From IMG/VR virus record IMGVR_UViG_3300044996_000076, positions 1-32,936 of that record: a DNA stretch of 32,936 nucleotides; one strand, 5' to 3'. A model generated the notes under the pieces. The model worked only from the letters and a program-made list of their open reading frames with translations. It had not been told where the DNA came from and did not search any database. A program made the position numbers and the translations under genes. This stretch comes from a virus. This document shows, piece after piece, positions 1 through 32,936 of this stretch (its first letter is position 1; each line of letters begins with the position of its first letter).

Positions 1-1
1 C

Positions 2-1558
2 TTGAGGCCGAAGGCAGCATCGAGGGCGACGAGGATGCTGCTGACGAATAGGGCCGTAGAAGAGGAACGCACCCGGTGGCTCGCCCGCCTCTACGCCTGC
101 GAGGGACGTTTCGCCGATTTCTGCCGCGTCGCAGGCTACATCCCCCACGATGCCCAGCTTGACGTTCACCTATGCGACTCCCCGCGCCGCGTCGTGGACT
201 GGGGCCGCCGTACCGGCAAGACGCAGCTCGCCGCGATAGAGGCCGCATATACGCTTCTCCAGGACGACCGGCGGGTATGGGTAGTCTGCCCGACGCACGG
301 GCTCACAGAGCGCGTCTGGAGCGTCGTGACGAACGTCTTGTGCGTGAAATTGGGGTTCCGGCCATCTTCCCGCCGCGACACCTCTCCTCGGCGTCTCGCC
401 TTCGAGTGGGGCTCTATCTGTGAAGGGCACTCAACCGAACATGCGGCCCGCGCGGCAATGGTCGGGGCGGCGGTTGACCTGCTCATCTGGGATGAGTGCG
501 CCAAGAGCCCAGGCAGCCTATGGGAGACGCGCCTGCAGCCCAACCTCGGCGACCGCAAGGGCCGAGCGCTGTTTATCAGCACCCCCGAAGGCTACAATCA
601 CTTCTACGAGTGGTACAAACGCGGGGAGCAGGACCTCAGCGGAAAGACGCGCGACCCCGACTGGCGTTCCTTCCACGCCTGGTGCGAGGTCAACTTCGGC
701 AACGTGCCCGACCTGGAGGCATCCGTCGCCGAGGCCCGCCGCACGTTCGGCAAAGAACGCTTCGAGCAAGAATGGCTTGGTGAGTTCAGAACGTTCGCTG
801 GGCGCGTCTACCCGGAGTTCGACGAAGGGCTCCATTGCGACCGCGACCTCCAGTACAATCCCGACCTCCCGCTGACCCTGGCCTTCGACTTCGGCGTAGA
901 GAACCCATTCGTCTGCCTGTGGATACAATGGACGCAGGGTGACGAGATGAGGGTCATCGACGAGTACACTACCGCAGTCATCCGCGACGGGCGCGAGGAG
1001 GTCGTCCAGTCCCTCACGACGCAGGAAAACGGCGAAGAGGTCTTGCGCCAGCACGAGGATAGGGGGTATGGTGACTGGGAGTGGGCAGTCGCCGACCGGA
1101 GCGGAGCGGACGAAATACGGACCCTGCAGCGGCATTGCGGAATCCGGGCTATCTACAGGCACATCACACCAGACAACCGGCGGGAGCGCGAGGTACCGGC
1201 GGGCATTCGGCGGCTGAGGCGGTTTATCCGCGAGGGGCGGTTCCGAATCAACCCGGACCGCTGCCCGATTACCGTACACGAACTGAACCTCTACCGCTAC
1301 CCCGAAAGGCCCGAGGACCGCAACGCGCAGGAGGTGCCGGAGAAGGCCAACGACCACGCGGCCGATTGCCTACGCTACAGCGTCGCCTACTACCTCGCCC
1401 GCAACCCGAACGCGGACAGGTTCGAGGAGCGTGATGACGAACCCGTGGCGGAGGATGGGGTGATGAGGCTCCCGACTCCGCAGCGCCACAAGCTACCCGC
1501 GTTCGCGCCCGCCGAAGACCGCCTCGCTGAACGCATTGGCAGGAGGCACAGGCGATGA
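2..1558 (+). CDS. terL: Phage terminase large subunit (5' end uncertain)
   Basis: ATPase-nuclease motor that packages phage DNA into the prohead through the portal. From a TTG at the window edge it reads 518 residues. The N-terminal ATPase shows a Walker A-like GRRTGKT at residues 68-74, a Walker B VDLLIWDE at 158-165 and a coupling motif FISTP near 191-195. The C-terminal RNase H-like nuclease shows acidic residues in LAFDFG (D296), VADRSG (D365) and NDHAADCL (D451/D455). All motor and nuclease motifs are present, so the protein looks functional. The true start may be upstream of the window, the TTG, or the ATG at 35; no good ribosome site separates them. The stop overlaps the portal start (ATGA). 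No small terminase is visible. Confidence 0.95.
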   Translation: MRPKAASRATRMLLTNRAVEEERTRWLARLYACEGRFADFCRVAGYIPHDAQLDVHLCDSPRRVVDWGRRTGKTQLAAIEAAYTLLQDDRRVWVVCPTHGLTERVWSVVTNVLCVKLGFRPSSRRDTSPRRLAFEWGSICEGHSTEHAARAAMVGAAVDLLIWDECAKSPGSLWETRLQPNLGDRKGRALFISTPEGYNHFYEWYKRGEQDLSGKTRDPDWRSFHAWCEVNFGNVPDLEASVAEARRTFGKERFEQEWLGEFRTFAGRVYPEFDEGLHCDRDLQYNPDLPLTLAFDFGVENPFVCLWIQWTQGDEMRVIDEYTTAVIRDGREEVVQSLTTQENGEEVLRQHEDRGYGDWEWAVADRSGADEIRTLQRHCGIRAIYRHITPDNRREREVPAGIRRLRRFIREGRFRINPDRCPITVHELNLYRYPERPEDRNAQEVPEKANDHAADCLRYSVAYYLARNPNADRFEERDDEPVAEDGVMRLPTPQRHKLPAFAPAEDRLAERIGRRHRR

Positions 1559-3225
1559 GTCTTGCAACCCTCGCACGCTCCATGCTGAGTTCCCTCCGAA
1601 AGGGGGCCGCGACAATGGCCGCGACGATGACCTACCCGTTCCAGCAGGAATCCGCTGGCGAACTCTGGCCGCAGGAACCGGCGCTGACGCGGTACCGGAC
1701 CTACAGGCACTATGAGCGCATATTCTCCGGCGACCACGAGGAGTTGTGGGACCCTCAACGAGACCCCGATGATGCTCCCTACGTGACGGTCAACGTGAGC
1801 GCGGCGCTGACGCAGACTATCGTGGACCGCCTGTGGGGCAGCCCGCCGAAGCCAGGGGTCGCCCAGGACGAACAGGTAGAGACGGTCGGCGAGGACGGTC
1901 TGCCTATCGCGCAGGAAGAGGACCCTCGGGCCGCTATGCTCAAGGACATCTGGGAGGCCTCGCAGCTCGACACCGAAGGGAAGCTGGCGGTCGAGACGCG
2001 CTCCTGGGCAGGGGACGGTGTGCTGAAGGCCTTCTATGATGCTGCCGCGAACGCGGTTCGGGTGACGATCGTAGACCCCGAGTCCTTCGACGCGACCTTC
2101 GACCCGCTGGACGCGGCCCGAATGACGGAGGCCGTCTTCTCTACAGTCATCCCGAACCCGCTTGACAACGCGCATGATTGGCTGTTCGAGGAGGCGCACA
2201 CGCTGGTCACTGACGAGGACGGGACGCAGAGTGGGCTGATTGAGAACCGCCTCTACGAACTCTCGGCGACCGCCTACACGGGGCACATGCAGGCCGACCA
2301 ACGCCTGCGGAGGCGCGTGCCGTGGGAGAAGCGCCCCGACATACTGGCCCCGCTGGAGGAGTTCGTCGAGACGGGCATCGACGTGCTGCCGGTTGTGCTC
2401 ATCCCCAACCGCAAGACCGCGCGCACCCGACCGTGGGGGCGCTCAGACTACTGCGAGACCGAAGCAATCCAGCGGCAACTCAACCGGCGCTATACGGAGA
2501 CGAACGCAATCCTGGACAAGCATGAGGACCTCATCCTCTACGGGGACATTTCCCTGTTCGACCGGGAGGGCGAGGGGATGGAGTTCAACTACTACCGCAA
2601 CCGGGCCATCCCGCTACAGCAGGGCGAGGACCCGCCAGGGTACATCCCCTACCCGGGCACGACCGCCGAAGGGCAGGCCGAGGCGGATACCCTCAAGCGG
2701 GACTTCGCGCGGGTCTCGCGGGTCAACCCCGAGAGCATGGGTCTGATTGACGGGGGGCTGCCGCCGTCCGGTCGGGCAATCAAGCTCATGCAGGTGAATA
2801 CGACCTCAACCGTAGACGGGCACCGGCTGGTAATCGACCCGCTGCTCCGGGCGGTACTGTCGGCGGCGACGAAGCTCCATGCGGCGTGGGTCCAGGGGGC
2901 CGAGGGTGTCGAGTCGGTCGGTTGGCTGGAACCCGACGAGATTCACCTGGAGTGGTCTGACGGCCTTCCGGAGGACATGCTGGAGTCCGTGCAGCTTGCG
3001 TCGCAGGCCGCATTGAGTGGACTCCCGCTGCAGAAATGGCGTCTGGTACAGATTGTGTTCCCTGAGATGACGCAGGAAGAGTGCGAGGCAGAGGTCGCGG
3101 CATCCGAAGCAGAGTCGCAGGCGGCGATGGAGGCCTCGTTCGGGGCCGCGCAGGAAGCGGCAGGCGGGAGTACGGACATCGGCGGCGGCGACCTCGAAGG
3201 CGCGGTGAACGAACAGGGAGGGTAG
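1555..3225 (+). CDS. Phage portal protein
   Basis: 556-residue portal, the dodecameric ring at one capsid vertex through which DNA enters and leaves. It directly follows the terminase with a 4-base ATGA overlap, the normal order. The sequence has the portal pattern: an N-terminal helical part with a tyrosine-rich stretch (RYRTYRHYERIFSG, about residues 43-56), YVTVNVSAALTQTIVDRLWG near 75-93, a central wing and stem (VVLIPNRKTARTRPWGRSDYC about 280-300) and a C-terminal alanine/glutamate-rich helical tail ending in Gly/Glu-rich sequence. Length is usual for SPP1 gp6-like or HK97-type portals. Assignment rests on overall pattern plus gene order, since portals have no short catalytic motif. Confidence 0.9.
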   Translation: MSLATLARSMLSSLRKGAATMAATMTYPFQQESAGELWPQEPALTRYRTYRHYERIFSGDHEELWDPQRDPDDAPYVTVNVSAALTQTIVDRLWGSPPKPGVAQDEQVETVGEDGLPIAQEEDPRAAMLKDIWEASQLDTEGKLAVETRSWAGDGVLKAFYDAAANAVRVTIVDPESFDATFDPLDAARMTEAVFSTVIPNPLDNAHDWLFEEAHTLVTDEDGTQSGLIENRLYELSATAYTGHMQADQRLRRRVPWEKRPDILAPLEEFVETGIDVLPVVLIPNRKTARTRPWGRSDYCETEAIQRQLNRRYTETNAILDKHEDLILYGDISLFDREGEGMEFNYYRNRAIPLQQGEDPPGYIPYPGTTAEGQAEADTLKRDFARVSRVNPESMGLIDGGLPPSGRAIKLMQVNTTSTVDGHRLVIDPLLRAVLSAATKLHAAWVQGAEGVESVGWLEPDEIHLEWSDGLPEDMLESVQLASQAALSGLPLQKWRLVQIVFPEMTQEECEAEVAASEAESQAAMEASFGAAQEAAGGSTDIGGGDLEGAVNEQGG

Positions 3226-3228
3226 GCG

Positions 3229-5073
3229 GTGCCGAAGCCAAAGCCCGCACCCACAACCGCCGAGGAACTCCTGGCCGCGCTGAAGGTGGCTCATGCCGAG
3301 CTGGCCGCCGAACTACTGCGACTCCGCGAACAGGCCCTTGCGCGCGGCGTCGGGACGACCTGGACCATCGAGTTCGTTGAGGGGCGCTTGGCCCTCGTCG
3401 AGGAGGCTATCGCGCAAGTAAGCGCGCAGGTCCTCGGGCCGCCGGGCGAGTTCGGCATGGCCGCGAACCTCGTCCAGCAGGGATACGCAGTCGGCCTGAA
3501 CCTGACCGCGAAGTCCCTGACGCTGCAGGGCGTCACGGACGTGGTAGAAGCCGCGATGACCGACTTTCACGTTCCGGCCATGCTCGCAATCGCCCAGGAG
3601 GCTACGGACGGCTACCAGGGCCTTTACCAAGCCGTCCTCCGCCGCGAGAACGACGCCTACCGCAAAATCCAGGCGCACTTCGCGCAGGTGGCGCTGGCGA
3701 AGGGCGAGACAGGCAGCGAACTCACCGGGCGGCTGGCGAGGGAGTTCGTGGACGCGGAGATGCAGAAGGGCGGGGTAATGGTCGGGCTCAAGCGGAACTG
3801 GGCCATCGAGGACTACGCCGAGATGCTGGGGCGCACGGTAGCTCAGAAGGCCGCGAGGGAGGCGGGCCTGAACCGCGTCGTAGAGACGGGGAATGACCTC
3901 GTGATTGTGATTGGCGGCAGGATTGAGACGACCTGCAAGACCTGCCTGTGGGCGGACGGAAAGGTGTTCAGCATCTCGAACCAGCGGGCCAAGCCTGATG
4001 GCGTTCCTGAGGCCCTGTGGGGCGGGCCGATAGAGCTTATCAAGGTCGAGCACAGCACAGCCCGCGACCGGCGCGTGGGGAAGAAGAACAGCCCGCCGGT
4101 CGGACATCCGAGGTGCCTGCTGCCCGGCACGAGGGTAGTGGCCCCGAACCTACTGGGGGCTACTCGCGCTTGGTACGTTGGCGAGGCGGTCGAACTTAGC
4201 CTTGCCTCTGGCGCACGGCTTTCCGTGACCGCCAATCATGTGCTCTTGGGGCCGGAGGGTTGGGTCCGCGCGGGCAGCCTCTGCCAGGGCGACTATGTAG
4301 TCTATGCACCCGGCCTCGAACGGGTAATGGGAACTCAACCAGAGTACGATAAGATGCCACCCCTCGTTGAGCACGTATTCGCTGCGGCGCTTGTGGCGCG
4401 CGGCATGTCTACCATGACTATGCCAGTTTCCGCAGAAGACCTCCACGGCGACGGGTGCTTCTGCCAGGGCCAGATCGAGGTTGTAGCGCCCGACAGCCTT
4501 CTGGGGGACTGTGGCCCACCCCCGTTCGGCCAGAGCCTGAGCAACCAGTTCCTCCATTCGGCTCCCGAACGAACCCTTGAGTTCGCGGGCGATAGCCAGC
4601 TTACGCCGGAACTCATCCGTTTGGGGCTTGCCTCGGACAGCATCGTGGGCAGCTTGCGTGATACGCCTCCGTCCTTCTGGTCCGAGCGTCGCCATGCGTA
4701 TCCGATGCTGTTCCGAGCACGTTCGCCTGGGGATGCCCCAGTCCTTGATTCGCTTATCGATGGTTCCCTGGGATACACCAAAGTGCCGCTGGAGATAGCC
4801 AACGCTATGCCCGGCGGCATAGAGCTTTGTGAGGTCGTCTCGGTCAATCGCGCGTCGGTAAGTGCCCATGTCTATGACCTCCATTCCCTAAGCTCATTGT
4901 ATGTTTGCAGCGGCGTTGTGTCAAGCAACTGCATTCACGACTTTGGGGCATACATCCCCGAGGCGACCACTGAGGAGTCGATCGAAGAACTACGGACGAC
5001 CCTGGAGGAGTACGCGGACGACCTGGGGCTCGACATAGCGAACGGAGGACAGATTGGAGGGCGTGTGCCATGA
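3229..5073 (+). CDS. MuF-like minor head protein interrupted by an intein
   Basis: 614-residue precursor from a GTG start 3 bases after the portal stop. Exteins are residues 1-295 and 568-614, giving a 342-residue mature protein after splicing. The extein has the MuF (phage head morphogenesis) arrangement: a helical N-terminus, then TCKTCLWADGK at 235-245, and an HPRC-IHDFGAYIPE motif formed only after splicing. MuF proteins sit at the portal vertex and help head assembly or are ejected with DNA. The intein is inserted immediately before the conserved Cys of that HPxC motif, so an unspliced product would have a broken core domain. The 3' end overlaps the next gene (ATGA). Family assignment rests on the Cys/His motifs and on position after the portal. 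Confidence 0.88.
   Translation: MPKPKPAPTTAEELLAALKVAHAELAAELLRLREQALARGVGTTWTIEFVEGRLALVEEAIAQVSAQVLGPPGEFGMAANLVQQGYAVGLNLTAKSLTLQGVTDVVEAAMTDFHVPAMLAIAQEATDGYQGLYQAVLRRENDAYRKIQAHFAQVALAKGETGSELTGRLAREFVDAEMQKGGVMVGLKRNWAIEDYAEMLGRTVAQKAAREAGLNRVVETGNDLVIVIGGRIETTCKTCLWADGKVFSISNQRAKPDGVPEALWGGPIELIKVEHSTARDRRVGKKNSPPVGHPRCLLPGTRVVAPNLLGATRAWYVGEAVELSLASGARLSVTANHVLLGPEGWVRAGSLCQGDYVVYAPGLERVMGTQPEYDKMPPLVEHVFAAALVARGMSTMTMPVSAEDLHGDGCFCQGQIEVVAPDSLLGDCGPPPFGQSLSNQFLHSAPERTLEFAGDSQLTPELIRLGLASDSIVGSLRDTPPSFWSERRHAYPMLFRARSPGDAPVLDSLIDGSLGYTKVPLEIANAMPGGIELCEVVSVNRASVSAHVYDLHSLSSLYVCSGVVSSNCIHDFGAYIPEATTEESIEELRTTLEEYADDLGLDIANGGQIGGRVP
4150..4869 (-). CDS. Vsr-like homing endonuclease encoded antisense inside the intein
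   Basis: 239-residue protein on the minus strand, wholly inside the intein coding region. Domains: an HTH at about 11-45 (LYAAGHSVGYLQRHFGVSQG, ending KDWGIPRR), a NUMOD3-like DNA-binding stretch at about 51-95 (CSEQHRIRMA, AAHDAVRGKP), and a Vsr/EDxHD-type PD-(D/E)XK nuclease at about 103-195. The nuclease shows NLDLAL (D132), VAVEVFCGNWHSH (E143, W149, H150) and NEGWHLIVLW (W177). This domain order is known from homing endonucleases. The ATG at 4869 is chosen over the ATG at 4884 because GGAGGT lies 7 bases upstream of it. Codons are in exact register with the sense intein codons, so each is the reverse complement of an intein codon. Probable role: cutting intein-free MuF alleles. Confidence 0.85.
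   Translation of the reverse strand: MGTYRRAIDRDDLTKLYAAGHSVGYLQRHFGVSQGTIDKRIKDWGIPRRTCSEQHRIRMATLGPEGRRRITQAAHDAVRGKPQTDEFRRKLAIARELKGSFGSRMEELVAQALAERGWATVPQKAVGRYNLDLALAEAPVAVEVFCGNWHSHGRHAARHKRRSEYVLNEGWHLIVLWLSSHYPFEAGCIDYIVALAEAARADPTLRPQEHMIGGHGKPCARGKAKFDRLANVPSASSPQ
4867..4882 (-). promoter_or_regulatory. Ribosome binding site and start of the antisense endonuclease, within intein block F
   Basis: On the minus strand GGAGGT (4882-4877) is followed by 7 bases and ATG (4869-4867). On the plus strand the same bases are the codons for H-V-Y-D-L of the conserved intein block F. It decides the start of the endonuclease at 4869. No clear minus-strand promoter was recognised upstream. Confidence 0.75.
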
Positions 5074-5210
5074 GCCGGACCTTCCGGCGCGACAAGAGCC
5101 GCGAGTTCGGCGGGACGCACAAGCGGGACCTGCGGGCAGAGAAGAAGATGAAGCGTATCGTGAAGCGCAAGCCGAAGGCCAGCGTGCGGAACAAGCAGAG
5201 GGAGGCGTAG
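5070..5210 (+). CDS. Small highly basic protein (46 residues)
   Basis: Begins at an ATG overlapping the MuF stop (ATGA) and ends 1 base before the next gene's GTG. The product starts MSRTFRRDKSREFGG and contains KKMKRIVKRKPK; about 40% of residues are Lys or Arg, and there is no Cys, membrane segment or enzymatic motif. It is one of five small basic proteins in the head and tail genes (others at 11222, 12444, 14172 and 14432). Translational coupling to MuF is likely from the overlap. Function unknown; nucleic-acid or capsid binding is an inference from charge only. Confidence 0.7.
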   Translation: MSRTFRRDKSREFGGTHKRDLRAEKKMKRIVKRKPKASVRNKQREA

Positions 5211-5211
5211 G

Positions 5212-6258
5212 GTGACATCGGTTGTCGAGAGTGAGGACCACAACGTCTCGCAGGTATATACCCCGACTGCTACCGCAGAAGAACGGCGCGAGGCCCGCGA
5301 CAACTGGGAGTGCCCGCCGACCGAAGAAGACGCCGAGGCCGCGCCGACCGGCCAGAAGCCCGTGCGCTACATCGGCACCGTCTACGCCATGATGGGGCTA
5401 GACCAGCAGTCGAAGCAGTGGGTCCACAACTGGGATGCCATCCGCGACTGGAACACGCGCAACATCGAGGCTGAGTTCGGCCGCGCCGAGCCGAGGTTCG
5501 ACTGGCGTATCAAGTACCCGTTGTCCGGGCATAGATACAATGACCAGCAGCGGGAGGAGGCGGCGAACCAGACCGAGGGCGCGTGGCTGTGTTACCTCGA
5601 TACGGACATGGTGTTCTCCGCTGACGTGGTGGGGCGGCTCATCCACTCCATGAGGGCCATCGAGGAGCAGGACGGGAACTGCGAAATCGTGTCCGGCCTC
5701 TACACGAACCGCGAACCGACGCGGCTGCCGATTATTTACCGCTACGCTCCGGAGAGGGACCTCTGGACGAACGTGCTGGAGTTCCCGTGGGACCGCCCGT
5801 TCCGTGTGGACGGGGCGGGTGGCGGTTGCCTGCTGGTCAAGCGCGGGCTCCTGGACGCGGTGCGCCGCAGGTTCGGTCTCTGCTTCGGGATGCTGCCGAA
5901 CTACCGCACCGAGGACCTGTGTTTCTTCAAGCGCGTCTATGACCTGGGGAAGGTGCCTGTGTGGTGCGACCCTCGGATACAAGCAGGCCATGCCTACCTG
6001 ACGTTCGCCATGCCGGACGACTTCAAGGCGCTGCAGGCCGACGCCGCGCAGAAGGCCGAGGCCGATGGCCGTCTGTTCCGCTGCCTGCCGGACAGGGCCT
6101 TCCTGACAGTGCCGACAGCGGCGCGGCTGACGGGGCGCACAGAGGAGGAACTCGCGGCGGCAATGCTGAACCACATGGTCGTGGCGAAGGTCGAAGGCGG
6201 GAGGAAGCTGCTGGAACTGACCTCACTCATCGAGTGGCACGGGCGCGGAGGCGCTTGA
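5212..6258 (+). CDS. Glycosyltransferase-like protein (GT-A fold, GT2-like)
   Basis: 348 residues from a GTG with GGAGG 6 bases upstream. The central region resembles GT-A glycosyltransferases: RYIGTVYAMMG strand at about 52-62, DxD-type LDTDMVF with D130 and D132 for metal/nucleotide-sugar binding, GGGCLLVKR at about 203-211, acceptor/base-like TEDLCFF (E234, D235) and a late His (QAGH, H260). The last 60 residues (LTVPTAARLTGRTEEELAAA onward) look like an excisionase-type helix-turn-helix. Residues 8-19 (EDHNVSQVYTPT) nearly match residues 73-84 of the major capsid protein, which is unexpected. Located between MuF and the capsid genes, it might glycosylate virion proteins, DNA or host surface; substrate unknown. 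Confidence 0.7.
   Translation: MTSVVESEDHNVSQVYTPTATAEERREARDNWECPPTEEDAEAAPTGQKPVRYIGTVYAMMGLDQQSKQWVHNWDAIRDWNTRNIEAEFGRAEPRFDWRIKYPLSGHRYNDQQREEAANQTEGAWLCYLDTDMVFSADVVGRLIHSMRAIEEQDGNCEIVSGLYTNREPTRLPIIYRYAPERDLWTNVLEFPWDRPFRVDGAGGGCLLVKRGLLDAVRRRFGLCFGMLPNYRTEDLCFFKRVYDLGKVPVWCDPRIQAGHAYLTFAMPDDFKALQADAAQKAEADGRLFRCLPDRAFLTVPTAARLTGRTEEELAAAMLNHMVVAKVEGGRKLLELTSLIEWHGRGGA
5233..5268 (+). repeat. Segment shared with the major capsid gene (copy 1)
   Basis: 36 bases encoding EDHNVSQVYTPT near the start of the glycosyltransferase-like gene. They match 8892-8927 in the capsid gene at 29 of 36 positions by hand count, including 14 identical bases at the start, in the same reading frame. Confidence 0.6.
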
Positions 6259-6283
6259 CACCAATGGGCCTTTGTGCTATTCG
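6255..6283 (+). promoter_or_regulatory. Possible sigma-70-type promoter before the fibre/capsid genes
   Basis: Perfect TTGACA (6255-6260), 17-base spacer, then TATTCG (6278-6283) preceded by TGC as an extended -10 element. The TGA stop of the upstream gene lies inside the -35 box. The -10 is weak at its last positions, so this is a moderate call. It would drive the leader and the fibre, scaffold and capsid genes. Confidence 0.45.
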
Positions 6284-6493
6284 GGTAATGGGTGACTGCC
6301 GCATCGTGCGCTAGGCGGGTCGATCCGCTCGCCGAACGCACACAACAGTCGTTGCGGTCTAGGGTCTGCAGCCCGAACATCCCTCGCCTCGGGGACTGAC
6401 CGCAGAACAGGGCACGCTCCAGGGCAGGGGCCGGAAACGGTTCCTGCCCTGTCTGCGTGTCGGGGATTACGAGCCGGATTGCGGAGGTGAGCC
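6284..6493 (+). promoter_or_regulatory. Non-coding structured leader with a GAAA-capped hairpin
   Basis: The 235-base gap after 6258 holds no convincing gene. Besides the promoter it contains a 13-bp stem (6421-6433 with 6438-6450, two G-U pairs) closed by a GAAA tetraloop (6434-6437), plus a smaller GCGG/CCGC stem near 6316-6329. There is no T-run after the strong hairpin, so it does not look like an intrinsic terminator. It ends with a near-perfect GGAGGTGA ribosome site before the ATG at 6494. It may be a stability or translation-control element of the capsid mRNA. Confidence 0.45.
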
Positions 6494-7642
6494 ATGCCGA
6501 CGAAGTCCGACCTATACGGCTGGACCTACCCGCGAGTGTTTACGGGTTCAGGGAATGCGACCGACGTAGAACTGCGGGCCGACCCGACAACCTATGCCCT
6601 GCACGTTACAACTGCCCCGGGGAGCCCCCTATATACGCAGGGGACAAGCTCGAACCCCACCTACGTCGCAGGGACGACGACAAAGCCGGTCTATGTGGCG
6701 ACCGAAGCCACGGAGAAGCTCTGGGTAAAGGGGTCATCCTCGAACCCCGTTTACGTGGGAGGAGTCTCGGGCTCTCCGGTCTACGTGGGTACGGAAGCAA
6801 CGGAGAAACTATGGGTCAAAGGCACCTCCTCGAACCCGGTCTATGTAGGCGGGGTCTCGGGCAGTCCGGTTTACGTGGGCACGGAAGCCACTGAAAAGCT
6901 GTGGGTCAAAGGTACCTCCTCGAACCCGGTCTATGTCGGCGGAGTCTCGGGCAGTCCGGTCAATGTAGCTACTGAGGCGACCGAGAAGTTGTGGGTGAAG
7001 GGAACCAGCAGCAACCCCGTCTATGTGGGGGGTGTCTCCGGGTCTCCGGTGTACGTCGCGACGGAGGCAACCGAGAAGCTCTGGGTCAAGGGCACCTCCT
7101 CAGACCCTGTCTACATTGAGGGCCTGGAAAACGAGGCCCTGCCGACAATGAGTTCGGAGCACCACAGCATCCACGAGTCGAAGCACTTCTACATCGGGGA
7201 CTATATCGAACTCGGGTCGGGCAGTACCATGTCCTGGTACTTCACGACGCCGAACACGACGACCTGGACGCACATGACCTTCGAGGTGGACGCCCAGGCC
7301 CTCGTGACGGTGGACTTCTACGAGGGCGGGACCTACGGCGGCGGCGGGACTGCCTCAACCGCGCTGAGTCCGGCGCAGGTGCTCAACAACAACCGGAACA
7401 GCAACGCGACCACCTCCCTGACCATCTTCCGCAACGGGACGGCCAGCGCGCTCGGCAGCAAGATTCTGGGGGTAAAGCTGGGGGCGGCGACAACCCCGAC
7501 GAACCGCGCCGCCGGGGCACTTGACCGAAGCGAGGAAATCATCCTGAGGCAGAACACGACCTACATCCTGGTCATCACCTCCGGCGCGGCGACCAACACG
7601 GTCACCTATCACGCGAAGTGGTACGAGGAGGTAATGCCCTAG
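6494..7642 (+). CDS. Repeat-rich fibre or capsid-decoration protein
   Basis: 382 residues, ATG with a strong GGAGGTGA upstream. Residues about 50-210 are a tandem array of 30-residue units (TEATEKLWVKG, SSNPVYVGG, VSGSPVYVG), each made of three roughly 10-residue elements ending in V-Y-V or L-W-V, as expected for a beta-solenoid or fibrous shaft. The C-terminal part (about 215-382) looks like a compact beta domain: HHSIHESKHFYIGDYIEL, VDFYEGGTYGGGG, an Asn-rich NNNRNSN loop, and a final TYILVITSG...WYEE strand. That resembles phage proteins found near capsid genes whose terminal domain is exposed. Likely a head fibre, decoration or adsorption protein; the exact role is inferred from layout and repeats. 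Confidence 0.65.
   Translation: MPTKSDLYGWTYPRVFTGSGNATDVELRADPTTYALHVTTAPGSPLYTQGTSSNPTYVAGTTTKPVYVATEATEKLWVKGSSSNPVYVGGVSGSPVYVGTEATEKLWVKGTSSNPVYVGGVSGSPVYVGTEATEKLWVKGTSSNPVYVGGVSGSPVNVATEATEKLWVKGTSSNPVYVGGVSGSPVYVATEATEKLWVKGTSSDPVYIEGLENEALPTMSSEHHSIHESKHFYIGDYIELGSGSTMSWYFTTPNTTTWTHMTFEVDAQALVTVDFYEGGTYGGGGTASTALSPAQVLNNNRNSNATTSLTIFRNGTASALGSKILGVKLGAATTPTNRAAGALDRSEEIILRQNTTYILVITSGAATNTVTYHAKWYEEVMP
6641..7123 (+). repeat. Tandem 90-bp coding repeats (five TEATEKLWVKG units)
   Basis: Units start at 6701, 6791, 6881, 6971 and 7061, exactly 90 bases apart, with a degenerate partial unit before and a truncated last one. Protein sequence is almost unchanged between units, but many codons differ synonymously (for example Glu-Ala-Thr-Glu-Lys is written differently in each copy). 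Confidence 0.9.
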
Positions 7643-7932
7643 TGAGCCGACCCGTAACCAAACCCGGTGACCCGCCCCTGCCGAAGTGGAAAGTGCGGGT
7701 TGACCCGAACCACAAGGACATCACGGTCGGGCGCGAGTTCCTCGGTGCCCGAGATGGCAACCGCGCCCCCGCGCAGGGGGACAAGGTGCAGATCGTCGTA
7801 GACGACCGTGGGCGACACCGGGGGCTCGTGCCCTCGGACGCCCGACAAACGCATCGCTACCGGAACTACCGTATCGCCGGAGTAGAGGGCGAAGGTACTT
7901 CGCGGGAGCGGTATACCCTGGTGGAGGAGTAA
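7642..7932 (+). CDS. Small hypothetical protein (96 residues)
   Basis: GTG start sharing one base with the preceding TAG, with GAGGAGGT about 9 bases upstream; an in-frame ATG at 7618 lies inside the previous gene and is less likely. The product begins MSRPVTKPGDPPLPKWKVRV and contains HKDITVGREFLGA, a DDRGRHRGLV turn, and many charged residues; no Cys. The composition suggests a small beta-rich protein, perhaps SH3- or OB-like. It sits between the fibre protein and scaffold, so a virion or assembly role is plausible. Family not recognised. Confidence 0.6.
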   Translation: MSRPVTKPGDPPLPKWKVRVDPNHKDITVGREFLGARDGNRAPAQGDKVQIVVDDRGRHRGLVPSDARQTHRYRNYRIAGVEGEGTSRERYTLVEE

Positions 7933-7934
7933 CC

Positions 7935-8654
7935 ATGCCGGACGCGCCTGTTGAGCAGGTGGACGTTGCCGGAGCGCCTACGGGGCAGACTACGGTCCCC
8001 CCGGCGGCGGAAGTCCTCACGATGGCCGAGGCACAGCGGAGGTCGGATGCCGCCGCTGCAGGAGCCCGCAAGGCAGCCGAGGCCGAGTGGCAGGCCAAAC
8101 TGGACGCAGCGATGTCTGAGCGGGACGCGAAGCTGGCCGAGTTCGAGAAGGCCGAGCAGGCCCGCAAGGACCAGGAACTCACCGAGGTCGAGCGCGAACG
8201 TAAGGCGCGCGAGGCTGCTGCCGCAGAGGCCGCAGCCCAGGCCGCCGAGGCACAGCAGCTTCGGGCCGAGTTGGACGGTACCCGAAAGCGGGCCGTCATC
8301 GGGACGTTGATCGCCGCGAGTGCAACGCGCGTACCGGCACGGTACCATGCCGACGTGTACGCAGCCTGCCTCTCTGGCGAGCAGACGCCCGAGGCCGTGG
8401 AGACGGCGATGCGAGAAGCGAAGGCCGCGTGGGAGGCCGACATAGCCGCCTACAGCCCGAAGCCCGAGCCGACCGCCGCGACCGCTCCGCCCCGCAGCGT
8501 GGGTACGCCAGCCGCCCCACCTGCCCAGCCGACAGGTCATCCGCAAAGCGAGGCCGAGCGGCGCGAGGCAATCGCGAAGCTCACAGAGGCCTACATGAAC
8601 GGCGACATGGAAGCCGGGAACAAGCTGGACGTGCTGATCGGAACAGGCCGGTAG
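7935..8654 (+). CDS. Capsid scaffold protein
   Basis: 239 residues, 3 bases after the previous gene and immediately before the major capsid gene. A proline-rich N-terminus is followed by a long Ala/Glu/Lys/Arg coiled coil from about residue 30 to 115 (for example AEFEKAEQARKDQELTEVER). A short folded part follows (VIGTLIAASATRVPARYHAD, about 118-137), then a Pro/Ala linker and a charged C-terminal helix (EAIAKLTEAYMNGDMEAGNK). That is the classical layout of phage scaffolds, which shape the prohead and are then removed; the C-terminal helix normally contacts the capsid protein. A fused protease is absent. Confidence 0.8.
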   Translation: MPDAPVEQVDVAGAPTGQTTVPPAAEVLTMAEAQRRSDAAAAGARKAAEAEWQAKLDAAMSERDAKLAEFEKAEQARKDQELTEVERERKAREAAAAEAAAQAAEAQQLRAELDGTRKRAVIGTLIAASATRVPARYHADVYAACLSGEQTPEAVETAMREAKAAWEADIAAYSPKPEPTAATAPPRSVGTPAAPPAQPTGHPQSEAERREAIAKLTEAYMNGDMEAGNKLDVLIGTGR

Positions 8655-8675
8655 CGCGCGGAAAGGGATAGGACA

Positions 8676-9542
8676 ATGGCGCATACCACGTATACCACGC
8701 AGGGCTCGGAGATGTATGCCGAGTGGATTGCCCCGGCAATGGTCGCCGCGCGGGCGGCGGGCATTTTCATGCCGGGGATGATTGGCCGGACGCTGCCCGG
8801 ATTCTGGTTCAAGGACTTGACCGGGCTGCAGACTAAAGTTGCGTCGTTCCCGCTGGAGAACTACTTCACGGGCTACGATGTGAGCGAGGACGAGGACCAC
8901 AACGTTGCACAGGCGTATACGCCGACCGACGCGACAGTGACGGTCAGCGAGAAGATCGCCATCGAGGTCGTGACGAAGATGTCGAGCCGGACGGCGGCGC
9001 AGGACCCGGTGGCGCGGGCCGGTCGGATGCTGGGGCAGGCGATTGCCGAGAAGCTATCCGGCGACGTGTACGCCCTGCATACCAGCTTCGACAACGAGAG
9101 CGGGACCTCCGGAAGCGCCGCGACATGGCCGCTCCTGGCGGCTGCCCGAAATTCCCTGGAGACCCGGAACTACCGGGGGCCATATGCCGCAATCCTCAAG
9201 CCGCGTCAGTATTACGACATCGTGAACGGCGGGACCGTGACGATGATTTCTGGCACGGACGGGGCAGCCGAGCAGATCGTGCGGAACTACGACATCGACC
9301 CCATTGGCGGGATCAACATCATCCGCGACCCGCTGATCCCTTCGGCCAATAGCGGTGCGGACTGGTCGGGCGCGGTGTACTCGGGGCGTCCGGCGGTCGG
9401 GATCGCGATCCTGTGGGAGTTGGAGCCGGACTTCGAGCACGACGCCAGCTACCGGCTGGACCAGTTCGTCGCCACGATGTGCTACGGCGTCGGCGAGATC
9501 GACGGTGCGGCGGCGAACGCCTACGAGACAGACTACGCCTAA
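8676..9542 (+). CDS. Major capsid protein (HK97-fold)
   Basis: 288 residues, ATG, directly after the scaffold. The pattern is that of phage major capsid proteins: an N-terminal arm (SEMYAEWIAPAMVAARAAG), an E-loop-like segment around 55-90 (VASFPLENYFTGYDVSEDED), a long spine helix (RAGRMLGQAIAEKLSGDVYA, about 109-128) and P-domain strands with GPYAAILKPRQYYDIVNGG. Late strands near the C-terminus include VGIAILWELEPDFEHDASYR. Expected to self-assemble into the icosahedral shell around the scaffold. Residues 73-84 (EDHNVAQAYTPT) are nearly repeated in the glycosyltransferase-like protein. Length is typical for capsid proteins without a cleaved delta domain. Confidence 0.88.
   Translation: MAHTTYTTQGSEMYAEWIAPAMVAARAAGIFMPGMIGRTLPGFWFKDLTGLQTKVASFPLENYFTGYDVSEDEDHNVAQAYTPTDATVTVSEKIAIEVVTKMSSRTAAQDPVARAGRMLGQAIAEKLSGDVYALHTSFDNESGTSGSAATWPLLAAARNSLETRNYRGPYAAILKPRQYYDIVNGGTVTMISGTDGAAEQIVRNYDIDPIGGINIIRDPLIPSANSGADWSGAVYSGRPAVGIAILWELEPDFEHDASYRLDQFVATMCYGVGEIDGAAANAYETDYA
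8892..8927 (+). repeat. Segment shared with the glycosyltransferase-like gene (copy 2)
   Basis: Encodes EDHNVAQAYTPT within the capsid protein, matching 5233-5268 in frame. Here it sits inside a well-integrated domain, so this is probably the original copy. Confidence 0.6.
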
Positions 9543-9581
9543 CGGGCGGCAGTAACCTCTATCGCTGAAAGGCGGTCAGAC

Positions 9582-10118
9582 ATGCCCTACATGCACACGA
9601 CAGATGGCGGCGCAGAGGCGTTGACGCCTGCTGCGGAACAGATGGGCGTGACGAGGAAGGGCAATCGGAAGGAGTTCGCGGGCGGTTGGCTGTGCCTGAA
9701 GCCGCCCTACGGTCTGTCCGATTACTTCCACAACACCAACGGCTGCGACGCCGACTGGTGCGAGCGCAGGCGTATCAAACGCATCTGGCAATGCCGGGTG
9801 CGCGGGATTGAGCGGGACCTAGAACCGGCGCTGCGGGAAGCCGCGAACGCGGCAAGGGGTCTCACCCAGGATGAGCGCCAGCACCTGCTCGATGCCGCCG
9901 ACGAATGCGTTCGGATTCGCCAGCGCCGGGCTGAGCGGTTGGAGCAGCCGGTGAAGAGTGAGCGCGAACGGATGGCCGAGATATTCGCCGAGCAGCAGGC
10001 CAAGGGGCAGGAGGGGCTCGTGGAAGCCCTTACCGCCGCCCTGGCGAAACTGACTCCCGGCGGACAGGCCGAGACGAGACCGACGAGTGACGACCAACCC
10101 CCGCGCCGCAGACAGTAG
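9582..10118 (+). CDS. Hypothetical charged protein after the capsid gene
   Basis: 178 residues, ATG after AAAGGCGGTCAG. The N-terminal 75 residues contain aromatic and Cys/Trp-rich sequence (LCLKPPYGLSDYFHN, CDADWCERRRIKRIWQCR), with Cys spaced so that a metal site is possible. The remainder is helical and highly charged (ERDLEPALREAANAARG, EQPVKSERERMAEIFAEQQA) with an Ala/Leu amphipathic helix and a disordered polar tail ending PPRRRQ. Family not recognised; placement between capsid and decoration-like genes suggests a virion or head-assembly role. Confidence 0.6.
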   Translation: MPYMHTTDGGAEALTPAAEQMGVTRKGNRKEFAGGWLCLKPPYGLSDYFHNTNGCDADWCERRRIKRIWQCRVRGIERDLEPALREAANAARGLTQDERQHLLDAADECVRIRQRRAERLEQPVKSERERMAEIFAEQQAKGQEGLVEALTAALAKLTPGGQAETRPTSDDQPPRRRQ

Positions 10119-10141
10119 GCAGGCGCGAGAGGAGACGAGAC

Positions 10142-10594
10142 ATGGGTATCGAGCCGCGCAAGCTGCATATCACCTGGACCGTACCGGCGACGATTTCCGC
10201 CGATGCAACCGACATCCCCGTGTTCTGGAACAACAGCGGACACGACTGGTCGTTGGATACGAACTCCCCTCCAACTTGGACGGCCAGGGCCTCGCGCACG
10301 GGTTCCGGTTCCGCGTCGGACGGTATCATGTGGGTGACGTACTCGCTGAACCGTGTGTCGGCGGCGGGAGTCGAGACGGGGCTGTGCAGTCACGTCCTGA
10401 AGACGGGCACTTCGCTTACCGCGCAGGTCGGCGAGCCCTTCGACAACATGACGGCCTCCAGTCCAGTAATCCCGACCGGGACGGGGATCAACTTCGACAT
10501 CGACCTGGGCGCGGGCATCGTGAACTACACGGCCAGCGTGTATGACCAACTCAACTTCACGCTCATCGAGGGTGAGGGCACGTCGCAGTCCTAG
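10142..10594 (+). CDS. Probable head decoration or structural beta protein
   Basis: 150 residues, ATG with GAGGAGA 6 bases upstream. Sequence is rich in Thr, Ser, Trp and alternating hydrophobics (KLHITWTVPATISADATDIP, WVTYSLNRVSAAGVETGLCS, NFDIDLGAGIVNYTASVYDQ), indicating an all-beta fold. No enzymatic motif, signal peptide or membrane segment. It lies between the capsid gene and the head-tail adaptor, where decoration proteins are often found. The function is inferred from fold type and position only. Confidence 0.55.
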   Translation: MGIEPRKLHITWTVPATISADATDIPVFWNNSGHDWSLDTNSPPTWTARASRTGSGSASDGIMWVTYSLNRVSAAGVETGLCSHVLKTGTSLTAQVGEPFDNMTASSPVIPTGTGINFDIDLGAGIVNYTASVYDQLNFTLIEGEGTSQS

Positions 10595-10623
10595 CCCGTA
10601 GACCCTGAAGGGCGGTGACTGAG

Positions 10624-11211
10624 ATGGCGGCCCAAAAGCCTTCCTTGATTGCGACGGTCGCGGCGACCGACGCGAACAGTTACGTCACGTTGGCCTTCGC
10701 GGACCTGTGGTTCCGCGACGGGCTGGATGCTGACGACTGGATTTCGTTTGACGACGGGCTAAGGACCCGCGCGTTGATCGCCGCGACCTGCCGCGACCCC
10801 GAGAGTATCGACGTGCAGCTCAAGGCCCTGGGCGCGTGGTACAACAAGTTCGACTGGGTTGACCCTGAGCAGGCGTTGATGTTCCCCCGCAGCATAGACT
10901 ACGACGACAATGGCGACCTGGAGATTCCCGACAAGGTAGAGGAGGCGACCTGCCACCTCGCCTTGTGGCTGCTGCGTAAGCGGCGCGGGGACCTGGGGCC
11001 GGTTGACGTGGGGGCCATGCACTCGCAGGGAGTCGTGGCCGTCTCGACCGGCGCGGTGAACGTGAACACGTACCGTCCGGTCTGGTCGAACTGGCCGCAG
11101 GTGGTGAAGCTGCTCATGGGGGAGTTCCTGCACCGAGGGGCGACGACTATCCCCGGGCGCGGGACGGGGGCCTCGACCCGGCGTTGGTGGCAGAACAGCA
11201 TCGCGACGTAG
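10624..11211 (+). CDS. DnaT-like / gp6-type head-tail adaptor
   Basis: 195 residues from the ATG at 10624, preceded by GGCGGTGA at 6-base spacing; a GTG at 10615 is an alternative. The sequence fits the phage family annotated as DnaT-like ssDNA-binding protein: ATDANSYVTLAFADLWFRD, WISFDDGLRTRALIAATCR, then QALMFPRS, EIPDKVEEATCHLALWLLRK and a C-terminal VVKLLMGEFLHR helix. In phages this fold serves as the connector ring below the portal (HK97 gp6-like). Position after capsid/decoration genes and before a gp10-like protein supports head completion. Confidence 0.75.
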   Translation: MAAQKPSLIATVAATDANSYVTLAFADLWFRDGLDADDWISFDDGLRTRALIAATCRDPESIDVQLKALGAWYNKFDWVDPEQALMFPRSIDYDDNGDLEIPDKVEEATCHLALWLLRKRRGDLGPVDVGAMHSQGVVAVSTGAVNVNTYRPVWSNWPQVVKLLMGEFLHRGATTIPGRGTGASTRRWWQNSIAT

Positions 11212-11221
11212 GAGGTGCGGG

Positions 11222-11422
11222 ATGGCGAAGAGAAAATCGGCGCGCAGTGTAACTTCCATGAGGGGCCGGGCACGCCGCGCGGCCATGCAGATAACAAGCG
11301 TAACACCGTTCGGCAACAAGACGGCGAGTTTTCTTCGGTGGAATACTCTAGGGGCGTCCCCGCACTGGGGGGCGGTAAACCGGTCGTCTCGTAGGCGGCA
11401 GCGCAAGCGCCGCAGAGGATAA
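11222..11422 (+). CDS. Small highly basic protein (66 residues)
   Basis: ATG with GGAGGTG upstream, 10 bases after the adaptor. The product begins MAKRKSARSVTSMRGRARRA and ends SRRRQRKRRRG; a middle segment (ITSVTPFGNKTASFLRW) is more hydrophobic. Very rich in Arg and Lys, no acidic residues seen. It is the second of the five small basic proteins. A plausible role is nucleic-acid binding in the head or as a charge-matched assembly factor, but nothing in the sequence proves this. Confidence 0.65.
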   Translation: MAKRKSARSVTSMRGRARRAAMQITSVTPFGNKTASFLRWNTLGASPHWGAVNRSSRRRQRKRRRG

Positions 11423-11425
11423 CTC

Positions 11426-12127
11426 ATGCCCCTCTCCGCCGACAACCCGCAGGCCATCGTGGCCGCCCTCGCGCGACGTTCCGACGCGGCGGGCGTTGCG
11501 GCGCGGAAGGCGATGTTGGGGTTCGTTCAGCGTAGGGGCGCGCCTGCAATCACGACGCTGGCGAAGCAGAAGGCCCCGAAGCTGTTCCGCGACCTGGAGA
11601 AGTCCGGGAGGGACGAGCTGACCGCAGACGGGGCGAAGGTCACGTTCGGCGGGAATGCGGCAGAGTACGCGGCATCGGTTCACGAGGAACGCGGGCGCTT
11701 GCGCGGGCGGGTAGGCGCGGGCACAGAGCGGCGCGGGAAGCACGTCTACCGGGGGAGCGGAGTTGGCATCTCGAAGCGCGGCGGTGGGGCGAGCAACCCG
11801 GGCGAGTGGAACAAGCCCGCCCATTGGGGCAAGGGGACGAAGGGCGCGGTGACGGCCTGGGCCAACCGCGTTACGGCGCGCCGACCGTTTTACCAGGGCG
11901 CACAGGGGAACGACCTGATAGAGTGGAGTGGGCGACGCTGGCGGTTCCGGCGGGTTGACTACGCCAAGCGGTACCCGGCGAGCCGCTACCCGAAGGCGGG
12001 CCAGCCGCACTTCCTGTTCGGCGCGCCGAACTCGGCCTATGGCGAAAAGCGCCTGTGGCTGCTGAAGGAGATGGCGACGGTTGGCGTGAAGGCGGCGGGC
12101 GAGGCAGCGCGCAGGGGGAAGGCCTGA
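11426..12127 (+). CDS. HK97 gp10-like head-tail connector component
   Basis: 233 residues, ATG 4 bases after the previous stop. The N-terminal helix and a strand with YAASVHEERG (about residues 75-85) resemble the gp10-like family, in which Y-A-x-x-V-E/H precedes a large loop. The C-terminus QPHFLFGAPNSAYGEKRLWL, then an Ala-rich helix, matches the usual P-F/H-L-x-x-A ending. A basic Gly-rich loop (about 95-140, RRGKHVYRGSGVGISKRGGG) enlarges it beyond the usual 120-160 residues. Order adaptor, gp10-like, terminator, tail tube is standard. Its stop overlaps the next start. Confidence 0.7.
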   Translation: MPLSADNPQAIVAALARRSDAAGVAARKAMLGFVQRRGAPAITTLAKQKAPKLFRDLEKSGRDELTADGAKVTFGGNAAEYAASVHEERGRLRGRVGAGTERRGKHVYRGSGVGISKRGGGASNPGEWNKPAHWGKGTKGAVTAWANRVTARRPFYQGAQGNDLIEWSGRRWRFRRVDYAKRYPASRYPKAGQPHFLFGAPNSAYGEKRLWLLKEMATVGVKAAGEAARRGKA

Positions 12128-12444
12128 TGCTACAGACCACGCGGACGGAGTTCCAGAGGGCTACCGGCGTCGCCTCCGAGTGGGGGATGAAGCACAACGA
12201 AGACGACACACTCGCCTGCGTGGCCTACGGGTACTTCGAGCCGGTCTCGCTGACGCGGACGGTTACGGTGTACGGGGACGGGGCAGTGAAGGCATGGCGC
12301 TGGACAGGGAAGCTGCCCCGGGGTATCGACCTCTCGTCCGGTTGGCGGGCGAGGGCAACGGTGCAGGGCAAGGACCGCGAGTTCGAGGTGCAAAGCGCGA
12401 TGCTCGTCGTCGCGTGGACGGTCGAGCTGACGGAGGTGCAGTGA
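12127..12444 (+). CDS. Hypothetical connector-region protein (105 residues)
   Basis: ATG sharing one base with the preceding TGA (TGATG). The product has alternating hydrophobic strands (DTLACVAYGYFEPVSLTRTV, DREFEVQSAMLVVAWTVELT) with a WRWTGKLPRG turn, so it is probably a small beta-barrel. Head-tail stopper proteins are often about this size and located here, so a head-completion role is possible. No diagnostic motif; the call is by position. Translation is likely coupled to its neighbours since both junctions overlap. Confidence 0.6.
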   Translation: MLQTTRTEFQRATGVASEWGMKHNEDDTLACVAYGYFEPVSLTRTVTVYGDGAVKAWRWTGKLPRGIDLSSGWRARATVQGKDREFEVQSAMLVVAWTVELTEVQ

Positions 12445-12677
12445 TGGCCATGAAGTCCACCAGCTACAAGAACAGAAGCAAGGTTCGAGCTAGCAGGGCA
12501 TCGAGTACTGCTAAGAGCGCGTCTAAGACTGCCAGAGATAGAAGAAGAAGGCCATCTGTAAGGCGCGAGGCGAGAAGCAAGGCTTCTCTCTATCGTAGGA
12601 TGGCAAGCCAACAGCGCGGAAGGCGTACCGGCGGACCTAGCCGCCGCCATCGAAACTCAAAAGGTCGGTTCGCATAG
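12444..12677 (+). CDS. Small Arg/Lys/Ser-rich protamine-like protein (77 residues)
   Basis: ATG sharing one base with the previous TGA and preceded by GGAGGTG. Low-complexity basic sequence: KNRSKVRASRASSTAKSASK, ARDRRRRPSVRREARSKAS, RRMASQQRGRRTGG. Well over a third of residues are Arg or Lys; acidic residues are almost absent. Codon use differs from neighbours: AGA and AGG arginines, TCT/AGT serines and less G/C at third positions. It may be DNA-condensing, or may assist capsid or tail assembly. The different composition could mean recent acquisition or selection on RNA structure. Confidence 0.65.
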   Translation: MAMKSTSYKNRSKVRASRASSTAKSASKTARDRRRRPSVRREARSKASLYRRMASQQRGRRTGGPSRRHRNSKGRFA

Positions 12678-12686
12678 GAGTCTTCT

Positions 12687-13265
12687 ATGCCCGTCACCGA
12701 CTTCCTGCATGATGAGGCCGTGGTAGACGCGGTGTGCGACGAACTCAAGGCACACCTCCCGTCGTCCTGGGTGAACGAGGTCGGTGCTGGCGGAAACAAG
12801 TACTTCAGCCTCAAGCGCCTGGAGTTCGGCGACCTGCGGGACTACCGTTTCGATCCGGAGGAGTCCTGGCGCAGCATCGTTCCGTTAGTCTTCGCGAAGT
12901 CCACCGGGGCGATATGGCGCAGGGACTACAGCGGTATCGGCGGCAAGCAGGGCATTCAGTACAATGTCCGCGTCGTCCACGTCTGGAACCATGACCAGTG
13001 TCGCGACGTGACATCCGGCCAGTGGGTAAGCCCCGCGCGGTCGCGCTGCCAGCGGATGAAGAAGCTGAACCAGGCATGCTTCCAGGGGGCGACGCGCAAG
13101 CTCGACGACCCGACGCTTACCACCGCCGACAGCGGGGTTACGGCCAGCCTGTCGGTTGTGCGGTTCGTCGGTTCGTACCTGGAGGGGATTGAGGACCTGG
13201 ACCTCCTGCCGGGGCGCTACTACGGGGTGGCGGTGGACCTGGAGGTTATCACGGTGACGTTCTGA
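12687..13265 (+). CDS. Probable tail terminator / tail completion protein
   Basis: 192 residues, ATG with AGGAG upstream. An N-terminal helix (DEAVVDAVCDELKAHLPSSW) followed by alternating strands (WRSIVPLVFAKSTGAIWRRD, IQYNVRVVHVWNHDQC), and C-terminal strands SLSVVRFVGSYLEGI and GVAVDLEVITVTF fit the alpha/beta fold of tail terminators. It lies directly upstream of the tail tube gene, where terminators are usual. These proteins form a ring that stops tube growth and joins the head. No sequence signature makes this certain. Confidence 0.6.
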   Translation: MPVTDFLHDEAVVDAVCDELKAHLPSSWVNEVGAGGNKYFSLKRLEFGDLRDYRFDPEESWRSIVPLVFAKSTGAIWRRDYSGIGGKQGIQYNVRVVHVWNHDQCRDVTSGQWVSPARSRCQRMKKLNQACFQGATRKLDDPTLTTADSGVTASLSVVRFVGSYLEGIEDLDLLPGRYYGVAVDLEVITVTF

Positions 13266-13322
13266 GCCGTTGCCGGTTGCCGGTCGTGAGTCGCAGAGTC
13301 CAACAGAAGGAGGGGAGCCCCA

Positions 13323-14159
13323 ATGGCGCTGAACACCAACGCTCCCTATAGCGGCGAAGTCGAATACGGTCGAGTGGCGGGCGACGAACCCGGGGTTGCC
13401 GTCAACGGCGGTTCCCTCACCATCGACCCGCAGGTTGGGTACACTGACGGTATCGGGATGCAGCGGGCCTCGCACCGGAGCCACTACACGGGGGTCGTGT
13501 CCTACGACGTGGTCTACCCGGTGAAGGCGCTGCTGAGCGGGATGCTCCGCGCGTCGGCGAGCAACAGCGTTGCGGCAGTCGCCTGTATCGCCGGGACGCA
13601 GGACGGGGAGTGGACCCTATCCTCCTGCCAGCCCAGCGGTTTCACGGCGCGGTGTGCGGTCGGCGAGCCGTTGAGCGTGAACCTCGGGTACTGGGGCCTG
13701 CCAACGCAGACGGCGACCGGCGCGGCGCAGGGCGCACCTTCCACGAACGTGGACGTAGACGCCTGCGGGTTCAGCGTGGCCGTCGATACGGTTGACTACT
13801 TCGTGCAGTCCTGGGATGTCTCGCTGAACACCAACCCCGGGTGGTGGGTAGCGCAGAACCACACGACCTCCGACAGCGCGCCGGATGGAGTGCTGCTCGG
13901 CGTCCAGGAGGTAACGCTCCGGCTGTCCTGCGCGAAGCAGATACCGGACACGGTGGCGAAGTTCACGCCGGACGAGCATGACGAGGACATCGACGTGACC
14001 ATCATCGGGGTCAACCCATCCAACGCGGCGCAGATTACGTTCACCCTGTCGGAGCTGTGCACCCCGACCGAGACGGGCTCCCATACGGTCGGCGGACTGA
14101 AGGTCTGGGATTACGAGTTCACGGCAGCGAAGCAGCTCGGCGTGCTGACGGTCACGTAA
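13323..14159 (+). CDS. Major tail (tube) protein
   Basis: 278 residues, ATG with AAGGAGGGG upstream. All-beta sequence typical of tail tube proteins: SGEVEYGRVAGDEPG, HRSHYTGVVSYDVVYPVKAL, FVQSWDVSLNTNPGWW, VLLGVQEVTLRLSCAKQ, and a final VWDYEFTAAKQLGVLTVT strand. Tube proteins stack as hexameric rings around the tape measure. Position immediately before the chaperone pair and tape measure supports it. The Asp/Glu-rich DEHDEDIDVTIIG (about 217-229) could be an exposed loop. Length is somewhat above the lambda gpV core; no Ig-like extra domain is obvious. Confidence 0.78.
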   Translation: MALNTNAPYSGEVEYGRVAGDEPGVAVNGGSLTIDPQVGYTDGIGMQRASHRSHYTGVVSYDVVYPVKALLSGMLRASASNSVAAVACIAGTQDGEWTLSSCQPSGFTARCAVGEPLSVNLGYWGLPTQTATGAAQGAPSTNVDVDACGFSVAVDTVDYFVQSWDVSLNTNPGWWVAQNHTTSDSAPDGVLLGVQEVTLRLSCAKQIPDTVAKFTPDEHDEDIDVTIIGVNPSNAAQITFTLSELCTPTETGSHTVGGLKVWDYEFTAAKQLGVLTVT

Positions 14160-14171
14160 GGAGGTGCGCGA

Positions 14172-14435
14172 ATGGCCCGCCAGCGTAAGAAACGCATACA
14201 GCAGTGGGGTGGCAACCCACCAAGGATTCGGAAGAAGCCAGGCACGAAGAAATGGCGCGGAGGGCCGAAGTATGAGTTCAAGGACAGCTTCGGCAATCCA
14301 CGGACCCGCAGTAAGCGGGTCCGCCAAAGCGCCAGGAAGTTTGACCGGGCCATGCGAACCAGACGGAGTGGTGTCACGGAGAGGCGTACCTACGGGACCG
14401 GCTCTTTTGCGGTACGAGGAGGTAGGCAGCGTTGA
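14172..14435 (+). CDS. Small highly basic protein (87 residues)
   Basis: ATG preceded by AAGGAGGTG, one of the best ribosome sites in the window. The product begins MARQRKKRIQQWGGN and contains IRKKPGTKKWRGGPKYEFKD, RTRSKRVRQSARKFDRAMR and an Arg-rich end. Its stop overlaps the TTG start of the next basic gene. It lies between the tail tube and chaperone genes. No known family recognised; charge suggests nucleic-acid or acidic-surface binding. Confidence 0.65.
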   Translation: MARQRKKRIQQWGGNPPRIRKKPGTKKWRGGPKYEFKDSFGNPRTRSKRVRQSARKFDRAMRTRRSGVTERRTYGTGSFAVRGGRQR

Positions 14436-14719
14436 GCAAGTGGAGCAGCGTTGCGAAGCGCCTACAGCAGACCACAATGCGCGAGACGTTCCGCAAGCCT
14501 TCGCGCGGGAAGCGTCCTCGGAGAACGCTGGCGAGTCTCAAGTCCGACCCCGCCCGAATGATGGTGCTGGTGAAGAACCAATTCAAACAGCAGGCGGCCA
14601 AGGTTAGGAAGGGGACGATAGACCGAAGGACGGGGATTGGACGGTTGAAGGGTATGGCTTCCTGGGCAAAACGCCAGGGGATGCCGATGAGCGTATTCCG
14701 CCGTCGAAGGAAGAGGTAG
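14432..14719 (+). CDS. Small highly basic protein (95 residues)
   Basis: TTG start overlapping the previous TGA (TTGA), with AGGAGGT 8 bases upstream. Contains TFRKPSRGKRPRRTLAS, NQFKQQAAKVRKGTIDRRTG and a C-terminal FRRRRKR. The middle (DPARMMVLVKNQF) could form an amphipathic helix. It is tandem with the preceding basic gene and precedes the tail chaperones. Function unknown. Two adjacent, unrelated-looking basic proteins with strong ribosome sites suggest high expression. Confidence 0.65.
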   Translation: MSKWSSVAKRLQQTTMRETFRKPSRGKRPRRTLASLKSDPARMMVLVKNQFKQQAAKVRKGTIDRRTGIGRLKGMASWAKRQGMPMSVFRRRRKR

Positions 14720-14765
14720 CCCATGCCGTCGCCGGACTCTCAACACCATCGAAGGAGGTCCTCCC

Positions 14766-15098
14766 GTGGAGGTCCAGATAGGCAAGCGCAAGTTCACGCT
14801 GGAGCAGACCTGGGGCGAGTACAAGGCGTTCCTGGACGCCGACAACGAGCTTGACCTGAAGCTGCTGGAGGCCCAGGACGCGAAGGACATCCGGGCCGCG
14901 TTGGCGGTCCAGGCCCAGCGGCGGGAACTACACGAGGCCCAACTTGCGCGGTGCCTGAAGCAGATTGAGGGGAAGCCCGCCGAAGAGGCGCTCGACGGGA
15001 TGGACTGGTCGGAGCCCGCGCTGCTCGTCCGGAAGCTCCTGAACCCGGCGGCGGAGCTGGACGCGGCCCCTTTCGGGGGGACGCCGGGCAGCGGATAG
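14766..15098 (+). CDS. Tail assembly chaperone, short form (G-like)
   Basis: 110 residues from GTG with AAGGAGGTC upstream. N-terminal strands (EVQIGKRKFTLEQTWGEYKA) then a helical body (LKLLEAQDAKDIRAALAVQ, EAQLARCLKQIEGKPAEEAL) and a Gly/Pro-rich end. This is the layout of lambda gpG-like chaperones, which bind the tape measure during tail assembly and are absent from the virion. It ends after a -1 slippery site that leads into an open frame, as in G/GT genes. The tape measure follows. Confidence 0.75.
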   Translation: MEVQIGKRKFTLEQTWGEYKAFLDADNELDLKLLEAQDAKDIRAALAVQAQRRELHEAQLARCLKQIEGKPAEEALDGMDWSEPALLVRKLLNPAAELDAAPFGGTPGSG

Positions 15099-15361
15099 GC
15101 GGGGGCAGGAAGCGGCCTCCGAAGCGGACCTTCGAGCAGTCGGTGTTCGTGTTCGCCAAGGAAGGCAGCCTTAGCAGCCCGCCTATCGAAATCGTGGAGC
15201 ACTGTTTCCTCGCGGCGCTGCACGGGTACACGCGCAAGGCCCTGAACGAGGAACCGGCGGACTGGGTACTGCGGCAGTTCATCATCCTGAACGCGCTGGC
15301 CGAGGAAGAGGGCAACCGAGCGAGGCGGCAACAGCAGCAGGCGAAACACCGGAGACGGTAG
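14766..15361 (+). CDS. Tail assembly chaperone, -1 frameshift fusion (GT-like)
   Basis: Predicted 198-residue fusion. The first 103 residues are those of the short form up to the Phe codon at 15072-15074. The -1 frame then runs open from 15074 to the TAG at 15359-15361, adding 95 residues (RGDAGQRIGGGRKRPPKRTF, then EQSVFVFAKEG and WVLRQFIILNALAEEEGN) with a basic Gln/Arg tail. The downstream frame has no good start: a GTG at 15143 exists but lacks a clear ribosome site. In lambda and many siphophages the T part recruits the tail tube protein. The exact register match and slippery site make the fusion likely. Confidence 0.78.
15068..15081 (+). promoter_or_regulatory. Programmed -1 ribosomal frameshift site
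   Basis: CCCTTTC at 15068-15074 fits X XXY YYZ in the zero frame (CCT TTC re-pairing as CCC TTT). It is followed at once by six G (15075-15080), which would also let a Gly tRNA slip back one base. The zero-frame stop is 15096-15098. I did not find an obvious compact downstream pseudoknot by eye. Confidence 0.72.
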
Positions 15362-15363
15362 TC

Positions 15364-17154
15364 ATGTACACCGCCCACGAGACGGTCGGCCTCGAACTCA
15401 AGTACTTCGCCAAGGACTCCCTCAGCGGAGGGCTGAACTCTGCGCGCGGGTCCCTGACGAAGTTCGCGCAGTTCGCCCAGGGGATTGCGGCGAAGGTCAA
15501 GGGCGCGTTTCGGGCCATATGGACGGCGGCGACGGGGCCGGTCGGGATGCTGATTGGCGGCATGGGGATTGCGGGCGCGGGTTACGGGCTGTTCTCGTAC
15601 CTCAAGGGAGCGGTACAGGTCGCAGGCGACTGGGAGACCTACCTCGCCAAGCTGACCGTCGCGCTCAAGGACGCGACGAAGGCCAAGCAGGCCTTCGAGT
15701 GGGCGAAGCAATTCGCGGCCAAAACTCCGTTCGAGATGGGAGAGGTTGTAGACGCCACAACGAGACTTGAATTATACGGAATGGCGGCCCAAAAGTGGCT
15801 GCCACTTGTCGGAGACATGGCTGGCGCGATGGGGCGTTCGATTACGGACGCGGTGGAGGCCGTGGCCGACCTTGTGTCCGGCGGCGGGACGGAGCGTATC
15901 AAGGAGTTCGGGATTACCTCCAACGTGCTTATCAAGTACGGCGCGAAGTCCAGCGGACCGGGCTCCCTGTCCTACGCAGGAGACGAGGCCATCGAGAGGC
16001 TGAAGCGCGCGCTGGAGGCCGTCATCAGTAGCCGGTACGGCGGCGGGATGAGCAAGATGCTAGAGACCTGGAGAGGGAAGACCTCGAACCTCGCGGACGC
16101 CTTCTCGCAGATCAAGGGGCGGATTGGCGAAGGGATGATGCCCGCCCTGAAGCGGGTCGTGGACAAGACCACAGAGTGGCTGAACAAGCTGCTGGCGAGT
16201 GGGCTGCCTCAGAAGTTGGGGGCGACGCTGGGGAAGGCCATCGACGCTATCTTCGCCAAGTTCCAACAGGGGGTCGAGTGGGTCATCACGAACTGGCCGA
16301 GGATCAAGGAGGCAGCAGTCCGCGAGTTCGCCGTCGTGAAGGAATGGGCCACGGGCATCGCGGACAAGATCAAGGAATGGGCCGGGTACGGAACCTCGGC
16401 GAAGTCCGCGTTCAAGGGCTTGGGGGATGATATCGGCAAGGGCGCGACGGCGCTCGGCGGGATTGACGAATCACTCAAGTCGATCAAGCAGTCTACGGAT
16501 GCCGCCGCAATGGCCGCTGTTGACCTGAACAACATGTGGGCCATGCTCCGTATCGGGGGTTGGGCGACGGTCGAGATGTTCTGGGCCATGTCGGAGGGGA
16601 TGAACATACTCGCCGAAACGGCAGAGATGGTCTCCAACCCGCAGGCATACCTATTGAAGAGAATCCTCTTCGGGAAGACCGAAGGCCAGAGGGCGATAGA
16701 AACAGCACAGCACCAGCGGGAACTCGCACGGGCAGAGGCGGAGAAGGCAGGCAAGGATTACACTGAAGGTATCGAAAAGGTGAGGGAACTCCTGAACGCC
16801 CAGACAACCGCGCAACTCACGAAGACGACACCCGTGAAGCTCGAAGGCCAAGCAAAGGCCCCCGACAACCTAACCGGCGGCTACTACTACCCGTCCGTCA
16901 AGGGCGGCCCGACCTCCTCGGGCTATCGGCAGACAGGGTATGGGCCGGTCACGTACTACGGTCCTGGGCTCAAGCCTCCCGAGGGTTCGCTACCCGCAGC
17001 GGTTTCCCCCATTCGCGGAGAGCGCCCCGAACTGCCCGGCACCATGCGCCAGAAGGGTGCGGGGGAGGTCGTGGTGCGCGTGAAGAACCCGAATGACTTC
17101 GCCAACGCCTTCAAGCAGGGCCGCCGCGCGGGCGCTATGCAGCCCGCCTTCTGA
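15364..17154 (+). CDS. Tape measure protein
   Basis: 596 residues, ATG 2 bases after the chaperone fusion stop. It sets tail length and is threaded through the tube. An N-terminal region (SLSGGLNSARGSLTKFAQFA) is followed by a Gly-rich hydrophobic segment at about 50-80 (MLIGGMGIAGAGYGLFSYLK). Then come tape-measure signatures: VAGDWETYLAKLTVALKDAT, FAAKTPFEMGEVVDATTRLE and GRIGEGMMPALKRVVDKTTE. Later helical parts (GMNILAETAEMVSNP, AQHQRELARAEAEKAGKDY) and a Gly/Tyr/Pro-rich C-terminus follow. If all is helical at 1.5 A per residue the tail would be about 90 nm. No peptidase domain is seen. Confidence 0.88.
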   Translation: MYTAHETVGLELKYFAKDSLSGGLNSARGSLTKFAQFAQGIAAKVKGAFRAIWTAATGPVGMLIGGMGIAGAGYGLFSYLKGAVQVAGDWETYLAKLTVALKDATKAKQAFEWAKQFAAKTPFEMGEVVDATTRLELYGMAAQKWLPLVGDMAGAMGRSITDAVEAVADLVSGGGTERIKEFGITSNVLIKYGAKSSGPGSLSYAGDEAIERLKRALEAVISSRYGGGMSKMLETWRGKTSNLADAFSQIKGRIGEGMMPALKRVVDKTTEWLNKLLASGLPQKLGATLGKAIDAIFAKFQQGVEWVITNWPRIKEAAVREFAVVKEWATGIADKIKEWAGYGTSAKSAFKGLGDDIGKGATALGGIDESLKSIKQSTDAAAMAAVDLNNMWAMLRIGGWATVEMFWAMSEGMNILAETAEMVSNPQAYLLKRILFGKTEGQRAIETAQHQRELARAEAEKAGKDYTEGIEKVRELLNAQTTAQLTKTTPVKLEGQAKAPDNLTGGYYYPSVKGGPTSSGYRQTGYGPVTYYGPGLKPPEGSLPAAVSPIRGERPELPGTMRQKGAGEVVVRVKNPNDFANAFKQGRRAGAMQPAF

Positions 17155-17173
17155 AAAAACTCCCGCCGCCCCG

Positions 17174-17203
17174 TTGACAGGACCTTGCGCGGTATGATAT
17201 TGA
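17174..17203 (+). promoter_or_regulatory. Possible promoter at the start of the accessory block
   Basis: TTGACA (17174-17179), 18-base spacer, TATTGA (17198-17203) with TGA just upstream as an extended -10. Expected transcription start lies about 4-6 bases before the ATG at 17215, so the first accessory gene would have almost no leader. A second -10-like TATGAT at 17193 has a spacer too short (13). Confidence 0.5.
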
Positions 17204-17214
17204 ATGCCGCCGCA

Positions 17215-17421
17215 ATGAGACCCCCGACCCCGACAACTGTCCGCGTAAACCCCGTTTGCCGAACCTGCCCGAACCCGCCGCTGACTCCCGACGCCTGCCC
17301 GATGGCTCGGGAGTGCTTCGTCAATGGCCCCCAAGCGAGCGCGCGGCGGAACCCCGGTAAGCTGGCGAAACCGGACGGGCGCGGGGTACGGAGGGTCATC
17401 CGATACGAGGAGGGGACCTGA
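17215..17421 (+). CDS. Small Cys-rich protein (68 residues)
   Basis: ATG at 17215, chosen because it lies just after the putative promoter start; in-frame upstream codons at 17185 and 17194 precede that start. No Shine-Dalgarno is visible. Cys residues occur as VCRTCPN and ACPMARECF, a C-x2-C ... C-x5-C pattern suitable for a metal site. The C-terminus is basic ([19 protein letters not shown]). Function unknown; first gene of the accessory block after the tape measure. Confidence 0.55.
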
Positions 17422-17426
17422 CGGGA

Positions 17427-17735
17427 ATGCTTGGACACGCGCTGCAAGTCCCGCTGCCGGACGGCCGCACCCTGTGGGGCCTTGCCTGCCCCGAACACGG
17501 ACTGCGGTACTCGTGCCCCGAACGGCGCGGGGGCAGGTGGAACATGGCTGCGTTTGTCCGGCACAACGGACAAGCCACTCCGGTTCCCGGAGAGCGGATT
17601 GCGTGCAGCGAGTGCCGAGAGTACCTCGCCTATGCCGGTGGACGAGGCAGTTTTCTATACGTGCCAGACGTCTGTCTGGACCAACTCAGAGAGGTCGCGA
17701 GAGGCCTCGGAGAAGCAGAGGAGAGAGACGCATGA
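17427..17735 (+). CDS. Cys-rich hypothetical protein (102 residues)
   Basis: ATG with GAGGAGGGGA upstream, 5 bases after the previous gene. Contains [18 protein letters not shown] and [12 protein letters not shown], giving C-x9-C and C-x2-C, possibly with His as a zinc ligand, then [16 protein letters not shown]. Its stop overlaps the prepilin start (ATGA), implying coupled translation. Resembles small zinc-binding phage proteins, but no named family is recognised. Confidence 0.6.
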
Positions 17736-18355
17736 GACGAAACAGAGGTTTCACCCTGATTGAGCTGTTGGTCGTCATTGCGATCATCGCCATCCTGGCG
17801 GCGATCCTGTTCCCCGTCTTCGCGAAGGCGCGGGCGAAGGCGCGGACGGCCGGGTGCGCGTCGAACCAGCGGCAGATTGCGATGGCGCTCATCATGTACG
17901 CAGGGGACTACGACGGGAACTTCCCCTATAACGCCTGCTGCCCCGCCGGTTCGCGAGTCCTGTGGCAGGACATGCTCGCCAGTTACGGACCGAATGTCAA
18001 CCGCTGGGGAGACTTCTGGGGCTGCAAGGAGGGGATGAACTACAACCTCTCCTACTACATGGGCGGCGCGGCGAACGGGCGCTTCACCTTCAACATGGAT
18101 AGCGGGTCGCGGCAGGTCGGTATGTCGGTCAAGCACCCCGAGTCTGTAATGGCGACCGCCGAGACTACGACGTGGTCGGCCACGATGGCGAACGGGAACC
18201 CTGCGCCCTTCTACGTCGGCCCGCACAACGGCAGCACGAACATGAGCTTCCAGGACGGGCATGTCAAGCTGGTCTCGCCTGCATGGTTGCAGGATGAGTA
18301 CGATAACGGAACCGATGCGAACGGGCGCGGAGCGTGGTACTGGTGGTGGCGCTGA
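17732..18355 (+). CDS. Type IV prepilin / pseudopilin-like protein with H-X9-DG motif
   Basis: 207 residues. The N-terminus is a textbook class III prepilin signal: MRRNRG followed by [18 protein letters not shown], with cleavage expected between Gly6 and Phe7 and Glu11 at mature position 5. The hydrophobic helix continues into [20 protein letters not shown]. The globular part is rich in Trp, Tyr and Gly, and carries H165-x9-D175-G176 ([12 protein letters not shown]), the H-X9-DG motif known from prepilin-type proteins of planctomycete, verrucomicrobial and armatimonad bacteria. The protein should be processed by a host prepilin peptidase and sit in the inner membrane or a pilus. A prepilin in phage late genes is unusual. 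It overlaps both neighbours. Confidence 0.88.
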
Positions 18356-19341
18356 TGGCCCACCTTCTGTTCGTTCTGGCATTCGCGGCGCAGGCCGACC
18401 CAACCATCTACGGATGCTACGAGTCGGTCAACCGGGCCATGTATCCGGACCTTGCGCGGCTCTACTTCAGGGACCAGTACCGTCATGGGATGAGGAACGG
18501 AACCGTGAGCGGGAACACCTGCCATGCGTTCGGGCCGAACCAAGTGATTGGCCTCGCGCGGCAGGTTGACATGATGGTGGAAGAGGGGATTGCGACGCCG
18601 GGCGCGCCGATGTTGGCGCTGAGTCTGGACCCCAAGGACATCGCGGCCTCGAAGTCGTTAGCGCGCTACCCGGCGCGTTGGCCGGAACTGGTCTGCGGCA
18701 ACGTGGACGAACCGAACCCGAACCTGATTCGGGCCGTGCGGGAGAACGGGTCGGCAGCCTGGGCGGCGGGTGTCCGCAGCGGGACGGCCATTGCGGGCTA
18801 CAACCTCTACCTGGACCCCGAGAGCGTCAAGTACGACGGACACCTCGCCAACTGGCTCGATATGTGGATCGTGCTGGCGTCAACATGGCAACCGAGCCTG
18901 CATCGGAAGGCGCTTGAATCGACCGCTGACCTGTGCGCCTACTGGTCCTATCCGCGCGAACCCGACCGCGACCGCTACGTGTCCGGGTTGTGGTGCTGGA
19001 AGGCGAACCCGAAGGTCTTCTACTACTGGGCCTACACGCACGATCCGAACACGGGCATCCTGCCGAACGGCGTCAGGCAGCACGCGAAAGACGACGACTT
19101 CTCGTTCGTGTACCCGTCGCCGGATGGTCCGGTGAGTACACCGGCATGGGAAGCGGCTGCTGAGGGCATACGAGACCACGAGTTACTTGACCGGCTGGCG
19201 GAGAAGGGCGGGAGTGAGGCGTGGCTGTCGGAACTTGCGAACAGTCTGCCGGACATCTGCCCCGTGCCGCCGAAGCCGACACCGTTCATGGATTGGAAGA
19301 CGTTGCGTCGCGAATGCCTGAGGAGGCTACAGGAACCGTGA
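18355..19341 (+). CDS. Secreted GH123/DUF4091-like protein
   Basis: 328 residues from the ATG sharing a base with the prepilin stop. Residues 1-14 ([14 protein letters not shown]) look like a short signal peptide with an AxA cleavage site. Family cues are GNVDEPN with an Asp118-Glu119 pair like the catalytic pair of GH123 N-acetyl-beta-galactosaminidases, GLWCWKANPKVFYYWAYTHD at about 211-230, and FVYPSPDGPVSTPAWEA then EGIRDHELL at about 251-278. The last matches the DUF4091 ending (F-x-Y-P-x-x-x-G-P-x-x-S...E-x-x-x-x-G-I-x-D-x-E). It is shorter than full GH123 enzymes and lacks an N-terminal beta domain. Possible role: trimming host surface polysaccharide. Activity is inferred. Confidence 0.7.
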   Translation: MAHLLFVLAFAAQADPTIYGCYESVNRAMYPDLARLYFRDQYRHGMRNGTVSGNTCHAFGPNQVIGLARQVDMMVEEGIATPGAPMLALSLDPKDIAASKSLARYPARWPELVCGNVDEPNPNLIRAVRENGSAAWAAGVRSGTAIAGYNLYLDPESVKYDGHLANWLDMWIVLASTWQPSLHRKALESTADLCAYWSYPREPDRDRYVSGLWCWKANPKVFYYWAYTHDPNTGILPNGVRQHAKDDDFSFVYPSPDGPVSTPAWEAAAEGIRDHELLDRLAEKGGSEAWLSELANSLPDICPVPPKPTPFMDWKTLRRECLRRLQEP

Positions 19342-19904
19342 TTGAGTTCCGTGAGGACCAGGGCAGGACTCCCCATGTCGGCGACGGGCTCATCCGCGAC
19401 CTGTGGCTGGCCGAGGCGAACATCGGGCGTATCTGGTTCCCTCGCGGTGTCACAGACCGCTGGGCGCAGGCGTTGACGATGGCGCTGCGGAGGCTGCGGG
19501 GTGAGCCGGTGATTGAGGTCCTGATAGACTGCGATGGAGGAGAAGGTCGCAGCTTCGAGCCCTGTCGAGAACTCTGGTGGAGGTGGAATAGACGCCTGAA
19601 CACCATCTCCACCGTCCTCGGCCACGCCCATTCGGTCGGCCTCAGCTACTCGGTCTGCGCGACGACTCGGCTGGCCTATCCCGACGCGCACTTCATGGTT
19701 CACGGAGAGCACCTGCGAATAGGACCGATGCACGAGAACGGGCACTTCCTCGAAGACCACTATGCGGCGGATTGGCTAGCGCGGTTCACGAAACGGACCT
19801 ATGAGGAGTGGCTGGCATACATTGCGGACGGAGTGGAGCACGGGTTCGGGGTTGACGAGGCGCTGGAGTGGGGCGTGATTGACGAAGTCCTGGAGGGAGT
19901 CTGA
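19338..19904 (+). CDS. ClpP-fold serine protease-like protein
   Basis: 188 residues from GTG overlapping the previous TGA; an ATG at 19314 is an alternative. The ClpP pattern is clear: EVLIDCDGGEG (like INSPGG) at about 60-70, GHAHSVG with candidate nucleophile Ser99, FMVHGEH with catalytic His122, and FGVDEALEWGVIDEVLE at the C-terminus. The catalytic Asp is probably in the LEDHYAADW region. In phages such proteins are usually prohead proteases beside the portal; here the gene is 16 kb away in a block of accessory genes. It could process virion or host proteins. Identity is good; substrate unknown. Confidence 0.75.
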   Translation: MIEFREDQGRTPHVGDGLIRDLWLAEANIGRIWFPRGVTDRWAQALTMALRRLRGEPVIEVLIDCDGGEGRSFEPCRELWWRWNRRLNTISTVLGHAHSVGLSYSVCATTRLAYPDAHFMVHGEHLRIGPMHENGHFLEDHYAADWLARFTKRTYEEWLAYIADGVEHGFGVDEALEWGVIDEVLEGV

Positions 19905-20191
19905 TGGAACGCGAGTTCACGGTATGCGCGGTCGGCCTGCCGAATGGGGTGCTAGTCGGCATCTACCCGGAAGGTGTACTCTCGGAAACGACGCCCGGAG
20001 TCGGTTTCAGTGAAGTCTTCAGTCCGCTCAAGCAAGTGACTGTGCCCGGCGGCGTGGACTTCGAGGAACGGGTCAAAGAGGCCGGCCGCGAACTCATAAA
20101 GTGGGCCAAGGATCGGGAAGCCGAGCGCGCGGTCGCCCGCAAGTTCCGGGATTGCGCGAATGCCGCATTGAAAACACTGGAGGTCGTCTGA
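19904..20191 (+). CDS. Hypothetical protein (95 residues)
   Basis: ATG sharing a base with the preceding TGA, with GGAGGG just upstream. The N-terminal half alternates hydrophobic residues (TVCAVGLPNGVLVGIYPEGV) and the C-terminal half is a charged helix (FEERVKEAGRELIKWAKDRE, ARKFRDCANAAL). No family recognised. Tight coupling to the ClpP-like gene suggests a related role such as an adaptor, but that is inference. Confidence 0.6.
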   Translation: MEREFTVCAVGLPNGVLVGIYPEGVLSETTPGVGFSEVFSPLKQVTVPGGVDFEERVKEAGRELIKWAKDREAERAVARKFRDCANAALKTLEVV

Positions 20192-20192
20192 C

Positions 20193-21143
20193 GTGACCTT
20201 CAACACCTCCTTCCGCCCGACCGGCTACCGCGACCTGCACCTGGGAGGCGCGTGGAACGCCTATCTGAATTGGCTTGTAGCAGCGCGGTCGGGCGGTGAG
20301 TTCGTGCTTATCCAGGACGACCTCTGGATGCACTACGGGGCGACGGGGCTGTCGGGCTTCGGACCTCGGGAGGGGATGGAACGGTATGCGGAGGACCTTG
20401 CGTGGCTCGGTATGCCGCCGAACCGCTGTCACCTGTCGAGCGAGAACCGCGAACGCCACTTGTGGGCCAACGCGAAACTCGGGTACCGGGAGCCCTTGGT
20501 CATCGGGCAGATGCCGATACTGTCAACGCCAGTCCGGCGGATGCTGAACCCATGCGACTTCAACGACCGGCTGCCGCCCGCCCCTGGCCTCGGGATTGAG
20601 GGCTACATCTATCGTAGCGATACGACCTTCAGCCCGTGGCACCTGACCTGCTGCGTCGTGGACTCGGTGGATTTCAGAATCAACGCCTGGGTAGCGGGGG
20701 ACGACCAAGTCCTCTATGACGCGCTCTGCATTGACCTCTGCCAGCGTCTCGGGTACCCGCCCCCCCTCTCTTTCTATCACCCGAACGTAAAGCGAACGGA
20801 GGCCGTTGACAAGCTGAGCAAGAGCGGGGAGACGGTCACGATTCGTGACCTGCGCGCGGCGGGCTACACGGCGGAGTCCATCCTGAGCACGCTGATGGAG
20901 TGCAGCCGCCTGAGCTACAATGCGGGACACCAGTCGGTCGTTCTGCCGGAGGGGGTCCTGGAACTCGGAGCGGAACCCTGGCGTTCGGACCGCGCCCCGT
21001 GGCTCAGGCACCGCAACCCGGACCTGGAGGATTGTGCGGCGGGCATAGTGCCAGAGGACCGGAGCCCCGACGAACGGGCTGCAATCATGGCCGAGGCGCA
21101 ACGCCGTCTGCGGGAGGGTGTCGATGCCGTGCGAACTCTCTGA
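20193..21143 (+). CDS. Glutamyl-tRNA synthetase-like protein (catalytic domain only)
   Basis: 316 residues from GTG with GGAGGTC upstream. It follows the class I synthetase Rossmann core of GluRS/GluQ: FRPTGYRDLHLGGAWNAYLN at 7-26 (HIGH-type HLGG, 16-19), a metal-loop-like variable region, SPWHLTCCVVDSVDFRINAW then VAGDDQVLYDAL at 147-178, and the KMSKS-type KLSKSGETVTIRDLRAAGY at 207-225. It lacks the anticodon-binding domain, as does GluQ (YadB, about 300 residues). The usual R-I-E-D after the first motif is replaced by IQDD, so activation may be altered. It may charge a tRNA, modify tRNA as GluQ does, or aminoacylate another substrate. A phage copy is unusual. Confidence 0.78.
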   Translation: MTFNTSFRPTGYRDLHLGGAWNAYLNWLVAARSGGEFVLIQDDLWMHYGATGLSGFGPREGMERYAEDLAWLGMPPNRCHLSSENRERHLWANAKLGYREPLVIGQMPILSTPVRRMLNPCDFNDRLPPAPGLGIEGYIYRSDTTFSPWHLTCCVVDSVDFRINAWVAGDDQVLYDALCIDLCQRLGYPPPLSFYHPNVKRTEAVDKLSKSGETVTIRDLRAAGYTAESILSTLMECSRLSYNAGHQSVVLPEGVLELGAEPWRSDRAPWLRHRNPDLEDCAAGIVPEDRSPDERAAIMAEAQRRLREGVDAVRTL

Positions 21144-22041
21144 CGGCGGGTGGCGATATACCGGCCACGACGCTATCCCCGACATCGGGAGGAAGGTACG
21201 CCTGCCGTTGTGGAAGTTCGTGAACAGGGGGAACATCTGCCCGGAGTCGGTGCTCGACACACACCCTCCCGACGCGCACGGCAACCGCTACACGGGGCGG
21301 GTTGTCGTGGACTGGTGGCCGGACAACGAACCGGTCACGATAGACCACCTGGACATGTTCGGCCCACGCGACGTAGTAGCGTGGCCGCTGTACTACGGGG
21401 CACCGCACGCGAACATACGCGGGCCAGGAACGGGGGTAAGGCTGCGGAGCTATGACGTGAACCTCGCGCTGCTGGCCGACCTCTGCCAGCGGTATCCAGG
21501 CATCGGCATCATGCTGGGGAACTGCGGTTCGGAACTGGCGTATCACCACCTCCTATGCGCGCCGGACCAGCGTCACCGCGAGTGGGTAATCGAACAGGAT
21601 GTGCGGTTTGTCCGCGAGACCGGCAAGCTCGTGCGAGACTTGGGCGGGCGTCCGTGGTGGGGACCGATGGAGCGGGAGGTCCTGATTGACTGCTACCACG
21701 GGGGCTGGAGGATGCGCGCGGCGGCCCAGGAGTTCGACGGGGCATTCGTGGTCTTCCAGGAAGGGGGGATGTTCCCGCGCTGGACGATGGTCTACGGCAA
21801 CTCCGAAGCGGACGGAATATGGCTCGACGGAGAGGAGGTGCCTCACCCGTCCCGGCCCGAGTGGAGGGATGACTACGGGCTATTCGTCGCGTGGAGCCAC
21901 CGCGAACCCTATCCGTACCCGAGGCTCCTGCAGTACTTTACCGACTTCGAGGTCTGGCACTGCATCGGGTACGACCGGGAGTTCCTGCTGGGCTACGACA
22001 ACACGCTGGCCTACCATCGCTGCCGGGGGATGGTTTACTGA
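21124..22041 (+). CDS. Hypothetical protein (305 residues)
   Basis: ATG at 21124 is preferred because GGGAGG lies 6 bases upstream; a GTG at 21118 is possible. It overlaps the GluRS-like gene by 20 bases. The sequence is rich in Trp, Tyr, Asp and His: VDWWPDNEPVTIDHLDMFGP, DVVAWPLYYGAPHANIRG, GIGIMLGNCGSELAYHHLL, VFQEGGMFPRWTMVYGNSE, FTDFEVWHCIGYDREFLLG. Regular strand-helix spacing could be a TIM barrel like glycoside hydrolases, but no catalytic signature is identifiable. Neighbouring secreted GH123-like protein makes a carbohydrate link possible. Function unknown. Confidence 0.6.
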   Translation: MPCELSDGGWRYTGHDAIPDIGRKVRLPLWKFVNRGNICPESVLDTHPPDAHGNRYTGRVVVDWWPDNEPVTIDHLDMFGPRDVVAWPLYYGAPHANIRGPGTGVRLRSYDVNLALLADLCQRYPGIGIMLGNCGSELAYHHLLCAPDQRHREWVIEQDVRFVRETGKLVRDLGGRPWWGPMEREVLIDCYHGGWRMRAAAQEFDGAFVVFQEGGMFPRWTMVYGNSEADGIWLDGEEVPHPSRPEWRDDYGLFVAWSHREPYPYPRLLQYFTDFEVWHCIGYDREFLLGYDNTLAYHRCRGMVY

Positions 22042-22313
22042 TGCTCCCGTACTCCTGCTCGCACGTCCGGCTGCGGGTCCTGACGCGGCCATTCCTGCGG
22101 ACGGCCTTCCTGCATGGGGGAGAGGTCCTGTTCGAGCTCCCCTCGATAATGACCATGAACTATGACGTTCGGCACAGCGGTCACGTTCCGCCGGTGGCTG
22201 CGGTCTGCCCGACCTGCGGCGAACCGTGCGGTTGGCGGCTCGTAGAGCCCATCTGGCGGCCTCCAGTAAGCGAAGTGGGGTTGGAGGGCGGAGGCGAGAT
22301 TCCGACCCCGTAG
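22041..22313 (+). CDS. Small zinc-ribbon-like protein (90 residues)
   Basis: ATG sharing one base with the previous TGA. The N-terminal part alternates hydrophobic and charged residues (VRLRVLTRPFLRTAFLHGGE); a Cys cluster VCPTCGEPCGW follows (C-x2-C-x3-C), suitable for half a metal site, perhaps completed by Cys or His earlier (DVRHSGH). The end is Pro/Gly-rich. No known family recognised. Confidence 0.5.
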   Translation: MLPYSCSHVRLRVLTRPFLRTAFLHGGEVLFELPSIMTMNYDVRHSGHVPPVAAVCPTCGEPCGWRLVEPIWRPPVSEVGLEGGGEIPTP

Positions 22314-22377
22314 AATGGCCCACAGCGGCCTTCACAGGCGACTTCACAGAACCGCAGGGTAGAGGGAGGAATAGGCC

Positions 22378-22569
22378 GTGAACGACCAGAACGTAGACTC
22401 GGGCCGGACTCAACGAGGAGACATCATCATTCGAGGGATAGAACAGGAGGTTGACGAACTCCTGCGGGAACTAGACGCGGCAGGGAAATGCCCACAATGC
22501 GGGTCGGCACTCGCCCTGAAACTCTTCTCTGATGGGGTACTCTGCCCGGAGTGCAAGTGGAGCCGGTAG
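22378..22569 (+). CDS. Small zinc-ribbon protein (63 residues)
   Basis: GTG with AGGGAGGA 7-8 bases upstream. An acidic helix (IEQEVDELLRELDAAG) is followed by a C-terminal zinc ribbon: KCPQCGSALALKLFSDGVLC then PECKW, giving C-x2-C ... C-x2-C. Such ribbons bind nucleic acid or proteins. It ends the accessory block. The region 22314-22377 before it contains only the ribosome site. Confidence 0.65.
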   Translation: MNDQNVDSGRTQRGDIIIRGIEQEVDELLRELDAAGKCPQCGSALALKLFSDGVLCPECKWSR

Positions 22570-22610
22570 GCTACTGGTGGAATGGCAGGTTCGTTGCATA
22601 GCCTCCGGCG

Positions 22611-22640
22611 TTGACGACCATAGGCGGGAGGTGCTACGAT
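22611..22640 (+). promoter_or_regulatory. Weak promoter candidate overlapping a start codon
   Basis: TTGACG (22611-22616), 18-base spacer, TGC-TACGAT (22635-22640). The -10 overlaps the ATG at 22639, so transcription from here would begin inside that gene and could only serve downstream genes. The -10 also overlaps the spacing from the ribosome site GGGAGG. May be coincidental. Confidence 0.3.
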
Positions 22641-23001
22641 GTTCACGCAGGGCGGGAAGCGGCTAATCGTACTGTTGTCGGTGTTCCTGGCGGGTGTGCT
22701 TGCGGGGATGTGGCGGGCGGAGTGGGAGGCGGGTAACACGTCGGATGAGAAGCGGGCGGCGCTGGAGGAGAAGGTCGCGAACCTGGAGGCGACCGTCAAG
22801 TTCTACCAGGGACTCTCGCAACCGACAATGCGCGAGAGGATACTGAGCGGGGGGCAATCGGGATGGGCGTCCTCGCAGTCGGGGACCAGCTACGCTTCGA
22901 CGGGGCGGAAGGGACCGTCCGCGCCGTTACCAGCACTACCGACGCCAACGGGCGGGGGACCGTCACCTATGGGGGGAGCACGTTCCACTTCCGTGCGCTG
23001 A
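22639..23001 (+). CDS. Membrane-anchored coiled-coil protein overlapping the next gene
   Basis: 120 residues, ATG with GGGAGG 7 bases upstream. A single transmembrane segment (RLIVLLSVFLAGVLAGMW, about 8-25) is followed by a coiled coil (EKRAALEEKVANLEATVKFY, about 37-56) and a low-complexity Ser/Gly/Pro tail. The last 139 bases overlap the large tail protein in another frame, and the tail sequence there looks like a by-product of that gene. The layout resembles inner-membrane spanin or holin-associated proteins, but no signature is decisive. The next gene is in the -1 frame and six G (22849-22854) precede it, so a frameshift fusion is conceivable. Confidence 0.55.
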   Translation: MFTQGGKRLIVLLSVFLAGVLAGMWRAEWEAGNTSDEKRAALEEKVANLEATVKFYQGLSQPTMRERILSGGQSGWASSQSGTSYASTGRKGPSAPLPALPTPTGGGPSPMGGARSTSVR

Positions 23002-24833
23002 AGGCAACGGTCTCGGGCGTAGACTACCCTCTCGTCGCAACCTCTGACGCGGTGTTCCGGGTCGGGGTCCTCCAGAACGACTCCGACCCGTTGTTGTTTG
23101 CCCTCGTGCTGGACGACGGCCCGGCTCCGTGGGGCTGGGGGCGGCGCGTCCTCGGGAAGACCTCGTGGGCGGCGGCGGGAGACTACGCGGCGGCGGACTC
23201 CGTGGTGTTCCGCATGGGCTGGGCACCGGGTACGATCACGATCCAGAAGGGCGGGGTTGCTCAGGCGAGCGTGTATGCCGAGCTCGTGCTGACCTACTCG
23301 ACCTCAGACGGGGTGCATGAGGCCTGGTGGCAGCCCGCGTACCCATCGAAGGCGGGGTCAACCTGGGGCGCGGCGGAGGGGCGCTTCCAGACGGACGGCA
23401 GCGGCATCCTGTGGGATGTCACGACCGGCTCGGCGCTGCCGATTATCGTACCTCGCGGGTTCGGGGCGCTCGGCTATAGGTCGGCGGCTACGGATGGCTG
23501 GCCCGACTGCCCCGAGGCCGAACGCCTGCTAACCGGGGTAGAGGTCTGGTACCTGCAGGAGTCCGCGCCTGTGAGCGAGGGAGCGAGCACGACGCTGAAC
23601 GTGGCCTCCTGCGAGCTGACCGTAACCGGCCCGGTCGGGGCTCAGATAATCGCCTACTGGGAGGGCGCACAACGGAGGGCGGCCCATACCATCCCGATTG
23701 GCGGGTCGCGCACGCTGACTGGCCTGCCGCCGGGCGAGTACGCGGTTGCCGCATTTCACCCCACTGACACGACCAAGGAGGTTCCGCGCGGGTCTACCAC
23801 GCTGGCCGCAAACGGCGGGACCGGAACCGTCGCGCTGGGCTCCTGGGTAGACCATAGCGCAGACAGCGTAATCCTCGTGCGGGCCTACCTGGATGGCTCG
23901 GCTGACCGCGCGGTCGGGGCGGCGGTCTGGAAGAGACGCGGCACTCCCTCCGTCTGGGAGCAGGCCGGAACAACCGACGCCAACGGCGAGGTCACCGTCT
24001 CGATGACGGGCGGCGTAGCGCAGATTCGGATCATCGACGACCGAGGGTGCGCGGTCACGACGCAGGTCCTCAGCGCGGGAGAAGTGTGGGACCCGCAGAT
24101 TACCTTCCGGATCGGAGTTTGCCGGTCGGCGACGTGGTCGCCCCAACCCGCCTACGTCGAGGGGCTGCTGCCCTGGGGGAACGCGGGAGTTCACCCGAAC
24201 CTGGAACTCGGCGGGCCACCCGCGTACCTGCAGAACGAGTCCAGCGGGGACCAGTACCAGTTCGCGGATGCAAGCCTCGGGAACGGGTACATGAGCGAGA
24301 CGCTGCCGCACACGGTGCTTGACCTCTCGGGGACGACCATTCCAGCCTCGGCCCTGCAGTCCTACAGCCTATACGACATGGACGACACGCTCATCTCTTC
24401 GGGCTGGCAGATGTGGCCGGTCGCGGACCCTCCGTGGACTCCGGCTTCGCCGTCCTGGTGGGAGAACCTGACCGAGGGGCGTCCGGTCTACGGGGCAGTC
24501 GGCGGCAAGATTGCGGGAAACGTGGTGGAGGCCTCTCGCGGGGACCTGGTGACCGTGGACAACCTTCGCGAGGCGGCGCGCATGGGCCTGGAGACCGGCA
24601 AGTTCACGCAGCCCTTGGAGGTGCGCTCGTACTCCGCGACGGCGGCGCTCAGCACCCGACCGACGACGTTCACCTCCGCCGAGTGCCCATACTGCGGGGG
24701 GCCTGTCTGGAGCGAGCCAGATGGCGGAGGATACCAGCGAGGGTACTGCATCCCCTGTGCCGCGAACGGGGCGATAGTCGATGCCCGCCCGTACTTTCTG
24801 ACACAGACATTGAGTGCGCTTGACGACTGGTGA
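22863..24833 (+). CDS. Large tail structural protein with beta domains and a C-terminal zinc ribbon
   Basis: 656 residues, ATG with only a weak G-rich site upstream. Beta-rich N-terminus (LAVGDQLRFDGAEGTVRAVT, VLQNDSDPLLFALVLDDG). Around 240-400 are Ig-like or carboxypeptidase-regulatory-like repeats (TLNVASCELTVTGPVGAQII, LTGLPPGEYAVAAFHPTD, AGTTDANGEVTVSMTGG). The C-terminus has a zinc ribbon AECPYCGGPVW ... GYCIPC. Such proteins occur among distal tail, baseplate and fibre components. Position before the hub region agrees, but the methyltransferase and propeller genes separate them. No enzymatic domain recognised. Confidence 0.65.
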   Translation: MGVLAVGDQLRFDGAEGTVRAVTSTTDANGRGTVTYGGSTFHFRALKATVSGVDYPLVATSDAVFRVGVLQNDSDPLLFALVLDDGPAPWGWGRRVLGKTSWAAAGDYAAADSVVFRMGWAPGTITIQKGGVAQASVYAELVLTYSTSDGVHEAWWQPAYPSKAGSTWGAAEGRFQTDGSGILWDVTTGSALPIIVPRGFGALGYRSAATDGWPDCPEAERLLTGVEVWYLQESAPVSEGASTTLNVASCELTVTGPVGAQIIAYWEGAQRRAAHTIPIGGSRTLTGLPPGEYAVAAFHPTDTTKEVPRGSTTLAANGGTGTVALGSWVDHSADSVILVRAYLDGSADRAVGAAVWKRRGTPSVWEQAGTTDANGEVTVSMTGGVAQIRIIDDRGCAVTTQVLSAGEVWDPQITFRIGVCRSATWSPQPAYVEGLLPWGNAGVHPNLELGGPPAYLQNESSGDQYQFADASLGNGYMSETLPHTVLDLSGTTIPASALQSYSLYDMDDTLISSGWQMWPVADPPWTPASPSWWENLTEGRPVYGAVGGKIAGNVVEASRGDLVTVDNLREAARMGLETGKFTQPLEVRSYSATAALSTRPTTFTSAECPYCGGPVWSEPDGGGYQRGYCIPCAANGAIVDARPYFLTQTLSALDDW

Positions 24834-24835
24834 CG

Positions 24836-24864
24836 TTGACTCCGGGCAGCCGATGAGGTATACT
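24836..24864 (+). promoter_or_regulatory. Strong sigma-70-type promoter of the methyltransferase gene
   Basis: TTGACT (24836-24841), 17-base spacer, TATACT (24859-24864): five of six consensus bases in each box. It starts 3 bases after the upstream stop. The expected start near 24871 coincides with the first base before a long RNA stem, so the transcript would begin directly with the structured leader. Confidence 0.75.
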
Positions 24865-24870
24865 GTCTAC

Positions 24871-24977
24871 AGGCTGAGGTAGCAGTCGCAATCCAGACCG
24901 GATACGCGCTTTGCCCCGCGCCCGGGTGGCTGCTACCTCAGCCCCCAAACGCGGGGCATTCTACTTTGAGGTGCAAA
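24871..24977 (+). promoter_or_regulatory. Structured leader with two interleaved inverted repeats (possible pseudoknot)
   Basis: Repeat A: 24872-24885 (GGCTGAGGTAGCAG) pairs perfectly with 24930-24943, extendable to 18 pairs with G-U (24872-24889 with 24926-24943). Repeat B: TGCCCCGCG at 24912-24920 pairs perfectly with CGCGGGGCA at 24950-24958. The order A5'-B5'-A3'-B3' means they either form a pseudoknot or compete. Repeat B ends 9 bases before the GAGGTG ribosome site (24968-24973) of the GTG start at 24978 and is followed by a T-rich stretch, so it could act on translation or early termination. The repeats might instead be a binding site for the ParB-like protein. Confidence 0.65.
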
Positions 24978-26090
24978 GTGGAACCAAAGGTAGACCCAGA
25001 CTTTCAGAAGCTGTTGCCCCCTCTTTCGTCGGGGGAACTCAACGAACTCGAAGCCTCAATTCGGGATGAGGGCATACGCGAACCCCTCGTTTTATGGCGC
25101 GGGGTGCTGATTGACGGGCACAATCGTTTTGATATCGCAAAGAAACACGGCCTGCCGTATCGTACGACTTCGTTGGACTTTGAGGACCGAGCGGCCGCCA
25201 GAAAATGGGTCATACGTAACCAACTTGGGCGACGCAACCTCACCGCCGATTGGGTAAGCTACCTGAGGGGCCAGGAGGTGAAGGAAGCGCCGAGAGAGGC
25301 GGGGTCAAGGACCGACACCTCGGGAAAAAATGTCACAAGGTTACAGGAGCTTGCTGGCGAACATGGTGTTGACCGGAGAACACTGCACCGCGATGCCCAC
25401 TTCGCCGAGGCTGTAGACACCGTGGCGAAAGCGGCTGGAGAGGATACCCGCGATACTCTCCTATCCGGCAAACTGACCCGCGAGGAAGTAAAGAGGCTCT
25501 CCCAGATTGCAGAGGAACGTCCGTGCGACGTTCGGGCTGCAATCATGGAGACTAGCGACAAGCCGCCCGCAGAAGCGCGGAAGACCGAGGCGTGGCAGAA
25601 CATCCACTCGTCGAAGTCTAACGAATGGTATACGCCGGAGGAATACATCGAGGCTGCCAGACGGGTACTCGGCAGCATTGACGTTGACCCGGCCTCAAAC
25701 GAGGAGGCACAGACAAACGTCGTCCGCGCGGAGACGTACTACACTGAACAGGAAGACGGGCTGGCCTACGACTGGCGCGGTACCGTGTGGCTGAATCCGC
25801 CGTGGGGCAAGGAACACCCGCAGTTTGTGGAGCGGCTCCTCAATCAGTACGCGCGGGGCAACACAACGGCGGCGATACTACTCGTCAACGCGCACTCGAC
25901 AGACACGGCATGGTTCCAGCCGCTATGGAACCACATCCTCTGTTTCACCGACCACCGAATCAACTTCTACGGGTCAGAAGGTTCCGGGTCAACGCACGGA
26001 AGCGTGTTCGTTTACCTGGGGCCAGACCGCAAGGCATTCGCAGAGGCATTCTCTAAGTTCGGGGCCGTTGTGGAGCGCTATCATGCCTAA
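24978..26090 (+). CDS. ParB-like domain fused to phage Dam N6-adenine methyltransferase
   Basis: 370 residues from GTG, with GAGGTG 4 bases upstream; a TTG at 24966 is less likely. Residues about 1-85 are a ParB/Srx-like domain: LSSGELNELEASIRDEGIRE, VLIDGHNRFDIAKKHGLPY. A helix-turn-helix part follows (LQELAGEHGVDRRTLHRDA, 122-140). The C-terminal part is a phage-type Dam methyltransferase: NEWYTPEEYIEAARRVLGSI then DVDPASN at 215-241, and catalytic NPPW at 273-276, plus ILLVNAHSTDTAWF. It should methylate adenine in DNA, protecting phage DNA or marking it. It has its own promoter and structured leader. Codon and A/T content seem slightly higher than in neighbours. Confidence 0.88.
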   Translation: MEPKVDPDFQKLLPPLSSGELNELEASIRDEGIREPLVLWRGVLIDGHNRFDIAKKHGLPYRTTSLDFEDRAAARKWVIRNQLGRRNLTADWVSYLRGQEVKEAPREAGSRTDTSGKNVTRLQELAGEHGVDRRTLHRDAHFAEAVDTVAKAAGEDTRDTLLSGKLTREEVKRLSQIAEERPCDVRAAIMETSDKPPAEARKTEAWQNIHSSKSNEWYTPEEYIEAARRVLGSIDVDPASNEEAQTNVVRAETYYTEQEDGLAYDWRGTVWLNPPWGKEHPQFVERLLNQYARGNTTAAILLVNAHSTDTAWFQPLWNHILCFTDHRINFYGSEGSGSTHGSVFVYLGPDRKAFAEAFSKFGAVVERYHA

Positions 26091-26487
26091 CCTTCGTAGC
26101 AGGGACGCATACCGCGACGCAGCGTGGGATTGGTCGTGCCTGGACGGGTGCTTCTCCGGCTCGATACGCCCCACCGACATTGACGGCCTCGTTGAGAGGA
26201 AGGGACACGCGCTGTTTCTCGAAGCGAAGCCGCCCAACGGGTATCTGACGGTCGGGCAAGAACTGACATTCAAGTCCCTTTCACGCAAGCCGCTTCTATG
26301 CGCGATAGTCTTCTTCGGAGAGGACGGGAAACCACCGTCCATTGAGCGGATTGACTTGTACCAGAATGGTGTTTGCCGAAGCCTCGGCGGTGCGTCATTC
26401 GGGCTGCTGCTGGAGGTGGTTTCGTCGTGGTACAAGCACGCCGACTCTGGTGTGCAGTCCGAGTTTGAGTGGCGCGCCCACGCTTGA
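26083..26487 (+). CDS. PD-(D/E)XK nuclease-like protein (VRR-NUC/HJR type)
   Basis: 134 residues, ATG overlapping the methyltransferase stop by 8 bases. The sequence SGSIRPTDIDGLVERKGHAL then FLEAKPPNGYLTVGQEL shows the PD-(D/E)XK core: Asp34, Glu47-x-Lys49 and a following Gln59, as in phage Holliday-junction-resolvase-like or VRR nucleases. A C-terminal helix (ASFGLLLEVVSSWYKHA) completes it. Pairing with a DNA adenine methyltransferase suggests a DNA modification or processing pair. The stop TGA lies inside the -35 box of the next promoter. Confidence 0.75.
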   Translation: MPNLRSRDAYRDAAWDWSCLDGCFSGSIRPTDIDGLVERKGHALFLEAKPPNGYLTVGQELTFKSLSRKPLLCAIVFFGEDGKPPSIERIDLYQNGVCRSLGGASFGLLLEVVSSWYKHADSGVQSEFEWRAHA

Positions 26488-26512
26488 CCTTCCCCCGTGA
26501 AACTGCTACCCT
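26484..26512 (+). promoter_or_regulatory. Promoter of a leaderless transcript (propeller gene 1)
   Basis: TTGACC (26484-26489), 17-base spacer, TGC-TACCCT (26507-26512). Only 6 bases (TTCCCC) separate the -10 from the ATG at 26519, so transcription should begin at the A of the ATG. No Shine-Dalgarno exists there. The upstream stop TGA (26485-26487) is inside the -35 box. Confidence 0.72.
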
Positions 26513-26518
26513 TTCCCC

Positions 26519-27649
26519 ATGCAAACCTTCGTCCGCAACACGACGGCAGGCGGGCACGCTGACCGACCCGTGACCGGCTGGCCGCGCCCCGCCGAATACT
26601 ACGAGACCGATGACTACCTCGTTGACCCGTGGGCGGACGGCCTGCCCCGCTGGGTAGCGGTCCATATCGTCCTCGGCTCCCTCGCGGGCGGCGTGTTCAT
26701 CGACGGGGAGTCCATCGCCGCCGCCGAGGCCCGCGTCGGAGACACCATCGGGCCGGTACAGTTGAAGCTCAAGCTGACCGCCGATTACATGGGCTCCGGC
26801 AAGACGGTACGTGTCACCGCGACCAACGCCTACACAGGGGCCGCCGACGTGCTGGAGGCGACGGTACCGCAGGGCGCGGACTCGGGGGACCTCGTGTTCC
26901 TGAAGTGGGCTCCGCACGACGAGTACCCTGGCGCGCGGAACTGGTACACGGACGTGACCGCCGTCAGCGAGGTCTCCGGCGACGGCTACCTCGCCTGCCA
27001 GATAGTGAACGACGGCCCTTCCTGGCGCAGCAGCACCGGCGTGATTGTCCTCCACAACGCGCACTCCCCCTATGCCGTAGACGCGCGCCTGGGCGGGCGA
27101 GACCCGTACATGGTGACCGAGGCCCGCGTGGGCACGGTCCACCTCGTCTATCTGCGCGACGGGCAGGTTATGCACTCCGTCAAGGAGTTCGGGGAGGCGT
27201 TCGCGGACCCGTACTCCGTGACGCAGCGGGCGAACTGGGCCGCCGCTTGCCGACGCCCCTGCATCGGGCGGCTGTACCAGGGCGGGGCGCTCCTGTGCTC
27301 GGCGACCTCCAACGGGGCGACGTGGTTCTGGCGCTCGCAGACCAATGGCGACTCCTGGGAGACGCTGACGAACATCCCTGTAGAGTACGCCCAGTGGTTC
27401 GTCGAGCCGCGCACCGAACTGCTGCACCTCGTGGGCCTCCAAGGCGGCGCGGTCGTCTACTCATGGTCCGACACCAACGGGCTCTACTGGTCCGCGCCGG
27501 AGACGGTGGCGACCTCAGACGGGACGGTCCCTCCAACAATCACGCGGCAGGGCGCGAGGCTGTACGTTCAGGCATACGTGGGCGGGCGCACGCGGACCTA
27601 CAGGTATACGGGCGCGGAGTGGCAGCTTGCGGGCAGCCTCGGCACTTGA
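26519..27649 (+). CDS. Asp-box (sialidase/BNR propeller-like) protein
   Basis: 376 residues, ATG without ribosome site, placed 6 bases after a -10 box. The N-terminal part is a beta domain (ADGLPRWVAVHIVLGSLAGG, GKTVRVTATNAYTGAADVLE). The C-terminal half looks like a beta-propeller: repeated strands such as GTVHLVYLRDGQVMHSVKEF and LLHLVGLQGGAVVYSWSDTN, with Asp-box motifs SQTNGDSW (273-280) and SDTNGLYW (317-324). Asp boxes occur in sialidases and many other propellers. No sialidase Arg triad is evident. It could be a carbohydrate-binding virion spike or tail fibre. Shares motif type and promoter with the next gene. Confidence 0.65.
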   Translation: MQTFVRNTTAGGHADRPVTGWPRPAEYYETDDYLVDPWADGLPRWVAVHIVLGSLAGGVFIDGESIAAAEARVGDTIGPVQLKLKLTADYMGSGKTVRVTATNAYTGAADVLEATVPQGADSGDLVFLKWAPHDEYPGARNWYTDVTAVSEVSGDGYLACQIVNDGPSWRSSTGVIVLHNAHSPYAVDARLGGRDPYMVTEARVGTVHLVYLRDGQVMHSVKEFGEAFADPYSVTQRANWAAACRRPCIGRLYQGGALLCSATSNGATWFWRSQTNGDSWETLTNIPVEYAQWFVEPRTELLHLVGLQGGAVVYSWSDTNGLYWSAPETVATSDGTVPPTITRQGARLYVQAYVGGRTRTYRYTGAEWQLAGSLGT

Positions 27650-27674
27650 CGCGCGGCGCGGCGTGTGCTACCCT
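27646..27674 (+). promoter_or_regulatory. Promoter of a leaderless transcript (propeller gene 2)
   Basis: TTGACG (27646-27651), 17-base spacer, TGC-TACCCT (27669-27674), then 6 bases (TCGGTC) and ATG at 27681. Same -10 sequence and same 6-base gap as at 26519, and again the upstream stop TGA (27647-27649) is inside the -35 box. No Shine-Dalgarno precedes the ATG. Confidence 0.72.
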
Positions 27675-27680
27675 TCGGTC

Positions 27681-27968
27681 ATGCTCGCAGACACGCTTTC
27701 CCGCACCGAACTGACCGGCGTTGTCGGCCTGCTGTACGCGGCGGGCCTGTCGGGCGGGAACGGGTACGCGGCCTTCAGCGAGGACTCGGGCGCGACGAAC
27801 TACGAGGCCCCGGTGAAGGTGGCAGACGACGTAGACGAGGAGAACCCCGCGCTGACCCTCGGCCCGGGCGGCGAGTGGTTCTCGGCGTTCGTCCTCGGAG
27901 ACAAGGTTCGCGTCTACCGCAGCCGGGATCACTGCGGTAGCTGGGCAGTCACCCAAACTCTACAGTAG
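27681..27968 (+). CDS. Small Asp-box protein (95 residues)
   Basis: Start ATG 27681 is set by the leaderless promoter spacing; no ribosome site. Two Asp-box-like motifs, SEDSGATNY (33-41) and SRDHCGSW (81-88), separated by strands (NPALTLGPGGEWFSAFVL, DKVRVYRSRD), give one or two propeller blades. Too short for a full propeller; it may oligomerise or be a remnant. It is related in motif to the preceding protein and probably arose from the same kind of module. Confidence 0.6.
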   Translation: MLADTLSRTELTGVVGLLYAAGLSGGNGYAAFSEDSGATNYEAPVKVADDVDEENPALTLGPGGEWFSAFVLGDKVRVYRSRDHCGSWAVTQTLQ

Positions 27969-27977
27969 GGGCGCGCG

Positions 27978-28202
27978 ATGACCCCTCCAACCTACGCCGT
28001 GCGAGGCAGCCGCTACTCCTCCGAGGAGACCCTCCCCGAACGGGTCACTCGGCGGATTGAGGAGAAGCAGCAAGCCCGCATCCGCCAGAACGGGACCTTC
28101 AGCACGTACAACTGGCGTTTCGACGGGCGACGGTCGCCAGGACGGCTGACGGCGGACAGGGCAGGCGGGAAGACCGGCGCGAAGTGCTCAAGCGGTCCAT
28201 AG
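27978..28202 (+). CDS. Small hypothetical basic protein (74 residues)
   Basis: ATG 9 bases after the previous gene with only a weak AGGGG upstream. Product begins MTPPTYAVRGSRYSSEE and contains VTRRIEEKQQARIRQNG and STYNWRFDGRRSPGR; charged, no membrane segment. It overlaps the tail hub gene by 19 bases in another frame. The last 20 residues have a look of out-of-frame sequence. Real gene status is moderate. Confidence 0.45.
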   Translation: MTPPTYAVRGSRYSSEETLPERVTRRIEEKQQARIRQNGTFSTYNWRFDGRRSPGRLTADRAGGKTGAKCSSGP

Positions 28203-30577
28203 CCCGGGCGATCATCGACAAACCCCACGCTGACGGGATTGTATTGCCCGGCGGGCGCGGGCATATGCGCTCGTTCCGGTTTGACGACCCTATCCCGACC
28301 CCGCAGTTCGGACAGATCGGCCTCCAGCCATCCCCCAAGGTCCAGCAGGAGTGGGACTTCGACCGTACCGCGAACACCATGCGGTACTACCCGTCTCTGC
28401 GGTGCGCCGCGCCGAACGTGGATTGGGGGACGACGGTCAAGGACAACACCCTCTGGGATGGTTCGGTCGGCGACTGGGAAGTGCACCACAGCGACACCGA
28501 AAACCCGAACCTGTCGCGGCTCTGGCGCGAGCAATACGTGCAGTCATTCCCACGCAAGCGGTGGCTGTTCTGGTACGACGCGAGGGGGATGTACTCGACG
28601 AACCTCGCCTATGCCGGGCGCGTAGACTTCGTGGACCCGCTTGACGTGAACGGGAACAAGCTCTATGAGGAGCCGAACTTCCTCTTCCAGGCCTTCCGGT
28701 ACTTCCCGAACCCTGAGTACACGGCGACGCACTACACCTATGTCGAGGTCATCCTCCGGCAGGTCGCCGAAGTCGGCTACGCGATGGAGTGGTCGGTCGG
28801 CATCCCTGGCCCCTCGGCTGACCCCGACAAGCGCGAACTGTACCTCAATGCGCGCATGGGCGAAGAGTCAACCGCCGAGTGGTACGTGGCCCAGCGCTGG
28901 CAGTGCAAGCCGCCGGAGGCCGACTCGAACGGGGTAATGTACGAGCAGCTTTTCTTCGAGACCATCGATGGGTGTTTCGTACTAACGCTGAACGGGGAGA
29001 CGTTCGTCTATAAGGTTCCGCCGGAGGAGATGCCAGACGTTACGACGACGGTATACGGGGAGCCCTACCAGTTCACGATGCTGCAGCCGACGCCCTCGAT
29101 ACTCGTGTACGGGGCACCGGCGGTCGTGAACCTCTCGCGGATTGACTACCAGGGCTCAGACAGCACCCTGCCCGCGACGGCAGAACTGCGTTACCCATAC
29201 GTGCTGGACGCCGCCCGTTTCAACGCGCAGATGAGCAACGCGAACGGTTCTGCGAGCGCATGGATTCCACCGGGCACGACGGCCTCCTGCGCGGGCGTCT
29301 TCGAGGGGCAGGAGGCGGCGACCGGCTACTACCAATACCGGCCAACGGTGACCTGCCGGACGGAGGTCCCGTTCCGGCGCGCGGTCGTCTACGTCGGGAC
29401 GGTGGACTGGCCGGTGTCGATTACGGCGGGCACCTCGAACTCCTACGACACCAATGGGAACAACGTGCTCATCGCAGCCTCCGGCACCATCGGGGAGGAC
29501 TGGCGGAACTCCGTCTGCGACCTGGAACTGGAAGTAGATGCCTCGGCGGCGGACGCCCTCATTGCGAACTGGAAAGGGAACAACCTCGTCGAGGTAGATG
29601 CCGGGTGGGATAGGGACACGGGGCGCGACAGCCACCGGCAGTTCACCGGCTATCTCAAGCAGCGCGCTCACAAGCGTGAGGCCGAGAAGCCCGAGCGGGT
29701 TCGCATCAGCCTGCCGTGCTCCGACGCCTTCTACCGGCTGGAGAAGAAGTACTGGGTAGACCTTGGCTGCTTCGAGGGATGGACCGCGCAGGGCATCATG
29801 GAGCGCGTCCTGGAGCAGTGCGGGTTCCCCGACACGCTACTGCTATGGGGGTCCGGTACGACCACGCTGAAACTCCCCCGCGCCGTAATGGGCGGGACGC
29901 CCCGGTTCGACTTCCGCGAGGACACCAACGTGATTGAAGGCCTGAACTCAATCATGGCGAGCCTCGGCCTCCAGTGGGGCGTGAACCAGAGCGGCATGTT
30001 CTTCGTGCGCCGACCGCTGGAGTACACGTCAGGGACAAGCACTATCGCGTTCACGCTGGATGACGACACAACGACCGCGACCGACTCGGTCTACTACCTC
30101 CACGGTGAAACGCAGTATGACGCGCTGGAGGACGGCCGCCCGTTCGTGAACTACGTCCTCGCCAAGATCGACCGGGCGGGCGAGGAACAGGTCGTCGAGG
30201 TGTGGGATTACCAGTCGTCTACGCAGTCCGAGTACAGCCTCACGCACCACGTAAGCACCGCGTCCGACTTCATCGGAGACGACTGGTGGCATGTCCTCGT
30301 GGCCGAGGACGTGCAGAGCGCCTACGACCTCGCGAACCGTATCATCCGCAACCGCGCAGGGGACCAGACGGGCGGGCTCATCGCGAACCGGCGGCGCACG
30401 ATAACGTTCCAGGCGAACGGGAAGCCGGGCCTGTTCCCCGATGACTACGTGCAGGTCCAGGCCACGGGGGTCGGGGTGCCAACAGACAGCATCTACCAGA
30501 TCGTGCAGAAGGACTGGAGCGTCTCGGAAGGAACACAGCAGTTCAGCGCGACGTACACGGCGAGGTTCGTCCAGTAG
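28184..30577 (+). CDS. Tail hub / baseplate protein
   Basis: 797 residues. GTG at 28184 is taken as start; the ATG at 28265 is an alternative and ribosome sites are weak for both. The C-terminal two thirds have the tail-hub pattern (gp27/gpD-like): DLELEVDASAADALIANWKG near 446-465, VEVDAGWDRDTGRDSHRQFT and GYLKQRAHKREAEKP, a helical part GWTAQGIMERVLEQCGFPDT, then NVIEGLNSIMASLGLQWGVN, and YDLANRIIRNRAGDQTGG with late strands ending TARFVQ. The N-terminal 400 residues are beta/Trp-rich and may be a Dit-like or carbohydrate module. It should close the tail tip below the tube. Confidence 0.7.
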   Translation: MLKRSIARAIIDKPHADGIVLPGGRGHMRSFRFDDPIPTPQFGQIGLQPSPKVQQEWDFDRTANTMRYYPSLRCAAPNVDWGTTVKDNTLWDGSVGDWEVHHSDTENPNLSRLWREQYVQSFPRKRWLFWYDARGMYSTNLAYAGRVDFVDPLDVNGNKLYEEPNFLFQAFRYFPNPEYTATHYTYVEVILRQVAEVGYAMEWSVGIPGPSADPDKRELYLNARMGEESTAEWYVAQRWQCKPPEADSNGVMYEQLFFETIDGCFVLTLNGETFVYKVPPEEMPDVTTTVYGEPYQFTMLQPTPSILVYGAPAVVNLSRIDYQGSDSTLPATAELRYPYVLDAARFNAQMSNANGSASAWIPPGTTASCAGVFEGQEAATGYYQYRPTVTCRTEVPFRRAVVYVGTVDWPVSITAGTSNSYDTNGNNVLIAASGTIGEDWRNSVCDLELEVDASAADALIANWKGNNLVEVDAGWDRDTGRDSHRQFTGYLKQRAHKREAEKPERVRISLPCSDAFYRLEKKYWVDLGCFEGWTAQGIMERVLEQCGFPDTLLLWGSGTTTLKLPRAVMGGTPRFDFREDTNVIEGLNSIMASLGLQWGVNQSGMFFVRRPLEYTSGTSTIAFTLDDDTTTATDSVYYLHGETQYDALEDGRPFVNYVLAKIDRAGEEQVVEVWDYQSSTQSEYSLTHHVSTASDFIGDDWWHVLVAEDVQSAYDLANRIIRNRAGDQTGGLIANRRRTITFQANGKPGLFPDDYVQVQATGVGVPTDSIYQIVQKDWSVSEGTQQFSATYTARFVQ

Positions 30578-30594
30578 GGGCGGCCCTCGCTGCC

Positions 30595-30623
30595 TTGCGC
30601 CAGGGGCCGGTTCGTGCTACAGT
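30595..30623 (+). promoter_or_regulatory. Probable promoter with extended -10
   Basis: TTGCGC (30595-30600), 17-base spacer, TGC-TACAGT (30618-30623). Unlike the two leaderless cases a ribosome site GGGAGG (30629-30634) follows, with the ATG at 30640. An imperfect inverted repeat (CGGCCCT at 30581-30587 with AGGGGCCG at 30602-30609) overlaps the -35/spacer. Confidence 0.5.
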
Positions 30624-30639
30624 GCTTTGGGAGGCGGAC

Positions 30640-30882
30640 ATGATAATCGTATGGCCGTGGCAGAAGCACCGACTTGAGACGCACTACGATTACGATACGA
30701 TAAAGTGCGCTATCAAGCGCATCCGACTGCGCCTGGGCCCGGATGGCGACGGAAGTCTTCCAGCAGATGACCTCGCAGCATTCGCGGCAAGGCGCTGGCC
30801 GTCAATGCAGGAGGACATCAAAGCTCTCGATGAGGCAGCGGATAGGATAGCTGTTCGCCACGGGGCGGGATACTCGAAATGA
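30640..30882 (+). CDS. Small hypothetical protein (80 residues)
   Basis: ATG with GGGAGG 5 bases upstream; behind its own promoter candidate. Product begins MIIVWPWQKHRLETHYDYD and has CAIKRIRLRLGPDGDG, DLAAFAARRWPSMQEDIKAL and DEAADRIAVRHG, mostly helical and mixed charge. No family recognised. Its stop overlaps the next start (ATGA). It interrupts the tail-fibre genes and may be a small regulatory or accessory gene. Confidence 0.6.
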   Translation: MIIVWPWQKHRLETHYDYDTIKCAIKRIRLRLGPDGDGSLPADDLAAFAARRWPSMQEDIKALDEAADRIAVRHGAGYSK

Positions 30883-31085
30883 GACGCACCAGGACCGCCG
30901 GACGACGAGACCTCCGCACGGTAGTGCATGTCGGCGTGTGGGGCGTTCACCAATGGGATGCTGCGCGGGTATGGGGCTATCACGACACCACGCGGGCGCG
31001 GCTCTACCTGGACAAGTACTCCGGCCTGTGCCGGTGGGGGCGCGGGTACTGGACGACCGACTTTTGGCTCCGGTGGAAGACGTAG
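30879..31085 (+). CDS. Small Trp/Arg-rich hypothetical protein (68 residues)
   Basis: ATG overlapping the previous TGA. The product MRRTRTAGRRDLRTVVHVGV continues with VWGVHQWDAARVWGYHDTTR and CRWGRGYWTTDFWLRWKT; unusually rich in Trp and Arg. No transmembrane segment. Function unknown; likely co-translated with the preceding gene. Confidence 0.5.
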   Translation: MRRTRTAGRRDLRTVVHVGVWGVHQWDAARVWGYHDTTRARLYLDKYSGLCRWGRGYWTTDFWLRWKT

Positions 31086-31098
31086 CAGGAGGTGAGAC

Positions 31099-31914
31099 AT
31101 GGGCTCCTACCAGCAGTTCACGAACAAACCAAGCGTGTCCAACGGCGACGCACTCAACCCGACGACGCAGATCAATAACCCAGCCCAGGGCATCCAGGAT
31201 GAGTTCGAACTCCGGTCGGGCGACGGATGGATAGACGGGATTGTGAGCGGCCTGCGCCCGGTCACGACCAACGGGACCTCTTCGGTTACGGTGCCCAGCG
31301 GACGCGCCTATGCGGTAGGCAAGCAATACGTGGGCAACGAAACGAAGACGATGACCGGGAACAGTTCCGGCTCCTACACCCTCTACTATGATTCCGCCGA
31401 TGATACTACAACCCTGAAGGCCAAGACGAGCGCGCTGGGCGCTGGGGAACTCCAGCTTGCGACCTTCACATGGGATGGCCTGGGGACATCGAGTACGAGC
31501 CTCGTGCTGACCGACAACGGGACGGGGAGCAAGCATGGCGTTTACCGCTATGCGAGGGACTGCCAGTTCGCGGGGCAGGTGGCGACGACCTCGCGGTACA
31601 TCCTGCCAATCTTCGAGGACTCCTGGGTCGAGCGGGTAGACTCGGTTCTCGTGAACAACGGGACCAGCGGTAACACGACCTTCGACGTGCTGCTCGGCGC
31701 GGACGGGGCAGAGGGCACGAGCATCTTCACGACCACAACGCGGCGGCCCACACACGCGGCGCTGGGCAACAGCTACGACATCAGCAACAGCGGCGAACCG
31801 GACGGGGACAGGTTCCCCGACGCGGGTGAGCACCTGACTGTGAAGCCGGTTGAGGTCTTCGGCACGGGGACGGCGAGCGAAGCAACCGTGACGGTGTGGC
31901 TGCGGCCACGGTAG
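31099..31914 (+). CDS. Tail fibre / baseplate-attached receptor-binding candidate
   Basis: 271 residues, ATG with AGGAGGTGAG upstream. Thr/Ser/Gly-rich beta sequence: VTTNGTSSVTVPSGRAYAVG, SYTLYYDSADDTTTLKAKTS, ELQLATFTWDGLGTSSTSLV. This is the pattern of phage proteins at the tail tip in which an N-terminal helix and strands precede a C-terminal beta-sandwich (SWVERVDSVLVNNGTSGNTT, ATVTVWLRPR). Location after the hub and before the endopeptidase supports a fibre or upper-baseplate role. Receptor binding is inferred. Confidence 0.6.
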   Translation: MGSYQQFTNKPSVSNGDALNPTTQINNPAQGIQDEFELRSGDGWIDGIVSGLRPVTTNGTSSVTVPSGRAYAVGKQYVGNETKTMTGNSSGSYTLYYDSADDTTTLKAKTSALGAGELQLATFTWDGLGTSSTSLVLTDNGTGSKHGVYRYARDCQFAGQVATTSRYILPIFEDSWVERVDSVLVNNGTSGNTTFDVLLGADGAEGTSIFTTTTRRPTHAALGNSYDISNSGEPDGDRFPDAGEHLTVKPVEVFGTGTASEATVTVWLRPR

Positions 31915-31921
31915 GAGGGCC

Positions 31922-32488
31922 ATGATGGACTACGGACCCGAAGTGCGCCGCCAGCCGCTCCGTCAGAACTACCGCGTCGGCGATACGTTCACCGTCACCG
32001 TGGCGACCGTCTACGATGACCACTCGGGATCCTTGGCGGGCACGGCGCGGAATGTCACGACCGGCACCGGGTTCCTGGGGCTGGACCCCGAGCGAGACAC
32101 CATCGGTACCTGTTCGGCGACGGGGACGACGGCCAGTATCGTAGACACCACCAACCGCACCGGCGAGACCGCCAACAAGTGGCAGTACACGAAGGTCACC
32201 CTCCGCGACTCGGACGGGCAGGAGTATACGTCCCGAGTGGCGGGCAGCGGGACAGGGACCCTTTCGGTCAACGGGTTCCCGGTCGTGCCTGTCCGAGGGG
32301 ATACCTATGTGCTGCACGGTGAGCCGCTGCTGACCTTCACCGTCGCGGGCATGAGTGGGAACAACGGCACCGCGACCTGCGGCCCGACCGACCTCACGAT
32401 GTACGCCGGAAGGCGGGAGCTGCACTACCTCGCCGACTGGGGGACGGACGCGCAGTGGTTTGAGTTCACGTTCGACGTGCTGGACTAG
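31922..32488 (+). CDS. Tail-tip-associated beta protein (188 residues)
   Basis: ATG (31922) with AGGAGGGCC upstream; a second ATG follows directly at 31925. Sequence begins MMDYGPEVRRQPLRQNYRVG and continues with beta strands (DTFTVTVATVYDDHSGSLAG, TKVTLRDSDGQEYTSRVAG, YVLHGEPLLTFTVAGMSGN), ending WFEFTFDVLD. No enzymatic motif. It lies between the fibre candidate and the endopeptidase, so a baseplate or fibre-partner role is plausible. Family not recognised. Confidence 0.55.
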   Translation: MMDYGPEVRRQPLRQNYRVGDTFTVTVATVYDDHSGSLAGTARNVTTGTGFLGLDPERDTIGTCSATGTTASIVDTTNRTGETANKWQYTKVTLRDSDGQEYTSRVAGSGTGTLSVNGFPVVPVRGDTYVLHGEPLLTFTVAGMSGNNGTATCGPTDLTMYAGRRELHYLADWGTDAQWFEFTFDVLD

Positions 32489-32512
32489 TTCCGATAGGGG
32501 GATGGCAGGAAG

Positions 32513-32936
32513 ATGAGACTTGTGCCGCCAATCGAAGGTTTTGCGACCGAGACAATCAACACTACGCTTCACGGGCGCTCCGTGTACCGTTCGCAAGACG
32601 TTCCCGGCCACAACGTATTCAAGGGCTGGGAGACGTGGGCGAACAACGGTCACGTCGGGGTCGGCGACGGTCTCGACGTTGAGGGAGTCGGTTGGCGCAC
32701 CCCGGTTGTCGCGGTCTGCGACGGAGTGCAGACGGTCTTCCGCAACGACATGACGAAGCTGGAAGTCGTCTACATCGAAGGCGACGGAGTCGTGGCCGTG
32801 TATGCCCATATCAACGCGGCCTATGAGGGAACCGGGAAGCGGTGGAAGCAGGGAGAGACTATCGGCGTCCTGCGCGGTGACCTGAACTGGCCGCACGTTC
32901 ACTTCGAGCTATGGCTTGACGGCAAGGCTGTTTCCG
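32513..32936 (+). CDS. M23 (LytM-type) zinc endopeptidase, 3' end cut by window
   Basis: ATG with AGGA upstream; 141 codons are visible and the frame remains open at the window end. The M23 signature is present: NGHVGVGDGLDV (His47 with Asp52 or Asp55), RTPVVAVCDGVQTVF (typical T-P-V-x-A-x-x-D-G-x-V), VYAHIN (His99) and PHVHFELW (His128-x-His130). M23 enzymes cut peptidoglycan cross-bridges. Here it may be the tail-tip lysin or the endolysin. No signal peptide is seen, in line with a virion-associated or holin-released enzyme. Confidence 0.85.
   Translation, partial: MRLVPPIEGFATETINTTLHGRSVYRSQDVPGHNVFKGWETWANNGHVGVGDGLDVEGVGWRTPVVAVCDGVQTVFRNDMTKLEVVYIEGDGVVAVYAHINAAYEGTGKRWKQGETIGVLRGDLNWPHVHFELWLDGKAVS

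Follow-up and report, generated by a model that had tools for sequence, protein, structure and literature searches.

An apparent homing endonuclease gene overprinted antisense on a predicted intein of a phage MuF-like head protein gene

Introduction

Can an intein carry its homing endonuclease gene (HEG) on the opposite DNA strand, codon over codon with the splicing protein? The question is raised by a MuF-like minor head protein gene in the viral record IMGVR_UViG_3300044996_000076, the whole 32,936-nt stretch of which is called the window here and supplies all positions given below. The textbook intein combines its splicing and homing domains in a single polypeptide. In canonical HEG-containing inteins, such as PI-SceI and PhoVMA, the Hint fold is interrupted mid-way by the HEG region, with the nuclease as one of the domains of that polypeptide. 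The original prediction for the window, made by reading its sequence, placed the nuclease on the other strand. We followed up this reading with profile searches, structure models and comparisons of related loci.

Methods

A tblastn search with the minus-strand protein matched 120 phage records, from which 21 representatives were read. Scans of viral-contig and genome-contig collections, run with sub-alignments, contributed a further 122 loci and one locus, respectively, with prokaryote chromosomes thinly sampled. The resulting nuclease set comprised 145 loci, which fell into 100 non-redundant clusters at 90% identity. For a sense-side search, only the intein N-terminus served as the query, so that loci would not be selected by their nuclease. 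A follow-up scan for inteins with a nuclease in the same-strand +1 frame returned 80 loci (L262-L341), some of them on contigs already found. The AlphaFold input for the nuclease was 58 sequences from the window and viral contigs.

Results

The sense strand of the locus, downstream of terminase- and portal-like ORFs, holds a 614-amino-acid ORF with Phage_min_cap2 and PHROG minor head/head morphogenesis matches. Its parts are as follows.

3229 to 5073, plus strand: MuF-like minor head protein gene, intein included
3229 to 4113 and 4930 to 5073, plus strand: N-extein and C-extein, parts of the MuF gene
4114 to 4929, plus strand: predicted intein of 272 residues, from Cys1 (at 4114) to Asn272 (4927 to 4929), with the +1 Cys at 4930
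4225 to 4248, plus strand: intein block B, SVTANHVL, with T39 at 4228 to 4230 and H42 at 4237 to 4239
4867 to 4884, plus strand: intein block F, HVYDLH
4915 to 4929, plus strand: intein block G, VVSSN

Two further plus-strand ORFs were observed elsewhere in the window, one with tandem YVGTEATEKLWVKGTSSNPVYVGGVSGSPV-type repeats (6494 to 7642) and one with a prepilin-like stretch inside the phage contig (17324 to 18355).

Across 65 aligned sequences, Cys1 and Asn272 were invariant, and T39, N41 and H42 of block B were invariant or nearly so. The intein matched the Pfam profile Intein_splicing (PF14890) at E=1.8e-4 and 21.8 bits, which is under the 35.8-bit cut-off. An AF2 model of the sense protein gave a Hint fold at both ends with pLDDT >90, and its best structural matches were the RecA, VMA and GyrA inteins. 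The middle of the model is largely disordered, with pLDDT <50 at residues 130-161 and 176-223, which face the nuclease, and profile searches returned no nuclease match in this sense middle. The penultimate residue of block G is Ser and not His, which counts against reading the insert as an intein with an HEG. The sense ORF is continuous over 614 codons, whereas the halves of a split intein lie in separate ORFs. An RNA intron, including a group I intron, was rejected as the identity of the insert, since an Rfam search of positions 3200-5300 with E values up to 1 returned no match. From the conserved residues and the modelled fold, we infer that the insert at 4114-4929 is a self-splicing intein of the MuF gene. 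The intein boundaries, splicing blocks and both reading frames named in the original prediction were all located correctly.

The opposite strand carries a second reading frame with the following features.

4150 to 4869, minus strand: antisense nuclease gene of 239 amino acids plus stop codon, ATG at 4869 and stop at 4150
4741 to 4842, minus strand: helix-turn-helix region, nuclease residues 10-43 (HTH_28 match; AF2 helices at 10-18, 23-30 and 34-43)
4231 to 4560, minus strand: predicted Vsr/EDxHD-like nuclease domain, residues 104-213 (AF2 pLDDT mostly >90)
4552 to 4554, minus strand: E106, putative catalytic residue, >90% conserved
4474 to 4476, minus strand: D132 of YNLD, putative catalytic residue, invariant
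4441 to 4443, minus strand: E143 of VAVEV, putative catalytic residue, invariant, facing sense Leu110
4444 to 4455, plus strand: sense residues 111-114 (HGDG), opposite the active-site strand

This frame is in codon-on-codon phase with the intein, as had been predicted. An alternative in-frame ATG at 4884 would give 244 amino acids and overlaps the Shine-Dalgarno sequence. In addition to HTH_28, the minus-strand protein matched the Pfam family MTES_1575 (REase) at E=8.6e-9, with a score of 35.8 bits that is 2.4 bits under the 38.2-bit gathering cut-off. The same profile was matched singly by 39 of 58 nuclease family members; the free-standing nuclease of L133, searched alone, did not match it. 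The AF2 model of the nuclease (mean pLDDT 90.8) has the N-terminal helix-turn-helix, then helices, then the Vsr-like domain, and its C-terminal ~17 residues, which face block A, are mostly of low confidence or disordered. VIA-align matched the model to Vsr (1cw0; Z 11.2 over 113 residues, 2.6 A), 3hrl (Z 10.5) and I-Bth0305I (Z 10.4). I-Bth0305I and Vsr also ranked first in Foldseek, at E 0.007-0.02, with no match below E 0.001. We are confident, on the model and the profile matches, that the minus-strand protein is a predicted helix-turn-helix plus Vsr/EDxHD-type nuclease with a PD-(D/E)xK Vsr-like fold. These matches uphold both domains of the original prediction; its NUMOD3-like segment had no counterpart, as NUMOD3 was not detected in the antisense nuclease by Pfam.

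The antisense layout recurs widely. The facing codon-on-codon sense frame was open in 99 of the 100 nuclease clusters, and the other two opposite frames held many stops. Clusters with an open facing frame span a GC range of 0.26-0.70 and include loci at 26% GC (L127-L132) and 34% GC (L011). Approached from the sense side, 106 of 116 loci carried an antisense nuclease in the same phase (82/92 among loci new to the set); antisense stops were thus not frequent in related inteins. The other ten were three incomplete contigs, one sense-broken locus (L177), one locus that seems to be a mini-intein (L261) and five with a same-strand nuclease, which are taken up below. The exceptional nuclease cluster (L015, L133) is free-standing and has 12-13 stops in the facing frame. 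In its Acinetobacter phage P1068 member (L015:2330-3223), the MuF gene lacks an intein and is closely followed by the nuclease gene on the opposite strand, with 12 facing-frame stops, which marks the nuclease as a gene in its own right. Two loci (L142/L143) have one in-frame stop in the nuclease frame and an intact sense intein frame, possibly an instance of HEG decay. Many deposited phage genomes carry the element unannotated, and a few label the minus strand as hypothetical.

In a window as GC-rich as this one, an open antisense frame is weak evidence by itself. Only 1 of its 33 extein Leu/Ser codons is TTA, CTA or TCA, the codons that would read as stops on the facing strand, and other long antisense ORFs are present. 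The evidence beyond chance for the antisense gene is its homology and its conservation. Among embedded nucleases, none of 3589 Leu/Ser codons is TTA, CTA or TCA; L045 and L101 look like exceptions in the codon table, probably through contig-edge register artefacts. The same codons make up 715/4535 Leu/Ser codons (15.8%) in the corresponding exteins and 13/42 in the free-standing cluster. From extein codon use this avoidance has a log10 P of about -299, with loci treated as independent though they are not wholly so.

Substitution patterns also follow the antisense frame. In pairs at 85-99% identity, changes at sense positions 1/2/3 were.09/.06/.26 in the N-extein,.06/.05/.28 on the N side of the intein and.02/.02/.14 on its C side. 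Opposite the nuclease they were.108/.020/.060, so that the wobble there falls on sense position 1, which is antisense position 3, and this held at each of the three levels of divergence compared. Over blocks A/B the antisense tail has hardly changed (.018/0/.036), which is the pattern expected of DNA that is important in both frames. The codon avoidance and this flip in periodicity bear out the earlier suggestion that one stretch of DNA is selected in both frames, and they show antisense selection where selection on the sense frame alone had been named as the counter-case. Taken together, the sequence comparisons establish that both genes are real and under dual constraint: the element, which looks mobile, holds two genes under selection, one overprinted on the other.

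The active-site strand was a particular point of the original prediction, which regarded the sense string EDLHGDG as simply the complement of VAVEVF. It is more than that. At antisense four-fold codons in this strand, the choice retained is the one that keeps sense H-G-D-G (GTG 80/83, GCC 85/88, GTC 45/49 and xxC 46/46), and H111-G112-D113 is conserved at >=90%, so that strings of this type do recur in relatives. Conservation of the sense HGDG exceeds what the antisense protein requires. Both frames appear to constrain the stretch, although a motif acting at the DNA or RNA level could be the cause instead.

Signals for initiation of the antisense gene lie inside the splicing motifs.

4877 to 4882, minus strand: Shine-Dalgarno sequence GGAGGT, 7 nt before the ATG at 4869, conserved in relatives
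4896 to 4901, minus strand: candidate -10 box TACAAT (5/6), 26 nt before the start codon
4919 to 4924, minus strand: candidate -35 box TTGACA (6/6), 17-nt spacer, within the block G codons

Written as HVYDLQ, block F has the complement TTGGAGGTCNTANACATG, a Shine-Dalgarno sequence plus ATG. In relatives, block F codon choice is skewed to match: His is CAT in 71/79 cases (45% elsewhere), Leu is CTC in 65/75 (25%) and Gln is CAA in 71% (34%). In block G, Ser is TCA in 91% against 8%, and Leu ten codons before the junction is TTA in 44% against 5%; on the minus strand, these biased block G and pre-junction codons read TTGACA and TATAAT. The candidate promoter of the window is TTGACA-N17-TACAAT at 4924-4896, and eight relatives score 12/12 at the same place. 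A -35/-10 pair of >=10/12 was found in 21 of 69 representatives, where synonymous shuffles gave an expected 1.1 and a maximum of 4 in 300. Of the 48 representatives left, 20 carry an extended -10, TGNTATAAT, in most cases at a different but again fixed position (4.7 expected, maximum 11); these tests, like the codon tests, count related loci as independent. Neither promoter type was found in 28/69 representatives, many of them GC-rich, and the case for a promoter is convincing for some family members only. With the embedded promoter and Shine-Dalgarno sequence, separate expression of the nuclease from MuF is plausible.

We also looked for signs of mobility. A query with the joined exteins of a Salmonella MuF matched 334 phage records; among the matches listed, some have a contiguous MuF gene, that is, an empty site (e.g., FSL SP-101), and others are split by an 816-nt insert. 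Escherichia phage Snoke (L010) and Salmonella phage BPS11Q3 (L021) differ by ~5% of nucleotides in the intein core and by ~30% in the N-extein. In phage Ec1-ASingh (L020), a related intein with its antisense nuclease is inserted elsewhere in MuF, at STTC^RARDG rather than HPNC^R. The presence/absence alleles, the mismatch between intein and extein divergence and the second MuF site all agree with homing and support it. The minus-strand nuclease would probably be the homing enzyme that spreads the intein.

A second layout emerged from the sense-side search. Five loci (L254, L255 and L257-L259) have no antisense nuclease and carry a nuclease in the same-strand +1 frame (e.g., L258:3257-3853, plus strand). 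Members of this class are inteins, several clearly in helicases, and the four nucleases tested matched DUF559 above the cut-off, at up to E 5e-15. Of 84 loci, 80 keep the facing frame open, always in the same relative phase; 38 of the 80 show a recognisable Hint N-terminal pattern, which the other 42 did not match. In two close pairs, substitutions at positions 1, 2 and 3 numbered 5, 11, 27 and 7, 8, 25, and these track the nuclease frame. Their sequences indicate that inteins with same-strand +1-frame DUF559/Vsr-like nucleases are a separate, independent class.

Discussion

We propose, with a probability of about 0.88, that the locus is a mobile intein of the MuF gene whose HEG lies codon-on-codon on the opposite strand as its own small transcription unit. 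On the sense strand, the MuF precursor would be read straight through, with the Hint halves flanking a largely unstructured stretch that mainly has to be free of stops, and the intein would then excise itself to leave mature MuF. On the other strand, RNA polymerase in this clade may start at the sigma70-like promoter within blocks G-F and make a transcript with a leader of ~20 nt, in which GGAGGT and the start codon would both be complements of block F. The helix-turn-helix plus Vsr/EDxHD nuclease would cut intein-free MuF at the insertion site, and repair would copy the element in. The HEG would pay for overprinting by forgoing TTA/CTA/TCA.

One challenge to any antisense gene is that it arose by chance in GC-rich DNA, with the nuclease similarity leaking from a conserved sense protein, and the window by itself could indeed stay open by chance given its rarity of unfavourable extein codons and its other long antisense ORFs. 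We rejected this explanation, to which we give almost no weight, on the codon avoidance, the periodicity flip and the open frames in low-GC cases. The identical layout at 26-45% GC, the free-standing homologue with a broken facing frame, the Vsr-like fold with conserved E106/D132/E143 and the conserved Shine-Dalgarno, start and promoter signals likewise speak against it; the matches in Pfam, Foldseek and VIA-align also supply the nuclease homology whose absence would have told against the original prediction.

Accepting a real nuclease still leaves room for other readings of what the element does. It might not now be homing the intein, being a decaying passenger or having another role, such as cutting competitor genomes, and the nuclease-frame stop in L142/L143 with an intact sense frame fits decay. 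We consider this unlikely in view of strong purifying selection on the nuclease frame in most pairs, the coexistence of empty and filled alleles and inteins that are more alike than their exteins in some pairs. It is very unlikely that the sense polypeptide is instead an unspliced in-frame insertion that stays in MuF, with only the nuclease mattering. The ShiLan domain shows that such insertions exist (PMC11855218), but the conserved Cys1, block B, block F and Asn272/+1 Cys, the confident AF2 Hint fold matching solved inteins and the sense-type constraint at the sense ends tell against that reading.

This arrangement can be set against several known systems. Canonical inteins share the mid-Hint position of the HEG, with the nuclease in the same polypeptide there and on the other strand here. 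I-Bth0305I and Vsr resemble the present nuclease in domain fold and acidic residues; I-Bth0305I is encoded by a group I intron, whereas here the nuclease is antisense and embedded in an intein. Fractured genes with split inteins and a free HEG between the halves were reportedly described by Dassa et al. in 2009. There too a Vsr-like HEG is physically within the intein and unfused, but the halves are separate genes, whereas here the sense frame is continuous. In a literature search we found no paper describing antisense HEGs in inteins; a 2025 preprint by Gosselin et al. on actinobacteriophage inteins with non-canonical architecture, whose title suggests overlapping or out-of-frame HEGs, may overlap and may include Gordonia MuF cases. 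The closest published case is the ShiLan domain, which is not an intein and has a same-strand, out-of-frame HNH nuclease (PMC11855218). As in the present locus, the insertion leaves the reading frame of the phage host gene open, the nuclease is read in another frame and homing is likely; in ShiLan, however, no splicing domain was detectable and no RBS was found (PMC11855218). In the present locus, the nuclease is Vsr-like and on the strand opposite the host gene, the splicing element is a predicted Hint intein, and a candidate promoter and RBS lie within the splicing motifs. Antisense HEGs are also found in the nuclear rDNA group I introns Dsq.L2066 and Dir.S956-2 (Lian et al., 2022; PMC9548176), where the HEG is likewise opposite the strand of the splicing element. 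There, a ribozyme splices, the HEG sits in a peripheral insertion and the sense strand need not stay open (PMC9548176); here a protein would be spliced and the genes overlap codon over codon.

In conclusion, we consider it likely that this is a widespread class of phage inteins, in which an autonomous antisense HEG is overprinted codon-on-codon, its promoter, Shine-Dalgarno sequence and start codon lie in the complement of blocks F/G, and the active-site strand/HGDG is selected in both frames. If the same-strand +1-frame class is added, HEGs read out of frame would then count as a standard form of intein, and might be a stage on the way to split inteins. The homing gene would be separated from the splicing protein yet remain within the same DNA, and expression of the homing enzyme could be uncoupled from that of an abundant late structural protein. 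Overprinting would make the HEG hard to lose, because many HEG lesions break the sense frame too, and the homing gene would not be easily deleted without breaking the host gene. As a natural example of antisense overprinting the element is also clean, its free-standing and decayed copies serving as controls, and its layout offers a testable route to split inteins.

Follow-up and report, generated by a model that had tools for sequence, protein, structure and literature searches.

How do two adjacent genes in the tail region of a phage come to begin without ribosome sites, each behind a promoter that appears to be built on the stop codon of the gene before it? We examined this in a linear virus record of the IMG/VR type, a single metagenome record of 32.9 kb (32,936 nt; "the window" below is the whole of this stretch), which encodes terminase, portal, head and tape-measure genes. 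The two genes in question, both on the + strand, are P0001 (26519-27649, 376 residues) and P0002 (27681-27968, 95 residues, a small Asp-box tail protein). The explanation that we regard as probable is that of a gene in pieces, in which a tail gene would have been severed by an inserted cassette and the genes downstream of the cut would restart from leaderless promoters.

The two starts share one promoter layout. Promoter 1 (26484-26512, + strand) comprises TTGACC at 26484-26489, a 17-nt spacer and TACCCT at 26507-26512, followed after 6 nt by the ATG at 26519; promoter 2 (27646-27674, + strand) comprises TTGACG at 27646-27651, a 17-nt spacer and TACCCT at 27669-27674, followed after 6 nt by the ATG at 27681, and at both the -10 is extended by a preceding TGC. 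The initial annotation had located both promoters with these same coordinates, spacers and distances to the ATG, and in this it was exact. The -35 of promoter 1 includes the TGA stop of a putative nuclease gene (26485-26487), that of promoter 2 the TGA stop of P0001 (27647-27649), and the gap from stop to ATG is exactly 31 nt at both sites. When the sites are aligned on their ATGs, the promoter positions (TTGAC and TGCTACCCT) are identical at 14 of 14 and the others at 5 of 21, which is chance level. Promoter parts are the sole bases that the sites have in common above chance, the leaderless-type layout proposed in that annotation is supported, and their likeness at promoter bases only points either to an old copying event after which the promoter alone was kept or to separate selection at each site.

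A chance origin of the motif was considered and dropped, given the results of shuffling and the rarity of the pattern in 291 Armatimonadota genomes. The full pattern, TTGAC-N15-TGC-TACCCT-N6-ATG, occurs exactly twice on both strands of the window, at ATGs 26519 and 27681, and TTGACS-N15-19-TACCCT has two matches in the window against 0.02 expected, a number reached in 0 of 100 shuffles. A loose leaderless form (TTGAC, 16-20 nt, TANNNT, 4-9 nt, ATG or GTG) recovers the same two sites only, again on both strands; in 300 first-order Markov shuffles it matched 0.15 times on average and never more than twice, and the strict form had 0 matches. Across the 291 genomes TTGAC-N18-TACCCT-N6-ATG occurs 8 times, with candidate open frames of at least 185 codons behind six of the matches, and the controls, a reversed pattern and one with the ATG shifted 7 nt further, gave 3 matches each. 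For so rare a pattern, two copies 1.2 kb apart are not a matter of chance. The exact twin promoter core was also present at 11 loci in viral contigs; at five of these one and the same 4-codon frame recurs in near-identical contigs, and the others precede frames of 412, 412, 228, 76, 70 and 44 codons. Counted as distinct sequences or pairs, four promoter-core loci have frames of at least 70 codons, with no evident relation to tail genes.

Neither start has a Shine-Dalgarno sequence. Their anti-Shine-Dalgarno duplex energies (+0.4 and -2.4 kcal/mol) are the weakest among 29 starts tested in the window, the other 27 ranging from -4.5 to -12.2 kcal/mol, and this agrees with the earlier contrast between these two genes and their neighbors. 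As TACCCT ends 6 nt ahead of both ATGs, the spacing fits a transcription start at the start codon, and RNA polymerase should begin on the ATG itself or no more than one or two bases away from it, so that the mRNAs would be leaderless. In the available text of the two sources consulted, leaderless genes in Actinobacteria and Deinococcus-Thermus are marked by a TANNNT element about 12 bp before the start (PMC3160421; PMC12340547), and both starts in the window combine the two traits by which such genes are recognized, the lack of a ribosome site and the spacing of a TANNNT-type -10. The likeness to these genes lies in the TANNNT -10, the 6 nt to the ATG, the missing ribosome site and the high-GC genome; the difference is that the window presents a pair of neighboring tail genes in a phage, and their relatives either start from ribosome sites or have no start at the corresponding place. 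A further prediction from the literature is that leaderless starts are confined to the first gene on a transcript, so that a leaderless mRNA has to begin at a promoter of its own (PMC3160421). Genes that lack ribosome sites and lie mid-operon, as here, are out of reach of the usual route of initiation and need their own promoters, which the two 31-nt units would supply.

The same trait was sought more widely in the presumed host phylum. Among 991 genes, TANNNT stands 6 nt before candidate starts in 12 cases, as compared with about 8 at other upstream distances and a background of 2.4; genome-wide, the count is 411 at 5-7 nt against 319 at 15-17 nt, with reversed-pattern controls of 98 and 73. 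This host-wide test is weak, and general leaderless use in the phylum is not demonstrated by it. A term search of the available text found neither Armatimonadetes nor OP10 in PMC3160421, and no Armatimonadota in PMC12340547. At one locus (L168, genome G008), two host genes have the phage layout, TTGACG-17-TACAGT or TTGACG-17-TAGAGT followed after 6 nt by ATG.

The gene that begins at promoter 1 proves to be part of a longer one. P0008 (22863-24833, + strand, 656 residues), recognized by its homology to the related genome G277, can be aligned from end to end (residues 4-656, 41%) with the N-terminal part of a 1,022-residue ORF there, and the match to P0001 residues 4-280 follows the P0008 match in the same frame, 9 nt apart. 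P0008 accordingly corresponds to the N-terminal and P0001 (residues ~4-282) to the C-terminal part of a tail protein of about 1,050 residues when intact. At the junction G277 reads ...LSADEGW-QTRWVRNTTAG..., where the window reads ...LSALDDW-stop (stop codon at 24831-24833), then 1,685 bp, then M-QTFVRNTTAG... from the ATG at 26519, which is the first start codon of the P0001 open frame (382 codons) and lies just ahead of the conserved region. The cut falls exactly between Trp656 and Gln2, and as compared with G277 no residues of the tail protein are lost.

Five relatives (L110, L112, L114, L115, and L116), the loci in which homology to P0008 was checked, have the two parts within a single frame. 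A profile of the P0001 (P1) family has matches in 30 of the 291 Armatimonadota genomes; all 30 loci were fetched, 27 could be judged on their 5' side, and in 26 of these P1 has upstream of it an open frame that is 500 codons or longer. The fused state is most likely ancestral, judging from these comparisons. In genome G255 the same junction is split into two adjacent genes with no insertion, which suggests that it tolerates being cut. As in known genes in pieces, an uninterrupted orthologue exists in relatives and both pieces are intact, each with its own start and stop; we infer that the two assemble into a working protein, with a probable role at the tail tip. Third-position GC is 0.88 and 0.85 in the two downstream genes, which indicates that both still evolve as coding genes, and single-sequence structure models of P0001 and P0002 were poor (mean pLDDT 39.8 and 43.1).

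What separates the two parts is a 1,685-bp insertion (24834-26518) between the P0008 stop and the P0001 ATG, absent from the fused relatives and, in our reading, the probable cause of the split. A sigma-70-like promoter, TTGACT-17-TATACT (24836-24864, + strand, 10 of 12 consensus matches), lies 2 nt past the P0008 stop and would serve the methylase and nuclease genes that follow. Sites of the form TTGACN-16..18-TANNNT number four on the + strand of the window, as compared with 0.34 expected, and three of these four TTGAC-class matches fall exactly at the three new gene starts. Behind the sigma-70-like promoter, a perfect 14-bp inverted repeat forms a leader hairpin (24872-24943, + strand; arms 24872-24885 and 24930-24943); the leader as a whole (24866-24985) folds at -61.1 kcal/mol (z -5.0), and a second hairpin covers the Shine-Dalgarno sequence and GTG start of the methylase. 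The methylase gene (24978-26090, + strand), with its GTG behind GAGGTG, encodes a ParB-like domain and a Dam adenine methyltransferase (PF05869 Dam, 1.7e-13), and over 24966-26090 it matches PHROG 111 DNA methyltransferase (2e-34) and PHROG 4715 ParB-like (1.4e-4). Overlapping it is the gene of a 134-residue putative nuclease (26083-26487, + strand), whose TDIDGLVE...FLEAK is PD-(D/E)XK-like by eye and which has a weak match to PHROG 5702 Holliday junction resolvase (E 0.032); the nuclease assignment is a weak one. Methylase and nuclease genes are adjacent in 5 of the 14 viral loci recovered with either protein (three of the five look nearly identical), which suggests a recurring unit. We also considered whether the leaderless promoter travels with this pair, an idea that was dropped, as the promoter is absent at all five pairs examined.

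Given that the insertion falls precisely between two codons, and that its removal would restore one frame, the 1.69-kb insert might instead be a self-splicing intron, with a full-length tail protein made after splicing and the promoter of P0001 incidental. Endonuclease-bearing introns are indeed known in phage tail genes (PMC10448857, available text). However, a search of 24700-26700 for Rfam families, group I and group II introns included, found none even at E values up to 1, the window as a whole gave none at gathering thresholds, and an intron would leave the identical promoter at P0002 unexplained. We consider splicing very improbable here.

A second rearrangement affects the end of P0001. 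All six of the aligned P0001 relatives stop where, in the window, a domain resembling P0002 begins (residues ~283-376; 27365-27646, + strand; identified by its similarity to P0002). The ancestral P1 stop is gone in the window; P0001 has a P2-like domain fused to it, and P2-like sequence occurs a second time as the separate gene P0002. The initial annotation had described the two proteins as related, which holds at a modest level (32% over 73 residues, E 0.002, from a single comparison), and as Asp-box proteins, a label that appears to stand by way of the P2 family, 6 of the 7 members of whose alignment match PF02012 BNR; of the two proteins themselves, P0001 has no match to the BNR model and P0002 none to Pfam. 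The P2 profile also meets PDB sialidases at about 5e-5. In these matches to BNR and sialidases the family resembles Asp-box/BNR sialidase-like beta-propellers, but it differs from them in its length of only ~95-100 residues and its place in a phage tail module.

In relatives, P2 genes of about 100 residues lie directly after P1 and before a homologue of P0004 (28184-30577, + strand, 797 residues, 37% in G277), the next conserved tail gene of the module. This arrangement bears on a further claim of the initial annotation, that P0001 and P0002 are morons with promoters of their own, whose expression could be separate from that of the late operon, perhaps during lysogeny. Each gene does have a self-contained promoter and no ribosome site. 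Their relatives, however, are core tail genes in fixed order and in place within the module, one fused to the gene upstream and the other provided with a ribosome site, and the accessory-looking unit is the methylase/nuclease cassette just upstream and not the Asp-box genes. The moron reading is therefore one that we hold to be highly unlikely.

The module P8-P1-P2-P4, as traced by its P1 part, occurs in the same 30 of 291 Armatimonadota genomes (L250-L279), which are mostly list-order neighbors, and it is perhaps a domesticated phage, a tailocin or a gene transfer agent. In G277 (L110, reverse complement, 7169-13400), 3.9 kb of accessory genes lie between P1 and P2, and a methylase and a toxin-antitoxin-like pair lie between P2 and P4; a protease-like gene is also among the accessory genes of this stretch, and these names were given by eye from the translations. 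Accessory genes at these places suggest that the tail module is a landing zone.

The start of P0002 itself offers a comparison between modes of initiation. In the alignment it falls on the GTG at which the G277 homologue begins (MLADTL in the window, VLADDL in G277), and that GTG is preceded by GAGGAGGTGATCC, a strong ribosome site. All 18 of the P2 relatives with a resolved start have ribosome sites (-5.0 to -13.4 kcal/mol, 17 of them at -9.2 or better), and the pairing of -2.4 kcal/mol at P0002 is weaker than in every one; the 18 comprise 16 relatives together with G277 and L117, L260 having been left out as its script-chosen start (+0.9) falls inside the gene. The promoter pattern is absent at all 16 P2 relatives scanned. 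The earlier annotation had named a start conserved in relatives with a ribosome site as evidence that would tell against its reading, and such a start was found for one of the two genes, P0002; its conservation in G277 suggests that the phage changed its initiation mode at that position.

These relatives mostly have gaps of -4 to 8 nt before the P2 start, which suggests ancestral coupling, and with gaps as small as those in the window, both proteins could conceivably arise from the polycistronic late mRNA through termination-reinitiation across the 31 nt, with little contribution from the promoter motifs. Such an account does not explain why a ribosome site should be missing at just these two of 29 starts, or why only the promoter positions are conserved between them, and we regard it as unlikely.

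The host was approached through gene content. A protein with a prepilin-type N-terminal motif (window 17324-18355, start probably near 17729) is of a type common in Armatimonadota, and, with the best loci kept, 73 of 79 loci matching it carry Armatimonadota or allied names, a tally in which Zipacnadia and WS1 are included as what we take to be allies of the phylum. The nearest relatives of the tail genes are likewise in Armatimonadota genomes, the whole-protein searches having covered Armatimonadota only, and together these observations point to a host of the Armatimonadota type. Tblastn of P0001 and P0004 against phages gave no match, an A2 profile search of viral contigs gave none, and pattern scans found no P0001 or P0004 relatives in viral contigs and no P0001 relatives in genome contigs. 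Between the tape measure gene and P0008 (window 19221-21143) lie a Clp-protease-like gene (PF00574, E 0.0019, below the cut-off) and a class I tRNA-synthetase-like gene (PF00749, 2.6e-8, above it), and inside another gene (6494-7642) a direct repeat about 90 bp apart is 78% identical (6686-7096).

Two contigs, L002 and L003, are near-identical to the window (99.89% and 99.87%), but the compared stretch stops at window positions 10909 and 11555, so that they are uninformative about the cassette; for L003 the comparison covered 10,373 of 13,098 bases. No second copy of the split region was found, and the split therefore rests on a single metagenome record. The tail gene might then be simply broken, with P0001 and P0002 left over and decaying in an element that is defective or domesticated, as the single record and the spread of the module through a group of host genomes would allow. 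Against such decay, no residue is missing from either half at the cut, coding composition is strong and the new start signals are intact; we find it quite improbable.

We favor, as a probable account, a gene in pieces. A gene for a tail protein, perhaps a tip protein or adhesin, would have been interrupted at a domain boundary when a cassette inserted there, bringing its own promoter, hairpin leader, ParB-Dam methylase and putative nuclease. The cassette would supply the stop of P0008, and a new ATG would open the second half. This half and P0002, both without ribosome sites, would each be started by a 31-nt stop-to-start unit, in which the upstream TGA serves as part of the -35 TTGAC and the extended -10 TGC-TACCCT follows after 17 nt. 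Transcription from promoters presumed active at both sites would begin at or near ATGs 26519 and 27681, yielding leaderless mRNAs to be translated as such, and the halves of the tail protein may reassemble as separate polypeptides in the tail.

Among split-gene systems, the closest precedent appears to be nrdA of Aeromonas phage Aeh1, together with the promoter-carrying cassettes of T4. In the available text of PMC2988022, Aeh1 nrdA is split by mobE and its pieces reassemble, T4 topoisomerase gene 60 is split by mobA, and T4 endonuclease cassettes can carry promoters for downstream genes. The likeness to Aeh1 nrdA/mobE and T4 gene 60/mobA is that of an accessory gene within a phage gene, leaving two coding regions that need reassembly, and T4 endonuclease genes and the window methylase both have starts under RNA structure (PMC2988022). 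In contrast to these systems, the cassette in the window consists of a Dam methylase and a putative PD-(D/E)XK-like nuclease, it targets a tail gene, and the half that is cut off would start from a leaderless-type promoter built on a stop codon (PMC2988022). Homing nuclease genes, including those of the PD-(D/E)XK type, are also described as bordering phage tail operons (PMC10448857, available text), whereas the window nuclease is paired with a Dam methylase and lies inside the coding sequence of one protein.

More tentatively, we hypothesize that phages may repair a severed operon in this way, the upstream stop becoming part of a -35 and a leaderless start growing behind it. Such a unit would have arisen or been copied twice, side by side, after the cassette broke the tail gene, and two virion genes would have moved from coupled, ribosome-site translation to leaderless translation. 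This is a possibility that we hold with some doubt, and our search of the accessible papers found no report joining a leaderless start, a homing endonuclease and a split gene. If true, it would show how evolution can restore expression to an interrupted gene at little cost, and how a gene can switch from ribosome-site to leaderless initiation, with the states before and after both visible in related genomes. It would also offer a concrete test, from the phage side, of whether genes are expressed leaderless in Armatimonadota, and would add a case of a tail protein tolerant of production in pieces.
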